Source of the DNA: Bryobacterales bacterium | GTDB taxonomy: Bacteria > Acidobacteriota > Terriglobia > Bryobacterales > Bryobacteraceae | NCBI GenBank assembly: GCA_019261985.1 | Contig: JAFAQY010000028.1 | Coordinates: forward strand, 1 to 51,845 | Length of the DNA stretch: 51,845 nucleotides | Reading direction: 5' to 3' | In this document: positions 1 through 51,845 of the stretch, piece after piece | Layout: each line of letters starts with the position of its first letter | Position numbering within the stretch: position 1 is the first letter of the stretch | Notes under the pieces: generated by a model | Told to the model about the DNA's origin: nothing | Database searches by the model: none | What the model saw: the letters and a program-made list of their open reading frames with translations, nothing else | Position numbers and translations under genes: made by a program

Positions 1-25
1 GCCGCAGGTTGGCAACCTGCCCCAC
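1..25. repeat. Dispersed hairpin repeat, 'gccgcaggttggcaacctgc' module
   Basis: GCAGGTTGGCAACCTGC is a self-complementary hairpin followed by CCCAC, the hallmark ending of a repeat family found at about a dozen places in this window. The copy is cut by the window edge. A run of T follows at 28-36, so on the + strand this copy may also end transcription arriving from the left. Confidence 0.7.
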
Positions 26-38
26 TGTTTTTTTTTGC

Positions 39-93
39 TTGACAACTTGCGGGCGTGGTGCTAGTTTTACAGCATGTGCTGTTTTTGCAGCAT
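39..93 (+). promoter_or_regulatory. Promoter with BlaI-type operator
   Basis: TTGACA at 39-44, a 17-base spacer and TAGTTT at 62-67 form a likely sigma-70 promoter. Just downstream ACAGCATGTGCTGT (69-82) has perfect 6-base inverted arms, and a further half-site GCAGCAT follows at 87-93. The block from the repeat to the half-site is almost the same as 28033-28125, in front of the BlaI gene. I infer that BlaI also represses this gene. Confidence 0.6.
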
Positions 94-151
94 AAGACCA
101 AATCGATATCGGGAGTTGCCAAAAGTAAATGTTGACTCAAGGATTGACGGA

Positions 152-1051
152 ATGAAATGGCTCGGAGTGGCTTTGTTGCCTTTGATTATTGTGACGGCAC
201 GCCCGGTGCAGGGGCAGACAGATCTGGCGAGCGCTCCTGATTGGCAGACGGCGGCGGGAGGGACGATGGCGTTTGAGGTCGCTTCCGTTCGCGAGGACAA
301 AGGGGCGTTAAAGCCCCCCTCCTTTGCCCTGAGTTCCGATGCGTGGTTCCAGGAGCCGAATGGACGGTTCCATGCGGATTTCGCGCTTCCTACCTACATT
401 CAGTTCGCCTATAAGCTTCGGCTTACGCCTGAAGAACGGAGAGCGATGCTGGCGAAACTGCCCCAATGGGTGGGGACGGACCGGTTTGATATTGAGGCGA
501 CAGCTCCGCTGCACGCCACGAAGGATCAGTACCGGCTGATGATGCAGGCCCTGTTAGCCGAACGATTCGGACTAAAACTGCACTTCGAGAAAAGAGAGCT
601 GCCGGTGGTCGAGATGGTGCTGGCGAAGCCCGGAAAACCCGGTCCAAAGCTGACTGCGCATGCGCTGGGGCAATCCTGCGATGAGAAACCGAAGCCGGAG
701 ACGTGGCCGAAGGAGTGCTATAGCTACGCTGGGATGTTCACAAAAGACGGGATGTGGAGGTCTGGCTCACGAGCGACCTCTATGGACCTGGTTGCCGACT
801 TTGTTGGGAGTTCCGCCGGGGCCGATCCCGAAATGGGGCGTCGTGTTGTGGACCAGACTGGGCTGACGGGGCTGTGGGACTTTACCTTGGAGACTGCGCC
901 CGCAGCGCCCACGGCCCCGCAGGATGGGGTACCAGCAGGGCAGACCCTTATCGAGGCCATTCAAGACCAGCTTGGAATCAAATTGAAGCCGGCGCGGGCC
1001 GTGGTTTCCGTGATGGTTATAGATCATCTGGAGCGGCCCAGCGAGAACTGA
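152..1051 (+). CDS. DUF3738 (TIGR03435) secreted protein
   Basis: Exported protein of 299 residues in the TIGR03435/DUF3738 family, whose biochemical role is not known. I chose the ATG at 152 because a signal peptide (MKWLGVALLPLIIVTA) starts there; an in-frame ATG at 74 lies inside the operator region. Family landmarks: FEVASV at 41-46, LPQW at 103-106, RFDIEA at 111-116, LLAERF at 134-139, VVDQTGL at 232-238, WDFTLE at 242-247, VMVIDHLERPSEN at the end. Cys176 and Cys189 could form a disulfide; a similar pair occurs in the BlaR1 fusion at 11172. The two proteins share the LPxW form of the family, unlike the other four domains in the window. The BlaI-type promoter upstream suggests repression by BlaI. 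Confidence 0.9.
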   Translation: MKWLGVALLPLIIVTARPVQGQTDLASAPDWQTAAGGTMAFEVASVREDKGALKPPSFALSSDAWFQEPNGRFHADFALPTYIQFAYKLRLTPEERRAMLAKLPQWVGTDRFDIEATAPLHATKDQYRLMMQALLAERFGLKLHFEKRELPVVEMVLAKPGKPGPKLTAHALGQSCDEKPKPETWPKECYSYAGMFTKDGMWRSGSRATSMDLVADFVGSSAGADPEMGRRVVDQTGLTGLWDFTLETAPAAPTAPQDGVPAGQTLIEAIQDQLGIKLKPARAVVSVMVIDHLERPSEN

Positions 1052-1672
1052 AGGATGAGAAGCCTGTGTCAGTTCCGTGCCGTTTTCAGAATGGACCACG
1101 ATGATTCCCAACGCGCGGCTGCGCAAGGCCATTATCATCGAAACCGGAACCGAGTCGTACCGGTTCCGGCGGACGGTGACGAAGAACAAAGGAGGACGCC
1201 GATGAAAGATCGGGAGGGGGATTGCGACCGCTGCCGAACTCGATCCTATGGAGCCGGACCAGGGCCCGCGGTTTCGGGCCGACTATTTTCGATGGCCCGG
1301 CCTCCGCTCCGCCCTAAACGCGCCGCAAAAAGCGCGGCGCAGGGCTGCGCTCCGGCCGGGGCCATCGAAGACAGCATGTGTTCCCGGGGTGTTTGGCTTT
1401 TTAGGGGCCAAATGAAAGTATCAAAGTCTGCTGCTAGCGGCCCTGCAAGCCTTCGGCCCAGAGCGGGGCGAAGCCTATCCGGAACTGCCTAAAGCGGCGA
1501 TGAAAGGCACATCGGCCGTCTTGCCTCGACCTCGTCACACTGCTGCGCAAGGAAATCACGCCGCATACCCAGCGCGCGCACCGATCTGGGCTTCCAAATC
1601 ACAGACAAACCTTGGTCCAGGCCGCTGCCGCTGATGGAATGTGCAAACTTTAGGGACAAGCTTAAGCTTGCC
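1052..1672. other. Decayed intergenic stretch
   Basis: No intact gene is visible in these 620 bases. At 1101-1205 (+) a 34-codon frame ending [13 protein letters not shown] resembles the C-terminus of IstB-type ATPases of IS21 elements; I rate this about 0.3. A frame near 1525 reads LDLVTLLRKEITP, with no recognised origin. The long frame at 1055-1492 has the composition of non-coding sequence. A large hairpin sits at 1288-1369. Confidence 0.5.
1288..1369. repeat. Long imperfect inverted repeat
   Basis: TTCGATGGCCC at the left and GGGGCCATCGAA at the right pair with each other. Inside them GGCC pairs with GGCC, GCCCT with AGGGC, and GCGCCGC (1320-1326) with GCGGCGC (1334-1340) around an AAAAAGC loop. 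The whole forms one hairpin of about 82 nt. It could be a miniature mobile element or a structured RNA; no gene is attached. Confidence 0.65.
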
Positions 1673-1674
1673 CT
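1652..1674. repeat. Hairpin repeat module
   Basis: CAAGCTTAAGCTTG (1657-1670) is a perfect 14-base palindrome within AGGGACAAG...CTTGCCCT. It has the same design as the module at 36729-36752 and belongs to the hairpin-repeat family. It lies at the 3' end of the secreted protein gene on the - strand. Confidence 0.5.
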
Positions 1675-2566
1675 ACTTGGGTTGTGGAGCTAGCCACCAG
1701 TTTACTGAATCCGATGCCGCTGCGAAGAATTCGTCTTCCTTTGGCGGCCCTTCCGGCGATCTTTGCTTTGTCCAGTTTCCTTCGGGCCTGTAGGATGGGT
1801 CGAAGAAGACCCATAGCTCGCCGGTCGCGGCGCCGCCTAGGATCGGCTCGCTCGATTGAGCCTCAATCGTGTCGTTATTCCACGTGAACTGGAGTTTATT
1901 GCCGTCCACCGCTCCTACTTTTACAAACCCCGGCGCCGATACCGGCTCCGTCGAGAGAATGTACGCGCCCCGTCCGGGGATATAAATCAGCGCGTATTTT
2001 CCGGACACGGCCCCACCGGTACCGCCCGCCTTCAGCGGCATTCCATTTACGGTGAGCTTTAGCGCAACCAGGCGCATCCGGCCGGGAGCGGCCTCAGGCG
2101 CCCCCGCGGCGATAGGCCTCAAAGTCGCATCGACAGTGTCGATTACCCGCAAGCCGACCCCCTCCAACTCGAACAAGCCGATTTCGGTATGCCGGCCGGA
2201 ATCGAGCGGTGGAAACACGCGGTTCTCCATCAAAGTCGGGACCGGCTTGCCGCCGTCCGCGTTGGGGTATCTTGCGGCGAACTCGGTTTCGGTTGGTTTG
2301 GCCGTGAGCACGACCGCATCGCCGTTTCCGGAAAGCTGGATTTGGAGCTCATAGGCGAAGACAGCCAAGTTGTTTTGATCTCGAAAAATGCGGTAGAAGC
2401 TATCGCCGGACGCTCGCGCCATCTCGACTTTGATCGTTTGTTGCCCAGTCGGCTGACCAAAGTTGGTCCCGATCTTTAACTCCACTCCGTTGCTTAAAAC
2501 GATGCTCGCGTCCGCCTGAGCCCAGGCTGCGGCGGCGGCGAGCAAGAAACAGAAAAGGCGAACCAT
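1673..2566 (-). CDS. Secreted protein of unknown function
   Basis: Protein of 297 residues with an N-terminal signal peptide (MVRLFCFLLAAAAAWAQA), so probably exported. I do not recognise the family. The body is rich in beta-type sequence, with segments such as VVLTAKPTETEFAARYP, YALIYIPGRGAYILSTEP and ELWVFFDPSYRPEG, and it ends in a Trp-rich tail (SVNWWLAP). There are no transmembrane helices after the signal and no obvious catalytic motif. The gene stands alone, divergent from the L,D-transpeptidase, with a hairpin repeat (2623-2640) between the two starts. The 3' end touches another hairpin at 1657-1670. Confidence 0.75.
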   Translation of the reverse strand: MVRLFCFLLAAAAAWAQADASIVLSNGVELKIGTNFGQPTGQQTIKVEMARASGDSFYRIFRDQNNLAVFAYELQIQLSGNGDAVVLTAKPTETEFAARYPNADGGKPVPTLMENRVFPPLDSGRHTEIGLFELEGVGLRVIDTVDATLRPIAAGAPEAAPGRMRLVALKLTVNGMPLKAGGTGGAVSGKYALIYIPGRGAYILSTEPVSAPGFVKVGAVDGNKLQFTWNNDTIEAQSSEPILGGAATGELWVFFDPSYRPEGNWTKQRSPEGPPKEDEFFAAASDSVNWWLAPQPK

Positions 2567-2622
2567 ATAGAAGCGATGCTTTGGGGATGGTTTAAGTTTA
2601 CTGGTTTCGCCCCGACGCTGGG

Positions 2623-2640
2623 CGGGTGCTGAAGCACCCG
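2623..2640. repeat. Hairpin repeat module
   Basis: CGGGTGCTGAAGCACCCG is a perfect hairpin with a GAA-type loop. It is followed by a degraded 'cgcaggctaaggcccgctccac', a variant of the usual 'cgcaggct...tgccccac' tail. It lies between two divergent genes. Confidence 0.65.
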
Positions 2641-2721
2641 TCGCAGGCTAAGGCCCGCTCCACCTGATGGGCCAAGGACACACAGCGATGCTGGAGATTG
2701 AATTGCTTGGTCAAGACGTGG

Positions 2722-4371
2722 ATGCGGCATAGGGTTCAAATATTAGGGTTGTTAATTGGGGCTGTCGGGCTTGCGGCGGATGTCAACAATTGCAGCGCCG
2801 AGCTTTGCCAGTTGACCGCGAGCGGGACTCTCGCAGACTTGCGGTGGCCGGATTTCCACGATTTACACGATGACGCCGGCCGGCTGTATAAATTTACCGG
2901 CTATGCTCCCCTTTGGGTGCGCGATGGCGCGCCCACACCCACTGCGCTCAAAGTGATTGCCGCGTTGAAAGACGCGCGTTCCGAGGGTCTGGATCCGGAA
3001 GATTACGATGGATCGCGCTGGGATGGCCGCATTTCCGGCTTAGGCAACCGCGCGTTCCCGGCAGAGCGTTTCGATCTGGCCCTGACCGTCTCAGCGATGC
3101 GGTACGCCGCGGATTTGCGGTTCGGACGAGCGAATCCCGAAGGACGGCCTTCCGATGGACTTGTGCTTGATGCCTGGGTTCTGGAGCGCTTGCTCCCGTC
3201 TAACGACCCCGCGGCAGTGTTTCAGGAGCTCGATCCGCCCTTCCCGGCATACCAACGTTTGCGAAAAAAGCTTGGGGATTACCGGATGTTGGCGGCGGAG
3301 GATAGCGGGGAAAAACTACCGCAAACGAAAAAGCCGGTCGAGCCGGGTCAGAACTATCCAGGCATCGCGCGGCTAACCACTCTTTTGCAGCGGTTGGGAG
3401 ACCTTCCGCCGGAGGCGCCCGCTTCCTCAGAAACTGGCGGCTCCGGGGATTCTCAAACCTACCAAGGCGCTCTCGTGGATGCGGTGAAACATTACCAGGC
3501 TCGCCATGGGCTGGATGCGGATGGGCGCATCGGCTCGGGAACGGTTGCCGCGCTAAATGTTTGTCTGGATCATCGCGCGCGCCAATTGGAGCTCGCGATG
3601 GAGCGCTATCGCTGGATTCCGCGGGATTCGTCGCGGCCTTCCATCGTGGTAAATATTCCGGAATTCCGTTTGCGCGCCTTCGATCCATCCGGCGGACAGC
3701 CTGTGCTCGATATGAAGGTTGTAACCGGACAAGCGCAGCAGCTACAAACTCCCGTGTTTGGGGCCGACATGCGATACGTGATCTTTCGTCCGTATTGGAA
3801 CGTGCCGGTTACTATCGTGCGCAAAGAAGTGCTTCCGGCTATAACCCGTGATCGGTCTTATTTGGAGAAGAACGATTACGAAGTGACGACTCCGGCGGGC
3901 AAAGTCGTCTCGTCCGGAGCGGTATCGGATCAGATCTTAGCCGGGCTGCGCAGCGGGAAGCTTGAGGTGCGGCAGCGGCCAGGGCCAAAGAACGCGCTCG
4001 GCGGCGTCAAATTCGTTTTGCCCAACGAAAACGATGTTTATTTGCACGATACGCCCGCGCGCTCGCTGTTTTCGCGAACCCGCCGCGATTTCAGCCACGG
4101 CTGCATACGGCTGGAAAAACCGGTGGATTTGGCCGTTTGGGTTCTTCGCGACCGGCCGGAATGGACACGCGACAAAATCGAAGAGGCGATGAACGGATCG
4201 ATGCCGGTGCAGGTTCCGCTATCGAATCCGATCCCGGTTTCAATCGTGTATTGGACCGCGGTGGTCGCGGAGGACGGGACCACCTACTTTTTCAACGATA
4301 TCTACGGGCAGGATGAGGAACTCGATCGCCAGATCACCAGCGGCGGATACGGCCCACGTCCACGTGGATGA
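2722..4371 (+). CDS. L,D-transpeptidase, YcbB/LdtD type
   Basis: Cell-wall enzyme that forms 3-3 cross-links between meso-diaminopimelate residues of peptidoglycan in the periplasm (family knowledge). At 549 residues it has the YcbB layout: N-terminal signal or anchor (ILGLLIGAVGLAA), a scaffold domain with LKVIAALKDARSEGLDPEDY, a peptidoglycan-binding repeat (VDAVKHYQARHGLDADGRIG) and a YkuD catalytic domain. The catalytic signature SHGCIRLEKPVDLAVWVL contains His459 and Cys461. I took ATG 2722; a TTG at 2698 in the same frame would add eight residues. The 3' end overlaps the MepK-like gene by 38 bases, tail to tail. Confidence 0.93.
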   Translation: MRHRVQILGLLIGAVGLAADVNNCSAELCQLTASGTLADLRWPDFHDLHDDAGRLYKFTGYAPLWVRDGAPTPTALKVIAALKDARSEGLDPEDYDGSRWDGRISGLGNRAFPAERFDLALTVSAMRYAADLRFGRANPEGRPSDGLVLDAWVLERLLPSNDPAAVFQELDPPFPAYQRLRKKLGDYRMLAAEDSGEKLPQTKKPVEPGQNYPGIARLTTLLQRLGDLPPEAPASSETGGSGDSQTYQGALVDAVKHYQARHGLDADGRIGSGTVAALNVCLDHRARQLELAMERYRWIPRDSSRPSIVVNIPEFRLRAFDPSGGQPVLDMKVVTGQAQQLQTPVFGADMRYVIFRPYWNVPVTIVRKEVLPAITRDRSYLEKNDYEVTTPAGKVVSSGAVSDQILAGLRSGKLEVRQRPGPKNALGGVKFVLPNENDVYLHDTPARSLFSRTRRDFSHGCIRLEKPVDLAVWVLRDRPEWTRDKIEEAMNGSMPVQVPLSNPIPVSIVYWTAVVAEDGTTYFFNDIYGQDEELDRQITSGGYGPRPRG

Positions 4372-4849
4372 AATCGGATTTCGGGTAGTAACCGACCCCT
4401 CCCTCGCGCAAGGCTAGCGCGGCGTCGCGAAACACGGACGTCTTCGTGCCCGGCAGGCGAATGTCGATCGCTTCCGCTTGCATGTGCAAGCTATTTTTCG
4501 CGACACCGGTGGTGGTATCGCGTAAAAATTGATTGCTCCAAGGCGATCTGTATCCGCAGATGACATTGATCTCCGCTCCCGCCCGGCCGACTGTTTTGGT
4601 CAGGTCCGAAAGCAGATCGAAAAGCCGCGGGTCGTAGCGGTGCACGTCGCCAGTGCGGTGATCGCGAAGGAAATGGTCGAGCTTATCGAGCGCTTCGGGA
4701 ATATAGGTATTGCCGATCCGGTAGACAATATCGAGACGCTCGCCGGTGTGGGTGTGAAACAAACGCAAGCGCTGCTCCGCGGCCGGGGTAACCGAAGGAG
4801 CGGCGGATACAACACACGCCGCCAGAAAAAGAAAACAACAGTACTTCAT
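4334..4849 (-). CDS. MepK/YcbK-like murein hydrolase (DUF882, M15 family)
   Basis: Predicted periplasmic zinc peptidase of the YcbK/DUF882 group, 171 residues with a signal peptide (MKYCCFLFLAACVVSA). Zinc-site residues are visible as SLHMQAEAID (His122, Asp129) and IHVD (His162). The GYRSPWSNQFLR segment (99-110) is typical of the fold. In E. coli MepK opens 3-3 cross-links made by L,D-transpeptidases. Here the gene faces an L,D-transpeptidase and the two 3' ends overlap, so maker and breaker of the same bond are neighbours. A Tat-type signal as in E. coli YcbK is not evident. No ribosome-binding site was needed to choose the start; the signal peptide decides it. Confidence 0.88.
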   Translation of the reverse strand: MKYCCFLFLAACVVSAAPSVTPAAEQRLRLFHTHTGERLDIVYRIGNTYIPEALDKLDHFLRDHRTGDVHRYDPRLFDLLSDLTKTVGRAGAEINVICGYRSPWSNQFLRDTTTGVAKNSLHMQAEAIDIRLPGTKTSVFRDAALALREGGVGYYPKSDFIHVDVGRIRRW

Positions 4850-4932
4850 TTCACCTCTCTGTTAAAACCGTGCACAACGGAACGCGGCGGCGGCTTTCTG
4901 CCTCACCGAGGAAGCCGCGGCGTTGCTGTGCG

Positions 4933-5433
4933 CTACTTCTTGCCAGCCGCGGCAGGACCTGTCGCGCCCTTCGTGGCGTTATCCCAGTGCTCGGCGATTT
5001 TGCCGTTCTGGATACGGAACATATCGAACCACGTGCTCGTGTATTTTCCACCCGCCGGGTCGTCGTATTCGCGCACCAGCGACAATGTGACATAGTCGCC
5101 TTCGGCTTGAATCGCCACCAAGCCGTCGATCGTGGCGGGCACGGGCAGGGATCCGCCCAGCTTCGAGAAGTATTCTTTGAAGCCCTTCAGGCCGGTGTCG
5201 GCATTGGGATTGTGCTGGATGTAATCCTCGCGCATGTACCTGTCGGCTTCGTCAAGATGGCGGCCGCGGAGCACGATGCGATAGAAGTCGTAGCACAGCT
5301 TCTTATTCGCGGCGAGCTTCGGATCGTTGCTCTTGAGCAGAGCGGCTTGATCCTTGGCCGGAACTACCGGCAGGGCGGCGAACGCGGGCGCACAGCAGAG
5401 TGCGCACGCGGCAATCTTGCTCAGCAAGCTCAT
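4933..5433 (-). CDS. SnoaL-like / NTF2-fold secreted protein
   Basis: Protein of 166 residues with a signal peptide (MSLLSKIAACALCCAPAFA) followed by a SnoaL-like fold of the NTF2 superfamily. Landmarks: YDFYRIVLRGRHLDEADRY, MREDYIQHNPNADTGLKGF, and the closing strand DMFRIQNGKIAEHWD. Members include polyketide cyclases and many proteins of unknown role; a substrate cannot be named. ATG 5433 was chosen over the longer frame to 5529 because AAGGAAG lies just upstream and the extra residues come from a hairpin repeat. The gene ends 83 bases from the MepK-like gene on the same strand. Confidence 0.85.
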   Translation of the reverse strand: MSLLSKIAACALCCAPAFAALPVVPAKDQAALLKSNDPKLAANKKLCYDFYRIVLRGRHLDEADRYMREDYIQHNPNADTGLKGFKEYFSKLGGSLPVPATIDGLVAIQAEGDYVTLSLVREYDDPAGGKYTSTWFDMFRIQNGKIAEHWDNATKGATGPAAAGKK

Positions 5434-5481
5434 GGGGCTTCCTTTCGATTGAGGGTTAAAACCATAGTCTAACAAAGGCTC

Positions 5482-5536
5482 CGTGGGGCAGGATGCCATC
5501 CGGGATGCCATCCTGCGCGCGATTGCCAAGCGCGCT
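5482..5536. repeat. Hairpin repeat, GGATGCCATCC module
   Basis: GTGGGGCAGGATGCCATCC is followed by a second GGATGCCATCC and by GCGCGATTGCCAAGCGCGC. The order is that of the larger copy at 5609-5720, but the first hairpin is doubled. It lies upstream of the SnoaL-like gene. Confidence 0.75.
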
Positions 5537-5608
5537 GGGTGGGGTTGGTGGAAAGGTCGGCAGGCGAGGCGCGCCTATATTCCTGGACGGTATAAAATTG
5601 TGCAGTGC

Positions 5609-5720
5609 TGTGGGGCAGGATGCCATCCTGCGCGCGATTGCCAATCGCGCTGCCTGGGATTGGTGGAAGAGTCGGCAGGCGGGTTACGCAACCCGCCGCA
5701 GGTTGGCAACCTGCCCCACA
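5609..5720. repeat. Full-length modular hairpin repeat
   Basis: This is the fullest copy of the family. It runs from GTGGGGC through GCAGGATGCCATCCTGC, GCGCGATTGCCAATCGCGC, a spacer with 'ggtggaagagtcggcaggc', GGCGGGTTACGCAACCCGCC and GCAGGTTGGCAACCTGC, to CCCCAC. Each part is its own perfect hairpin, and the outer ends GTGGGGC/GCCCCAC are inverted repeats of each other. It lies just before the start of the gene at 5746. Confidence 0.85.
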
Positions 5721-5745
5721 CGAAATGAGGAGATTTGAGGTGTTC

Positions 5746-6135
5746 ATGAGCAGAGGGCTGATATTCAGCGTGGGTTTATTCGCGGCCATTACAGGCTTCG
5801 CCCAGCAGGGCCATCCGCTGACGGGAACATGGTCGGGCGATTGGGGCGCGAGTCCGACGCAACGTAATCAGGTCACCTTGGTCTTGAACTGGGACGGCAA
5901 ACAGGTCAGCGGCATCATGAATCCCGGTCCGGATTCGGTGCAGCTTTCGAGCGTCTATCTCGACCCAAGCACTTGGACCGTGCGTATCGAAGCGGATGCG
6001 AAGGATGCCTCGGGCAAGCCTGCCCACATCTCCGCGGAAGGCCGCTTGGAAGATATCGCGTCGTATCATCGCAAGCTTTCGGGCACATGGAAGCAGGGGA
6101 CGACGAACGGCGACTTCAAGCTCACCAGGGATTAG
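5746..6135 (+). CDS. Small secreted protein, unknown function
   Basis: Exported protein of 129 residues with a signal peptide (MSRGLIFSVGLFAAITGFAQ). The mature part is beta-rich: LTGTWSGDWG near the start, VTLVLNWDGKQVSGIMNPG, and KLSGTWKQGTTNGDFKLTRD at the end. The repeated GTW...G pattern suggests a small lipocalin-like barrel, an inference from pattern only. TGAGG lies five bases before ATG 5746; the longer frame starting at 5605 is made of repeat sequence. It is the first of four closely packed genes (gaps 5, 7 and 1 base) encoding exported proteins. Confidence 0.8.
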   Translation: MSRGLIFSVGLFAAITGFAQQGHPLTGTWSGDWGASPTQRNQVTLVLNWDGKQVSGIMNPGPDSVQLSSVYLDPSTWTVRIEADAKDASGKPAHISAEGRLEDIASYHRKLSGTWKQGTTNGDFKLTRD

Positions 6136-6140
6136 CACCC

Positions 6141-7256
6141 ATGTTTAAGTTTGTGGCTCTTAGTTTGGGATTGGCGGCATCGGTACCGGTCGCCGCGCAG
6201 GATGCGTTCTCAGCGACGTATGACAACACGCGACAGGTAACGCTTAAAGGTCCGATCACTCGCATCGAGTGGGCAAATCCGCACGCATATGTCTTCCTGA
6301 ATGTGGCCGGCGCGGACAAAATCGTCGAGAACTGGGCGGTGCAGATCGGAAACCCCCTCGATTTGGAGCGCGACGGCTGGAAACGGAGCACAGTGAAGAT
6401 CGGTGACGTGGTCACGGTTGACGGCTATCCGGCGCGTGGGGATGCCTTGCAGGCGTTTGCGAAATCGGTAACGCTGGCGCGAACCGGGGCGAAGGTATTC
6501 ACAGCAGCCCCGAAGCGAACCGCGGCGGCCGCGGCCGCGCCGGCGCCGGCGCCCCGCTGGCCTGATGGCCAAGTTCGTTTGGGTCCGCCGCCCGGAAAGA
6601 AAGGATATTGGGGCACGCCGACCGCGAGCGCGCTTGTTGAGCGGACCAGCGGACCTGTGATCTCCATGAATGGCGAAGGGCTGTTGAAGAATATTTCCGA
6701 TGCCGATCGCGTCGCGCCGATGCAGCCATGGGCCAAAGCGATCTACGAATATCGCCAGCGCAGACTGCTGCAAGACGATCCCTTCACACGCTGCTTACCG
6801 CCCGGAGGTCCGCGGCAGTTTCAGACGCCGCACGGATTCCAGTTTGTGGAGCAGCGCGAATTGGGCCGCATTCTGGTGCTATTGGGCGGCGGCGACCGTA
6901 ACTGGCGGATCATTTACACGGATGGGCGTCCGGCGGGGCAGGGCGATGACGCGGTGCTCACCTATTACGGAACATCGGTCGGCAAGTGGGAGAAAGACAC
7001 GCTGGTAGTGGATGTCGCCGGCTTCAATGAGCGGTTCTGGTTTACCAACGGCGGGCTGCCTCACACGGAGGCTTTGCACTTAACCGAGCGGTTCTCCCGC
7101 CCGGATTTAAACACCCTAAAATATGAAGTGACCGTGGATGACCCGCGCACCTATACGCGGCCCTGGACCGGAGGCTGGAACATCCAGTGGGTTCCGGATC
7201 AGGATATTCCGGAGTATTTTTGCGAGGACAACGCCGAAACGACCTTCGTGCGTTAA
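6141..7256 (+). CDS. DUF6152 domain fused to acidobacterial C-terminal domain
   Basis: Exported protein of 371 residues. A signal peptide (MFKFVALSLGLAASVPVAA) leads into a DUF6152-like domain with ITRIEWANPHAYVFLNV, LERDGWKRSTVKIGDVVTV and DGYPARGDALQAF. An Ala/Pro linker around 130-140 (AAAAAAPAPAP) then joins a second domain: MQPWAKAIYEYRQRR, RIIYTDGRPAGQGDD, GKWEKDTLVVDVAGFNERFW, LHLTERFSRPDLNTLKYEVT, DDPRTYTRPWT. The second domain is common in Acidobacteriota, where I know no assigned function. The next two genes encode each half separately, so this is a natural fusion. Role unknown; location periplasmic or extracellular. Confidence 0.85.
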   Translation: MFKFVALSLGLAASVPVAAQDAFSATYDNTRQVTLKGPITRIEWANPHAYVFLNVAGADKIVENWAVQIGNPLDLERDGWKRSTVKIGDVVTVDGYPARGDALQAFAKSVTLARTGAKVFTAAPKRTAAAAAAPAPAPRWPDGQVRLGPPPGKKGYWGTPTASALVERTSGPVISMNGEGLLKNISDADRVAPMQPWAKAIYEYRQRRLLQDDPFTRCLPPGGPRQFQTPHGFQFVEQRELGRILVLLGGGDRNWRIIYTDGRPAGQGDDAVLTYYGTSVGKWEKDTLVVDVAGFNERFWFTNGGLPHTEALHLTERFSRPDLNTLKYEVTVDDPRTYTRPWTGGWNIQWVPDQDIPEYFCEDNAETTFVR

Positions 7257-7263
7257 GGGAGCG

Positions 7264-7644
7264 ATGAGTATGAAATTTGCAGTTGCTGGTGTGTTGGTAG
7301 CAGCCGGGCTCGCAATGGCGCACCATTCTTTCGAGGCCGAATATGACGGCAGCCGTACGACAACGCTGACGGGCATCGTCACGCAAGTGGCATGGCAGAA
7401 CCCGCACGCTTATATCTTCGTTAACGCGAAAGACGAAAGCGGTACGCTGCGCGACATGCGTTTCGAGCTTGGCCCCCCCTACGCGCTGGTCCGCGGCGGT
7501 TGGAAAAAGGACACGGTAAAGATCGGCGATAAAGTTACGATTGAGGGCGCGGCTGTATCGAAGGATCCGCGGTTGAATTGGGTGGGCGCGATGCAGACCA
7601 CGATGCTTGTGCTCGCCAGCGGCGAGAAACTCCCGACCCGCTAA
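7264..7644 (+). CDS. DUF6152 family protein
   Basis: Stand-alone DUF6152 protein of 126 residues. It has a signal peptide (MKFAVAGVLVAAGLAMA), the family opening AHHSFEAEYD, then GIVTQVAWQNPHAYIFV, ALVRGGWKKDTVKIGDKVTI and the C-terminal MQTTMLVLASGEKL. The fold is probably a small OB-like barrel; no function is established. AAGGGAG (7255-7261) overlaps the stop of the previous gene and precedes ATG 7264; ATG 7270 is the other option. It corresponds to the first half of the fused gene before it. Confidence 0.85.
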   Translation: MSMKFAVAGVLVAAGLAMAHHSFEAEYDGSRTTTLTGIVTQVAWQNPHAYIFVNAKDESGTLRDMRFELGPPYALVRGGWKKDTVKIGDKVTIEGAAVSKDPRLNWVGAMQTTMLVLASGEKLPTR

Positions 7645-7645
7645 A

Positions 7646-8413
7646 ATGAAGCGCTTCGCGACACCGTTGGTTGTGCTATGCGTGCTTGCGGCGCAGTGTG
7701 CGTGGGCGCAGGGCAGAGGCGGTGGAAGCGGCAAGGCCGCTGCTCCGCCCGCCGGACCGGCGGAGCCAACACCGCGCTCGCCCGATGGGCGCCCGAACCT
7801 GGGATCGACGCCGGATCACAAAGGATATTGGGAGCTGCGGCCCGGGCTCGGCGGCATGCCGCGAGCGAACGAGGTGCCGTTCCAGCCGTGGGCGCGGGCG
7901 CTGTATCAATATCGCACTTCGAAGGCCGACTTATATCCTCCCCTGGTAAACTGCAAGCCCGCGGCCGGGCCGTCGTTCTTCAATGCTCCCGGATTTGAGA
8001 TTGTGGACGTTCCGGAACTGAAGCGCGTTTATTTACTCAATATCGCGGGTCCGCATTCGTGGCGGGTGATCTACATGGACGGGCGTCCGCACCCGCAAGG
8101 CGAGGATCTGCGCCCGACCTTCTTCGGCCATTCGGTCGGCCGCTGGGAAGGCGACACCCTGGTGGTGGATTCCGTAGGGTTCAATGAAAAGCAGTGGATC
8201 GCGGGAGCATATCCCACGACCGAGCAGCTTCATTTAACCGAGCGCTTCACCCGGCCTAATCTGAAGACGCTCAGCTACGAGGCGATCATCGACGACCCCG
8301 GCGCGTACACAAAGCCGTGGTCGGTGAAGTGGACGATCACGGAAACTACCGCGTCGAAGTTTATTCCGGGCGGGGAGATGTTCGAGTATATCTGCCAGGA
8401 TGCGGGGCGGTAA
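7646..8413 (+). CDS. Secreted acidobacterial protein, stand-alone copy of the fused domain
   Basis: Exported protein of 255 residues with a signal peptide ending CAWAQ and a Gly/Ala/Pro-rich stretch after it. The main domain matches the second half of the 6141 protein: FQPWARALYQYRTSK, RVIYMDGRPHPQGED, FFGHSVGRWEGDTLVVDSV, LHLTERFTRPNLKTLSYE, DDPGAYTKPWSVKWT. It starts one base after the stop of the DUF6152 gene, so translation is probably coupled. A broken copy of its first 260 bases lies at 10431-10684. Function unknown. Confidence 0.85.
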   Translation: MKRFATPLVVLCVLAAQCAWAQGRGGGSGKAAAPPAGPAEPTPRSPDGRPNLGSTPDHKGYWELRPGLGGMPRANEVPFQPWARALYQYRTSKADLYPPLVNCKPAAGPSFFNAPGFEIVDVPELKRVYLLNIAGPHSWRVIYMDGRPHPQGEDLRPTFFGHSVGRWEGDTLVVDSVGFNEKQWIAGAYPTTEQLHLTERFTRPNLKTLSYEAIIDDPGAYTKPWSVKWTITETTASKFIPGGEMFEYICQDAGR

Positions 8414-8660
8414 TTCCGTTCTGAATCCAAAAACCTGGCGCAGCTAACCCTGAAATTTTAGCAGAGATAACGCCGGCATCAATGGCATCAGACGCGGGAC
8501 CACGCGAAAAGGTGACTGCGGCTAAAACGCGCGGTCGGTGTGTTGGCTGGGTTGTAGCTGTGTTAAGCGGACTGTCCTGTAACCACTAACTGTGTCGCAA
8601 GTACTAATGGCTGAAATCGGTCAGGACCGAGTTCTTACGCGGGGTAAGGAGGTTCGCTCG

Positions 8661-9518
8661 ATGCGAGCAATCATACGTGCTGGTTTAGTCATCTTTGTAG
8701 GCTGCGCAGCGATTGGACAGTCTGTTGATAGGCCCCAATTCGAGGTGGCGTCGGTAAAACGGGGCGCGCGGCCCGTTGTTGGCACGGGAGTACGCGACGG
8801 GGCGCGAGGTGGTCCCGGAACTGCAGATCCCACTCTGGTTGTGTACACAAATCTCAGGCTCAAGGATCTCTTGCTCACCGCCTATGGTCTGAAGGACTAT
8901 CAGGTCGCGGGACCGGACTGGCTCGATACCGAACGGTACGATATCGTTGCCAAGGTCCCACCGAACGCCAGCAAGGACCAATTCGCACTGATGCTTCAAA
9001 GCCTGCTGGTAGAAAGGTTCAAACTGATCACTCATCACGAGTCGAAGGAACTCCCTCTCTACAATCTAGTGGTGGCTAAGAATGGGCCAAGAATGAAGGC
9101 TTGGGCAGACCATCCTAGCACTCTGCAACCGACAGCTCCAGCAGGCCCGCCCACCCTCGGCACGGATGGCTTCCCGCAGGTGTTGCCCGGCCATTTCGCG
9201 ATACTCGTGGTGAACGGACACAATCGCCTTACGGCCAGCAAACTGTCAGTGGGAAAATTGGCCGACATGTTGGCAAGCCAGTTGGGTCGCCCCGTCCTGG
9301 ACAAAACCGGACTCACGGGAGAGTACGACTACCGGCTCGAATTTTCGCCCGAGGGCTTGGGACGAGGTGTGCCGGCTGCGGCGACGCCAGACGACCAGGA
9401 CGTTGTCAGTCTCTTTGGCGCTGTGCAGGAGCAGCTTGGATTGAAGCTGACGAAGGGGCAAGGGACTATCGATGTGATGGTCATCGATCATGCGCAAAAG
9501 GTACCTATCGAGAATTGA
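8661..9518 (+). CDS. DUF3738 (TIGR03435) secreted protein
   Basis: DUF3738 protein of 285 residues. The start at 8661 is set by a good ribosome-binding site (GGTAAGGAGG) and a signal peptide (MRAIIRAGLVIFVGCAAIGQ); the frame is open back to 8592. Landmarks: FEVASVKRG, LLLTAYGLKDYQVAGPDWLD, ERYDIVAKVP, MLQSLLVERFKLITHHESKE, GRPVLDKTGLTGEYDYRLEF, AVQEQLGLKLTKGQG, VMVIDHAQKVPIEN. It belongs to the GPxWLD form of the family, with no cysteine pair. It stands alone between the DUF6152 operon and the toxin-antitoxin remnant; no BlaI-type operator is visible in front of it. Confidence 0.9.
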   Translation: MRAIIRAGLVIFVGCAAIGQSVDRPQFEVASVKRGARPVVGTGVRDGARGGPGTADPTLVVYTNLRLKDLLLTAYGLKDYQVAGPDWLDTERYDIVAKVPPNASKDQFALMLQSLLVERFKLITHHESKELPLYNLVVAKNGPRMKAWADHPSTLQPTAPAGPPTLGTDGFPQVLPGHFAILVVNGHNRLTASKLSVGKLADMLASQLGRPVLDKTGLTGEYDYRLEFSPEGLGRGVPAAATPDDQDVVSLFGAVQEQLGLKLTKGQGTIDVMVIDHAQKVPIEN

Positions 9519-9602
9519 CACACGGACGCGCGCCTGGCACAGGTTACGTTCACTGCTACATCTAAGGATGTTATCTGGCGCGAGCGGCGAACTAGCCATC
9601 TG

Positions 9603-10010
9603 TTATTTCCTGGGGCGGCGCTGCCTTCGTGGCGTTCTTAGCTCGAGATGCTCCCGCAGCCAGGCAGCGAGCCGATCAAAGTTGAACTGGCTTTTGTCGT
9701 ATACAGCCCGGCCACGAAATCATACGTCTGTTGAGCGTCGGCTATGGGACGAGCGCCATTGATGACGAGAAAAGGTATCGGTAGCTGCGAAGGCAGTTCG
9801 TTTATTGCCGTCGATAAAGGGATGGTTCTGCGACAGGCTCTCCCACAAGGCGGCTGCTTCCTCGATCAGATCGGCATAGTAGCCTGTCTGCGGACGGAAC
9901 AGAGCGGCTTCGAGTAAACCCGGATCGCGAATGCCGTGTGACCCTCCGTAGCGCTCAATCTGGTCGGCGTGCATGGCCAGCACTTCCGCAACCGTGAGGT
10001 AATCCCTCAC
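9603..10010 (-). pseudogene. doc: Doc-type toxin gene with two frameshifts
   Basis: The first part reads MRDYLTVAEVLAMHADQIER and carries the Fic/Doc core HPFIDGNKRTA. After AATDTF the frame slips: the next stretch, LVINGARPIADAQQTYDF, is one base out, and VYDKSQFNFDRLAAWLREHL is in a third position. The two shifts (+1 and +2) cancel. Rejoined, they give a normal Doc length of about 135 residues. Intact Doc toxins phosphorylate EF-Tu and are neutralised by the Phd antitoxin; here the product would be a 96-residue truncation. The GTG start overlaps the antitoxin stop (GTGA). Confidence 0.8.
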
Positions 10011-10234
10011 TTAGAAAGCTTCTTGTACAGGGCAGCATATTTCTCGTGGCTGGCAAGGTAAGCGCTCATGACATGCGTCCTGGGCGTAGCCTTTTTTCGT
10101 TTCTCGATGAGATCGGCCAAGGCCTCGTCAACGAGGGCCTGGATCTGGCGGCCTTCGTTCTCGGCAATCGTCCGCACGGCGGAAAGGATCTCGGAATTGA
10201 CTTGGGTGGCGAACTTTTCGCGCGTGGCGGACAT
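10007..10234 (-). CDS. Antitoxin, ribbon-helix-helix type, partner of Doc
   Basis: Small protein of 75 residues. The segment QVNSEILSAVRTIAENEGRQ and the following IQALVDEALADLIEKRKK look like a ribbon-helix-helix DNA-binding domain, and the C-terminal HEKYAALYKKLSK would bind the toxin. The stop overlaps the GTG start of the doc remnant, the usual arrangement. GGGAGGGATCTCC precedes the ATG. The gene seems intact although its toxin is broken. A damaged copy of its first half lies at 14836-14935. Confidence 0.8.
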   Translation of the reverse strand: MSATREKFATQVNSEILSAVRTIAENEGRQIQALVDEALADLIEKRKKATPRTHVMSAYLASHEKYAALYKKLSK

Positions 10235-10317
10235 GGGAGGGATCTCCTTTAACTAGACGTATCATGATGCGTCAAGGCTTTAGAGCTGACCCTTAGAACT
10301 CAGCCGCAAATGCGCCT

Positions 10318-10430
10318 ACAAATGCTCTTCTCCTTGTAGCTTCCAAAGATATCTTCCAGCGCGGCGCAGATTTCACCGACCGCCGCGTACGCTTTCACGG
10401 CATCCCGAATCAGCGGCATTGTGTTCGCGT
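10318..10430 (-). pseudogene. Fragment of the acyl-CoA mutase 3' end
   Basis: This stretch matches 15097-15210, the last codons of the mutase gene, with scattered substitutions; shared blocks include 'ccagcgcggcgcagattt' (variant) and 'ggcattgtgttcgcg'. Only the tail is present. Together with the antitoxin start at 10141-10256 it repeats the layout of 14836-15210. It ends at a TTCGCG shared with the next fragment. Confidence 0.8.
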
Positions 10431-10684
10431 TGCACCGTTGGTTGCGCTATGCGTGTTTGGGGCGCACTGCGCATGGGCGCAAGGCAGAGGCCGTGGAGGC
10501 GGCAAGCCGCTGCTCCGCCCGCCGGACCGGCGGAGCCAACGCCGCGCTGGCGCGATGGCCCGAACCTGGGTCCGACGCCGGATCACAAAGCATATTGGGA
10601 GCTGCGGCCTGGGTTCGGCGGCATGCCGCGAGCCAACGACGTTCCGTTTCAGCCGTGGGCGCGGGCGCTGTATCAATATCGCGG
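10431..10684 (+). pseudogene. Fragment of the 7646-type secreted protein gene
   Basis: Matches about 7657-7912 closely, covering codons from the signal peptide (PLVALCVFGAHCAWAQ) to FQPWARALYQYR. The start codon is missing, and the frame shifts after GRGRGGGK, so the rest (AAAPPAGPAEPTPR onward) is in another frame. The gene body downstream is absent. It joins directly to the mutase fragment and ends before the BlaI promoter. Confidence 0.85.
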
Positions 10685-10729
10685 CTCGGCCTGGCGTACT
10701 AGCTGCGCTCGCACGCCGCAAAACAGGGG

Positions 10730-10770
10730 TTGACTATGCTACATATGTAGCATTATGCTACACATGTACC
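10730..10770 (+). promoter_or_regulatory. BlaI promoter with two operators
   Basis: TTGACT (10730-10735), an 18-base spacer and TATGCT (10754-10759) form the promoter. TGCTACATATGTAGCA (10737-10752) is a perfect 16-base palindrome filling the spacer. A second, slightly degraded copy, TGCTACACATGTACC, runs from 10756 to 10770 across the -10 box. Both contain the TACA-N2-TGTA core typical of BlaI/MecI/CopY repressors. The BlaI start codon is only four bases after the second operator, so the leader is very short. Confidence 0.85.
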
Positions 10771-10773
10771 GTA

Positions 10774-11175
10774 ATGCCGCTATCCAAAGCCGATTCCGCA
10801 CTCCTTACACGTCGCGAACGGGAGATCATGAACGCCGTCTTCGCGCTGGGGAACCGCGCGTTGGTGGATGACATCCGCGCACGCTTAACAAACCCGCCCA
10901 GCGATTCGGCTGTTCGCGCGATGCTCGTGCGGCTCGAAAATAAGGGCTTCCTGAAGCACCAGTACGATGGCCCGCGCTACGTTTACTCCGCGACTATCTC
11001 CCCGGCTGTCGCGAAGCGCACGGCTCTGCAGCAGTATTTGCAGACCTTCTTCGGGGGCTCGCTGCGTCAGATGATGACGGCTCTGGTGTCCGACGCCTCA
11101 TGGACGGATGACGATCTCGACGCCCTAAAGCATGAAATCGATCGGGTTCGCAAAGAAAGGAAAAAACAGTCATGA
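10774..11175 (+). CDS. BlaI/MecI-family repressor
   Basis: Winged-helix repressor of 133 residues. RREREIMNAVFALGNRALVD and PPSDSAVRAMLVRLENKGFL form the DNA-binding domain, and the C-terminal half (ALQQYLQTFFGGSLRQMMTA) is the dimerisation region that BlaR1-type systems target for cleavage. ATG 10774 follows directly on two operators, so the gene is very probably self-repressed. A longer open frame back to 10438 is only a gene fragment and was not used. Its stop overlaps the start of the BlaR1 fusion gene by four bases, so the pair is translationally coupled. Confidence 0.92.
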   Translation: MPLSKADSALLTRREREIMNAVFALGNRALVDDIRARLTNPPSDSAVRAMLVRLENKGFLKHQYDGPRYVYSATISPAVAKRTALQQYLQTFFGGSLRQMMTALVSDASWTDDDLDALKHEIDRVRKERKKQS

Positions 11176-13064
11176 CGCCCGCGATGCGTGAGTTCTTGCT
11201 TGCGATCAGTGAGTCTCGGTTCGCTTCAATTATCGCCAAGGTGACCGTCCTCGCCGCGTTGGGTCTGCTTGCTGCCTGGCTGGCACGCCGCAATCGCGCG
11301 GCCGTCCGGCATGCGCTGCTGGCTGCGGCGTTCGGCGCGATGTTACTCTTGCCGATCGCCGCCGAGTTCATGCCGCCGTTCCACGTGGGTTTGCCCGTCG
11401 GAGAGGAAAATGCGAGCTTACTTCCGTTCAGGACCGGCAGCGACGCGAACTCATCCACCATCGCGTTCCGCGCCGGTAATCATGTGGACACGACCGCGCC
11501 GCAGGCGTCGAAGCTTTCGCTGTCCAGCCTGTTGCTCGGGGTTTGGGGCACGGGGGTTGTGGTCTTTCTCCTCCCGGTGATCGTCGGTCTGTGGCAGATT
11601 AGCGCGTTGCGCCGGTCGGCTTTGCCATGGCGACATGGGCAGTCTGTTGCCGAGCCCCTGGCGCTGGATGCCGGCATTCGTCGGCGCGTTTACGTTTTTG
11701 TGCATCAGGCGCTGCCGGGACCGATGACGTGTGGTCTGATGCGCCCTGCCATACTGCTGCCGTTGGACGCAGAGCACTGGACCAGGGAGGACCTTGATCG
11801 CGCCTTGGTACACGAACTGGAGCACATCCGTCGAGGAGACTCGGTAATACGTTGCTTAGCGCGGGCTACCTGTTCTGCATATTGGTTCCATCCGTTAGTT
11901 TGGATCGCATGGCGTAAGCTCGTGCTGGAAGCGGAACGCTCCTGCGATGACGCAGTGCTCCGGCGCTCGGAAGCAACGTCATATGCCGAACAACTGGTCG
12001 GGCTTGCCAAACGGCTGTCGGCAGCGCGCAAAATGCCCGCCCTAACGATGGCTAGTTGCATCGACTTGGCAACGCGCGTCAACGCAATCCTGGACATCCA
12101 ACAGAGCCGCGGAAGGTGGGGAGCCAATTCAGTTCTGCTGGTGTCGACAGTTGCGGCTGGACTCGTTGGTGCGATTTCGCCTCTCACAGTAGTGGGGGCG
12201 CCTCAGGACGGCTTCGATGCGCTCAAGGAAGCCCCACTGTCGTTTGAAGTCGCTTCTGTAAAGCGGAACAAATCAGATGCGCCGGGGTACTCGAATTTCC
12301 CTCTTAACGCGGGCGATGCATACATCGAGAATGGCGGTCACTTTGTTGCGCGCAACTTTCCGCTAGTCACATACATCTTCTTCGCCTATAAATTAATGGG
12401 TAATCAGGGCCGCCCCGTGTTGTCTCAACTACCCCGCTGGGCGATAGCAGACGGTTTCGACATCGAGGCCCGAGCAATCGGAAATCCAACCAAGGACCAG
12501 ATGCGTTTAATGATGCGGTCGCTGCTCGCCGAACGCTTCAAACTGGGGCTTCACACAGAGAGGCGCGAAATCCCAGTCCTCGCATTCGTCCTAGCGAAGG
12601 CGGGAAAGACTGGCCCCCAGTTACAGCCGCACGATGCCGCCACACCTTGCGAGCCGAACGCCGTTCCGGCTCCGGGCGACCGCTACCCGAACACGTTTCA
12701 GCAGATAGTCGCGGGTCAGATGCCCAGTCTGTGCAATGTGATTCTCGGCCTTCCGGCAAGCGTTGTTGGCCGCTCACGGCTCGGCGGACGCAATGTGACC
12801 ATCGGATTCATGGCGGACATGTTCAGCCAACGGGTGGACCGCGGGCGCCCCATGATTGATGCGACGGGACTTCCCGGAAAATTCGACTTTGTTCTCGAAT
12901 TCACACCGGACGGTCCCACGCCGGCGACGGCCGGCGAGCCTCAATCCGATGGCCCGACCTTCGAAGAAGCTCTTACCGATCAACTCGGACTCAAAGCAGA
13001 GTCACGAAAGAGCTTGATGGACGTAATCGTGCTCGACAACGTGGAGCGGCCCACGCAGAATTGA
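11172..13064 (+). CDS. BlaR1-type M56 metallopeptidase fused to DUF3738
   Basis: Membrane sensor-protease of 630 residues. The N-terminal half is M56: membrane helices near 22-40, 47-65 and 120-141, the zinc motif HELEHIRRGD with HELEH at 214-218, and LEAERSCDDAVL near 252-263. A last helix (320-341) leads outward. In classical BlaR1 the outside part is a beta-lactam-binding domain; here residues 357-630 are a DUF3738 domain (FEVASVKRNK, LSQLPRWAIADGFDIEA, LLAERFKLGLHTERRE, MIDATGLPGKFDFVLEF, ALTDQLGLKAESRK, VIVLDNVERPTQN). I infer that this domain senses an envelope signal and activates the protease to inactivate BlaI. The cysteines in TPCEPNA and PSLCNV echo the protein at 152. Confidence 0.92.
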   Translation: MTPAMREFLLAISESRFASIIAKVTVLAALGLLAAWLARRNRAAVRHALLAAAFGAMLLLPIAAEFMPPFHVGLPVGEENASLLPFRTGSDANSSTIAFRAGNHVDTTAPQASKLSLSSLLLGVWGTGVVVFLLPVIVGLWQISALRRSALPWRHGQSVAEPLALDAGIRRRVYVFVHQALPGPMTCGLMRPAILLPLDAEHWTREDLDRALVHELEHIRRGDSVIRCLARATCSAYWFHPLVWIAWRKLVLEAERSCDDAVLRRSEATSYAEQLVGLAKRLSAARKMPALTMASCIDLATRVNAILDIQQSRGRWGANSVLLVSTVAAGLVGAISPLTVVGAPQDGFDALKEAPLSFEVASVKRNKSDAPGYSNFPLNAGDAYIENGGHFVARNFPLVTYIFFAYKLMGNQGRPVLSQLPRWAIADGFDIEARAIGNPTKDQMRLMMRSLLAERFKLGLHTERREIPVLAFVLAKAGKTGPQLQPHDAATPCEPNAVPAPGDRYPNTFQQIVAGQMPSLCNVILGLPASVVGRSRLGGRNVTIGFMADMFSQRVDRGRPMIDATGLPGKFDFVLEFTPDGPTPATAGEPQSDGPTFEEALTDQLGLKAESRKSLMDVIVLDNVERPTQN

Positions 13065-13065
13065 T

Positions 13066-13869
13066 ATGAGGCGACTCTTTGTTGGCGCGTGTACGATTGC
13101 GCTTTTCACCATAGGCCACAAAGTATCTTCGCAGTCAGCTGACAAACGCCCACGCTTCGAAAAATTCGAAGTGGCGACCATTAAACCGACTCCTCCGGAT
13201 TGGAAGGGCGGGCGGTACATACGAATGATCAGCCCGCAGCGATTCTTTGCTCCCAATTTTTCAGTCAGAGCGCTGATTGCGGCTGCTTATGGTCTTTCTC
13301 CGCCGGTGATCCGCGGCGGTCCTGCGTGGCTGGACGCTGATCGGTATGACATAAATGCTGTTACACCAGGGGATGTTCGGCCAAATTTGGACGATCAAAT
13401 GGCAATGCTCAGGGAGCTATTGGTAGATCGTTTCAAGCTCACTTTCCATCGAGAGCAACGGGAATTCTCTGTCTATGCCCTCACCATCAACCGGAACGGC
13501 CCAAAGCTCAAGGCGAGCGCCGCGCCGGTGGATGACCCGCCCGAACTTGTGAATATAGTCTACCCCGGAGAAGGCGTTCGACTACCGGCGCGCAACGCCA
13601 CCATGGGCCAATTCGCCGCCATGATGCAGCGATCCATATTCGACAGGCCCGTGCTGGATCGGACTGGCCTCCCGGGACGATATGACTTCGATCTCGAATG
13701 GACGCCCGATGAATTTCAGTTCGATGGGACTCTTAAGGACAATCCGGAATCGACAAAGCCGGGAATCTTCGCCGCGCTGCAAGAGCAACTAGGTTTGAAA
13801 CTAGAAGCGACGCGAGGTCCAGTGCTGGCGATGATCATCGATGGGGTCACGCGGCCCTCGGAAAACTGA
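13066..13869 (+). CDS. DUF3738 (TIGR03435) secreted protein
   Basis: DUF3738 protein of 267 residues starting one base after the BlaR1 fusion gene, so it belongs to the BlaI operon. Signal peptide MRRLFVGACTIALFTIGHK. This copy shows an internal duplication clearly: NFSVRALIAAAYGL (64-77), RYDINA (93-98), LLVDRFKL (118-125) and VYALTI (136-141) correspond to NATMGQFAAMMQRSI (177-191), RYDFDL (205-210), LQEQLGLKL (238-246) and VLAMII (253-258). The product is probably periplasmic or extracellular, and may share a ligand or partner with the DUF3738 part of the neighbouring sensor (inference). Confidence 0.9.
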   Translation: MRRLFVGACTIALFTIGHKVSSQSADKRPRFEKFEVATIKPTPPDWKGGRYIRMISPQRFFAPNFSVRALIAAAYGLSPPVIRGGPAWLDADRYDINAVTPGDVRPNLDDQMAMLRELLVDRFKLTFHREQREFSVYALTINRNGPKLKASAAPVDDPPELVNIVYPGEGVRLPARNATMGQFAAMMQRSIFDRPVLDRTGLPGRYDFDLEWTPDEFQFDGTLKDNPESTKPGIFAALQEQLGLKLEATRGPVLAMIIDGVTRPSEN

Positions 13870-13959
13870 GCGCCGGTCACGGTAGCGCTGCTTTTTGGCG
13901 GGATATAAACGCCGGAACATCAAAACGCGGGATCAATCATCCTAAAGCGAGGTTCCAAA

Positions 13960-14760
13960 ATGAATCCGCAACGAAGGGGTGTTCTTGAAAGGGCCGGAGT
14001 CGGCCCCACGAAAGTGCGTCTCGCCGGATTAGCGATAACCTGCGCCGCGCTGATCGGCCAAATCAATCCCAGATTCGATGTGGCCACTATAAAACCGTCG
14101 CAACCGGAGCCAGGTACTCGCCGTTTTTTGATACAGGGGCGCCGTTTTGTCACGCTCAAGACTTCACTCGCCGATTTGATCCAATTCGCTTACGGCCTCC
14201 ACCCGCATCAAATCGTGAATGGTCCGAAGTGGCTAGAGTCAGACAAGTTCGACGTCGTTGGCCAGACCAGTAGCGACACTCAACCAGCTGAGCAGGAATG
14301 GATGAGGATGATGAGCGCGCTGCTCTCGGAAAGGTTTCAATTGCGATTTCACTTGGAGAAACGCGAGCTTCCGGTCTATGCAATCGCGGTCGGCCGCGAC
14401 GGCGCGAAGCTGAAGCCAAGCGATGGCAACCCAAACGGACCAGGATCGGTCGCATTTCACGGCCGGGGCCAACTTGTTGCAACCAACGCCACGCTCGACG
14501 ACCTTGCCTGGGAGTTGCAATCGGCGATTGTCGATAGACCGGTGGTCAATAAGACTGGGCTGAGTGCTCGCTTCAATTTCACGCTCACTTGGACTCCGGA
14601 TGAGTTTCAGAATTCCAACTTGGCCGGACCGGCACCCACAAACGACGTGCCGGGGCTGTTTACGGCTATCCAGCAACAATTGGGGATACGGCTGGAAGCG
14701 AGTAGATCGATTGTTGACGTAATGGTGGTGAACAGTGTCGAGTTGCCGAGCCGAGATTAG
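13960..14760 (+). CDS. DUF3738 (TIGR03435) protein
   Basis: DUF3738 protein of 266 residues, 90 bases after the previous copy on the same strand. The N-terminus has a positively charged stretch before a hydrophobic segment (VRLAGLAITCAALIGQ), so export is likely although the signal is atypical. Landmarks: FDVATIKPSQPE, DLIQFAYGLHPHQIVNGPKW, KFDVVGQTS, LLSERFQLRFHLEKRELPVY, DRPVVNKTGLSARFNFTLTW, AIQQQLGIRLEASRS, VMVVNSVELPSRD. It may be read from the BlaI operon or from its own promoter; no clear -35/-10 pair was found in the gap. Confidence 0.88.
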   Translation: MNPQRRGVLERAGVGPTKVRLAGLAITCAALIGQINPRFDVATIKPSQPEPGTRRFLIQGRRFVTLKTSLADLIQFAYGLHPHQIVNGPKWLESDKFDVVGQTSSDTQPAEQEWMRMMSALLSERFQLRFHLEKRELPVYAIAVGRDGAKLKPSDGNPNGPGSVAFHGRGQLVATNATLDDLAWELQSAIVDRPVVNKTGLSARFNFTLTWTPDEFQNSNLAGPAPTNDVPGLFTAIQQQLGIRLEASRSIVDVMVVNSVELPSRD

Positions 14761-15094
14761 TAGTTGGGGGGGCGAGAATGCTCTTGTGGTACCGTCGCGT
14801 GAGCGCGAGCTGTGGCGATAGCCGCTACACTGCGCGGATCTCGCGGCCTTCCTTCTTAGCAATCGTCCGTACGGCGGAAGGATCTCCGGAATTGGCCTCG
14901 GCGAAGACCTTTTTTGCTTGGCCGACTTGGGAGGACCTGCTTTAACTCGAAGTTTGATGGTGAATCATGATATGTCAAAGCGGGCTGAAGCCCGCCGCAG
15001 GCTGAGCCTGCCCCACAATGGGCTGTGTGCTAACTTCGACAATCAGTACTGGCGTTCGTTGTACCGCGTCGCGCTGCGCCGCTGATGCGACTGC
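14761..15094. other. Stretch with antitoxin remnant and hairpin repeat
   Basis: 14836-14975 is a decayed copy of 10141-10270: it keeps 'gcaatcgtccg', 'acggcgg', 'aaggatct' and 'tttaact', the start and upstream region of the antitoxin gene, but has lost the coding frame. A hairpin repeat follows at 14980-15016, then about 80 bases with nothing recognisable before the mutase gene end. Confidence 0.7.
14980..15016. repeat. Hairpin repeat, GCGGGCTGAAGCCCGC module
   Basis: GCGGGCTGAAGCCCGC forms one hairpin, GCAGGCTGAGCCTGC the second, and CCCAC ends the element. It was inserted into, or survived within, the duplicated segment 14836-15210; the matching copy at 10141-10430 lacks it. Confidence 0.8.
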
Positions 15095-16684
15095 CTACAA
15101 AACGCTCTTCTCCGTATAGCTGCCGAACACATCCTTCAGCGCGGCGCAGATTTCGCCTACCGTGGCGTATGATTTTACTGCATCGAGAATGAGTGGCATT
15201 GTGTTCGCGTCGGACTCGGCTCCGCGCCGCAGGGCATCTAGCGTGCGCTGCACTTCGGCTTGATTTCGCTGCGCTCGCAATTCTCGGAGCCGCGCTACTT
15301 GCCGCTTTTCCGCGCTCTCGTCGATCTGCAATACCTCGATCGGCTGCCCCTCGGAATCCGTGAACTTGTTTACGCCGACGATGACGCTTTCCCCGTGCTC
15401 GACGGAATGCTGATATTCGTAGCTGGCGCGTGCGATTTCAGATTGCGGGAATCCGCGCTCGATGGCAGGAATCATTCCGCCCATTTCGTCTATTTGGCGG
15501 ATGTAATCGTTGGCGGCGTCTTCGACAACCGAAGTGAGGTGCTCCAGGTAATAACTGCCGCCAAGTGGATCGGGCTCGCGAGTTACTCCGGTTTCGTAGG
15601 CGATTACTTGCTGCGTCCGTAGCGCCAGTGTCACCGCGTGTTCCGAGGGCAGGGCGTAGGCTTCATCCAAAGAATTCGTATGCAGCGATTGGCATCCACC
15701 GAGGACAGCGGCGAGTGCCTGGATGGCGGTGCGCACGATGTTGTTTTGCGGCTGCTGCCAAGTGAGCGAACAGCCGGCCGTCTGAGCATGGAAGCGCAGT
15801 TTCCAACTCCGCTCCTCGCGCGCGCCGAAACGGTCGCGCATGGTGTAAGCCCACATTTTGCGGGCCGCGCGGTATTTTGCGATCTCCTCGAAAAAATCAT
15901 TATGCGCATTCAAGAAGAAGCTGAGCCGCGGAGCGAAAGAATCGACCTGCAGCCCGCGCTGTAACGCCCAATCCACATATTCGATGCCGTCTCGCAATGT
16001 GAACGCGAGTTCCTGAACCGCGGTCGATCCAGCCTCGCGAATGTGATACCCGGAAATGGAGATTGGATTGAAACGCGGAACGCGCCGCGCCGCGAATTCA
16101 ATGGAATCCGTTACCAGCCGCATGGAAGGCCGCGGCGGATAAATGTACTCCTTTTGCGCGATGTATTCCTTCAAGATGTCGTTCTGAAGCGTCCCTGAAA
16201 GGCGGTCCCAAGCGACTCCCTGCTGTTCAGCCACCGCGAGGTACATCGCCCACAAGATCGAAGCCGGGGAGTTGATCGTCATCGAGACGGTTACGTCTCC
16301 CAACGGAATGCCGCGGAACAGAGTTTCCATGTCCGCAAGAGACGAGATCGCCACTCCGCATTTGCCGACTTCTCCCAAGGCGGTTGGGTCATCGGAATCC
16401 ACTCCCATGAGCGTCGGCAGATCGAAGGCGACCGAAAGGCCGGTCTGGCCCTGCTCCAGCAAGTACCTGTAGCGGGCATTGGTTTCTTCGGCTGTCGCGA
16501 ACCCGGCGAACTGGCGCATCGTCCAGAGCCGTCCGCGGTACATGGTTTCGTGAATTCCGCGCGTATACGGAAATTCGCCCGGTGCGGGCAGCGGCTGCGA
16601 GACGTCTTCCGGGCCGTAGACCGGCTTCACTGGAAGCCCGCTCAATTTGGTGGTCACTGCGATTCCATTTTCGCGCGCTCCCAT
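15095..16684 (-). CDS. Acyl-CoA mutase large subunit (methylmalonyl-CoA mutase family)
   Basis: Protein of 529 residues matching the substrate-binding barrel of B12-dependent acyl-CoA mutases. Seen: [125 protein letters not shown]. It stops after about 530 residues and lacks the cobalamin-binding domain (DxHxxG motif), so a small B12-binding subunit must be encoded elsewhere. The substrate may be methylmalonyl-CoA, isobutyryl-CoA or another; this cannot be decided by eye. ATG 16684 gives the usual N-terminus. A seven-base tandem repeat lies upstream, and a broken copy of the 3' end lies at 10318-10430. Confidence 0.93.
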
Positions 16685-16719
16685 TGCGGCGTGCTCGCCA
16701 GGGGCCAGGGGCTAGTGGC

Positions 16720-16782
16720 CAGACGGCAGACGGTAGACGGCAGACGCCAGACGGTAGACGCCAGACGCCAGACGGTAGACGC
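16720..16782. repeat. Heptanucleotide tandem repeat
   Basis: Nine consecutive 7-base units of the form YAGACGS (cagacgg, tagacgg, cagacgc, tagacgc). It lies between the divergent mutase and VanZ-like genes, 36 bases upstream of the mutase start. Copy number may vary between strains. Confidence 0.9.
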
Positions 16783-16929
16783 CGCGCCGCTTGCTACAAA
16801 CAGAGCGCGGCCTGTGCCGCGCCGGCTGCTGGTTGGCATCCCTCGCAGACAACGGGAACCCCTGCGATCCAGCAACCGCGGCTCGTGGTGGATCGGGCTA
16901 CGGTCTGGATCAGGCTAAGGTGAAGATGC

Positions 16930-18057
16930 ATGCCTCGCCGCCGTGCCGTTCTTTTTGCCGCGCTGTACGCGGGGGCGGTGCTTTATCTTTCGCTTTATCC
17001 CTGGGTCTTTGTGCCGGTTCCGCGCACGCCGGGCTTGTTCTGGATTCCCCTCTCCGACCGCCGGTTGTTGCTCGATTCGGTTTTGAATGTTTTCTTCTAC
17101 ATGCCTCTGGGCGCGGCGATTGCGATTGCAGTTGAAAATGCCGCAGCCGGAGTTCTGGCGGCGACTGGCTTCGGCTTGCTTTTATCGTTTGCCGTCGAAT
17201 GGACGCAGCGTTATATACCCTTCCGCATCGGCAACTTAAACGATCTGCTCGCAAATACAGGCGGCGCTTTCATCGGTGCAATTGCGGCCCTGGTCTGGGG
17301 ACGGCTGGCGCGAGTGTTGCGCGCTCGGGGACATGCCACGGTTTTGTTCCCTGACGCGGCAATCCTGGCGGTGCTCTGGCTGGCATGGAACGCCTTTCTA
17401 TTGCTTCCGGCGATCAACCGGATGGAACTGCCGCCTCGGTTTGTATGGATGGAAACCGGCGCGGCCTTTTTTGGATTTGCCGCGCTCACCCTGGCGCTGA
17501 AGCCGCATCCGGTTATCGCCGGAATCCTGGCGCTCGCTCCTGTACCGGCATTATCGGCTTACCCGCCAGTGTTGCTCATACGCATGGCCGCGATCGCCGC
17601 TGCTTCTCTGGTAGCCCGGTTCGCCAATCCGGCGCTGGCGCGGTTTTTGGGAACGGCGTCCGTCCTGTGGCTTGCTTTTCAGGAGTTGTATCCGTTCGTG
17701 TGGACTTGGACGCCGCAAGCGTTTTTCTGGGTGCCGTTTCAAAGCCTTTTCTTGACGCGCCCACAAAGCTATTATCCGCTGCTGTTCGGAAAATTATTTT
17801 TCTATACCGCCGTAATATGGGCGTTGCGATATCAGGGCTTAGCGTTCCGGTGGGCGGTTGCCTTCCCAGCCGCGGTGCTGGCAGCCGGAGAATTCGCGCA
17901 GCGGTTCATGCCGGGCCGCTTTCCCGAATCGACAGACCTGGTTTTGATGGCGACCGGCGCATTCCTGCTGTGGATCGCCGATGCAGAATCGCGCTCAAGC
18001 GCCGGCAGGCCGGCTGCGGCGAGAATGCGCGACCAGATTAGCCGCGCGCAGGAGTGA
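16930..18057 (+). CDS. VanZ-like membrane protein
   Basis: Membrane protein of 375 residues. The N-terminal part carries VanZ-family features: a first helix AVLFAALYAGAVLYLSLYPW, LLLDSVLNVFFYMPLGAAIA, and the polar motif EWTQRYIPFRIGNLNDLLAN, which matches the conserved ExxQ...R..D.DD-type region. Further hydrophobic helices follow to the C-terminus, so it is longer than simple VanZ proteins, which are nearer 160 residues. VanZ is linked to teicoplanin resistance in enterococci, but most bacterial members have no known role. AAGGTG lies upstream of ATG 16930. The last 63 bases overlap the nucleotidyltransferase gene on the other strand. Confidence 0.85.
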   Translation: MPRRRAVLFAALYAGAVLYLSLYPWVFVPVPRTPGLFWIPLSDRRLLLDSVLNVFFYMPLGAAIAIAVENAAAGVLAATGFGLLLSFAVEWTQRYIPFRIGNLNDLLANTGGAFIGAIAALVWGRLARVLRARGHATVLFPDAAILAVLWLAWNAFLLLPAINRMELPPRFVWMETGAAFFGFAALTLALKPHPVIAGILALAPVPALSAYPPVLLIRMAAIAAASLVARFANPALARFLGTASVLWLAFQELYPFVWTWTPQAFFWVPFQSLFLTRPQSYYPLLFGKLFFYTAVIWALRYQGLAFRWAVAFPAAVLAAGEFAQRFMPGRFPESTDLVLMATGAFLLWIADAESRSSAGRPAAARMRDQISRAQE

Positions 18058-18732
18058 TTCGAAGGTGCCGGCATCGGTCCACCAGCCGTCGAGGAACGAA
18101 AAGGTCATCGTGCCCTCCGCAATATATGCATTATTGACGTCTGTGATTTCCAACTCGCCGCGTCCGCTCGGGGCCAGCCGTTTGACCTTGTCGAACACGG
18201 TGCCGTCGTACATATAGATGCCGGTGACCGCATAATTCGATTTGGGGTTGCGCGGTTTTTCTTCAATGCCGGCGATGCGATCCCCTCTCAGGTCGGCGAC
18301 GCCGAAGCGCTCCGCGTCGTGGACTTCTTTCAGCAAAATCCGAGCGCCATGCTCCTGCTCTTCGAATTCTTCGACGGCGGCGCCGATCGATCCCTCTATG
18401 ATGTTGTCGCCCAAAATAACGCAGATCTTTTCGCCATCCGCGAAATGCTCGGCTAAGGCCAGCGCGTCCGCAATGCCGCCTTCGCCTTCCTGATAGGTGT
18501 AGTTCAGGTGCTTCAAGCCGAACTCCTTCCCATTCGCGAGAAGGCGCAGAAAATCTCCGGAATTGCGCCCGCCGGTGACCAGCAGGATATCCCGGATTCC
18601 CGCCGCGACCAGCGTCTCGATGGGATAGAAGATCATCGGCTTGTCGAAAATCGGCAGCAGATGCTTGTTGGTGATTTTGGTTAGGGGGAACAGGCGGCTA
18701 CCCGTCCCTCCGGCAAGAACAATTCCTTTCAT
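17995..18732 (-). CDS. Sugar-phosphate nucleotidyltransferase, RmlA-like
   Basis: Cytoplasmic enzyme of 245 residues. The nucleotide-binding signature LAGGTGSRLFPLT is at 6-18, followed by NKHLLPIFDKPMIFYP, ILGDNIIEG, GIEEKPRNPKSNYAVTGIYM, and GWWTDAGTFESLLRAANLV near the end. These match glucose-1-phosphate thymidylyltransferases, in the short form of about 240 residues; UTP or another sugar cannot be excluded. The gene follows GDP-fucose synthase by 21 bases on the same strand, so both probably supply activated sugars for surface polysaccharide. Its 3' end overlaps the VanZ-like gene tail to tail. Confidence 0.88.
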   Translation of the reverse strand: MKGIVLAGGTGSRLFPLTKITNKHLLPIFDKPMIFYPIETLVAAGIRDILLVTGGRNSGDFLRLLANGKEFGLKHLNYTYQEGEGGIADALALAEHFADGEKICVILGDNIIEGSIGAAVEEFEEQEHGARILLKEVHDAERFGVADLRGDRIAGIEEKPRNPKSNYAVTGIYMYDGTVFDKVKRLAPSGRGELEITDVNNAYIAEGTMTFSFLDGWWTDAGTFESLLRAANLVAHSRRSRPAGA

Positions 18733-18753
18733 GAAACCCTCCGATGAACGATA

Positions 18754-19713
18754 TTAAGCCACGCTCGCTCCTACTCGCGCCAGATTCTGCCGGTACCAGG
18801 CGTAGGTGGACGCGATTCCCTGCTCGAGGGTGATTTGGGCGCGCCAGCCTAACGCGGTTAGCCGGGAAACATCCAGCAGCTTGCGCGGCGTTCCATCCGG
18901 CTTCGACCGATCGAAATTTACCGCGCCGGAAAATCCTGTAATCTTCGCCACCATAGATGCCAGTTCGGCGATGGAGACATCCTCGCCTACCCCGACATTC
19001 AGCGGCTCGGCGCTATCGTAATGTTCGAGCGCGAAACAAGCCGCTGCTGCCATGTCGTCGACGTGCAGAAACTCACGGCGCGGAGTGCCGGTGCCCCAAA
19101 GCGTGACCTCGCCGCGGCCTGAGATTTTCGCTTCATGCAAACGGCGGATCAAGGCCGGGAGCACGTGGGAAGTCTCGAGATCGAAGTTGTCGCCGGGGCC
19201 GTACAAATTCGTCGGCATAAGGCTGATGGCATTTAATCCATATTGCTCGCGATAGGCGCCACAGAGCTTCAAGCCGGCGATTTTGGCTATCGCGTAAGCT
19301 TCATTCGTCGGCTCTAAGGGACCCGTAAGCAAATACTCCTCTTTTATGGGCTGCGGCGCAAACTTCGGATAAATGCAAGAGGAACCCAGAAAAACGAGTT
19401 TCTGCGCGCCGTTGCGCGAGGCGGCGTGGATCACGTGGGTTTGTATGGCCAGATTGTCGTAAAGAAAATCCGCAGGCCGAGTGGAATTGGCGAGAATGCC
19501 GCCCACTCTTGCCGCCGCCAGGAACACAAAATCGGGCTTGTTTTCCGCCATGAATCTGTTGACGGCGGATTGGTCCCGTAAGTCAAGTTGCGCGCGGGAA
19601 GCAGTCAGCAGACGCTCGCAGCCGCGCCGCTGCAATTCACGGACGATGGCCGAGCCGACCAAGCCGCGATGGCCCGCGATGTAGATTCTACTGGACGCCG
19701 TTAATCTCGTCAC
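18754..19713 (-). CDS. fcl: GDP-L-fucose synthase
   Basis: NADPH-dependent epimerase-reductase that turns GDP-4-keto-6-deoxymannose into GDP-L-fucose (family knowledge). Seen in 319 residues: the Rossmann motif IYIAGHRGLVGSAIVREL, LAAARVGGILANSTRPADF, FLGSSCIYPKFAPQPIKEEY, NEAYAIAKIAG with the catalytic Tyr and Lys, MPTNLYGPGDNFD, and REFLHVDDMAAA. I took GTG 19713 (start MTRLTASSRIYIAG) because the usual family length is near 320. An open frame extends 61 codons further upstream but looks non-coding. It leads a two-gene unit with the nucleotidyltransferase. Confidence 0.92.
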   Translation of the reverse strand: MTRLTASSRIYIAGHRGLVGSAIVRELQRRGCERLLTASRAQLDLRDQSAVNRFMAENKPDFVFLAAARVGGILANSTRPADFLYDNLAIQTHVIHAASRNGAQKLVFLGSSCIYPKFAPQPIKEEYLLTGPLEPTNEAYAIAKIAGLKLCGAYREQYGLNAISLMPTNLYGPGDNFDLETSHVLPALIRRLHEAKISGRGEVTLWGTGTPRREFLHVDDMAAAACFALEHYDSAEPLNVGVGEDVSIAELASMVAKITGFSGAVNFDRSKPDGTPRKLLDVSRLTALGWRAQITLEQGIASTYAWYRQNLARVGASVA

Positions 19714-20122
19714 AATGGATTTACCATTATCGCCGGAAAGGGTGGCCGGTGCGCTTGATTTCCACGGTGCGGATCCGGCAGACCGGCGAGAGGGAAAAAG
19801 CCGGCCTGCCGGCAGCAATCCGGACTTGTATCGCGCGGAACCAGCGCCGCCGCGGCCTCCGCTCCTGCTGGTCAGCTTTCCGGTCCGAGCAAACAAATCC
19901 GATGCGCTTGCATTACGTTAACGCTGGAAGGGCGGTATGAAAATTAGGGAAAGGCTGAATTTTGCGGCGGATTCGCCTTAGTGCTTCTCAGGCGGGGCTG
20001 AAGCCCGCCGCAGGCTAATGCCCTGCCCCACATGGGCTGTAGGCCAATTTCTGCAACTTAGGTATCAGGCTGGGGCGGGAGCTGCTTACTATTGGATGAG
20101 ACCGGCGATTGATTTGCCATCG
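19714..20122. other. Intergenic stretch, no gene
   Basis: No coding sequence is evident in these 409 bases. 19795-19813, read on the - strand, is GCCGGCAGGCCGGC followed by TTTTT, a weak candidate terminator for the methyltransferase operon. A hairpin repeat lies at 19991-20032. Confidence 0.5.
19991..20032. repeat. Hairpin repeat, GGGCTGAAGCCC module
   Basis: GGCGGGGCTGAAGCCCGCC forms a hairpin with one bulged base. It is followed by CGCAGG, a degraded second hairpin and CCTGCCCCAC. It lies downstream of the methyltransferase gene. Confidence 0.75.
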
Positions 20123-21553
20123 CTAGTGGCGCGGTTCATTCGTCTGCTCACCCACTAACCGGATCATGCTCAGATTCACGGTGAAGGTGCGGTCGTCGGT
20201 ATCGATGGTGAAGGTGGGCGACGCGTTGATCGTTACCGTGTATTCGTCTGCTAACGGGAGGTCGCCTTCCAGGAGAAACAGGCCGGGGCGGTCCAGCTTC
20301 CAGGTCCCAACAACGGCGCCGTTCACTGTCGCGCGAACTTCGCCCGGAATTCCAGGCGGCGACGCATGGCCGCGGATTCGCAGGCGCTGCGGACCGGGCT
20401 TGACGCGGCGCAGCCTTGCCGATGCTTGAGCGCCGATCCACCTATACTTGTTGCCGTAGACGCCTTCCAGCTCGTACCAGCCTTCTAGCAACTGGCGCTC
20501 GTGTCCGGGCAGGCCAAAATCGATGATGTCGTCCCGCTCGCCGGGATAGAGCTCGCTTCGCTCGGCGGAAGGCAGCAGGTTGTAAACTTCGCCCTCGTTC
20601 TCCGCGGTGTAGTTGCAGGCGATGCAGCATAACACATCGTGGGCATCGCGCGTAAGCGCGGCGTGGCAATCGGGACAGCGCAGGCAGCGCTCGAATTGCT
20701 CGAAAGCAGCGGGGGCGGCAGGTACTCCGGGCTTTTTCAGGACCGCGGCCAAAGTGCCGCCGAGCCAGCGCGCGGCGCGCCACTTCGAGCCTGCCGCGAT
20801 TTGCACGATCCGCTCGCCCCAGCCCTCCTCCGCGACGAAAATCTCATACTCTTGCTCAGTGAAATACTTCGCCGCGAGAGCGTGCCACTCGGCCAGTCCC
20901 ATCGAATGGTTCTGCCGGATTCCGAAGCTTTCTTCCTGATGCGCGCCGATCACATCGCGGACCAGATAACCGAGCAGGCCCCAGTCGTACAGCTTGCGCT
21001 CCCACGGCTTCATGGTGTTGTAGTAAGCGCAGCGATAGAGCCTGAGCGAAAGCTTGCGGCGCAACGGCTCCTCGGCAAACAGAAACACGCCGCCGGGCTG
21101 CAGGACGCGGGCAACTTCGCGAAACACGCTCTCAATATCCAAGAACTGGCTGAGCATTTGAAATGCGCACACGAACCGGACGGAGGCGTCGGCGAACGGA
21201 AGATTCGCGGCATCGCCGGCCAGGCGCACGGGGGCGCGTTCGAGATTCCAGGCATCCATCAACGCGCGGCCGTGGCGCAACGAATCCGCCGAGATATCCA
21301 GTGCGAATCCCGATGCTCCGAATTCGTTCGCCAGCATGTAGCTGGAATGCCCGGCGTTGGCGCCTATCTCCAGAAACGGAGTCATTTCGCCAATAAAGGC
21401 TTGGTGTTTACGGATGAGCCCTCCGCGCCTGGCGTTCTCCTCGGCGTAGACCGGCAGGTTGCGTTCCGGTTCGCCGAGCGAGGCGAAGTTGTGAAATTCG
21501 ACCTCGGCGCGTTTAACGGAAAACGGCTGGGCTGGGGTCACGGCGATACCCAC
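20123..21553 (-). CDS. SAM-dependent methyltransferase with zinc ribbon and C-terminal beta domain
   Basis: Protein of 476 residues with three parts. Residues about 55-170 are a class I methyltransferase: FLEIGANAGHSSYMLA, GFALDISADSLRHGRALM, AGDAANLPFADASVRFVC, and EVARVLQPGGVFLFAEEP. Around 290-330 come two cysteine pairs, CLRCPDC and CCIAC, followed by EGEVYNLLP, resembling a Trm112-type zinc ribbon. The last 120 residues look like a beta-sandwich (RLRIRGHASPPGIPGEV, TVNGAVVGTWKLDRPG), perhaps for sugar or lipid binding. The substrate is not known; surface-polysaccharide methylation would fit the nearby sugar genes but is only inferred. Its start overlaps the lipoprotein gene, and it closes a three-gene operon. 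Confidence 0.82.
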   Translation of the reverse strand: MGIAVTPAQPFSVKRAEVEFHNFASLGEPERNLPVYAEENARRGGLIRKHQAFIGEMTPFLEIGANAGHSSYMLANEFGASGFALDISADSLRHGRALMDAWNLERAPVRLAGDAANLPFADASVRFVCAFQMLSQFLDIESVFREVARVLQPGGVFLFAEEPLRRKLSLRLYRCAYYNTMKPWERKLYDWGLLGYLVRDVIGAHQEESFGIRQNHSMGLAEWHALAAKYFTEQEYEIFVAEEGWGERIVQIAAGSKWRAARWLGGTLAAVLKKPGVPAAPAAFEQFERCLRCPDCHAALTRDAHDVLCCIACNYTAENEGEVYNLLPSAERSELYPGERDDIIDFGLPGHERQLLEGWYELEGVYGNKYRWIGAQASARLRRVKPGPQRLRIRGHASPPGIPGEVRATVNGAVVGTWKLDRPGLFLLEGDLPLADEYTVTINASPTFTIDTDDRTFTVNLSMIRLVGEQTNEPRH

Positions 21554-21861
21554 TCCCCATTGCGCATCATTCTTTCATTCGCGCCGCCCTTCAGCACCAA
21601 ATTCGCCGGCTGACCCGGCTCGATCGCTCCGCCTCCGGCAAGGGGTTCGATGGTCATCCCGAGCCCGCCGGTGATCTCGGCGCCCTTGGGGACGGGCGTA
21701 GTCGCTTGTGGACCCACAGCCTGAAACTTGCCGTTCGAGATTACAACCACGGAATGATCGACGCTGCCGAGCCTGGCGCCGACAATCACTTTCACTCCGG
21801 ATTCCTGCGGCGATACGCATGCGGCAAGGGCGGCGCACGACAACAGCAGGAGCGTCCTCAT
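21538..21861 (-). CDS. Lipoprotein resembling an amidohydrolase without its barrel
   Basis: Small protein of 107 residues with a lipoprotein signal (LLLSCAALAAC, lipid on Cys15). The mature part reads VKVIVGARLGSVDHSVVVIS, NGKFQAVGPQATTPVPKGAE and GGGAIEPGQPANLVL. The first two resemble the N-terminal beta-sandwich of amidohydrolases and the last their C-terminal beta segment. The metal-binding TIM barrel that normally lies between them (over 250 residues) is absent, so it cannot be an active hydrolase. It overlaps the HAD gene by four bases (ATGA) and the methyltransferase by 16. Confidence 0.7.
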   Translation of the reverse strand: MRTLLLLSCAALAACVSPQESGVKVIVGARLGSVDHSVVVISNGKFQAVGPQATTPVPKGAEITGGLGMTIEPLAGGGAIEPGQPANLVLKGGANERMMRNGEWVSP

Positions 21862-22553
21862 CCGAGCAGCATCTCGATCGAAAGCGCCCGCATATCGGCC
21901 ACCAGCAGATCCGGCGCATAGCTGGCCAAATCCTCCGTACTCGACAACCCGGTGGCGACCGCGACGGCGCGAATTCCGTTCGCGCGCGCGGCTCGAATGT
22001 CGTTCGGATGATCGCCGATCAATGCCACGGGCGAAGTCCGGTTAATCCAGCCTTGCCGGCGCGCGTGTTGGAGGGCGATCCGCACCAGGCCCGCGCGGTC
22101 GCGAGCGCGTTCGGCAAACGCACCGAAACGGAGATAGTGGCGCAGGCCCGCGCACTCCATCTTTCTCCATCCGATGCGCGTGAGATTGCCGGTAACCAAG
22201 CCCGCGGGCACGCCGCGGCGGGAAAGCCTGTACAGCAGCATCCGAGCGCCGGGGCACACCTTGCGGCGGAGGTCCGGGCAGCGGCGGACGTAAACCGTCT
22301 GGGCGGCGGCGACAATCTCCGGCATTTTGCGCGCGATGACGACGCGCGACACGCCGGCGCTTGCAAGCATCGCCGCGACGATGTCCCGGTCCAGCATGCC
22401 CTGTACGGGTATTCCCTCGGTCGTTGTTTCCAGGCTGGTGACGCGCCGCACCGCGTCCACCAGCGCCTGGCGATGATGCGGTCCCGCGCGGCGCAGGAGG
22501 GTGCCGTCGATATCGAACAACACTAGGCCACGCCTGATTTCCATTTTCTTCAT
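21858..22553 (-). CDS. HAD-superfamily hydrolase, phosphoglycolate phosphatase-like
   Basis: Cytoplasmic phosphatase-type protein of 231 residues. Motif I is LVLFDIDGTLLRRAG, with the nucleophile and acid/base aspartates in DIDGT; motif II is in AGLVTGNL; motif IV is ALIGDHPNDIRAARANGIRA. The cap region (TTEGIPVQGMLDRDIVAAML) follows motif I, as in the Gph group. The substrate is unknown. ATG 22553 was chosen, with ATG 22544 as alternative; the open frame to 22847 is not used because conserved sequence begins at MKKMEIRRGL. First gene of the HAD, lipoprotein, methyltransferase unit, divergent from the gene at 22596. Confidence 0.85.
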   Translation of the reverse strand: MKKMEIRRGLVLFDIDGTLLRRAGPHHRQALVDAVRRVTSLETTTEGIPVQGMLDRDIVAAMLASAGVSRVVIARKMPEIVAAAQTVYVRRCPDLRRKVCPGARMLLYRLSRRGVPAGLVTGNLTRIGWRKMECAGLRHYLRFGAFAERARDRAGLVRIALQHARRQGWINRTSPVALIGDHPNDIRAARANGIRAVAVATGLSSTEDLASYAPDLLVADMRALSIEMLLG

Positions 22554-22595
22554 GATAACGGTGAGTTCCCACGCGTCAGGTAGAATGAGGCTTCG

Positions 22596-23099
22596 ATGCA
22601 AATCTTGCAAGCAGGCCGGCATAAGCTTATGCTGCTCGAGTTGGATACCGAGTCGCTCGAAAATATTGCGCGGCAAGCCGGTTTTGAATTTAAGCTGGAA
22701 GACCAGAGCCGGCGGGTGCTGCTGGACCTTACCGCGGAAGACCGGCAGGCTCCGCTGCTGCTCTTCGACGCCGCCGATCCAGGTAACCTGGGCTGGTTTT
22801 CCCGCTGCCAGTTTTACGTTGACGGAAAAAGCGGCGCGGTATTGCAAACGCCGATTCTGCTGGCCAACCAGCGCGATCGCAGCGGCCGCGCCCTGCCGAA
22901 CGCCATTCGTGTCCAGATCAATAAAGAGCTGCCGGTAAGTTTCCGGCTGCCGAACAAAGCGCCCGTAACCGAGCAGACGGTCTACGCAGTGCTTTACAGC
23001 TTTCTGAATGCTCTGCTAAATACCGGTGTCGGTGTTTGCGGCGGCGATGTTGTAAAGCCGCTCGCCGGCCGGACGGAACCGGCCCGCAGCAGGAACTAA
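22596..23099 (+). CDS. Hypothetical protein
   Basis: Protein of 167 residues that I do not recognise. There is no signal peptide or transmembrane helix. The N-terminal half has LDTESLENIARQAGFEFKLE and LLLDLTAEDRQAPLLLFDAA, mixed alpha/beta; the C-terminal half ends in a small hydrophobic stretch (YAVLYSFLNALLNTGVGVCG). It is followed after one base by the AhpD-like gene, so the two are probably co-transcribed. It starts 42 bases from the divergent HAD gene. Confidence 0.6.
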   Translation: MQILQAGRHKLMLLELDTESLENIARQAGFEFKLEDQSRRVLLDLTAEDRQAPLLLFDAADPGNLGWFSRCQFYVDGKSGAVLQTPILLANQRDRSGRALPNAIRVQINKELPVSFRLPNKAPVTEQTVYAVLYSFLNALLNTGVGVCGGDVVKPLAGRTEPARSRN

Positions 23100-23100
23100 C

Positions 23101-23502
23101 ATGGCCACTTTTGGAATGATCGAATATGCCGACGCTTCGCCCGAAGTCCGGGCCGTCTATGACGATCTGATGGCGACGCGCCAGACCGATTACATCAACA
23201 ATTTCTGGAAAGCGCTGGCCCATGATCCCGCGGCGTTGAAACGCACCTGGGAATCGATAAAGCAAATCATGGCTCCGGGAGCCCTCGATCCGCTGACAAA
23301 GGAGATGGTGTATCTGGCGGTGAGCGCGACGAATCAATGCGGCTACTGCATTGCTTCGCACACGGCAGCCGCGCGGAAAGCGGGGATGACAGAGGCTCAG
23401 TTCGCGGAGTTGATGGCCGTGGTCGGCATGGCGAACGAGAGCAATCGTCTGGCCAGCGGATACCAGGTGGAGATCGACGAGCGATTCAAAACAGGGGCGT
23501 AA
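23101..23502 (+). CDS. AhpD-like / carboxymuconolactone decarboxylase family protein
   Basis: Cytoplasmic protein of 133 residues with the AhpD-type redox motif CGYCIASHTAA: Cys80, Cys83 and His87. In AhpD the two cysteines form the peroxidase and reductase centre; many family members have this motif without a known substrate. Other family features are TKEMVYLAVSATNQCGYC and the helix AAARKAGMTEAQFAELM. It starts one base after the hypothetical gene. A peroxidase or electron-transfer role is likely, the partner unknown. Confidence 0.88.
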   Translation: MATFGMIEYADASPEVRAVYDDLMATRQTDYINNFWKALAHDPAALKRTWESIKQIMAPGALDPLTKEMVYLAVSATNQCGYCIASHTAAARKAGMTEAQFAELMAVVGMANESNRLASGYQVEIDERFKTGA

Positions 23503-23532
23503 AACCCTCTCCCCGTACTCCGTTGGACTGAC

Positions 23533-23877
23533 TTATAGAGACGCGAGCTCGGGGCGGAGCGCTGCCAGAGCCAGCTCCAACGTGTGCAGGACTTCCGCGA
23601 CTTCGGCCAGGTCGCCGCGGCGGCCCATATTTTCGATTTGCGCTGCGGCTTCGACGGCCCGCCCGGCGCCGAAGTTGGCGACGGAGCCTTTGAGTCCATG
23701 CGCGCTGCGTTCGATCGCGTGAGCGTTGCCGCTCGATACCGCGCCTCGAAGATCGTTAAGCCAGTCGCTGTAGTTTTCGAGAAACAGCGTGGCGATTTCT
23801 CTCAGAAGCTCGATATCGCCGCCGGCGCGCGCCAGGGCCACTTCGCGATCGAGGATGGCTGGGGTGGAGGAGTCCAT
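23533..23877 (-). CDS. Hpt-domain phosphotransfer protein
   Basis: Stand-alone histidine phosphotransfer domain of 114 residues. The phosphorylated histidine is His60 in RSAHGLKGSVANFGA, preceded by the helix LREIATLFLENYSDWLNDLR. Such proteins pass phosphate between a hybrid kinase and a response regulator in the cytoplasm. No hybrid kinase is next to it; the two-component genes at 46-49 kb are of the direct NarL type and do not need it. ATG 23877 was chosen; a TTG at 23910 would add 11 residues. It lies tail to tail with the AhpD-like gene. Confidence 0.85.
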   Translation of the reverse strand: MDSSTPAILDREVALARAGGDIELLREIATLFLENYSDWLNDLRGAVSSGNAHAIERSAHGLKGSVANFGAGRAVEAAAQIENMGRRGDLAEVAEVLHTLELALAALRPELASL

Positions 23878-23955
23878 GAATACGTTTACCGTATCGGCCG
23901 CGTGGCGCAATAATTTGAGGGCGTTGTTCCTGAATTAGAATGGTTTTTCCGCAGG

Positions 23956-24340
23956 ATGCCCGCGCAGATTCTTCGCCTGGTCTATATTTCCGAGTTCTTC
24001 CTGGCGCTGGTAACGATACTTGTGTTCTGGAGCGAGGTGGGCGGGCAGGGACATTTGGACCTGATGCCGTGGTACGCCATAGGCGGGCATGAGTGCCGGA
24101 TTGGCGCTAACGGCGGTGTTCGCAACCATCGCGGCGGTATCGCACGAGCGCGCCTGGAACAGCAAGACCATATTATGGCTTGGCGCGGCGGCCGTGATTC
24201 TGTGCGGGATGGCCTGGACGACGTATTATTACCATCTGCACGAAAACGACGATCAGGACGAGGGCGACAATGCTCCGGATCCAGTTGCCTGGATAGCGCC
24301 CCCTTGGATAGCAAGCGAGCCGTTCCCGGCAGTCGGCTAA
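23956..24340 (+). pseudogene. Small membrane protein with an apparent frameshift
   Basis: The first frame gives MPAQILRLVYISEFFLALV and reaches DLMPWYAIGG. From ATG 24089, one base out of frame, the sequence continues as SAGLALTAVFATIAAVSHER, then a second membrane helix (TILWLGAAAVILCGMAW) and YYYHLHENDDQDEG. Joined, they give one protein of about 125 residues with three hydrophobic segments and an acidic tail. The slip is in GGCGGGC near 24080. It may be a disrupted gene, a sequence error, or two overlapping small genes. It ends 16 bases before argC. Confidence 0.6.
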
Positions 24341-24356
24341 AATCGAAAAACACCGT

Positions 24357-25364
24357 ATGAAAACTCCTGTCGGCATCGTCGGGTTCCGAGGCTATAGCGG
24401 CGCGGAGCTGGTGCAACTTCTTGCCAGGCATCCGAACGTTGAGCCGGTGTTGTTGGAACACCGCGAGACAGAAGACCGGCCCCAACCTTTGCGAGCCACG
24501 GGGCCGCGGCGAATACCGTATTCGGCGGACGCGGCCCGCGCCGAGGGATTGGCCGCGGTTCTTCTAGCGACGCCCGCGGACGCTTCTATGGAATTGGCTC
24601 CGGCGTTGCTGCAGGCGGACATTAAAGTAATCGATCTCAGCGGAGCTTTCCGCTTGGGCACGCCCGAGAGCTACGCGCGCTGGTACAAGGAGCCGCATAC
24701 GCAGCCCGGGCTGCTGGCGCAGGCGGCGTATGGGCTGCCGGAATTCTGCCGGTCGCGAATTCCCGGGGCGCGGCTGATTTCAAATCCCGGTTGTTATCCC
24801 ACGGCGGCAAATTTGGCGCTCCGGCCACTGGTGGAAGCCGGCGCAATCGCGCGCGAGCATGGCATTGTTTGCGATGCGAAAAGCGGCGTGAGCGGCGCGG
24901 GCCGCAAGCCTTCGCTGAAGACTAGTTTTTGCGAAGTAACCGAGAATTTCTCGGTATATTCCGTTCTGGATCATCGGCATGTGCCGGAAGTTCTGCAGGT
25001 TTCCGGCTTGGATGAGGGGGAATTTAGTTTCATCGCCCAACTAATTCCGCTCCACCGTGGCATTCTCGAAACAATCTATTTTCGCGCCGGTTCCGGAATT
25101 GGCTCCGCCGCGGATCTGCTTTCGATTTACGAAAAGGCGTATGCCCAAGAGCCGTTTATTCGGCTGTATGCCGCGGGCCAATTACCCGACATTCGGTCCG
25201 CTGCGCGCACGAATTTTTGCGACCTCGGATTCAAATTCGATCCGCAAACACGCCGGGCGGTGGTGGTGTCGGTCATCGATAATCTGATAAAAGGCGCGGC
25301 CGGACAAGCAGTGCAGAACCTGAATCTGGCGCTTGGATTTTGCGAAACGGCCGGCCTTTTGTAG
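24357..25364 (+). CDS. argC: N-acetyl-gamma-glutamyl-phosphate reductase
   Basis: Third enzyme of arginine biosynthesis: NADPH-dependent reduction of N-acetylglutamyl phosphate to the semialdehyde, in the cytoplasm. At 335 residues it has the family length. Seen: the Rossmann start VGIVGFRGYSGAELVQLL, VIDLSGAFRL, the catalytic Cys146 in SNPGCYPTAANLAL, AKSGVSGAGRKPSLKTSFCE, YSVLDHRHVPEVLQ, and QLIPLHRGILETIY. argB follows 186 bases later, with two hairpin repeats between them, so the operon is interrupted but the pathway link is clear. Confidence 0.95.
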   Translation: MKTPVGIVGFRGYSGAELVQLLARHPNVEPVLLEHRETEDRPQPLRATGPRRIPYSADAARAEGLAAVLLATPADASMELAPALLQADIKVIDLSGAFRLGTPESYARWYKEPHTQPGLLAQAAYGLPEFCRSRIPGARLISNPGCYPTAANLALRPLVEAGAIAREHGIVCDAKSGVSGAGRKPSLKTSFCEVTENFSVYSVLDHRHVPEVLQVSGLDEGEFSFIAQLIPLHRGILETIYFRAGSGIGSAADLLSIYEKAYAQEPFIRLYAAGQLPDIRSAARTNFCDLGFKFDPQTRRAVVVSVIDNLIKGAAGQAVQNLNLALGFCETAGLL

Positions 25365-25368
25365 CGAT

Positions 25369-25411
25369 GTGGGGCCGGATGCCATCCGGCGCGCGGTTGC
25401 CAACCGCGCTG
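25369..25411. repeat. Hairpin repeat, GCCGGATGCCATCCGGC module
   Basis: GTGGGGCCGGATGCCATCCGGC is followed by GCGCGGTTGCCAACCGCGC. It starts right after the argC stop, in the argC-argB gap. The stems differ from the 5609 copy (CCGG in place of GCAGG), yet both arms agree, so pairing is kept. Confidence 0.8.
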
Positions 25412-25472
25412 TTCGGGTTTAAGTACTATGTGGCCTGTTGGCTGCGGCGCGCTTTAGTCCGCGAGGCCGCGG

Positions 25473-25512
25473 GGCGGGCTGAAGCCCGCCGCAGCCTGAA
25501 GGCTGCCCCACT
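25473..25512. repeat. Hairpin repeat, GGCGGGCTGAAGCCCGCC module
   Basis: GGCGGGCTGAAGCCCGCC forms a hairpin, then GCAGCCTGAAGGCTGC, then CCCAC. It is the second of two repeat elements in the argC-argB gap. Confidence 0.8.
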
Positions 25513-25550
25513 GGGCCTTCAACTAGCACGACTTTCTGCGGAATTTCGAA

Positions 25551-26324
25551 ATGCGAACGCTGATTAAGCTCGGGGGAGCGCTTTTGGACAGCGCGGATTT
25601 ACGGAAACAAGTGGCTGCTGAGATCGCGGATTTGGCGCGAGAGGGCCATCGCCGGCTGGTGCTGGTGCACGGGGGCGGCAAGCAAATGACGCGTTATTTG
25701 GCCGAGAGAGGCGTCGAAAGTCGTTTTATAAACGGACTTCGCGTAACCACGCCGGCTGTCATCGACGCGGTCACGAAAGTATTTGCGGGAAGCGTCAATT
25801 CGGAATTGGTCATGGCCCTCCGGGCGGCGGGAGCAAGGCCCGTGGGTCTGAGCGGCCTCGCGGCGGGGTTAGTGGACGCAGAGATTCTCAATCCCGAACT
25901 CGGCCAGGTGGGCAGGCCGGTGCGCTCCGATCCCCGGCTCCTCGAACTGCTGACGGAAGCGGGTTATCTTCCAGTGGTGGCGTGTATTGCGGGCGATTCC
26001 GCAGGGACCATCTTCAACGTGAACGCAGACCAGATGGCGGTTGCCTGCGCCTCGGCTTTTAGAGCGCAAACGTTGCTGTTCCTTACCGATGTAGAGGGCG
26101 TGAAGGACGCTACCGGGGCTGTTAACGCCAGGGTCACGAAGTCCGAAGCGAGGGGACTTATCGAGGACGGCGTCGCGACGGGGGGGATGCAGGCTAAGCT
26201 CGAAGCCTCCGTCCACGCGCTTGAAAATCAGGTGGGCGAGGTGCTGATCGCGCCCGGCGCGCGCCCGGGAGTCGTTGGGGAAATCCTTTCCGGGTCCGCA
26301 ATCGGGACGCGCATTATTCCGTAA
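25551..26324 (+). CDS. argB: N-acetylglutamate kinase
   Basis: Second enzyme of arginine biosynthesis; phosphorylates N-acetylglutamate with ATP. The protein is 257 residues, as in the short bacterial form. Seen: LIKLGGALLDS at the N-terminus, LVLVHGGGKQMTRYLAERG, NGLRVTTPAVIDAV, AGDSAGTIFNVNADQMAV, LLFLTDVEGVKD and GGMQAKLEASVHAL. It acts just before ArgC in the pathway. The start codon is 39 bases after a hairpin repeat, so the argC-argB messenger would carry these structures. Confidence 0.95.
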   Translation: MRTLIKLGGALLDSADLRKQVAAEIADLAREGHRRLVLVHGGGKQMTRYLAERGVESRFINGLRVTTPAVIDAVTKVFAGSVNSELVMALRAAGARPVGLSGLAAGLVDAEILNPELGQVGRPVRSDPRLLELLTEAGYLPVVACIAGDSAGTIFNVNADQMAVACASAFRAQTLLFLTDVEGVKDATGAVNARVTKSEARGLIEDGVATGGMQAKLEASVHALENQVGEVLIAPGARPGVVGEILSGSAIGTRIIP

Positions 26325-26447
26325 AATTCCTGATCGTAAGCGACTTTTTCAGAGATATAGATTTTTATTGTAGAATTTTTGAGATTTTTCGCTTATTATT
26401 TCAACATACCTTTTTAAGACATTTCTGAGCTAAATCGGCGGCGGCCG
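26325..26447. promoter_or_regulatory. AT-rich gap, likely promoter of the 26448 gene
   Basis: This 123-base gap is far richer in A and T than its surroundings, with runs such as 'tatagatttttattgtagaa' and 'tttcgcttattatttcaaca'. Several TATAAT-like hexamers are possible, so I do not assign one. A promoter for the molybdopterin-binding gene is the simplest reading. Confidence 0.4.
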
Positions 26448-27458
26448 ATGGGGCTTTCATTCACGTTTTCACGAGGGAGGGCACGTTTGAGACCGCAGAC
26501 AGTGGATGTGAGGGAGTCAACCGGACGCATTTTATGCAACCCTATTTTCCGCGCCGGCGGGCGGAAACTCCTGGCCAAAGGTCATGTATTGAGCCCCGAA
26601 GATGTGCGGCTTTTGATGACCGAAGGCTTGGGCCAGGTATGGGTGACCGAACTGGAGGACGGCGAGGTAGCCGAAGATCAGGCGGTCAGCATGGTCGCGC
26701 AGGAGATGGGATGCGGAGGATTGGAGATCCGGCTGGCCGCGGGAGGCCGGGCCAATCTAATCGCCACCGAAAACTGTTGTGTTCTGGTGGATGACGAATT
26801 ACTGCGTCAGATTAATTGCACCTCCAGCGTAGTGATAGCGACAAGTCCGAATTTCAGCATGGCGCATACCGGTCAGCGCATCGCGACGGTAAAAAGCGCG
26901 CCCTTCGCGGTAGCGCAATCGCAACTCGAAACGGTAGTTTCCATCCTGCGCGAGCGCGGGCCGATTCTGCAGGCCCGTCCGATCCGCAGACCGTCGGTGG
27001 GCGTGCTCTATACCGACGCGAATGACGGTGAGCGCGCGCGAGTGTTGTTCGAGAGCGTGATGCGTCAGCGCCTGGAGCGGTTCGGAGCCATGCTCACTTT
27101 TGCGCTTTCGGTAACCGAACAAGAGGAGATCGTGACGCGATCCCTGCTGCATCTGCTGCGCGCCAGACCGACGGTGATCCTGGTGGCTTCGACCACGGCT
27201 CCGGCTGGGCCGGAGGATGTCATCGGGCGGGCCATGGCTGCGGCCGGATGCCATTTAGAAAGATTTTTGGCGCCCGTTGAACCGGGCAATTTGTTCCTGT
27301 TGGGGTACAAAGACGAGACGCCTATCGTTTCCGCGCCGGGCTGTTTCCGCTCGGTTAAAAACAATGTTGTAGACCTGGTGCTTCCTCCGATGTTGGCGCA
27401 ATACCGGATCTCCGGATGGGAAGTCGCCTGTCTCGGGCACGGCGGCCTTTTGGGGTAG
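26448..27458 (+). CDS. Molybdopterin-binding (MoeA/MogA-like) protein
   Basis: Cytoplasmic protein of 336 residues resembling molybdenum-cofactor proteins. The N-terminal part has a MoeA-like pattern (AGGRKLLAKGHVLSPEDVRL, TEGLGQVWVTELEDGEVAED). The C-terminal part resembles a MoCF-binding fold: PSVGVLYTDANDGERARVLF, LLRARPTVILVASTTAPAGP, EDVIGRAMAAAGCHLERF, APVEPGNLFLLGYKDETPIV and GCFRSVKNNVVDLVLP. Similar regions are found fused to MobA/MocA-type nucleotidyltransferases elsewhere, so a role in molybdenum cofactor maturation is inferred. A strong terminator follows at 27541. Confidence 0.75.
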   Translation: MGLSFTFSRGRARLRPQTVDVRESTGRILCNPIFRAGGRKLLAKGHVLSPEDVRLLMTEGLGQVWVTELEDGEVAEDQAVSMVAQEMGCGGLEIRLAAGGRANLIATENCCVLVDDELLRQINCTSSVVIATSPNFSMAHTGQRIATVKSAPFAVAQSQLETVVSILRERGPILQARPIRRPSVGVLYTDANDGERARVLFESVMRQRLERFGAMLTFALSVTEQEEIVTRSLLHLLRARPTVILVASTTAPAGPEDVIGRAMAAAGCHLERFLAPVEPGNLFLLGYKDETPIVSAPGCFRSVKNNVVDLVLPPMLAQYRISGWEVACLGHGGLLG

Positions 27459-27540
27459 TAAGGTTCGCTGCACCGTTCCTTTTCTACATCGGTCCTCCAC
27501 TACCACTGCCGTATCCTCCGAGCGGCTGTGGGTGCTTGCT

Positions 27541-27577
27541 AGCCGGGCGCTCCAAGCAGCGCCCGGCTCTTTTTTTG
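27541..27577 (+). terminator. Rho-independent terminator
   Basis: AGCCGGGCGCT and AGCGCCCGGCT form a perfect 11-base stem around CCAAGC, followed by CTCTTTTTTT. It ends transcription of the molybdopterin-binding gene. Confidence 0.92.
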
Positions 27578-27599
27578 TTGTTGTGGAGGGTCTGGCGGG

Positions 27600-27800
27600 G
27601 TGCCGCTTAGGGGTTGGTTGCGGAGGTTTGCGGCGCCGGCACGCGGGCCATGATCGAGGTGCTGCGACTGGGGCGCGAGCACGGCTACGAGCGCGTGCGC
27701 CAGGCCGTTGAGCAGGGGCTTGGCGAGGGGCGGCTCGGATGTCGGAGTGATCTGCTACTTGCTCAAGGTGGAAACACGACACTGCTGGAGCCGTTGTTGG
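27600..27800 (+). pseudogene. Fragment of an IstA-type transposase
   Basis: The frame around 27640-27725 reads TRAMIEVLRLGREHGYERVR, then QAVEQGLGEG, which resembles the C-terminal region of IS21-family IstA transposases. It is broken by a frame change (DVGVICYLLKVE follows in another frame), and there is no N-terminal or catalytic part. It is debris from an insertion element, not an active one. Confidence 0.5.
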
Positions 27801-27810
27801 ACGATCCGTC

Positions 27811-27927
27811 ATTGCGAAGCATCTCACCGGGATGCTGCGGGACGGGGAGATCGGCGCCGGGCGCGCTTCGGAGATTGCGCGGATGGTGATGCGGGATAAC
27901 GTGCGCAGGTTGTATGGGCTGAGGTAG
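27811..27927 (+). pseudogene. C-terminal fragment of an amidohydrolase gene
   Basis: The frame reads LTGMLRDGEIGAGRASEIAR and then MVMRDNVRRLYGLR before a TAG stop. The ending RxxYGL is typical of amidohydrolase-2 family C-termini. No upstream part of that gene exists here; it abuts the IstA fragment directly. Confidence 0.5.
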
Positions 27928-28018
27928 CGGTTGGCGGACTGACGGCGCACAACCAGCATGATGCTATCCTGCGCGCGAGTGCTCATCGCGCGGCGCGACC
28001 TCGTGCTCACGCGGCCAG

Positions 28019-28057
28019 GCGGACTGAAGTCCGCCGCAGGTTGGCAACCTGCCCCAC
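28019..28057. repeat. Hairpin repeat, GGCGGACTGAAGTCCGCC module
   Basis: GGCGGACTGAAGTCCGCC and GCAGGTTGGCAACCTGC are two perfect hairpins, followed by CCCAC and a run of T at 28058-28066. The second hairpin plus the T run looks like an intrinsic terminator, isolating the BlaI promoter just downstream. It matches the copy at 1-36. Confidence 0.85.
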
Positions 28058-28069
28058 TTTTTTTTTCGC

Positions 28070-28125
28070 TTGACAACGCGCGGGCGTTGGTGCTAGTTTT
28101 ACAGCAGATGCTGGTTTTGCAGCAT
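28070..28125 (+). promoter_or_regulatory. BlaI promoter and operator
   Basis: TTGACA (28070-28075), an 18-base spacer and TAGTTT (28094-28099) form the promoter. ACAGCAGATGCTGG (28101-28114) and GCAGCAT (28119-28125) are operator half-sites. The layout and most bases are the same as at 39-93. The BlaI start codon is 15 bases further on. Confidence 0.7.
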
Positions 28126-28139
28126 CGGAACGGCCGGCG

Positions 28140-28526
28140 ATGAAAAAAGATTCGCAACGTAACCTTACCCGACGCGAGCGCCAAATTATGGACGTGCTCT
28201 TCGAGCGCGGGCGAGCGACCGCGGCTGAAATTCACGCCGCTCTTCCCGACGCCCCCTCCTATTCGGCTGTGAGGGCCGCGCTTAAGGTGATGGAGAAGAA
28301 AGGACACGTCCGTTATCAGATCGACCGGCTGCGCTATGTCTGGACGCCGCGAACCACGCGCAGCCAGGCTCGCCTGGCGGAACTACGCCGGCTGGTCCGA
28401 ACGTTTTTCGACGGAAGCCCGGAACAAGCTCTGTCCGCGCTTCTGGACGAAAGCGCTCTGTCGTTAGACGATGAAACCAAGGGGCGGATTCGAGCCTTGA
28501 TCGAAAAAGCGGAAGAACGAAAATGA
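28140..28526 (+). CDS. BlaI/MecI-family repressor
   Basis: Winged-helix repressor of 128 residues: TRRERQIMDVLFERGRATAA, DAPSYSAVRAALKVMEKKGH and VRYQIDRLRYVWTP form the DNA-binding domain; LAELRRLVRTFFDGSPEQAL starts the dimerisation part. Compared with the BlaI at 10774 the operators differ (ACAGCA/TGCTGT here, TGCTACATATGTAGCA there), so the two repressors probably control separate gene sets. The stop overlaps the BlaR1 start (ATGA). Confidence 0.92.
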   Translation: MKKDSQRNLTRRERQIMDVLFERGRATAAEIHAALPDAPSYSAVRAALKVMEKKGHVRYQIDRLRYVWTPRTTRSQARLAELRRLVRTFFDGSPEQALSALLDESALSLDDETKGRIRALIEKAEERK

Positions 28527-30061
28527 TCGAATTTTTCATCGAGTGCTCCGTGAGGGTGGCCGCCATCATGGCCGCGGCGTTTCTTATTACATGGCTCGTT
28601 AGAAGTCAGTCCGCCGCATTGCGCCATATTGCCTGGACGGCGGCATTTGCGGTCGCGCTAGCCACTCCACTGCTGGTTCGATGGGCACCCCCAACTGTAG
28701 CTCCTTTGAGCCTCCCGATTGCGATTCAGGTGGATGCCGTTACTACATCGACCGCGCCGCGAAAACCTGCGCCAAAATCACTCCCTTACAAACAGGCTAC
28801 GGCCGGAGTCTGGGCTGCCGGGTGTCTGGTGTGCGCCATTCGAATGATGCGAGGAGCAATGGCCGCTCGTGCGCTGCGCAGGGGCGCTCATACCCTGGAT
28901 ATCCATACGGAGGTCCGAGGAGACGTCGCCATCGCTGAAAACGACTCGGCCGCTGTCGCGATGACGCTTGGGGTATTTCGCCCGCTTGTTTTATTGCCCA
29001 CGCATTATCGCGACTGGCATCCATCGCGGCTTCGCGCCGTACTGCTTCACGAGCTGGCGCACGTGCGCCGGAGGGATTGCCTGGCGCGATGGCTGCCGCA
29101 AATCGTGTGCGCGCTGCACTGGTTTAATCCTTTGATATGGCTCGCCCGCGCACAAATGCTGTGCGAAAGTGAGCGCGCCTGCGATGACGCCGTGCTTAAC
29201 GCGGGCGCCAGCGGTCCCGATTTTGCCCGCGATCTTCTTGCAATTGCCGAAACCTCCGGCTTGAAAGGAGCCGATCCCATGCTTGTTACTATCGCTACCC
29301 GCCTCGAGCGCCGCATCGCGCGTTTGCTGGATGCGTCCGCTAACCGTCGGCCGATGAGCCGCGTTCACGCGCTTGGAACCGCGGCCGTTGTGCTTGTTCT
29401 TCTTCTGCCGCTCGCGGCGGTGCGAGCGCAAGCTCCCGGAGCGCAAACCGGAGCACTGTCAGGGGTAATATCCGATCCGAGCGGCGCGGTTATCGCCAAC
29501 GCGGTCGTTAATCTCTCAGGCCCGGCCGGAAAATTGGCCATCGCCGCCGATCCCAGAGGAGCTTGGACGGCGAAAAATCTCGCGCCCGGGCGCTATCAGA
29601 TCGATGTGTCGGTACCCGGCTTCGTCGCCCTTCGCCAATTGGTGGATGTGGACGCGGGCGCGACGGCTCAGGTTAAACAGGCATTGACGATCGGACAGGT
29701 TGCCGAGCGAGTCACGGTGGTGGGAGCCGCGGTTTCCCGGCCCGCGGTCACGCAGGCGGCGCCGGCCCAACGAATCCGTGTTGGCGGAAACATTCAGGCG
29801 GCCAAACTGATTTCTAAAACCGATCCCGTTTATCCCGACTCCGCTCGCCAGCAGGGCCTGGAAGGGACGGTTCTGATTCAGGCGATCATCGGCAAGACCG
29901 GAAATATCATGGACGCCCACGTCCTCGGCAACGACACGCCACAGGACCTGGCACAAGCCGCGCTGGATGCAGTGCGAACGTGGCAGTATCAACCCAGCCG
30001 GCTGAACGGCGAGCCGGTGGAAGTGATCACCACCGTCACGATTAATTTTCAGTTGAGATAG
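28523..30061 (+). CDS. BlaR1-type M56 metallopeptidase with TonB C-terminal domain
   Basis: Membrane protein of 512 residues. The M56 part has helices near 13-27, 36-52 and 93-108, the zinc motif HELAHVRRRD (HELAH at 176-180) and CESERACDDAVL near 214-225. After a last helix (282-302) come two extracytoplasmic domains: a carboxypeptidase-regulatory Ig-like domain at about 311-395 (GVISDPSGAVIANAVVNLSG) and a TonB C-terminal domain at 425-512 (DPVYPDSARQQGLEGTVLIQ, ALDAVRTWQYQPSRLNGEPV). In TonB the C-terminus touches the TonB box of outer-membrane receptors. I infer that this sensor reads the state of such a receptor and then inactivates BlaI. M56-TonB fusions are known from annotation in other phyla; I know of no functional proof. 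Confidence 0.92.
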   Translation: MIEFFIECSVRVAAIMAAAFLITWLVRSQSAALRHIAWTAAFAVALATPLLVRWAPPTVAPLSLPIAIQVDAVTTSTAPRKPAPKSLPYKQATAGVWAAGCLVCAIRMMRGAMAARALRRGAHTLDIHTEVRGDVAIAENDSAAVAMTLGVFRPLVLLPTHYRDWHPSRLRAVLLHELAHVRRRDCLARWLPQIVCALHWFNPLIWLARAQMLCESERACDDAVLNAGASGPDFARDLLAIAETSGLKGADPMLVTIATRLERRIARLLDASANRRPMSRVHALGTAAVVLVLLLPLAAVRAQAPGAQTGALSGVISDPSGAVIANAVVNLSGPAGKLAIAADPRGAWTAKNLAPGRYQIDVSVPGFVALRQLVDVDAGATAQVKQALTIGQVAERVTVVGAAVSRPAVTQAAPAQRIRVGGNIQAAKLISKTDPVYPDSARQQGLEGTVLIQAIIGKTGNIMDAHVLGNDTPQDLAQAALDAVRTWQYQPSRLNGEPVEVITTVTINFQLR

Positions 30062-30145
30062 CTGTCAGCTGTCAGCTATCAGCTGTCAGCTGAAGCTGGA
30101 CTCATAACTGATCACTGATAACTGTGGACTGACCACTGATAACTT
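30061..30145. repeat. Degenerate heptanucleotide tandem repeats
   Basis: GCTGTCA, GCTGTCA, GCTATCA, GCTGTCA, GCTGAAG run from 30061 to 30095. After a short slip, six units of the form NNNACTG follow at 30104-30145. The 7-base period is the same as at 16720-16782 though the sequence differs. It lies between the BlaR1 stop and the desaturase. Confidence 0.85.
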
Positions 30146-30226
30146 CCCCCCAGAAATTACACAACTCTTACACGCGGGTTGGCCGGGTGTTGCTAACTTA
30201 AAACTGAAGTCTTTTCAGGAGATCCA

Positions 30227-31081
<855 letters not shown>

Positions 31082-31171
31082 TCTCCCGCCGGCCTTCATC
31101 AAGCAAGCCGTACCACTTTTCCGAACAACGCACGCCCCGGCGCCGCACTGCGTTATGCTGAGGAACGGAGT

Positions 31172-32029
31172 ATGCGAAAACTCGCGATTCTGTTGGCGCT
31201 TGGTTGTGCCGCGCTGACCGGTTTCGGCGCGTCCAGCCGCGCCCTGTTCATCGAAGGCGAAGCGCCGAACGGCACGGATTCAAAACTACAAACGCTCGCG
31301 CTTAGGGCTATTTTCGAAGCGGGCGGCTTGTTTCAGGTGGATGTTGCCGCAGCCAAAGCCGGCGAGGAACCGCCTTTCGACAAGTATAAAGTCGTGATCA
31401 TGAACTATGGCGGCGACGCTTGGCCCATGAGCACGCTCGATGCGCTGGACAGGTACGTGAAGAACGGAGGCGGCCTTGTCCTGCTGGCCGGAGCGGGCAG
31501 TGCTTTCCCGAAGTGGCGCGAGTTTGATTTGATGCTCGGGGTATCGGCAGCGAGCAATCGCGACCAGAGCGCGGGCCCGCTGTGGTTTTATAAAGAGGGC
31601 AATGTCGCATTCGATAGTGAGGCGAAGGTTCCCGTCCAGGCGCTTCCTCCGGACAAACCGATCCTGATCACTATCCGCGACACGGAACACCCGGTGACAA
31701 AAGGCCTGCCGCTTGAATGGATGCACGTCCCGGACGAACTCGCGGGCAATTTGCGTGGCCCGGGGAAAAACATGATTCTGCTGGCCACCGCATATTCCGA
31801 TGCTTCCAACGGCGGAACGGGACGCAACGAGCCGCAGATGGTAGCCGTGACTTACGGGAAAGGGCGGGTGTTTCACTCGATTCTCGGGCGCACGCGGCCG
31901 GCTTTAGAGTGCGCGGGCTTGCAGACGATGCTCCAGCGCGGAGCTGAATGGACTGCAACCGGAAGAGTCACGCAGAGGCTTCCATCGGATTTCCCGAATG
32001 AGGAGAAGGTCTCGCGCCGTTTGAAATAA
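31172..32029 (+). CDS. ThuA-like secreted protein
   Basis: Exported protein of 285 residues with a signal peptide (MRKLAILLALGCAALTGFGA). The rest fits the ThuA / glutamine-amidotransferase-like fold: ALFIEGEAPNGTDSKLQ, YKVVIMNYGGDAWPMSTLDA, LDRYVKNGGGLVLLAGAGSA, ITIRDTEHPVTKGLPLEWMH, VTYGKGRVFHSILG. ThuA is linked to trehalose use in rhizobia; most bacterial members have no known role. It is preceded by AGGAACGG. Not obviously in an operon with its neighbours. Confidence 0.8.
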   Translation: MRKLAILLALGCAALTGFGASSRALFIEGEAPNGTDSKLQTLALRAIFEAGGLFQVDVAAAKAGEEPPFDKYKVVIMNYGGDAWPMSTLDALDRYVKNGGGLVLLAGAGSAFPKWREFDLMLGVSAASNRDQSAGPLWFYKEGNVAFDSEAKVPVQALPPDKPILITIRDTEHPVTKGLPLEWMHVPDELAGNLRGPGKNMILLATAYSDASNGGTGRNEPQMVAVTYGKGRVFHSILGRTRPALECAGLQTMLQRGAEWTATGRVTQRLPSDFPNEEKVSRRLK

Positions 32030-32087
32030 GTACACGACCGGTCGCGAACCGCGTCTATAAATTCAACTGCACAGCTTGGGAGGAAGA

Positions 32088-33752
32088 ATGAGGTTTTTTT
32101 GCGCCTGGGGCGCGCTGCTGATTTTTGGTGTCGGCGCGGCGGCGCAGCCATCGATCGCGAATGTGATGAGCGGGGTGAGCGGCAATTCAGAGGTTTTGCC
32201 GAACCGAGCGATCGCGCAAGGCTCAATATTTGTGATTACGGGATCGGGTTTAGGTCCCACATCCCTAGCGATCGATCCAAAGCCGTTTCAAGACACGACA
32301 TTGGCCGGAACTTTTGTCACAGTGACCGTGGGGTCATCGACTGTAAACGTGCCGATGTATTACACCTCTTCGGGCAAGGTGGCGGCGCTTATGCCATCCA
32401 CTACGCCGACGGGAACGGGAACGGTAGCCGTAACTTACGTGGGCCAGGCAAGCAGCACAGCGCCGATCACCGTGGTGCAAAACGACCCTGGCATTTATAC
32501 ATTCACGTCGGATGGCATGGGGATTGGAATCGTGACGTACCCCGACTATAGCCTCGTCTCGCCGTATAAAGCCGCGAATTGCGGCGGACCCGACACCTTC
32601 TGTGGCGCGGCAAATCCCGGCGATGTTCTGACTATCTGGGCAAATGGTTTGGGCCCCGTGAACAACGAGTTGTCCGGTGGCGGCTTGGGTGTGCCGATGA
32701 ATCTTCAATTAACTGTCTGGCTGGGCGGCCAGTCGATCACGCCGACTTATCAAGGCCGGTCCGGATGCTGCATCTCGGAGGATCAAATCGTGTTTACAGT
32801 ACCGAGCGGCGTGCCTACCGGCTGCGCGGTTCCGTTGGCGCTGAAAGTGGGCAGCACGATCAGTAATTACACGGCCATCCCCGTGTCGAACGGCAGCCGT
32901 TCGTGCACGCCCGCGAGTCCTATGCTGACTAGCAGCGTTGTCCAAACACTTACAAGTTCGAGCGCCCCGATCAATTACGGGCAGATCTCGTTACGAAGGC
33001 AGCTCGCGTCCGCGGGCAACGGTTTGCAGTATGCCGATGTCGCTACGGGCTCGTTCGCGAAAGTCACGGTGGATCCGGCTGAAGTTGGGCAAGTGCAGCC
33101 GTTGCTGTTGTCGTACCTTGATACGGAGCCGCTTGGAACTTGTGTGGTCGCGAATAGCCTCACCGGTTCCTCGAGCCCAGCATGGATTTCAACCACCAAC
33201 GGGATCGATGCCGGGCGCATCACTGTTGCCGGTCCAGCGGGCAGTCAGATTCTCACGGAGCATGCGGGCTTTGGGCAGCCTACGCAATATGTAGCCACTC
33301 TCAGCGCGTCGGGCACTTATCTTTCAGGCGGCAAGTACACCGTGTTAGCCGCGGGCGGGAACGATGTCCAAAGCTTTAATACCGGGTTCACCGTGACGTC
33401 CACTCCGTCGTGGCCGAGTTCAGAGCAGTTTACCGTCAGCAACGGAGTTAACCGCACAAACGGAGTTACCATCAATTGGATCAACGGCTCGGAGAACTAC
33501 TTTGTCGAAATCGCCGGCCGCGGGGCCACGGACAATACTTTGACGACTGGCGCGAGCTTTAGCTGCGTGGTTCCATCCAGCTTGAACACATTTACCGTTC
33601 CACCGAGCGTGCTACTGGCAATGCCGTCGAGCGCATACGGAGAAATCGATTTCAAGCCGACGCTTGTTCCGGTTCCGATTAGCGCGAGCGGTCTGACTTT
33701 TGGGTCGGTAACGTTAAATTACCAGACAACTTTGTTTCCGCCGTACCAATGA
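32088..33752 (+). CDS. TIGR03437-type secreted protein
   Basis: Exported protein of 554 residues with a signal peptide (MRFFCAWGALLIFGVGAAA) and good ribosome-binding site (GGAGGAAG). The N-terminal region is built of Ig/TIG-like beta segments: GSIFVITGSGLGPTSLAI, STVNVPMYYTSSGKVAALMP, GDVLTIWANGLGPVNNELSG, WLGGQSITPTYQGRSGCCIS. The GDVLTIWANGLGP pattern is typical of the TIGR03437 domain common in Solibacter. The C-terminal half (from about 290) is beta-rich too but was not recognised. It may be a surface adhesin or binding protein. A hairpin at 33760-33785 lies downstream. Confidence 0.8.
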   Translation: MRFFCAWGALLIFGVGAAAQPSIANVMSGVSGNSEVLPNRAIAQGSIFVITGSGLGPTSLAIDPKPFQDTTLAGTFVTVTVGSSTVNVPMYYTSSGKVAALMPSTTPTGTGTVAVTYVGQASSTAPITVVQNDPGIYTFTSDGMGIGIVTYPDYSLVSPYKAANCGGPDTFCGAANPGDVLTIWANGLGPVNNELSGGGLGVPMNLQLTVWLGGQSITPTYQGRSGCCISEDQIVFTVPSGVPTGCAVPLALKVGSTISNYTAIPVSNGSRSCTPASPMLTSSVVQTLTSSSAPINYGQISLRRQLASAGNGLQYADVATGSFAKVTVDPAEVGQVQPLLLSYLDTEPLGTCVVANSLTGSSSPAWISTTNGIDAGRITVAGPAGSQILTEHAGFGQPTQYVATLSASGTYLSGGKYTVLAAGGNDVQSFNTGFTVTSTPSWPSSEQFTVSNGVNRTNGVTINWINGSENYFVEIAGRGATDNTLTTGASFSCVVPSSLNTFTVPPSVLLAMPSSAYGEIDFKPTLVPVPISASGLTFGSVTLNYQTTLFPPYQ

Positions 33753-33759
33753 TGCCAAA

Positions 33760-33785
33760 GGCAGACGATACCTGCATCGTCTGCC
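33760..33785. terminator. Hairpin between convergent genes
   Basis: GGCAGACGAT and ATCGTCTGCC pair perfectly over 10 bases around ACCTGC. No T run follows on either side, so it may be a bidirectional pause or RNA end rather than a classical terminator. It sits between the convergent genes ending at 33752 and 33839. Confidence 0.5.
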
Positions 33786-33800
33786 ATGTCCAGTTGCTAC

Positions 33801-33851
33801 CGAACTTCGATTAACGAACTTCGCTTAACGAACTTCGCTTAACGAACTTCG
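33801..33851. repeat. 14-base tandem repeat
   Basis: CGAACTTCGATTAA, CGAACTTCGCTTAA, CGAACTTCGCTTAA and a partial CGAACTTCG follow each other without gaps. The unit contains a hairpin-like CGAACTTCG. The stop codon of the small secreted protein on the - strand (33839) lies inside it. Confidence 0.9.
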
Positions 33852-34198
33852 GCCGGTTTATTCACCTGGGTTCCGGATTCCTTCCCGAAGACCAGCGTGG
33901 TTTTTGTTCCGCCAATCTGGATCTGATCCAGGTGATATTGACCGTCTGCGCGGTCGTAGCGTATCGATGTGCGGGAGAACTTCTGATCGCCGCTCTGCAC
34001 GGAAACCGGGGCCGCGACGGATTCTTTTCCTTTTTTGATCACGGCTTGGCCGCCGTTCACTTCAACAGTGTAGTCTCCCGGTTTCAGCTCCTTACCGGCA
34101 ATCACGGCGCGCTCAGAAAGTGTCACGTTGTAGCTGGAGCTCGAGCCGGCCGCAAGCGCCAGCGAAGCGAACAAGGTTATCCCTAGGACGGACTTCAT
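33839..34198 (-). CDS. Small secreted protein of unknown function
   Basis: Exported protein of 119 residues with a signal peptide (MKSVLGITLFASLALAAG). The mature part is beta-rich: VTLSERAVIAGKELKPGDYT, VEVNGGQAVIKKGKESV, GQYHLDQIQIGGTKTTLVFG. I recognise this only as a type often seen in Acidobacteriota; no function is known. GGAGG lies 10 bases before ATG 34198. The C-terminus ends inside the 14-base repeat, so repeat changes would alter the last residues. Confidence 0.75.
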   Translation of the reverse strand: MKSVLGITLFASLALAAGSSSSYNVTLSERAVIAGKELKPGDYTVEVNGGQAVIKKGKESVAAPVSVQSGDQKFSRTSIRYDRADGQYHLDQIQIGGTKTTLVFGKESGTQVNKPAEVR

Positions 34199-34300
34199 AC
34201 AACAATTACCTCCAAAAATGTTTTTTATCGAAGGGAAGGTTTGCTGAACTAATTCCCCATGCTTACATATACTCATTTCGAGCCGTTTGGTTCCGGAAAA

Positions 34301-35227
34301 TCAGAAATTTTCTTTGTAAAAATTTTGTAAAGCGTCCAATGCCCGATCGCGAACGGCGGGATCGTCGCCGAAGCCTTTGAGCCAGCGGATTTCAGGATCG
34401 CGCCGGAACCAAGTTCCTTGACGTTTGGCGTATTGGCGAGTCTCGAGTTGCATGGAAGCGATCGCGTCATCAAAATTTAACGCGCCGCGAATATGCTGGA
34501 GGGCTTGCTTGTAATTTATGGATTCGAACGGCTTCTCTTCGCCGGTTGCGCCACTTGCAATGAGCCCGCGCACCTCGTCGAGAAGGCCTGAAGAAAACAT
34601 GGCGCGGGCGCGCGCATCCAGCCGCTGGTTCAGAAGCGGGCGGGCGGGATCGAGCCCGAGCTTCAAGACGCGATAGTCGCGCAGCGGTTCCGCCGACTCC
34701 GATTGCGGTAGCGGGCTGCGGATCATGATGCGCACTTCCAGAGCTCGTGTCAGCTTCTGCGAATCGTTCGGATGGATTCGCCGCGCCGTTTCGGGATCGA
34801 GTCGCGACAGCAAGCGGTGCAGCGACCCGGGCCGGCGCTGCTCCCGCGCAGCGAGCTTGGCGCGCCAATGCTCGTCGCGACCGGGCAATTCGGGCAGGCC
34901 TTCGAGCAGCGCGCGCAAATAAAATCCCGTTCCACCGACAACTACCGGCAACCGCCCTCGTCCCGAAATTTCATCCAGCACCCGCCGGCCGACGCGCGAG
35001 TATTCGCCGGCGGAGAAGGTTTCGGAAGGACTTAAAATATCGAATAGATGATGGGGAATGTTGCGGCGCTCGGATAAGGGTGTCTTGGCGGCGCCGATAT
35101 CGAAGCCGCGATACAACTGCACCGAGTCGCAGTTCACGATTTCGCCGTTAAATGCTTGGGCGATGTCCAGCCCCAATGCACTTTTGCCGGAGCCCGTGGG
35201 ACCGGCGATTACCAGCAAACGTTTCAC
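34301..35227 (-). CDS. miaA: tRNA dimethylallyltransferase
   Basis: Adds a dimethylallyl group to A37 of tRNAs that read codons starting with U. The protein is 308 residues. Seen: P-loop AGPTGSGKSALGL (9-21), NCDSVQLYRGFDIGAAK, IPHHLFDILSPSETFSAGEY, VVGGTGFYLRALLEG, RIHPNDSQKLTRALEV and ESINYKQALQHIRG. GTG 35227 is the start: the open frame upstream to 35344 is hairpin-repeat sequence. The repeat begins only eight bases before the start codon, so the leader of the messenger is made of it. The DesA/LigM-like gene lies upstream on the same strand. Confidence 0.93.
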   Translation of the reverse strand: MKRLLVIAGPTGSGKSALGLDIAQAFNGEIVNCDSVQLYRGFDIGAAKTPLSERRNIPHHLFDILSPSETFSAGEYSRVGRRVLDEISGRGRLPVVVGGTGFYLRALLEGLPELPGRDEHWRAKLAAREQRRPGSLHRLLSRLDPETARRIHPNDSQKLTRALEVRIMIRSPLPQSESAEPLRDYRVLKLGLDPARPLLNQRLDARARAMFSSGLLDEVRGLIASGATGEEKPFESINYKQALQHIRGALNFDDAIASMQLETRQYAKRQGTWFRRDPEIRWLKGFGDDPAVRDRALDALQNFYKENF

Positions 35228-35234
35228 AAACCAG

Positions 35235-35342
35235 GGTGGGCAGGTTCTAACCTGCAGCGGGCTGCCAACCCGCTTGCCGACCTTTGTAGTAACGCCGCCC
35301 AGCGCGATTGGCAATCGCGCGCCGGATGGCATCCGGCCCCAC
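35235..35342. repeat. Full modular hairpin repeat
   Basis: Reads in the opposite orientation to most copies: GTGGGCAGGTTCTAACCTGC, GCGGGCTGCCAACCCGC, a spacer 'ttgccgacctttgtagtaacgcc' (split here for length), GCGCGATTGGCAATCGCGC, GCCGGATGGCATCCGGC and CCCCAC. Its ends are inverted repeats, as at 5609-5720. It fills the gap between miaA and the O-demethylase gene. Confidence 0.85.
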
Positions 35343-35345
35343 AAT

Positions 35346-36722
35346 TCAGTTCGGGCGGTAGGCTACGCGCGCTACTTCGGCATACGGGGCGGGCGCGACC
35401 ATCGCACGGATTGGCGCTTGCACATGCCGCTCGACTGTGGGCTTCGGCGAGCCACCGCCTTCCTCGCCCCATACCAGGGTTAATTCGTTTCCGATCTCGC
35501 TATGGGCGGCATCGATCACCGCCAGCGAAATCATTGCGCGCTCATTGAATGTGTAACCGGTGTAGGTGGACAATCCGACGGGTCTATCGTTCTTCAGCAC
35601 CTTGTCAAATGGCAGTGTGGAGTAATTGGCAAGCGGCAAGTCGATGTACTTGCCGATATCGCCGGGACCCATATGGAAAAGCGAGTTGAAGACGCGCGCG
35701 ACGTCGTCGCCATTCCACACCAGCGTGACTTTATTGCGATGCGGCTTAGCGGCGATTTTCTCAAGCGCGGCCCTGCCGATGAATTCGTGATCGAATTTCA
35801 CAAATGGACCATAGCCCAGATCGTATGGCGTCAAATAGTAATCCGCGATGTTATCGGAGTAGAAGCTGCCACCGAGCGAAGCCATGGTTTCATAATGCGT
35901 CCCGGTGAGCCATTGCCGGTAGGGCTTCATTTCGTCGCCGGTATAAATCGCGGGAAGCGGAGACGGAATCCAGCCGGATTCAAGACACGTAGTCGGGTAA
36001 GTTCGCGAACCGACCTGCTTGATCCCGAACTCCCGGCCCGCTTCGAGGAGGGCACTGCGAACAGCATCGCCGTCTTCCCAAGGGCCAAACAGCTCCCAGC
36101 CGGGTTGGCCGACCATGCCGTGCCGAAGCGCGCGCACGTCGTGGCCTCCAATCTTCACCGTCTCCATATTGAAGAAACGAATGTCGGGCGCGGGTTTTCC
36201 GGTGGCCGTCTCCATGGTCTTCAGCGCGTTCGGACCCTGGATTTGATAGCGGTAACTCAGGCGCCGGCCTTGATTCATCGCCGAGCGCTCATCTCGCACC
36301 GCTTTGGCTTTGTATCCGCCAGTTTCGAGATTAAACTGCACCCAATTGGCAGCGGGTGGACGCCCCACCAGATTGAATTTGTTTTGATCGAGATAAAACA
36401 AAATTGCATCGCCAATGACGTGGCCGGTGTGATTGCAGGCCACAAACTGCTTGGCCTGATTCACGCGAAAGTTCTTAAACGTGTTCACGCCGAGATCGGA
36501 AAACAATTTGAGCGCGTCCGGCCCCTCGACGTAAAGATCGGTCATGTGGTGCGATTGATCGAAAAGCGCGCACGCCTCTCTCCACGCACGCTGCTCATCC
36601 CTCCAATTCGAGAATTCGGAACGCACTACAGGAAACGCGTACGGGCCGATTTGGGAGTTGCGCAAGAGTTGGACAGGGTTTCCGGCGGCTTGAATCGCCT
36701 GTTCGAGGTTTTGATAGCTCAT
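35346..36722 (-). CDS. LigM/DesA-like O-demethylase (GcvT family)
   Basis: Cytoplasmic tetrahydrofolate-dependent aminomethyltransferase-family protein of 458 residues. The sequence follows LigM (vanillate/3-O-methylgallate O-demethylase) and DesA (syringate) closely: GNPVQLLRNSQIGPYAFPVV, EFSNWRDEQRAWREACALFD, HHMTDLYVEGPDALKLFSDL, GHVIGDAILFYLDQNKF, LRHGMVGQPGWELFGPWEDG, TTCLESGWIPSPLPAIYTGD, FVKFDHEFIGRAALEKI. Such enzymes move the methyl group of methoxyaromatics to tetrahydrofolate. The exact substrate is unknown. ATG 36722 gives the LigM-like N-terminus. Divergent from the DUF8021 gene with a hairpin between them. Confidence 0.85.
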   Translation of the reverse strand: MSYQNLEQAIQAAGNPVQLLRNSQIGPYAFPVVRSEFSNWRDEQRAWREACALFDQSHHMTDLYVEGPDALKLFSDLGVNTFKNFRVNQAKQFVACNHTGHVIGDAILFYLDQNKFNLVGRPPAANWVQFNLETGGYKAKAVRDERSAMNQGRRLSYRYQIQGPNALKTMETATGKPAPDIRFFNMETVKIGGHDVRALRHGMVGQPGWELFGPWEDGDAVRSALLEAGREFGIKQVGSRTYPTTCLESGWIPSPLPAIYTGDEMKPYRQWLTGTHYETMASLGGSFYSDNIADYYLTPYDLGYGPFVKFDHEFIGRAALEKIAAKPHRNKVTLVWNGDDVARVFNSLFHMGPGDIGKYIDLPLANYSTLPFDKVLKNDRPVGLSTYTGYTFNERAMISLAVIDAAHSEIGNELTLVWGEEGGGSPKPTVERHVQAPIRAMVAPAPYAEVARVAYRPN

Positions 36723-36728
36723 TGAGAT

Positions 36729-36752
36729 AGGACAAGCTGAAGCTTGTCCTAC
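36729..36752. repeat. Hairpin repeat module
   Basis: AGGACAAGCTGAAGCTTGTCCT forms a perfect hairpin with a GA loop, followed by AC. It is the relative of 1652-1674 and lies in the 67-base gap between the divergent O-demethylase and DUF8021 genes, so it would overlap one or both promoters. Confidence 0.7.
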
Positions 36753-36789
36753 TCTACAACACTCGCTTGGGGTAGAATCGTTCACGATT

Positions 36790-37641
36790 ATGAGATTCTT
36801 CATTGCTTTTATTGCATTTGTGGCCACCTCTGCCGCCGCGCGCGCCGCGGACTGCGATCGCGAATGCCTGCGCGGATTTGTCACGCAATACCTTACGGCG
36901 ATGGTCGCGCATAATCCTGCCGCGCTTCCCGTCGCCGGAAGTGTGAAATTCACGAATGATGCGGTGCAAATGAAACTCGGCGAGGGGTTATGGAAGAAGG
37001 CTTCCGGGCTGGGAACCTACCGGCTTGACATTTTGGACGTGCGTCAAGGCGTCGCGGCATCGCAGGTCATCGTCGAAGAAGCCGGCGCGCCGGTGATGTT
37101 TGTATTACGACTGAAGGTGGCGGACAAAAAGCTCACCGAGATCGAGACCGAGGTGACGCGCAACCGCGCCGAAGGGGCCATCTTCAACATCGACTCCATC
37201 AAGACGCCGCGCAAGGAGATGACAATGGTCCCGGATAAATCGCAACTTGCCACGCGCGAGGAAGCAATCCGGATCGCGCAATTCTATCCGGCGGGCCTGA
37301 AAACGGGCAGCTTTGTCAGCGTGGATGCGCCTTTCGCTCCGGATGCCTACCGCATCGAGAACGGCGCCATCAGCGCGGGGCAAGGCTGTTCACGCGCCGG
37401 ATGCGAAAACATCAAGACCCAAACCATCATGAAACATCCGGCGATCACCACGCGGGTTGCAGCGGTGGATGAAGATTTAGGAATCGTTCTGCTCCGTATG
37501 AACTTCGGCGACACCGGCTCGTATGGGCCTGGCAACGCGCTGATCGTGTGGGAGGCGTTCAAGGTGTACGGAGGGCAGATCCACGCCGTCGAGGCGTTCA
37601 TGCGCGTGATGCCGGCTACGACGCCCTCGGGTTGGGATTGA
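36790..37641 (+). CDS. DUF8021 secreted protein
   Basis: Exported protein of 283 residues with a signal peptide (MRFFIAFIAFVATSAAARA). The mature N-terminus CDRECLRGFVTQYLTAMVAH, then NPAALPVAGSVKFTNDAVQM and LGEGLWKKASGLGTYRLDIL, match the DUF8021 pattern, which resembles an NTF2-like fold. RENGAISAGQGC (variant) and ITTRVAAVDEDLGIVLLRM are in the second half. No function is known. It lies opposite a LigM-like O-demethylase and before a TonB receptor, so a role in aromatic compound use is possible but only inferred from context. Confidence 0.8.
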   Translation: MRFFIAFIAFVATSAAARAADCDRECLRGFVTQYLTAMVAHNPAALPVAGSVKFTNDAVQMKLGEGLWKKASGLGTYRLDILDVRQGVAASQVIVEEAGAPVMFVLRLKVADKKLTEIETEVTRNRAEGAIFNIDSIKTPRKEMTMVPDKSQLATREEAIRIAQFYPAGLKTGSFVSVDAPFAPDAYRIENGAISAGQGCSRAGCENIKTQTIMKHPAITTRVAAVDEDLGIVLLRMNFGDTGSYGPGNALIVWEAFKVYGGQIHAVEAFMRVMPATTPSGWD

Positions 37642-37687
37642 TCGATAATTTCAGGCGAATTTCAGAGGCGCATGGTAGCTTTGACGC

Positions 37688-40567
37688 ATGAAGCTGGCCG
37701 CCCTCGTGGTGCTTTGTTCGGTCGCAGTAGTGGCACAAACAGCCGGCCTGCGCGGTGTTGTTACCGACGAGTCCGGAGCAGCCGTACCTGGAGCTGAGGT
37801 CACATTAAATGGCCCGCGCGGTCTTGTGAAAATGGCCCAATCCGGGGCCGATGGCTCCTACTCTTTCACTGGCCTTGGCGATGGCGATTATACCGTCTCC
37901 GCGTCCGCGCCTTCCCTTATCGCACCGCCCGCGAAAATCACGCTGCGGGTGGGTGTATCCATCCTGAACCTGCAACTGCGCATCGTGACCTCGCGTCAAC
38001 AGGTGACCGTAAACGATGAAGCCGCGCCCACGGTTAGCACGGATGCCGCGAACAATGCGGGCGCTGTTGTGCTGAGGGGCGACGACCTACAGGCGCTGTC
38101 CGACGATCCCGACGATCTAGCCGCCGATCTGCAAGCACTGGCCGGTCCTTCGGCAGGTCCCGGGGGCGGATCTATATTCATCGATGGTTTCAGCAGCGGC
38201 GCACTTCCTCCGAAGGACTCGATCAGGGAAATTCGCATCAATCAAAATCCGTTTTCGCCGGAGTACGACAAGCTGGGCCTGGGACGCATCGAAATTCTCA
38301 CCAAACCGGGGTCGAACCAGTTTCACGGAACGCTTTCCTATAACCGCGGCGATGACGCGTGGAATGGGCGCAATCCCTATGCCGCCCAAAAGGCGACGCT
38401 GCAGCTTAACGAGTTCGAAAACAGCATCAGCGGGAGATTAAGCCACCGATCGTCGTTCACGCTGGATTTGGACCGGCAGCTGGTGGATAACGGCTCCATC
38501 GTGAATGGCGTGATTCTTAATCCGAACACGCTGGCCGTCGAGGCTTTCACGGATACTGTCACGGCGGTTCAGCGACGATGGATGATAAGCCCGCGCATCG
38601 ATTATCAATTGAACGATGCGAATACGCTTACGGTCCGCTACAGTTTCGTCCACACGAATGTGGGCGACGCCGGCATTGGAGGTTTCAACCTGGAATCGCG
38701 CGGCGACCGCCGCCTGAACACTTACAATACGGCGCAGTTCATAGAGACTTCCGTCCATGGCCCGATGGTGAATGAAACCCGATTTCAGTACTATCGGTGG
38801 TCGAACGACATTCTGGCGAATAATCTTGCCCCCGCGCTTCAGGTGCTCGGAGCATTCAACAGTGGAGGCAACCCGGCCGGCCACTCGACGGATTTGCAGA
38901 ATAATTACGAGCTGCAGAACTACACGACGGTGATCCATCGTACCCACAATTGGAGATTTGGAGTGCGCTTGCGCGCCCAGACCGACGACAACGTTTCTCC
39001 CCAAAATTTCCTTGGCACTTTCACCTTCAGCGGAGCGCTGGCGCCCGTGCTGGACGCTTCAAACCAGCCCGTGCCCGGACCCGATGGCCAACCTGTGCTC
39101 ACACAGATTCAGGCCATCGAACAATACCGGCGCACGTTGTTATTTCAGGGGCTCGGCTATTCCCCCGCGCTGATCCGGCAGCTCGGCGGAGGCGCGTCCC
39201 AGTTTACGTTGAGTTCCGGCAACCCCGCGATCTCCGCTCATCAAATCGACGCGGGATTGTTCGTGAATGACGACTGGCGCGCGCGGCCGAACCTGACCAT
39301 AAGCTTGGGCGCGCGTTACGAAGCCCAGACGAACATCAGCGATCGTTCGGACATCGCGCCGCGTATCGGCATCGCGTGGGCGCCGGGGGCGTCCGGCAAT
39401 CGTCAGCCGAAAACGGTTCTCCGCTTCGGCTTTGGCATGTTTTATGACCGCTTCGCTCTTGCGAATACAATCGCCGCGGAACGCTACAACGGAATTACCG
39501 AGCAGCAGTACGTGATCAGCGACCCGAATTTCTATCCCACCGCGCCGGATATTACGGCGCTCGGGGCGACCGTTGCGCCGCAGCAGATCCAGCTCATCGA
39601 TTCGCACTTGCGAGCGCCATATGTGATGCAATCCGCAGCTACGCTCGAGCGTCAATTACCAAAGAACACGGCGCTCTCGATTACTTATACGAATTCGCAC
39701 GCGCTGCACGTGCTCCGGTCTCTGGACATAAATGCACCCTTGCCTGGAACCGTTATTGCGGGTCGCCCAGGGACAGGCGTTTTTCCCTTCGGAGCGCCCG
39801 ACTCATACTTTCTGATGACCTCTTCAGGTCTCTACAACCAGAACCAACTGATTGTCAATGTAAACACGAAGCTGAACTCTCAGGTTTCGCTTTCAAGCTC
39901 CTATACCTTGAATCGAGCGCGCAGCAACAGCGACGGCCTGGGCACCTTTCCCGCAAATCCGTACGATTTCACGGGCGAATACGGACCAGCCGCGAATGAT
40001 ATCCATCACCGGATGCAAATTACCGGCTCAATAAATACGCGTTGGAATCTGCGGTTCAGCCCCAACATCACTTTGCAATCCGGTCCGCCGTTCGATATCA
40101 CGACGGGAACCGATTTGTACGGGACAACGTTATACAACGCACGGCCCGGTTTAGCCGGCGATCCCACGAAAGCGGGCGTGATCCAGACGCCGTACGGGCT
40201 CTTGGATCCAAACCCCGTTCCTGGGCAGCCGCTACTGCCGCGCAATTACGGCCGCGGCCCGGGGACGATCATGGTGAACTTGCGAGTTGGCAAGACGTTC
40301 GCCTTCGGTCCAGAGCGCGGCGGGTCGACTGCGCCGAAAGCGTCCGGCATTTTCGCTTCTCCCGGACCCGACCGCCGCTTCAACGTCACGATCTCTATGG
40401 CCGTGCGCAATCTCATCAACCACACCAACCCCGGACCGATTATCGGCAACATTGCCTCTCCGCTTTTCGGACAGGCTAATCAGATGGCGGGTGGTCCGAA
40501 CGGGGAGGGATTTTCGGAGAACGCGAATAACCGGAGATTAGAGCTTCAGACGCGATTTACGTTTTGA
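37688..40567 (+). CDS. TonB-dependent receptor with carboxypeptidase-regulatory domain
   Basis: Outer-membrane transporter of 959 residues of the acidobacterial Oar-like type. After the signal peptide (MKLAALVVLCSVAVVA) comes an Ig-like regulatory domain at about 19-100 (LRGVVTDESGAAVPGAEVTL, GADGSYSFTGLGDGDYTVSA). A plug-like region follows (SIFIDGFSSGALPPKDSIRE, INQNPFSPEYDKLGLGRIEI), then a long barrel ending in the C-terminal Phe of NRRLELQTRFTF. A classical TonB box is not obvious. The substrate is unknown. Its regulatory domain is of the same kind as the one in the BlaR1-TonB protein at 28523. Confidence 0.9.
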   Translation: MKLAALVVLCSVAVVAQTAGLRGVVTDESGAAVPGAEVTLNGPRGLVKMAQSGADGSYSFTGLGDGDYTVSASAPSLIAPPAKITLRVGVSILNLQLRIVTSRQQVTVNDEAAPTVSTDAANNAGAVVLRGDDLQALSDDPDDLAADLQALAGPSAGPGGGSIFIDGFSSGALPPKDSIREIRINQNPFSPEYDKLGLGRIEILTKPGSNQFHGTLSYNRGDDAWNGRNPYAAQKATLQLNEFENSISGRLSHRSSFTLDLDRQLVDNGSIVNGVILNPNTLAVEAFTDTVTAVQRRWMISPRIDYQLNDANTLTVRYSFVHTNVGDAGIGGFNLESRGDRRLNTYNTAQFIETSVHGPMVNETRFQYYRWSNDILANNLAPALQVLGAFNSGGNPAGHSTDLQNNYELQNYTTVIHRTHNWRFGVRLRAQTDDNVSPQNFLGTFTFSGALAPVLDASNQPVPGPDGQPVLTQIQAIEQYRRTLLFQGLGYSPALIRQLGGGASQFTLSSGNPAISAHQIDAGLFVNDDWRARPNLTISLGARYEAQTNISDRSDIAPRIGIAWAPGASGNRQPKTVLRFGFGMFYDRFALANTIAAERYNGITEQQYVISDPNFYPTAPDITALGATVAPQQIQLIDSHLRAPYVMQSAATLERQLPKNTALSITYTNSHALHVLRSLDINAPLPGTVIAGRPGTGVFPFGAPDSYFLMTSSGLYNQNQLIVNVNTKLNSQVSLSSSYTLNRARSNSDGLGTFPANPYDFTGEYGPAANDIHHRMQITGSINTRWNLRFSPNITLQSGPPFDITTGTDLYGTTLYNARPGLAGDPTKAGVIQTPYGLLDPNPVPGQPLLPRNYGRGPGTIMVNLRVGKTFAFGPERGGSTAPKASGIFASPGPDRRFNVTISMAVRNLINHTNPGPIIGNIASPLFGQANQMAGGPNGEGFSENANNRRLELQTRFTF

Positions 40568-40648
40568 CCGGATCAACACCCGGGCCGAGCGCGCCAGTAG
40601 GCATTACTCCAATAGATCCCTTCGAATCCGGAACATAATAGACAATTT

Positions 40649-41461
40649 GTGCAGGGATACGATGTCACACTGAAGCTGCTGTTGCGAAACTCAGCCAGGG
40701 CCACCATGCGCGCGTTGACGGGAACCGCTATTGAGAGATGGCTCGATATCGAACTGCCTAAGGTGCAGAACCCGCGTCTGGATCTGCTTGGAGAAACAAC
40801 CCATGGCGAGCTGCTGCATTTAGAACTTCAAAGCACCAATGACTCCCTGATGCCGCTCCGGATGGCGGAATACAGTCTGGGTGTGCTCCGGCAGACGGGA
40901 CGACTGCCGCAGCAGATTTTGCTCTACGTGGGCGAGTCGCCTCTGCGGATGGAAACTGAACTGCGTGGACCCGAGGTGTGGTTCCGCTACAGCGCGATCG
41001 ACGTTCGAGAACTCGATGGGGAAGAACTGCTGCAAAGCGATGATATCGGAGATAATGTAATTGCGATCCTGGCGAAGTTGCGCGATCGGAAGCTGGCAGT
41101 ACGAAAGATCGTGACAAGACTGATAGACTTGCCTGGAGAGCAACGGCGCGCGGCTTTCGATCAGCTCGTGATTCTGGCTGGGCTGAGAAAGATGGCCAGG
41201 GAAGTGGCGGTAGAGGTACGAACGATGCCCATACAAATCGACCTGATGGAAAACGAAGTGATCGCGGAGTATTATCAGCGAGGCCGGCAGGAAGGCCGCC
41301 AGGAGGGTGAACTAGCCTTACTTCGTCGCCAGATCGAAAAGCGCTTCGGCACTATTCCTGCGTGGGCCGAAGAAAAACTAGCGGCGCAAACGACGGCTCA
41401 ACTCGAACAGGTAAGTGTACGTCTGCTCGAAGTCACAACGCTTGAGGACTTATTAGGGTAG
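40649..41461 (+). CDS. Rpn-family PD-(D/E)XK nuclease / putative transposase
   Basis: Protein of 270 residues similar to the Rpn/YhgA-like family, which in E. coli promotes RecA-independent recombination and acts in phage defence. The nuclease core is around PRLDLLGETTHGELLHLELQ, with Asp, Glu and Glu/Gln in the PD-(D/E)XK order. The middle has LAVRKIVTRLIDLPGEQRRA. The C-terminus (GRQEGRQEGELALLRRQIEK, RFGTIPAWAEEKLAAQT) is a DUF4351-like tail. Start GTG 40649; no better start is in frame. No matching terminal repeats or neighbours of an element were found, so it is probably a chromosomal gene. Confidence 0.8.
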   Translation: MQGYDVTLKLLLRNSARATMRALTGTAIERWLDIELPKVQNPRLDLLGETTHGELLHLELQSTNDSLMPLRMAEYSLGVLRQTGRLPQQILLYVGESPLRMETELRGPEVWFRYSAIDVRELDGEELLQSDDIGDNVIAILAKLRDRKLAVRKIVTRLIDLPGEQRRAAFDQLVILAGLRKMAREVAVEVRTMPIQIDLMENEVIAEYYQRGRQEGRQEGELALLRRQIEKRFGTIPAWAEEKLAAQTTAQLEQVSVRLLEVTTLEDLLG

Positions 41462-41794
41462 ATCTCGTTCATGACGCGCCCAAACTGTTCCTTGCTGATA
41501 CGGTCTCGTTCGGAGAATTGAAAAAAAGCGGGACGCCCTTGGCCTTGAGTCCCGCGCGCAGCGCATCAACGCGGCAATCGCGGCCTCGCGTGTCTGCGGC
41601 TCGACATGGGTCAGATGAATATCAGCCACTTGCCAATCTTCTCCGGCCACGTGTCGGCCAGGATGACCGCGCAGCGTTGGTGTGCGACGTGCGCTCTGCC
41701 GTCCTCCTCGTAGCGCCAGGGGTATTGGTGAAGGCGAGAAAACTTCTTCCTACGCTTTGAATTTTACGCTTGTTGTAAATTGCAGCTTCGCACT
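41462..41794. other. Gene debris, no intact gene
   Basis: Read on the - strand, pieces such as WQVADIHLTHVEPQTREAAI and, in other frames, ALRAGLKAKGVPLFFNSP and RISKEQFGRVMNEIYPNK look like decayed coding sequence broken by frame changes. The second piece faintly resembles a threonine aldolase C-terminus, which I would not insist on. The intact-looking frame at 41453-41650 is probably a remnant. Confidence 0.4.
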
Positions 41795-42548
41795 CTACGT
41801 CGAGACCGTAATCGAAAGTAGCTCCGGCGGCGCCGCGGAAAACCGACCGAATCGACGCCCAAACGACCCTGCCACAACGCCAATAGTCGCGCCGATTCCC
41901 GGCAAGACAGCAAATGAAGCAAACGGTGGGTGAGGATGATGCAAAAACGTTGTCGCGCCGGCAGTGAAGATCGCGATGAGAAAGCCGGTGATGGTGGCAG
42001 CGGCTATTCCGGCGGAAATTCTGCCTGTTCGATCGGAAGCGTGGAGGGCCGCGGCCGTTGCGCACACGAAAAATGCCCCGACGCCCGGCAGGGGGTTAAA
42101 GATCGGGAGTCGAAGCGTGTACAGCGCGGCTGCGGCAAAGGGAACCATCGAAACAGTGGATGCCAGAAACACCGCGCTTCGCGTCAGGTGTGTTCGCAAA
42201 ACGCATACTGCTACCGCTGCGAGGACAACCCCGACGCTTGCAACAATGGCCCACTCTGGTATTTGAGCCGCGACGATCAATAATGCGACCTCTATAATTC
42301 CGGCAGCGACAGTCCACGCGAGGCTGCCCGGAAGGAGAGCGCGACGCAAGCTGGCGCAATTAACAAAACTCAGCACCTGCTTGAAATACCAGATCCTCAG
42401 CGCGCGGCTTCGCGCGCCTTGCGCGGCGCGGTCGCGGTATTCCTCCAAAAGATCCCCCGGAATCGTTTCCTTGCCGCGTGCGTCGAGAAGGGCGCGAAGA
42501 ACGGCTTGGAACCAAAACCGGGGGATTTGTTGCAGCCTTACAGGTCAT
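41795..42548 (-). CDS. PadR-linked membrane protein, frameshift near the start
   Basis: ATG 42548 overlaps the PadR stop (ATGA), but the frame breaks in a run of five C (42520-42524 on the + strand). Skipping one C joins MTCKAATNP to RFWFQAVLRALLDARGKETI, then PGDLLEEYRDRAAQGARSRA. This is the 'permease prefix' pattern of proteins coupled to PadR regulators in Acidobacteriota. The rest (217 residues from 42448) has about five membrane helices: SLAWTVAAGIIEVALLIVAA, WAIVASVGVVLAAVAVCVL and others. It lacks the FtsX-type permease that often follows the prefix. It may be disrupted, or the extra base may be variable or an error. Confidence 0.65.
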
Positions 42549-42886
42549 ACAGCCCCTTTCAGCGGCCATGGCACTCCGCTCCAGACGCGATCGACGGCGG
42601 CCTTGGTTTCATTGAGCGCCCGGATGCCGTCCGGCTCAATCGAGAAGTAGCGCCGCGGAAGCCCGCCGCGCTGTTCGTCTCCTTCCCGGACCTCCGAGGA
42701 GATCAGCCCTTTTTTCTCGAGGCGGTCCAGCGTGGCATAGACCGCGCCAGCCGTTACCTCGCGGTTGAGCCGGTGCTGGACCTCCTTTAACACGGCGCGA
42801 CCGTAACGTTGCTTTCCGAGCGGCGTTTTGGGCCGGGCAATCGCCAGCAACACCGCTTGCTCAAATGTTCCGAGTATTTCGGCCAC
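42545..42886 (-). CDS. PadR-family transcriptional regulator
   Basis: Small winged-helix regulator of 113 residues: ILGTFEQAVLLAIARPKTPL, GKQRYGRAVLKEVQHRLNRE, VTAGAVYATLDRLEKKGLIS and GLPRRYFSIEPDGIRALNET match PadR. It would usually repress its own operon. It lies 12 bases after the gene at 42899 and overlaps the membrane protein gene, so three genes form one unit. The promoter in front of the first gene holds two palindromes that are good candidates for its binding sites. Confidence 0.92.
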   Translation of the reverse strand: MAEILGTFEQAVLLAIARPKTPLGKQRYGRAVLKEVQHRLNREVTAGAVYATLDRLEKKGLISSEVREGDEQRGGLPRRYFSIEPDGIRALNETKAAVDRVWSGVPWPLKGAV

Positions 42887-42898
42887 CTTCGCTTGCTT

Positions 42899-43342
42899 TC
42901 ATTGGGGCAGTCTGGAGCGGTCGAATAGGCGGCTCCCGTCGTTTTTCGTGATCAAATTGGCGCGCGCCGCGTTAAATCCAGGTCCGATCTTTGCTTTGGC
43001 GCTTGCAAGAACACCAGTCACAATGACTTCCGCCCCCGGCTGCAACGCAAAGCGCGTGAAGCCCTGCTTCGCCATCGCGGGCACTCCAGCGGTCGAAAAC
43101 GCGTACTTCTCTCCGCCCTGGCCGGCTTCGATAAGGATCATCCCACTGCTCGCTTCAGGCCAGACCAGAGTCGCCACGCGCCCTCGAATAGTTATCGGAG
43201 CATTCTCATCAAACGGCAGCGAGGCGAGTGACCGGGCGGCACTGGATAACGTTTGATCGGACCGCGGCGTGGCGACTTGACCAGCGGCCGAGAAGAGATT
43301 CATCGAGATAGCCAGCGCGAAGCCGGCGGCGATTGATCGCAT
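42899..43342 (-). CDS. DUF6152-like secreted protein
   Basis: Exported protein of 147 residues with a signal peptide (MRSIAAGFALAISMNLFSAA). The mature part follows the DUF6152 pattern loosely: ITIRGRVATLVWPEASSGMI, LIEAGQGGEKYAFSTAGVPA, FTRFALQPGAEVIVTGVLAS, and DGSRLFDRSRLPQ at the end. AAAGGAAC precedes ATG 43342; an open frame to 43438 crosses the promoter and was not used. It is the first gene of the PadR unit. Function unknown. Confidence 0.75.
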   Translation of the reverse strand: MRSIAAGFALAISMNLFSAAGQVATPRSDQTLSSAARSLASLPFDENAPITIRGRVATLVWPEASSGMILIEAGQGGEKYAFSTAGVPAMAKQGFTRFALQPGAEVIVTGVLASAKAKIGPGFNAARANLITKNDGSRLFDRSRLPQ

Positions 43343-43388
43343 TTTTGTTCCTTTCTTTAAGGCTGGCCTTGTGAATGGGGTGGTACTA

Positions 43389-43423
43389 TCTACACTGTAC
43401 ACGTCTACATTGTAGAATGTCAA
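43389..43423 (-). promoter_or_regulatory. Promoter of the PadR operon with two palindromes
   Basis: On the - strand: TTGACA (43423-43418), an 18-base spacer, TACAGT (43399-43394). TCTACAATGTAGA (43416-43404) is a perfect palindrome with a central base and fills the spacer; TGTACAGTGTAGA (43401-43389) is a near-copy over the -10 box. The same plan, one operator inside the spacer and one on the -10, is found at the BlaI promoter at 10730. Confidence 0.75.
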
Positions 43424-43521
43424 GAGGCATTTATTCACGACTTCGCTATAGTGATGCTTGTCGCCCTGGCTGAGACTAGCTGCTCATCGGCATCGATTGA
43501 AGTTCGCGCCAGAATACGAGG

Positions 43522-43860
43522 TCAGATCGAGGGAAAGACGTGTTCTCGTAAGCTCGTTATGATTGCTTCCCAGTCCGAGACAGATATTCTCCCGAGCTTT
43601 CGGCGGACTAAGGCTTTCTCGATCGTGCCGAGTTTGTGAAGCCGCACCGACGAGGCCGCGAGTAGGCCGGCTGCATTCCAATCCTTAACGATCACATCCA
43701 GCGGTGGCCCAGCCTGGGAGGTTGTGACGCGAGCGACAAGCACATCATGGTCTCCCGAATCGAATAGGACGAGGGCGGGCCGCTGCTTGGCCCGGCTGTG
43801 CGAAGTGACAGGGAACACGGGACGACGTCGCCGCGGTCAAATCGAATCGTAAGATGGCAT
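43522..43860 (-). pseudogene. MazF/PemK-type toxin gene, N-terminus out of frame
   Basis: The main frame from 43818 (GTG) reads VFPVTSHSRAKQRPALVLFD, then VIVKDWNAAGLLAASSVRLH and EKALVRRKLGRISVSDWEAI, as in MazF/PemK endoribonucleases. The family N-terminus is found one frame away as IRFDRGDVVP just upstream, so one or two bases have been lost near 43825. The truncated 98-residue product would lack the first strand of the fold. It follows a decayed antitoxin gene. Confidence 0.65.
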
Positions 43861-44043
43861 CAGGCTCGTTGTAGCCTGCGAGGAACTGCTCGGCTGCCAA
43901 GCGCTCCCATTCCGCGTTTTCATTGTCCGGAGTAACACGATTACGTGTACCTTGCCATCCTTGCGAATCTGCCCAACTACGGCCGCCGGCACTTTGAGAC
44001 TGGAGTCGTTCGCCATAGTCGTGTCGAATTCCAACGTCCTCAT
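43837..44043 (-). pseudogene. Antitoxin gene partner of MazF, two frameshifts
   Basis: MRTLEFDTTMANDSSLKVPA and VVGQIRKDGKVHVIVLL start the protein. The continuation PDNENAEWERLAAEQFLAGY, then NEPDAI, is in a different frame, and YDSI before the TGA stop is back in the first. One base seems lost at 'ctccgg' and one gained at 'atcttac'. The net effect is nil, so length is kept while about 27 residues are scrambled. As read, the open frame gives a 68-residue product with a foreign middle. Confidence 0.65.
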
Positions 44044-44589
44044 GTATTATCCCGAAGTGCCTCCTAACTTGGAGTTCTTCGGACCCTATTGGCATACCCG
44101 CGGCTCTAATTTCACGTCGGCTTCACCGTTTTGAAATCCACAGCAATGGGTAACGCGTTCGCGATATATTTCGCTTGTCAATGGTGAGAAACGGCTGCTG
44201 TCCTGTCTTTCTCGATGGCCTTCGCGAGTTCTTGTGGGGGGCACACTGTGTTGGATCGGCGCAAGCCTGTCCCAGTGAACACAAGCGTGGTGGTGTCCAG
44301 ACACCTGGATCTGTCAATGCCGCTTGCGAGAATGCAAAGCCAACGGCCCAGTGCTCATACCCGGAAATAACGACGGCGGTTCCTGTCAGGATGGCATCCG
44401 CTTCTTGTCGATCTCCGACCGATTGAAGGTGAGTGCGATTGAGTATCGCTCCAGCGAGTTGGCCGCACACAAATCTTGCGGGCGCGTCGGTTCCAAGATA
44501 GACCTTCTGAGCGTAGCCGTGCTTCTGGGTACAAAACGGCTCACCAAAGAGCCAAATAAATGGAAAGCATAATCCTGTAAAGTAGATGG
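44044..44589 (-). pseudogene. Decayed secreted-protein gene in a 546-base gap
   Basis: On the - strand, frames around 44130-44570 give YLGTDAPARFVCGQLAGAIL, then SVGDRQEADAILTGTAVVIS, HWAVGFAFSQAALTDP and, after frame changes, PTQCAPQELAKAIEKD. It looks like a small secreted protein of a type seen in Acidobacteriota, broken by several frame changes. The longest continuous frame is 44123-44470 (115 codons). I cannot assign a function. 44044-44120 holds the antitoxin promoter region with AGGAGG. Confidence 0.4.
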
Positions 44590-45414
44590 ATGGAACTCCC
44601 CATCTACCAAGTCGATGCCTTCGCGACCGCGCTGTTCCGGGGCAATCCCGCGGCAGTTTGCCCGCTGGAGAAGTGGCTTCCGGACGAAGTCCTGCAGGCG
44701 ATCGCCGCCGAAAATAATCTGGCCGAGACGGCTTTTTACGTTCGTGAAAACGGCCGGTATCGCATCCGGTGGTTGACTCCTACTGTCGAAGTCGATCTTT
44801 GCGGACATGCCACGCTCGCCACTGCTAGCGTAATCTTGGATATTCGCAAGGAAATCCCCGGCCCGCGCGTGGTCTTCGATTCAAGAAGCGGCGAACTAGC
44901 GGTGGAGCGCGCGGAAAAAGACGGCCGGCCGCTGTATGCGCTTGACTTCCCCGCGAAGCCGCCGGCTGAATGCGCGGTACATCCGGCGCTCGAAACGGCG
45001 CTCGGAGCAAAACCGGCGCGGGTTCTGGCCGGCCTCGGTTATTTCTGCGTGTTCGATACCGAAGAGGAGGTGCGCGCGCTACGGCCGAATATGGACCGGT
45101 TGGCGGCGCTGGATCAGCGGGTGGTCACTGCGACGGGTCCCGGCCGCGACTGCGATTTCGTGTCGCGATTTTTCGCGCCGGCGGTAGGGATCCCGGAGGA
45201 CCCGGTCACGGGTTCCGCGCACACGTCACTGATTCCGTACTGGTCGGCGCGTCTGGGCAAGAAGGCGATGTTCGGCCGCCAAGTCTCGGCGCGCGGGGGC
45301 GAGTTGTGGTGCGAAGACCGGGGCGCGCGCGTTTCGATCGCCGGGCGCGCGGTGAAATACCTGGAGGGCACGATTCAAGTACCTGTAACTTACTGGCAAA
45401 CAAGCGCATCCTAA
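44590..45414 (+). CDS. PhzF-family isomerase/epimerase
   Basis: Cytoplasmic protein of 274 residues in the PhzF family, related to diaminopimelate epimerase. Seen: IYQVDAFATALFRGNPAAVC, EDLAETAFYV-like NNLAETAFYVRENGRYRIR, the substrate-site motif TPTVEVDLCGHATLATASV, and the second-half motif EDPVTGSAHTSLIPYWS. In phenazine producers PhzF isomerises DHHA; most other members, including this one, have no known substrate and no phenazine genes are nearby. It is followed after six bases by the outer-membrane barrel gene. Confidence 0.9.
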   Translation: MELPIYQVDAFATALFRGNPAAVCPLEKWLPDEVLQAIAAENNLAETAFYVRENGRYRIRWLTPTVEVDLCGHATLATASVILDIRKEIPGPRVVFDSRSGELAVERAEKDGRPLYALDFPAKPPAECAVHPALETALGAKPARVLAGLGYFCVFDTEEEVRALRPNMDRLAALDQRVVTATGPGRDCDFVSRFFAPAVGIPEDPVTGSAHTSLIPYWSARLGKKAMFGRQVSARGGELWCEDRGARVSIAGRAVKYLEGTIQVPVTYWQTSAS

Positions 45415-45420
45415 CGGGAT

Positions 45421-46083
45421 ATGAGATCTTTCTTTGGAAGTGCGCCCAACGCGGCCGCGCGCGGCCGCGCTTTGTGTATCGGAGGAGTAAAGCGGTCCCG
45501 CACCGGGCGCTGTGCGCTGGTTATCGCTTCGCTGCTCGGTGCTTCCGGCAGCGCATGGGGGCAAGCAGCGGAGCTTTGGTTCAATGCAGGTGAATCGCTT
45601 TTGTCTTCCGGCCTGGGAGGACTCACGCCGAATGATTACTACTTGACGAATGGCTTCCGATTCGGATTTGCGTTCACTTTTAACCCTAAGATGTTTTTTG
45701 GAGCTGAGGTGGCTTACAACTACAACCGTACGCACCTTCACTCGACTTCGCTCGGCGCCGATCTGGGCGGGATGGCAATCCACCAGGGCGACTTCAATGC
45801 GCTGGCGTATGCGACAAAAGAAGGCAGCCGAATCCGGCCCTTCGCGACCGGCGGTATCGGGTTTGCGAACTATGTGCCGCCCGGAACTTCCGCCACCAGC
45901 GGCGGCGGATCCACGGAATTCAGCGTCAATTATGGCGGCGGAATAAAGGTGAAGCTAACATCTCTAATATCCGCGCGTCTGGATTACAAGCAGTACGCGA
46001 CCCCAAAACCGTTCGGATTACCCAACGCCAGCGGCTGGGTGCATCAAAACGTGATCACGGGAGGCGTTGGCATTGGCTTTTGA
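45421..46083 (+). CDS. Outer-membrane beta-barrel protein
   Basis: Protein of 220 residues with a long N-terminal signal ending near GASGSAWGQ. The mature part alternates hydrophobic and polar residues as in an eight-strand OmpA-like barrel: FRFGFAFTFNPKMFFGAEVA, YNYNRTHLHSTSLG, IRPFATGGIGFANYVP, VNYGGGIKVKLTSLISARLD, and the C-terminal VHQNVITGGVGIGF with terminal Phe. It lies six bases after PhzF and 21 before the sensor kinase gene. Whether it serves the sensor is not known. Confidence 0.8.
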   Translation: MRSFFGSAPNAAARGRALCIGGVKRSRTGRCALVIASLLGASGSAWGQAAELWFNAGESLLSSGLGGLTPNDYYLTNGFRFGFAFTFNPKMFFGAEVAYNYNRTHLHSTSLGADLGGMAIHQGDFNALAYATKEGSRIRPFATGGIGFANYVPPGTSATSGGGSTEFSVNYGGGIKVKLTSLISARLDYKQYATPKPFGLPNASGWVHQNVITGGVGIGF

Positions 46084-46104
46084 TTCGGAGCGAGAATAAA
46101 AGGC

Positions 46105-49053
46105 ATGAAGCGCACACTGCTGTTGTTGTCGTTGTGCGCTACCAGTCTCCTCGCGCTTGATCCCAATCGCACGCTGACGCAGTACGTTCACCGCATCTGG
46201 ACGGTTCAGCAGGGTCTGCCGACCGGCACAATTTACGACATCTGGCAGACGCGGGACGGCTATATCTGGCTGGGAACGCAAACCGGTCTTGTGCGCTTCG
46301 ACGGCGTGCGCTTTACCGCCGCCGAAAATATTTACCCGGGTGTTCCGGAGAACCTGTGGGTCCGCGCCGGTTTTGAAGATTCCTCCGGCTCGCTGTGGGT
46401 CGCAACGAACGATATGGGCGTTCTGCGGATCCGCAATGGCGCGATTACGCGTTATGGCGCGAAGGAGGGTTTGCCGACCGACGTCGCCTTCTGTTTGGTG
46501 CAGGGTGACCAGGGCGATCTTTGGGCTTGTACCTCGAACGGCCTGGCACATCTCAAAGACGGCAAAATTCACGTCGAGCATTTGAGCGAAACGGGACCCG
46601 ATGCGGTTCGCGCCGCGTGCCGTTCCACGGACGGAACGCTGTGGGTGGGCGGCGACAAACCGGAGGTGCTGGCGCGCAGAGAACGCGGGTTTGAAACGTA
46701 CTCGCTCAATGGCATACCCGCAGACGCGGGCGTTCGCGCGATTGCGTGTTCGCGTGGAACGGTGTGGGTCGGGACCACCGCCGGGCTGATCGAAATGAAA
46801 GGCGTGTCACAGCGGCTCTATACGGAAAACGATGGGCTGGTGGATGACGGCATTCTTTCGATTACCGAAAGCGGGGATGGCTCACTATGGGTGGGCACAC
46901 GCAGCGGCTTCAGCAGACTACGCAACGGAGAGTTCGAAAGTTTCCGGCCGCAGGACGGGCTTTCGCAAAGCAGCGTATCTTCCCTGTATGAGGATCGCGA
47001 AGGCAGCCTGTGGGTAGGCACCAAACACGGCCTGAATCAGTTTGTGGAAGGCCGCGCGATTCCCTACACCGTGAACGAAGACCTACCGAGCAATAACACC
47101 GGTCCTCTGCTGCAAGACCGTAATGGCGAGGTCTGGGTCGGCACGCTCGATTCGGGTCTGGCGCGTTTCAACGGCCGTCATTTTTCCTCCCTGCGCGCTC
47201 GGAATGGATTGGCTTCCGACGTTGTCCTCGCATTGGCGGAAGATTCCGGCGGAGCAATCTGGGTGGGAACGAATCGCGGTTTGAATCGCCTTCGCGCCGG
47301 GCGTTTTGAAGCGACTTATAAGCGGCAAGCGGGATTGCCGTCCGATGAAATCCGCGCGCTCTACCGCGGCCGAACCGGGGAGTTATGGGTGGGAACGGAA
47401 GCGGGCTTGGCCGTTCTCAAAGACGGCAAATTCGAAACGCCGGCGGGATCGCCGCGCAACCCGATCTGGGCGATCGCGGCCGACAAGGAAGGCCACGCGG
47501 TGTTTTCCACCGAGCACGGCCTATTCCGGCTGGAGAACGGCAGTGTTCGCGAGATCGCGCCCGGCGGCACGGCGCTGCGGAATATCGACGCAATTTACCT
47601 GGATTCGGAGGGCTTTCTGTGGCTGGGAACGAATGGAAATGGGCTGCGTTTGCTGGAAGAAACAAATGGCCAACAGAAAGCTCCGCAGCTATTGATGCGC
47701 GACGGCTTGTTCGATAGCGAAATCTACGGCATCATCGGCGATGGCCAGGACCGGTTATGGCTGGCCTGCAGCAAAGGAATTTTCTCGGTGCCGCGCAAGG
47801 AACTGCTGCGATTCGCGGCGGGCGAAATCAAAAAAGTCAATAGCTCGCCTTACAGTCCAACGGATGCGCTGCGCGTGATCGAATGCAAGGCGGGGGTACA
47901 GCCGGGCGCGTGGAAAATGAGCGACGGAAGATTGTGGTTTTCCACGATTCGCGGTTTGATCGTGCTGAATCCGAACCGGCTGACTCGAAATGTTCCGCCG
48001 CCGCCGGTGGTGATCGAAAACCCGATTGTGAACGGCAAGGCGGAAGAAGCCTCGGCCATCGGGAGCTTGGCCGCGGGGCAGAAAAATGTAGAATTCAATT
48101 ACACCGGATTGAGTTTTGTGGCGCCCGCGCGGCTGACGTTCCGCTATATTCTGGAGGGCTACGACAAAAATTGGATCGACGCCGGCACGCGGCGCGAGGC
48201 GTATTACACTAACCTTCCTCCGGCGAGTTACCGGTTCCGCGTGACGGCGTGCAATGGCGACGGACTATGCAACGAGGAGGGCAGCTCAGTAGCCTTTACG
48301 CTTGCGCCCCATTTTTACCAGCGCATCTGGTTCATTCCCGCGCTAATTGCGTTGGCCGCCCTGATCGCCTGGGCGGGGTATCGCTTCCGGATTCGCGACC
48401 TGCGCGAACGATACGATCTGATCATTGCAGAACGGAGCCGGATCGCCCGCGAATTGCATGACACGCTGATCCAGGGATTCTCGGGAATCACGATGGAGCT
48501 GCAAGCGTTGCTGGCGCGCCTGCGATCCGCCGAGGAGCGTCGCAGACTCGAAGAAATCATCGATGACTGCGCCACGGCGCTGCGCGAAACGCGGCGCAGC
48601 GTAGCGGGATTGCGACGGGCTGCTCAATCCGAATCCGGCCTGGCGGGTTCTATCGCCCAAGCTGCCCGGCAGATTACCGAAACCAAAGACGTACGTCTAA
48701 AGTTGAAGCTGGGCAAGAGTCCGTCCGGACTTGCCCCAGATGCGGAGTACAACCTGTTACGCATTGCCAGCGAAGCGATTTCGAATTCGGTAAAGCATTC
48801 CGGAGCGCACACCATTGAGGTGACGTTGGATGCCGGCGGCGATGCTCTGCGGCTTTCCGTATCGGACGACGGCGCTGGGTTTCAAGCCGATAATGGCCAC
48901 GCGCGGACCGGACATTATGGACTGATCGGAATGCGTGAGCGCGCGGCGCAGATCGGCGCGGAACTGGAAATCGAAAGCGCCCCAGGACGGGGGACGACGG
49001 TCCGGCTGGTGGCGCCGTTAGGGCGATCGGCGCTGGCGGAGGTTTCGGGATGA
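46105..49053 (+). CDS. Sensor histidine kinase with periplasmic propeller
   Basis: Membrane kinase of 982 residues. The signal peptide (MKRTLLLLSLCATSLLA) is followed by about 14 Reg_prop repeats, for example GLPTGTIYDIWQTRDGYIWL and VSSLYEDREGSLWVGTKHGL, forming two propeller domains. A Y_Y_Y domain (FRYILEGYDKNWIDAGTRRE) ends near 735. One membrane helix (IWFIPALIALAALIAWAGYRF region) precedes the HisKA_3 box RIARELHDTLIQGFSG with His785, and a HATPase domain (EAISNSVKHSGAHTIEV, LSVSDDGAGF, GHYGLIGMRERAAQIG). It lacks a fused receiver. The ligand is probably a sugar or polymer fragment, as in related systems, not proven here. Overlaps the regulator gene by four bases. Confidence 0.93.
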   Translation: MKRTLLLLSLCATSLLALDPNRTLTQYVHRIWTVQQGLPTGTIYDIWQTRDGYIWLGTQTGLVRFDGVRFTAAENIYPGVPENLWVRAGFEDSSGSLWVATNDMGVLRIRNGAITRYGAKEGLPTDVAFCLVQGDQGDLWACTSNGLAHLKDGKIHVEHLSETGPDAVRAACRSTDGTLWVGGDKPEVLARRERGFETYSLNGIPADAGVRAIACSRGTVWVGTTAGLIEMKGVSQRLYTENDGLVDDGILSITESGDGSLWVGTRSGFSRLRNGEFESFRPQDGLSQSSVSSLYEDREGSLWVGTKHGLNQFVEGRAIPYTVNEDLPSNNTGPLLQDRNGEVWVGTLDSGLARFNGRHFSSLRARNGLASDVVLALAEDSGGAIWVGTNRGLNRLRAGRFEATYKRQAGLPSDEIRALYRGRTGELWVGTEAGLAVLKDGKFETPAGSPRNPIWAIAADKEGHAVFSTEHGLFRLENGSVREIAPGGTALRNIDAIYLDSEGFLWLGTNGNGLRLLEETNGQQKAPQLLMRDGLFDSEIYGIIGDGQDRLWLACSKGIFSVPRKELLRFAAGEIKKVNSSPYSPTDALRVIECKAGVQPGAWKMSDGRLWFSTIRGLIVLNPNRLTRNVPPPPVVIENPIVNGKAEEASAIGSLAAGQKNVEFNYTGLSFVAPARLTFRYILEGYDKNWIDAGTRREAYYTNLPPASYRFRVTACNGDGLCNEEGSSVAFTLAPHFYQRIWFIPALIALAALIAWAGYRFRIRDLRERYDLIIAERSRIARELHDTLIQGFSGITMELQALLARLRSAEERRRLEEIIDDCATALRETRRSVAGLRRAAQSESGLAGSIAQAARQITETKDVRLKLKLGKSPSGLAPDAEYNLLRIASEAISNSVKHSGAHTIEVTLDAGGDALRLSVSDDGAGFQADNGHARTGHYGLIGMRERAAQIGAELEIESAPGRGTTVRLVAPLGRSALAEVSG

Positions 49054-49685
49054 CGGAAGAAGCGACAATTCGCGTGATGTGCGTGGACGACCATCCGCTG
49101 GTGCGGAAGGGCGTTGCATCGATTTTGGCAAACGAGCCCGACATGGAATTGGTGGCGGAGGCCTCGGATGGCCGCGAAGCGGTTGAAAAATACCGGGAGC
49201 TGCATCCCGACGTAGTGCTGATGGATCTACGCATGCCGCAGATGGACGGCACGGAAGCCACCCGGGCCATCCGTGGCGAGAATCCCGATGCGCGCATCAT
49301 CGCGCTCACGAGCTACGACGGCGATCAGGACATCTACCGGGCTCTGGAAGCCGGAGTGCGCGGCTACATTTTAAAAGAGATGGTGCACACGGAGGTGGTA
49401 AAGGCTATTCGCACCGTGCAATCCGGGAAGCGTTTGATGCCGCCCGAAGTGGCTGAGCGGTTGAGCGAATATTTTCCGCAGGTCGCGCTGACGCCGCGCG
49501 AAGTAGAGGTTCTAAGCTTCGTTGCGCGCGGGCTGGCGAATAAAGAGATCGCGCACAAGCTGGGAACGGCGAACGGCACGATTAAGATGCACGTTCAAAA
49601 TATCTTGGAAAAACTCGGCGCATCGGACCGCACGCATGCGGTGACAATCGCCATCGAGCGCGGGATTCTGCATCTGGACTTTTAA
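49050..49685 (+). CDS. NarL/FixJ-family response regulator
   Basis: Cytoplasmic regulator of 211 residues. Receiver domain at 7-120 with acidic pair Asp13-Asp14, phospho-acceptor Asp59 in VVLMDLRMPQMDG and the Lys of GYILKEM. LuxR-type HTH at about 145-200: LTPREVEVLSFVARGLANKE, IAHKLGTANGTIKMHVQNIL. It starts within the last codons of the kinase gene (ATGA), so the two form one two-component system. The next gene, a DUF3738 protein, follows after 14 bases. Confidence 0.95.
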   Translation: MTEEATIRVMCVDDHPLVRKGVASILANEPDMELVAEASDGREAVEKYRELHPDVVLMDLRMPQMDGTEATRAIRGENPDARIIALTSYDGDQDIYRALEAGVRGYILKEMVHTEVVKAIRTVQSGKRLMPPEVAERLSEYFPQVALTPREVEVLSFVARGLANKEIAHKLGTANGTIKMHVQNILEKLGASDRTHAVTIAIERGILHLDF

Positions 49686-49699
49686 AGGGAGCACACGGC

Positions 49700-50620
49700 A
49701 TGCGAATGACGGTGTTGACGCTCGTTTGTTGCGCTTTGGTCTTCGGACAGAGCGACGCCAAGCTCTCGTTTGAGGTGGCGACCATAAAGCCCGCTCCTCC
49801 GCTTGGCGGCGGAGCTGTTCAGATTGGTATGCGCGGTGGCCCCGGAACTCAGGATCCGGGCCGCGTGAATTACATGGGTGTCCCGCTCACGATGCTTCTG
49901 CAAAACGCTTTCGGCCTGAAGCGGTACCAGATCTCCGGACCGCCGTGGCTCGACACAGAAAGATTCGATATTGTCGCAAAGGTTCCAGACGGCGCAACAA
50001 AGGAGCAGTCCAACATAATGCTCCAGAATCTATTGATTGAGCGATTCGGCCTGACCTTCCACCGCGAGAGCAAGGAGTTTCCATTGTACGAGCTCACGGT
50101 TGCAAAGAACGGGTCGAAGTTAAAAACCGCGGCGGAGGCTCCCGCTGGAGCAGATCAGCCGGTGCCCGGGCAGACAGGTAAAGACGGGGGTCCTCCGCCC
50201 ATCGGAAAAGACGGGCTTCCGCAGCTCCCGCCCGGCAGGCCGGGCGCGTTCATGATGATGGCTCCCGGAGGCATGCGCATGGTAGGCAATATGCGCACTG
50301 TTCAAGAGATCGCCGATATGCTGGGAAATCAGTTGGGCACTCCGGTGGTCGACAAAACCGGCTTGAGCGGAAAATACGACTTTACTCTAACTTTCTCGCG
50401 TGAGCCGGGCCAAGGTCTTCCAGGATTGCCTCCGCCCCCGCCGCCTCCTCCGGGCGGAGATGCCGGGCCCGGCAAACTTGGTCCCGGGCCCGATCTGAGC
50501 GATGCAGCGAACCTGTTCACCGCGGTGCAGGAGCAGCTCGGGCTGAAGCTGGACAAGAAAAAGGGGCCGCTGGACGTGCTCGTCATCGATCACATGGAGA
50601 AGACTCCAACCGAAAACTGA
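49700..50620 (+). CDS. DUF3738 (TIGR03435) secreted protein
   Basis: DUF3738 protein of 306 residues with a signal peptide (MRMTVLTLVCCALVFGQS). Landmarks: FEVATIKPAPPLGGGAVQ, LQNAFGLKRYQISGPPWLD, RFDIVAKVPD, MLQNLLIERFGLTFHRESKE, GTPVVDKTGLSGKYDFTLTF, AVQEQLGLKLDKKKG, VLVIDHMEKTPTEN. It is longer than the others because of a Pro/Gly insertion (LPGLPPPPPPPPGGDAGPG). It follows the response regulator by 14 bases and so is probably in the two-component operon, which gives DUF3738 a second link to signal transduction. Confidence 0.92.
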   Translation: MRMTVLTLVCCALVFGQSDAKLSFEVATIKPAPPLGGGAVQIGMRGGPGTQDPGRVNYMGVPLTMLLQNAFGLKRYQISGPPWLDTERFDIVAKVPDGATKEQSNIMLQNLLIERFGLTFHRESKEFPLYELTVAKNGSKLKTAAEAPAGADQPVPGQTGKDGGPPPIGKDGLPQLPPGRPGAFMMMAPGGMRMVGNMRTVQEIADMLGNQLGTPVVDKTGLSGKYDFTLTFSREPGQGLPGLPPPPPPPPGGDAGPGKLGPGPDLSDAANLFTAVQEQLGLKLDKKKGPLDVLVIDHMEKTPTEN

Positions 50621-50670
50621 GCTTAGGCTAACAGGCCGGATGATATACTGAGATCGCAAGCCTGTCGGTT

Positions 50671-50748
50671 CGGGGCGTGGCTCAGCCTGGCTAGAGCGCC
50701 TGGTTCGGGACCAGGAGGTCGGTGGTTCGAATCCACTCGCCCCGACCA
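50671..50748 (+). tRNA. tRNA-Pro (CGG)
   Basis: Acceptor CGGGGCG pairs with CGCCCCG, followed by A and encoded CCA. The anticodon arm is CCTGG-TTCGGGA-CCAGG with anticodon CGG, reading CCG (proline). The T arm is GTGG-TTCGAAT-CCAC, and the D arm is GCTC-AGCCTGGCTA-GAGC. Confidence 0.97.
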
Positions 50749-50963
50749 ATTCCTTCAATAACTTCCCGGCAGAGATCAATGTCCGTAACGGCCCTAAGCC
50801 GCAGCCTCAGACGCTGAATGAGCTATAGCTCCGGAGGGCTGCATCCGCAAATAGATCGGACGCGCGAAGGCAAGGTGTGGGTCGGCTATTTCCAACTGTA
50901 TGGCCAAATGTATTGGAGGAGTGACGAAGGTAGCCTTTTGCCCGGCTCCTGGTACGATGGAAG

Positions 50964-51467
50964 TTGTCTCAAGCAGTCGTCCCCTCCTCCCGCCAGGAAT
51001 TCTCAAGTAAAGCGTTGAGCGCGGAGGTCGTGGACCCGCGCATTGCCGACGTAGAGGCCCTCGCCCGCTGGCTCGATTATGCTTTCGCACTTCCCGGCGG
51101 ATTTCGGTACGGCCTTAGCGGTTTCATCGGGCTGATTCCGGGCATCGGCGACGTACTGGACGCATTGTTCTCTTTATATATTGTCGTCCGCGCGGTGCAG
51201 CTTGGGATTCCGCGAATCACGGTAGCGCGCATGGTCATGAATGTCGGCATCGAATCGCTCCTTGGAGCCGCTCCTTTTCTCGGCGCCATCTTCGACACAG
51301 TCTTCAAAGCCAACCGGCGGAATTATCACCTCCTGAGAAGTCACATTTTGGGAAGCCGGAGCCAGAAGGCTCGGGACTGGTTGTTTGTAGTCCTGGCGGG
51401 AATCTTGGCGGTGGCCAGCGTGACGCTGCCTTTAATTCTCCTGATCGAGCTCGCGAAGCGGATTTAA
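50964..51467 (+). CDS. DUF4112 membrane protein
   Basis: Membrane protein of about 167 residues of the DUF4112 family. The core is LARWLDYAFALPGGFRYGLS, GFIGLIPGIGDVLDALFSLY, VARMVMNVGIESLLGAAPFL and GAIFDTVFKANRRNYHLLRS, then a C-terminal helix (WLFVVLAGILAVASVTLPL). Function unknown. The start is uncertain: TTG 50964 is the longest sensible choice, TTG 51015 is also possible. A 66-codon frame at 50818-51018 overlaps it in another phase; I give it little weight. Confidence 0.82.
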   Translation: MSQAVVPSSRQEFSSKALSAEVVDPRIADVEALARWLDYAFALPGGFRYGLSGFIGLIPGIGDVLDALFSLYIVVRAVQLGIPRITVARMVMNVGIESLLGAAPFLGAIFDTVFKANRRNYHLLRSHILGSRSQKARDWLFVVLAGILAVASVTLPLILLIELAKRI

Positions 51468-51704
51468 GCAGCTAAGAGACGGATTCAAGCCTCTTCTGTC
51501 GGATGCCGGCGGCCTCACGTGGCGGAGAGGGGCGGCGAGCCGTAGTACGCTACGCGACTACGAAAGTTCTGATCCATCCGACAATCGATAGCTTCGCCTG
51601 GCCGCCGCATTCAGGCAGGCTGCGTATTCGTAGGCGTCTGGAGTGGCCGATCTGGATTGGACCCGCGCGAGTTTAGCGATTAAACTAATTTCGAGGTCAG
51701 TACC

Positions 51705-51845
51705 ATGAGACTAATCATGCAAGTGAAATCAGTTGCTGTGGCTGCCGGCGTCTGCCTATCGCTCGGGGCATTACCGGCGGCGGCACACCACTCCTTTGCG
51801 GCGGAATACGACGAGAAAAAACCGGTCAAAGTAACGGGAATCGTG
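51705..51845 (+). CDS. DUF6152 family protein, cut by the window end
   Basis: The first 47 codons are present: a signal peptide (MRLIMQVKSVAVAAGVCLSL) and the family opening AAAHHSFAAEYDEKKPVKVT. It is the fourth DUF6152-type protein in the window. ATG 51705 is followed by an ATG at 51717 that could also serve. The 237 bases before it hold no gene that I can see. Confidence 0.8.
   Translation, partial: MRLIMQVKSVAVAAGVCLSLGALPAAAHHSFAAEYDEKKPVKVTGIV

Follow-up and report, generated by a model that had tools for sequence, protein, structure and literature searches.

A candidate BlaI/BlaR1 relay with a TonB-type sensor end and a predicted envelope regulon in Bryobacterales-type Acidobacteriota

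The blaI-blaR1 pair at positions 28140-30061 of the window (the whole stretch of 51,845 nucleotides that was analysed) is, on balance and judged from sequence comparison, probably a self-regulating BlaI/BlaR1 relay belonging to Acidobacteriota of the Bryobacterales type, in which BlaI would control an envelope regulon and the TonB_C end of BlaR1 would act as a protein-binding sensor. The predicted regulon suggests that BlaR1-type relays serve envelope functions besides antibiotic resistance. Its chief predicted members belong to DUF3738, a large exported family in this bacterial family, and part of that family can now be approached by experiment for the first time, through its predicted repressor, operator and sensor.

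Domain structure of the blaI-blaR1 locus

The locus contained the following features.

28140..28526, plus strand: blaI repressor gene (Penicillinase_R, E 5e-21), with a 4-nt overlap with blaR1
28523..30061, plus strand: blaR1, 512 amino acids, M56 metalloprotease with a CarboxypepD_reg and TonB_C ectodomain (Pfam, structure model, Foldseek, 29 orthologous loci)
28535..29320, plus strand: Peptidase_M56 domain with the HELAH zinc motif (H176, E177, H180)
29456..29686, plus strand: CarboxypepD_reg (transthyretin-like) domain, predicted to be periplasmic
29825..30055, plus strand: TonB_C domain, predicted to be periplasmic

The sequence-only reading of this DNA had described a BlaR1 that ends in a carboxypeptidase-regulatory domain and a TonB C-terminal domain, and this was confirmed by Pfam, by the structure model and by Foldseek. 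All three Pfam domains scored above cut-off: Peptidase_M56 at residues 5-266 (E 5e-28), CarboxypepD_reg at 312-388 (E 4e-12) and TonB_C at 435-511 (E 2e-20). In a 22-row alignment, E177 and H180 of the zinc motif were invariant and H176 was nearly so. The rows were the window protein and 21 of the 29 other orthologues; L037, which is a copy of the window protein, stood outside the alignment, as did L047, L052, L054, L055, L056, L058, L059 and L062. The model folded from this alignment had a mean pLDDT of 80.8. Foldseek matched it to the transmembrane and protease part of Staphylococcus aureus BlaR1 (8exr_A; TM-score 0.56 by target, 3.1 A) and to the TonB C-terminal domain bound to the receptor FoxA (6i97_D; 0.87, 1.5 A, 27% identity), and the model also resembled S. 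aureus BlaR1 itself and carboxypeptidase transthyretin-like domains. A profile search with BlaR1 recovered both TonB2 (2k9k, E 6e-17) and BlaR1 (8exs, E 3e-15). By analogy with BlaR1, the order of three transmembrane helices, a cytosolic protease, a fourth transmembrane helix and a C-terminal ectodomain would place TonB_C in the periplasm. A role in anti-phage defence was discarded, as PADLOC gave no match for BlaR1, BlaI or the DUF3738 protein.

Distribution and conservation

M56 and BlaI each had nine matches in the source genome, all of them paired by position. Of these M56 proteins, four carried TonB_C, four had an in-frame DUF3738 end, and the ninth had DUF3738 in a separate frame. At this last blaI-M56 locus (G000:C56:7504-9002; L005, L105) the DUF3738 ectodomain was out of frame with the M56 part, as would result either from disruption of the gene or from an error in the sequence.

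The BlaR1 query matched somewhere in 144 of 150 family genomes (E<=1e-20), and among the matches listed about 46 of the 150 genomes, by hand count, had one spanning the full protein (from residue 40 or earlier to residue 510 or later). Among the 30 best orthologous loci, which include the window's own, blaI lay directly upstream of blaR1 in all 29 that had room for it, and an F[FY]xG[SN] stretch was kept in 27 of 29 BlaI proteins. TonB_C was the most conserved part of the orthologues, with a mean entropy of 1.45 bits, compared with 1.61 for the M56 core and 2.03 for CarboxypepD_reg. In a scan of named-species genomes, the protein-spanning matches among the 80 loci listed were from Acidobacteriota, mostly Bryobacterales-type MAGs, and most of the remaining matches covered the M56 part only.

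Promoters and predicted operators

Predicted operators preceded blaI, an exported DUF3738 gene and a second blaI in the window.

28070..28124, plus strand: promoter -35 (TTGACA) with tandem operators (28091-28106, 28109-28124), before blaI
39..92, plus strand: near-copy of this promoter/operator cassette, upstream of a DUF3738 gene, with operators at 59-74 and 77-92
152..1051, plus strand: exported DUF3738 protein, predicted target of this BlaI class (Pfam E 3e-46; signal peptide by eye; start chosen by us, longest ORF 74-1051)
10737..10752, plus strand: single exact dyad, the second being imperfect, before the second blaI

Upstream of the blaI orthologues the predicted operator layout was TTGAC, about 15 bp, TGCTR-N6-YAGCA, 2-4 bp and a second dyad, so placed by sequence comparison that the tandem dyads overlap the blaI promoter. 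Tandem dyads with at most three mismatches in total were found in 24 of 29 upstream regions, compared with 0.03% of mononucleotide shuffles. The cassette of about 28033-28126 recurred nearly identically at 1-93, ahead of the exported DUF3738 gene, and 12 dyads with at most one mismatch were found in the window, where 3.2 were expected. Single-dyad sites numbered 24 in the source genome, compared with 52 in the reversed control; 15 of the 24 were read and six more were known window and C110 sites, while the sites C103:34651, C118 and C137, which fell outside the reading, had no TTGAC at the position set for the promoter-linked pattern. The classical TACA/TGTA-type BlaI operator was rejected as a candidate, since it matched none of the 29 orthologous and only one of the eight paralogous upstream regions, and this sole match was in the DUF3738-BlaR1 operon, within its TGCTA dyads.

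Operators within a genome resembled each other: that at window 28091-28124 resembled that at 59-92, and that of C110, which belongs to a TPR-TonB_C BlaR1, resembled that of C63. In genome G108, GCA(A/G)CA features were common to the DUF3738 operator and the blaI of L039, and AAATTCAGCA was common to the TPR operator and the blaI of the TPR-type BlaR1. We infer from these sequences that BlaI proteins and operators are probably paired as cognates within genomes.

Predicted regulon in 150 genomes

The blaI promoters alone, and no DUF3738 gene, served to derive the operator pattern, which was scanned in 150 genomes. The exact tandem pattern was found at 59 sites in 45 genomes and at none in the reversed control. 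Fifty-two of the 59 sites were at blaI (33 read, 19 assigned by coordinates). The other seven preceded two exported DUF3738 genes, both in the source genome (window 59-92 and C63:41564-41598), two genes for exported TPR proteins (L150, L151), a TonB-like gene with a TPR gene behind it (L153), a gene for an exported protein without a Pfam match (L158) and a peptidase-like gene (L159).

The promoter-linked dyad gave 108 matches in 65 of the 150 genomes, compared with 30 (a hand sum) in the reversed control, and 75 of the 108 were at blaI (64 by coordinates, 11 read). Sixteen further sites were read. Nine were at DUF3738 genes (the source genome's own two, L262, L267, L271, L272, L275, L278 and L279), three at TonB-like genes (L153, L276, L277), one each at L269 and L159, and two had no clear gene; the names given to L159 (peptidase-like) and L269 (CarboxypepD_reg-like) were assigned by eye. 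Another 17 sites had mostly G+C-rich centres, with the source genome's own, on C95, lying inside a coding frame and the other 16 left unread. The reversed control implies about 30 chance promoter-linked sites and 19 of the 108 resemble chance, so the other non-blaI sites may include some. When up to two mismatches were allowed in the tandem pattern, a setting at which the reversed control matched too, the matches listed included L262, the blaI promoters L261, L263 and L266, L265, which had no clear target, and a site in genome G062.

In total, DUF3738 genes lay behind a predicted operator at 10 loci in 8 genomes, two of the loci being in the source genome, and in genome G062 the operator, a DUF3738 gene, blaI and blaR1 followed one another in a row. 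The binomial chance of nine DUF3738 genes in 16 is below 1e-10 even if they make up 1.9% of genes, a figure that is a rough guide, as related genomes are not independent; the DUF3738 share was put at roughly 0.2-2% of genes, assuming 1.1 kb per gene. In three of the 150 genomes (G030, G053, G102) this operator class preceded a TonB_C gene whose product was organised like TonB. Two of the DUF3738 targets were atypical, that of L267 having an in-frame stop near its start and that of L279 a partial domain match.

At L272, L275, L278 and L279 the operator runs into the DUF3738 start codon that was chosen (TAGCATG), so these transcripts may have little or no leader. A separate exported family of about 260-380 amino acids recurred next to these operators in four genomes (L082:4069-5217, plus strand; L158:3547-4617, plus strand; L148 and L060, adjacent to blaI or after blaR1). 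The four members were homologous to one another (pairwise E 3e-7 to 8e-27), and the two compared with Pfam, those of L082 and L158, had no match.

DUF3738 proteins and the second BlaR1

The second blaI-blaR1 pair of the window was followed by two DUF3738 genes.

10774..11175, plus strand: second blaI (start chosen by us; longest ORF 10438-11175)
11172..13064, plus strand: second blaR1, M56 with a DUF3738 ectodomain (Pfam)
13066..13869, plus strand: DUF3738 protein directly after the second blaR1 (Pfam E 1e-60)
13960..14760, plus strand: DUF3738 protein, next in line (Pfam E 2e-57)

Five stand-alone DUF3738 genes were found in the 52 kb (152-1051, 8592-9518, 13066-13869, 13960-14760 and 49700-50620), in addition to the one DUF3738-BlaR1. 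The source genome had 37 DUF3738 matches, and the ten genomes searched had 24-146 each among the matches listed. DUF3738 (PF12543; TIGR03435) was not named in the literature searched, which took in only a minority of subscription papers. The idea that all DUF3738 genes form one BlaI regulon was rejected, as a BlaI-type dyad lay upstream at only 3 of the 30 source-genome loci read (two TGCTR, one TACTA-type); two more of the genes follow blaR1 (13066, 13960).

Both BlaR1 proteins of the window had been thought to carry outer domains linked to the TonB pathway, TonB_C in the first and an STN-like DUF3738 in the second. TonB_C was indeed found in the first; the STN-likeness of DUF3738 gained no support and was not disproved. 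Foldseek gave the DUF3738 model (mean pLDDT 78.3) no PDB match better than E 3.2, hhalign gave a probability of 0.2% with a shallow STN alignment (8 rows, L168 dropped), and none of 21 DUF3738 sequences had an STN match at E<=5.

The window also encoded an L,D-transpeptidase with YkuD, scaffold and PG_binding_1 domains (2698-4371), close to the DUF3738 target, and a hybrid sensor protein with a Reg_prop propeller and Y_Y_Y, HisKA_3 and HATPase domains (46105-49053).

Role of the TonB_C end

In five genomes (G054, G103, G088, G057, G017) a third gene after blaR1 encoded a CarboxypepD_reg-TonB_C protein with a signal peptide, judged by eye, and no further transmembrane helix. In two of these, G057 and G017, BlaR1 itself ended after CarboxypepD_reg and had no TonB_C; the upstream region of G057 had no TGCTR operator (best tandem 6 mismatches). 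In other words, TonB_C appears to be supplied either in cis or in trans, and because the exported partners include two that stand alongside a BlaR1 without TonB_C, this end looks like a sensing module rather than an energy transducer. Other exported TonB_C proteins without a TonB-like anchor, again judged by eye, were found in the source genome. In a tree of 35 TonB_C domains, that of the window BlaR1 grouped with those of other BlaR1 proteins, and those of the TPR-BlaR1 proteins formed a clade (support 97/91) with the anchored TonB proteins L010 and L011 and the predicted target L153. From this placement we infer that BlaR1 probably acquired TonB_C more than once, or exchanged it.

An unlikely alternative, though the best placed of those considered, is that the TonB_C end touches receptor plugs or TonB boxes and relays the state of transport to BlaI, which would then control genes for outer-membrane transport, much as in FecR/FecI signalling. 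The fold is that of a canonical receptor-binding TonB, and tonB-like genes were predicted targets in three of the 150 genomes. However, no receptor gene was found at the 16 non-blaI promoter-linked sites read, a set that does not extend to the 16 G+C-rich sites, and no operator with at most one mismatch was found from 30703 to the window end, hence none near the TonB receptor at 37688. The exported TonB_C partners and the other TonB_C proteins of the source genome, with no membrane anchor and no TonB-like anchor respectively, also speak against it. The sequence-only reading had linked BlaR1 to the receptor at 37688 through a shared CarboxypepD_reg domain. This domain was present in the receptor (residues 21-89), but it is uninformative as a link: scoring 150 of the 169 candidates in the source genome gave 131 matches to the family. 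STN, the domain of FecA-type signalling receptors, had no match in the source genome and was matched in only 9 of 61 family genomes, in 4 of them above the cut-off. What held of the proposed class of protease-relayed sensors was a conserved sensor with a TonB-type ectodomain, and the operator class before TonB_C genes in three genomes indicates some tie to the TonB pathway; a regulon of receptor genes was not supported. Sensing of receptor state by BlaR1 is a possible function on these sequence grounds.

It is less probable still, and in our view distinctly doubtful, that the protein is a cell-wall sensor like classical BlaR1, responding to peptidoglycan damage or beta-lactams with TonB_C as a peptidoglycan-binding module. 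The M56/BlaI relay is that of BlaR1, and the affinity of TonB C-terminal domains for peptidoglycan counts in favor of such a role. Against it, a Pfam search (E<=0.01) found no penicillin-binding (class D-like) sensor domain in BlaR1, and no beta-lactamase or penicillin-binding protein was recognised among the non-blaI targets read.

That BlaR1 is a TonB energy transducer which incidentally carries an M56 domain and powers receptors through its TonB_C end is very improbable: the TonB_C domain is canonical and wholly normal by sequence, and the 2007 survey of the TonB family by Chu, Peacock and Vogel reportedly counted MecR1-TonB fusions among TonB proteins, but the SxxxH motif was absent from the TM4 region in 30 of 30 BlaR1 orthologues, the zinc motif is conserved, blaI adjoins wherever there is room, and TonB_C is also supplied as an exported protein without a further transmembrane helix. 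SxxxH is named as the TonB motor motif in PMC12204202.

Proposed mechanism

In the favored reading, an autoregulated relay with a protein-binding sensor, BlaI would bind the tandem TGCTR-N6-YAGCA dyads over the promoter and shut the blaI-blaR1 operon, together with a small envelope regulon in which exported DUF3738 proteins predominate and which takes in tonB in some genomes. BlaR1 would cross the inner membrane, its zinc protease facing the cytosol and its CarboxypepD_reg-TonB_C end serving as a protein-binding sensor in the periplasm. The edge strand of TonB_C may meet a periplasmic partner by beta-strand pairing, as in TonB, and candidates for this partner are DUF3738 proteins, TonB boxes and other proteins of the envelope. 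A changed bound state would presumably switch the protease on, BlaI would be cut, and the operon and the exported proteins would be made. Both the cleavage and the direction of the switch are modelled on the BlaR1 relay, as covered in PMC7593790.

A bolder proposal, which we offer tentatively and regard as rather unlikely, is that the sensor ends are copies of the regulated effectors. Proteins of the same types as the BlaR1 ectodomains (DUF3738, CarboxypepD_reg-TonB_C, TonB_C and TPR) were also encoded separately, either exported or anchored, in a shared operon or downstream of this class of operator. Examples are the DUF3738 genes after the DUF3738-BlaR1 of the window, the exported CarboxypepD_reg-TonB_C proteins encoded after blaR1 in five genomes, the tonB-like genes of three genomes, and exported TPR proteins in genomes with a TPR-bearing BlaR1. 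The TPR target itself was set aside as an ectodomain copy, as the similarity was weak (24% over 263 aa, E 4e-6). The model for this proposal is the classical BlaR sensor, which is akin to class D beta-lactamases according to PMC9045261. If the proposal is true, the tethered copy, by vying with the free effector for a single target, would register whether the effector is sufficient, and the TonB_C types would gauge how the supply of TonB compares with outer-membrane demand.

Comparison with known systems

The relay is most readily compared with staphylococcal BlaR1/BlaI and MecR1/MecI (MEROPS M56). Common to both are the M56 zinc motif, four transmembrane helices (here in the model), an adjoining gene of the BlaI family, dyad operators over the promoter (here seen in sequence) and a C-terminal outer sensor. 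Unlike in the staphylococcal systems, the ectodomain here is CarboxypepD_reg and TonB_C rather than a penicillin-binding sensor, the predicted operator is TGCTR-N6-YAGCA, and DUF3738 and tonB-like genes take the place of a beta-lactamase or penicillin-binding protein as predicted targets. With FecA/FecR/FecI the likeness is one of analogy, in that a periplasmic sensor could read the state of the outer membrane and relay it by proteolysis; the difference is that BlaI is a repressor and not an ECF sigma factor, that the genome has no STN match and that no receptor was among the targets read. The DUF3738 family is involved on both sides, as the predicted targets and the ectodomains of the sister BlaR1 proteins are both members of it.

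The literature searched, most subscription papers being outside its scope, held no description of the operator, of the DUF3738/tonB regulon or of the exported TonB_C partner. The closest relatives in architecture are the MecR1-TonB fusions of the 2007 survey, which reportedly share the M56-type N-terminal part and the TonB C-terminal domain. M56-TonB_C fusions as such are thus said to be known already; what is added here, and appears from sequence to be new, is the operator with its predicted DUF3738/tonB regulon and an exported TonB_C partner that acts in trans, along with the insertion of CarboxypepD_reg between protease and TonB_C.
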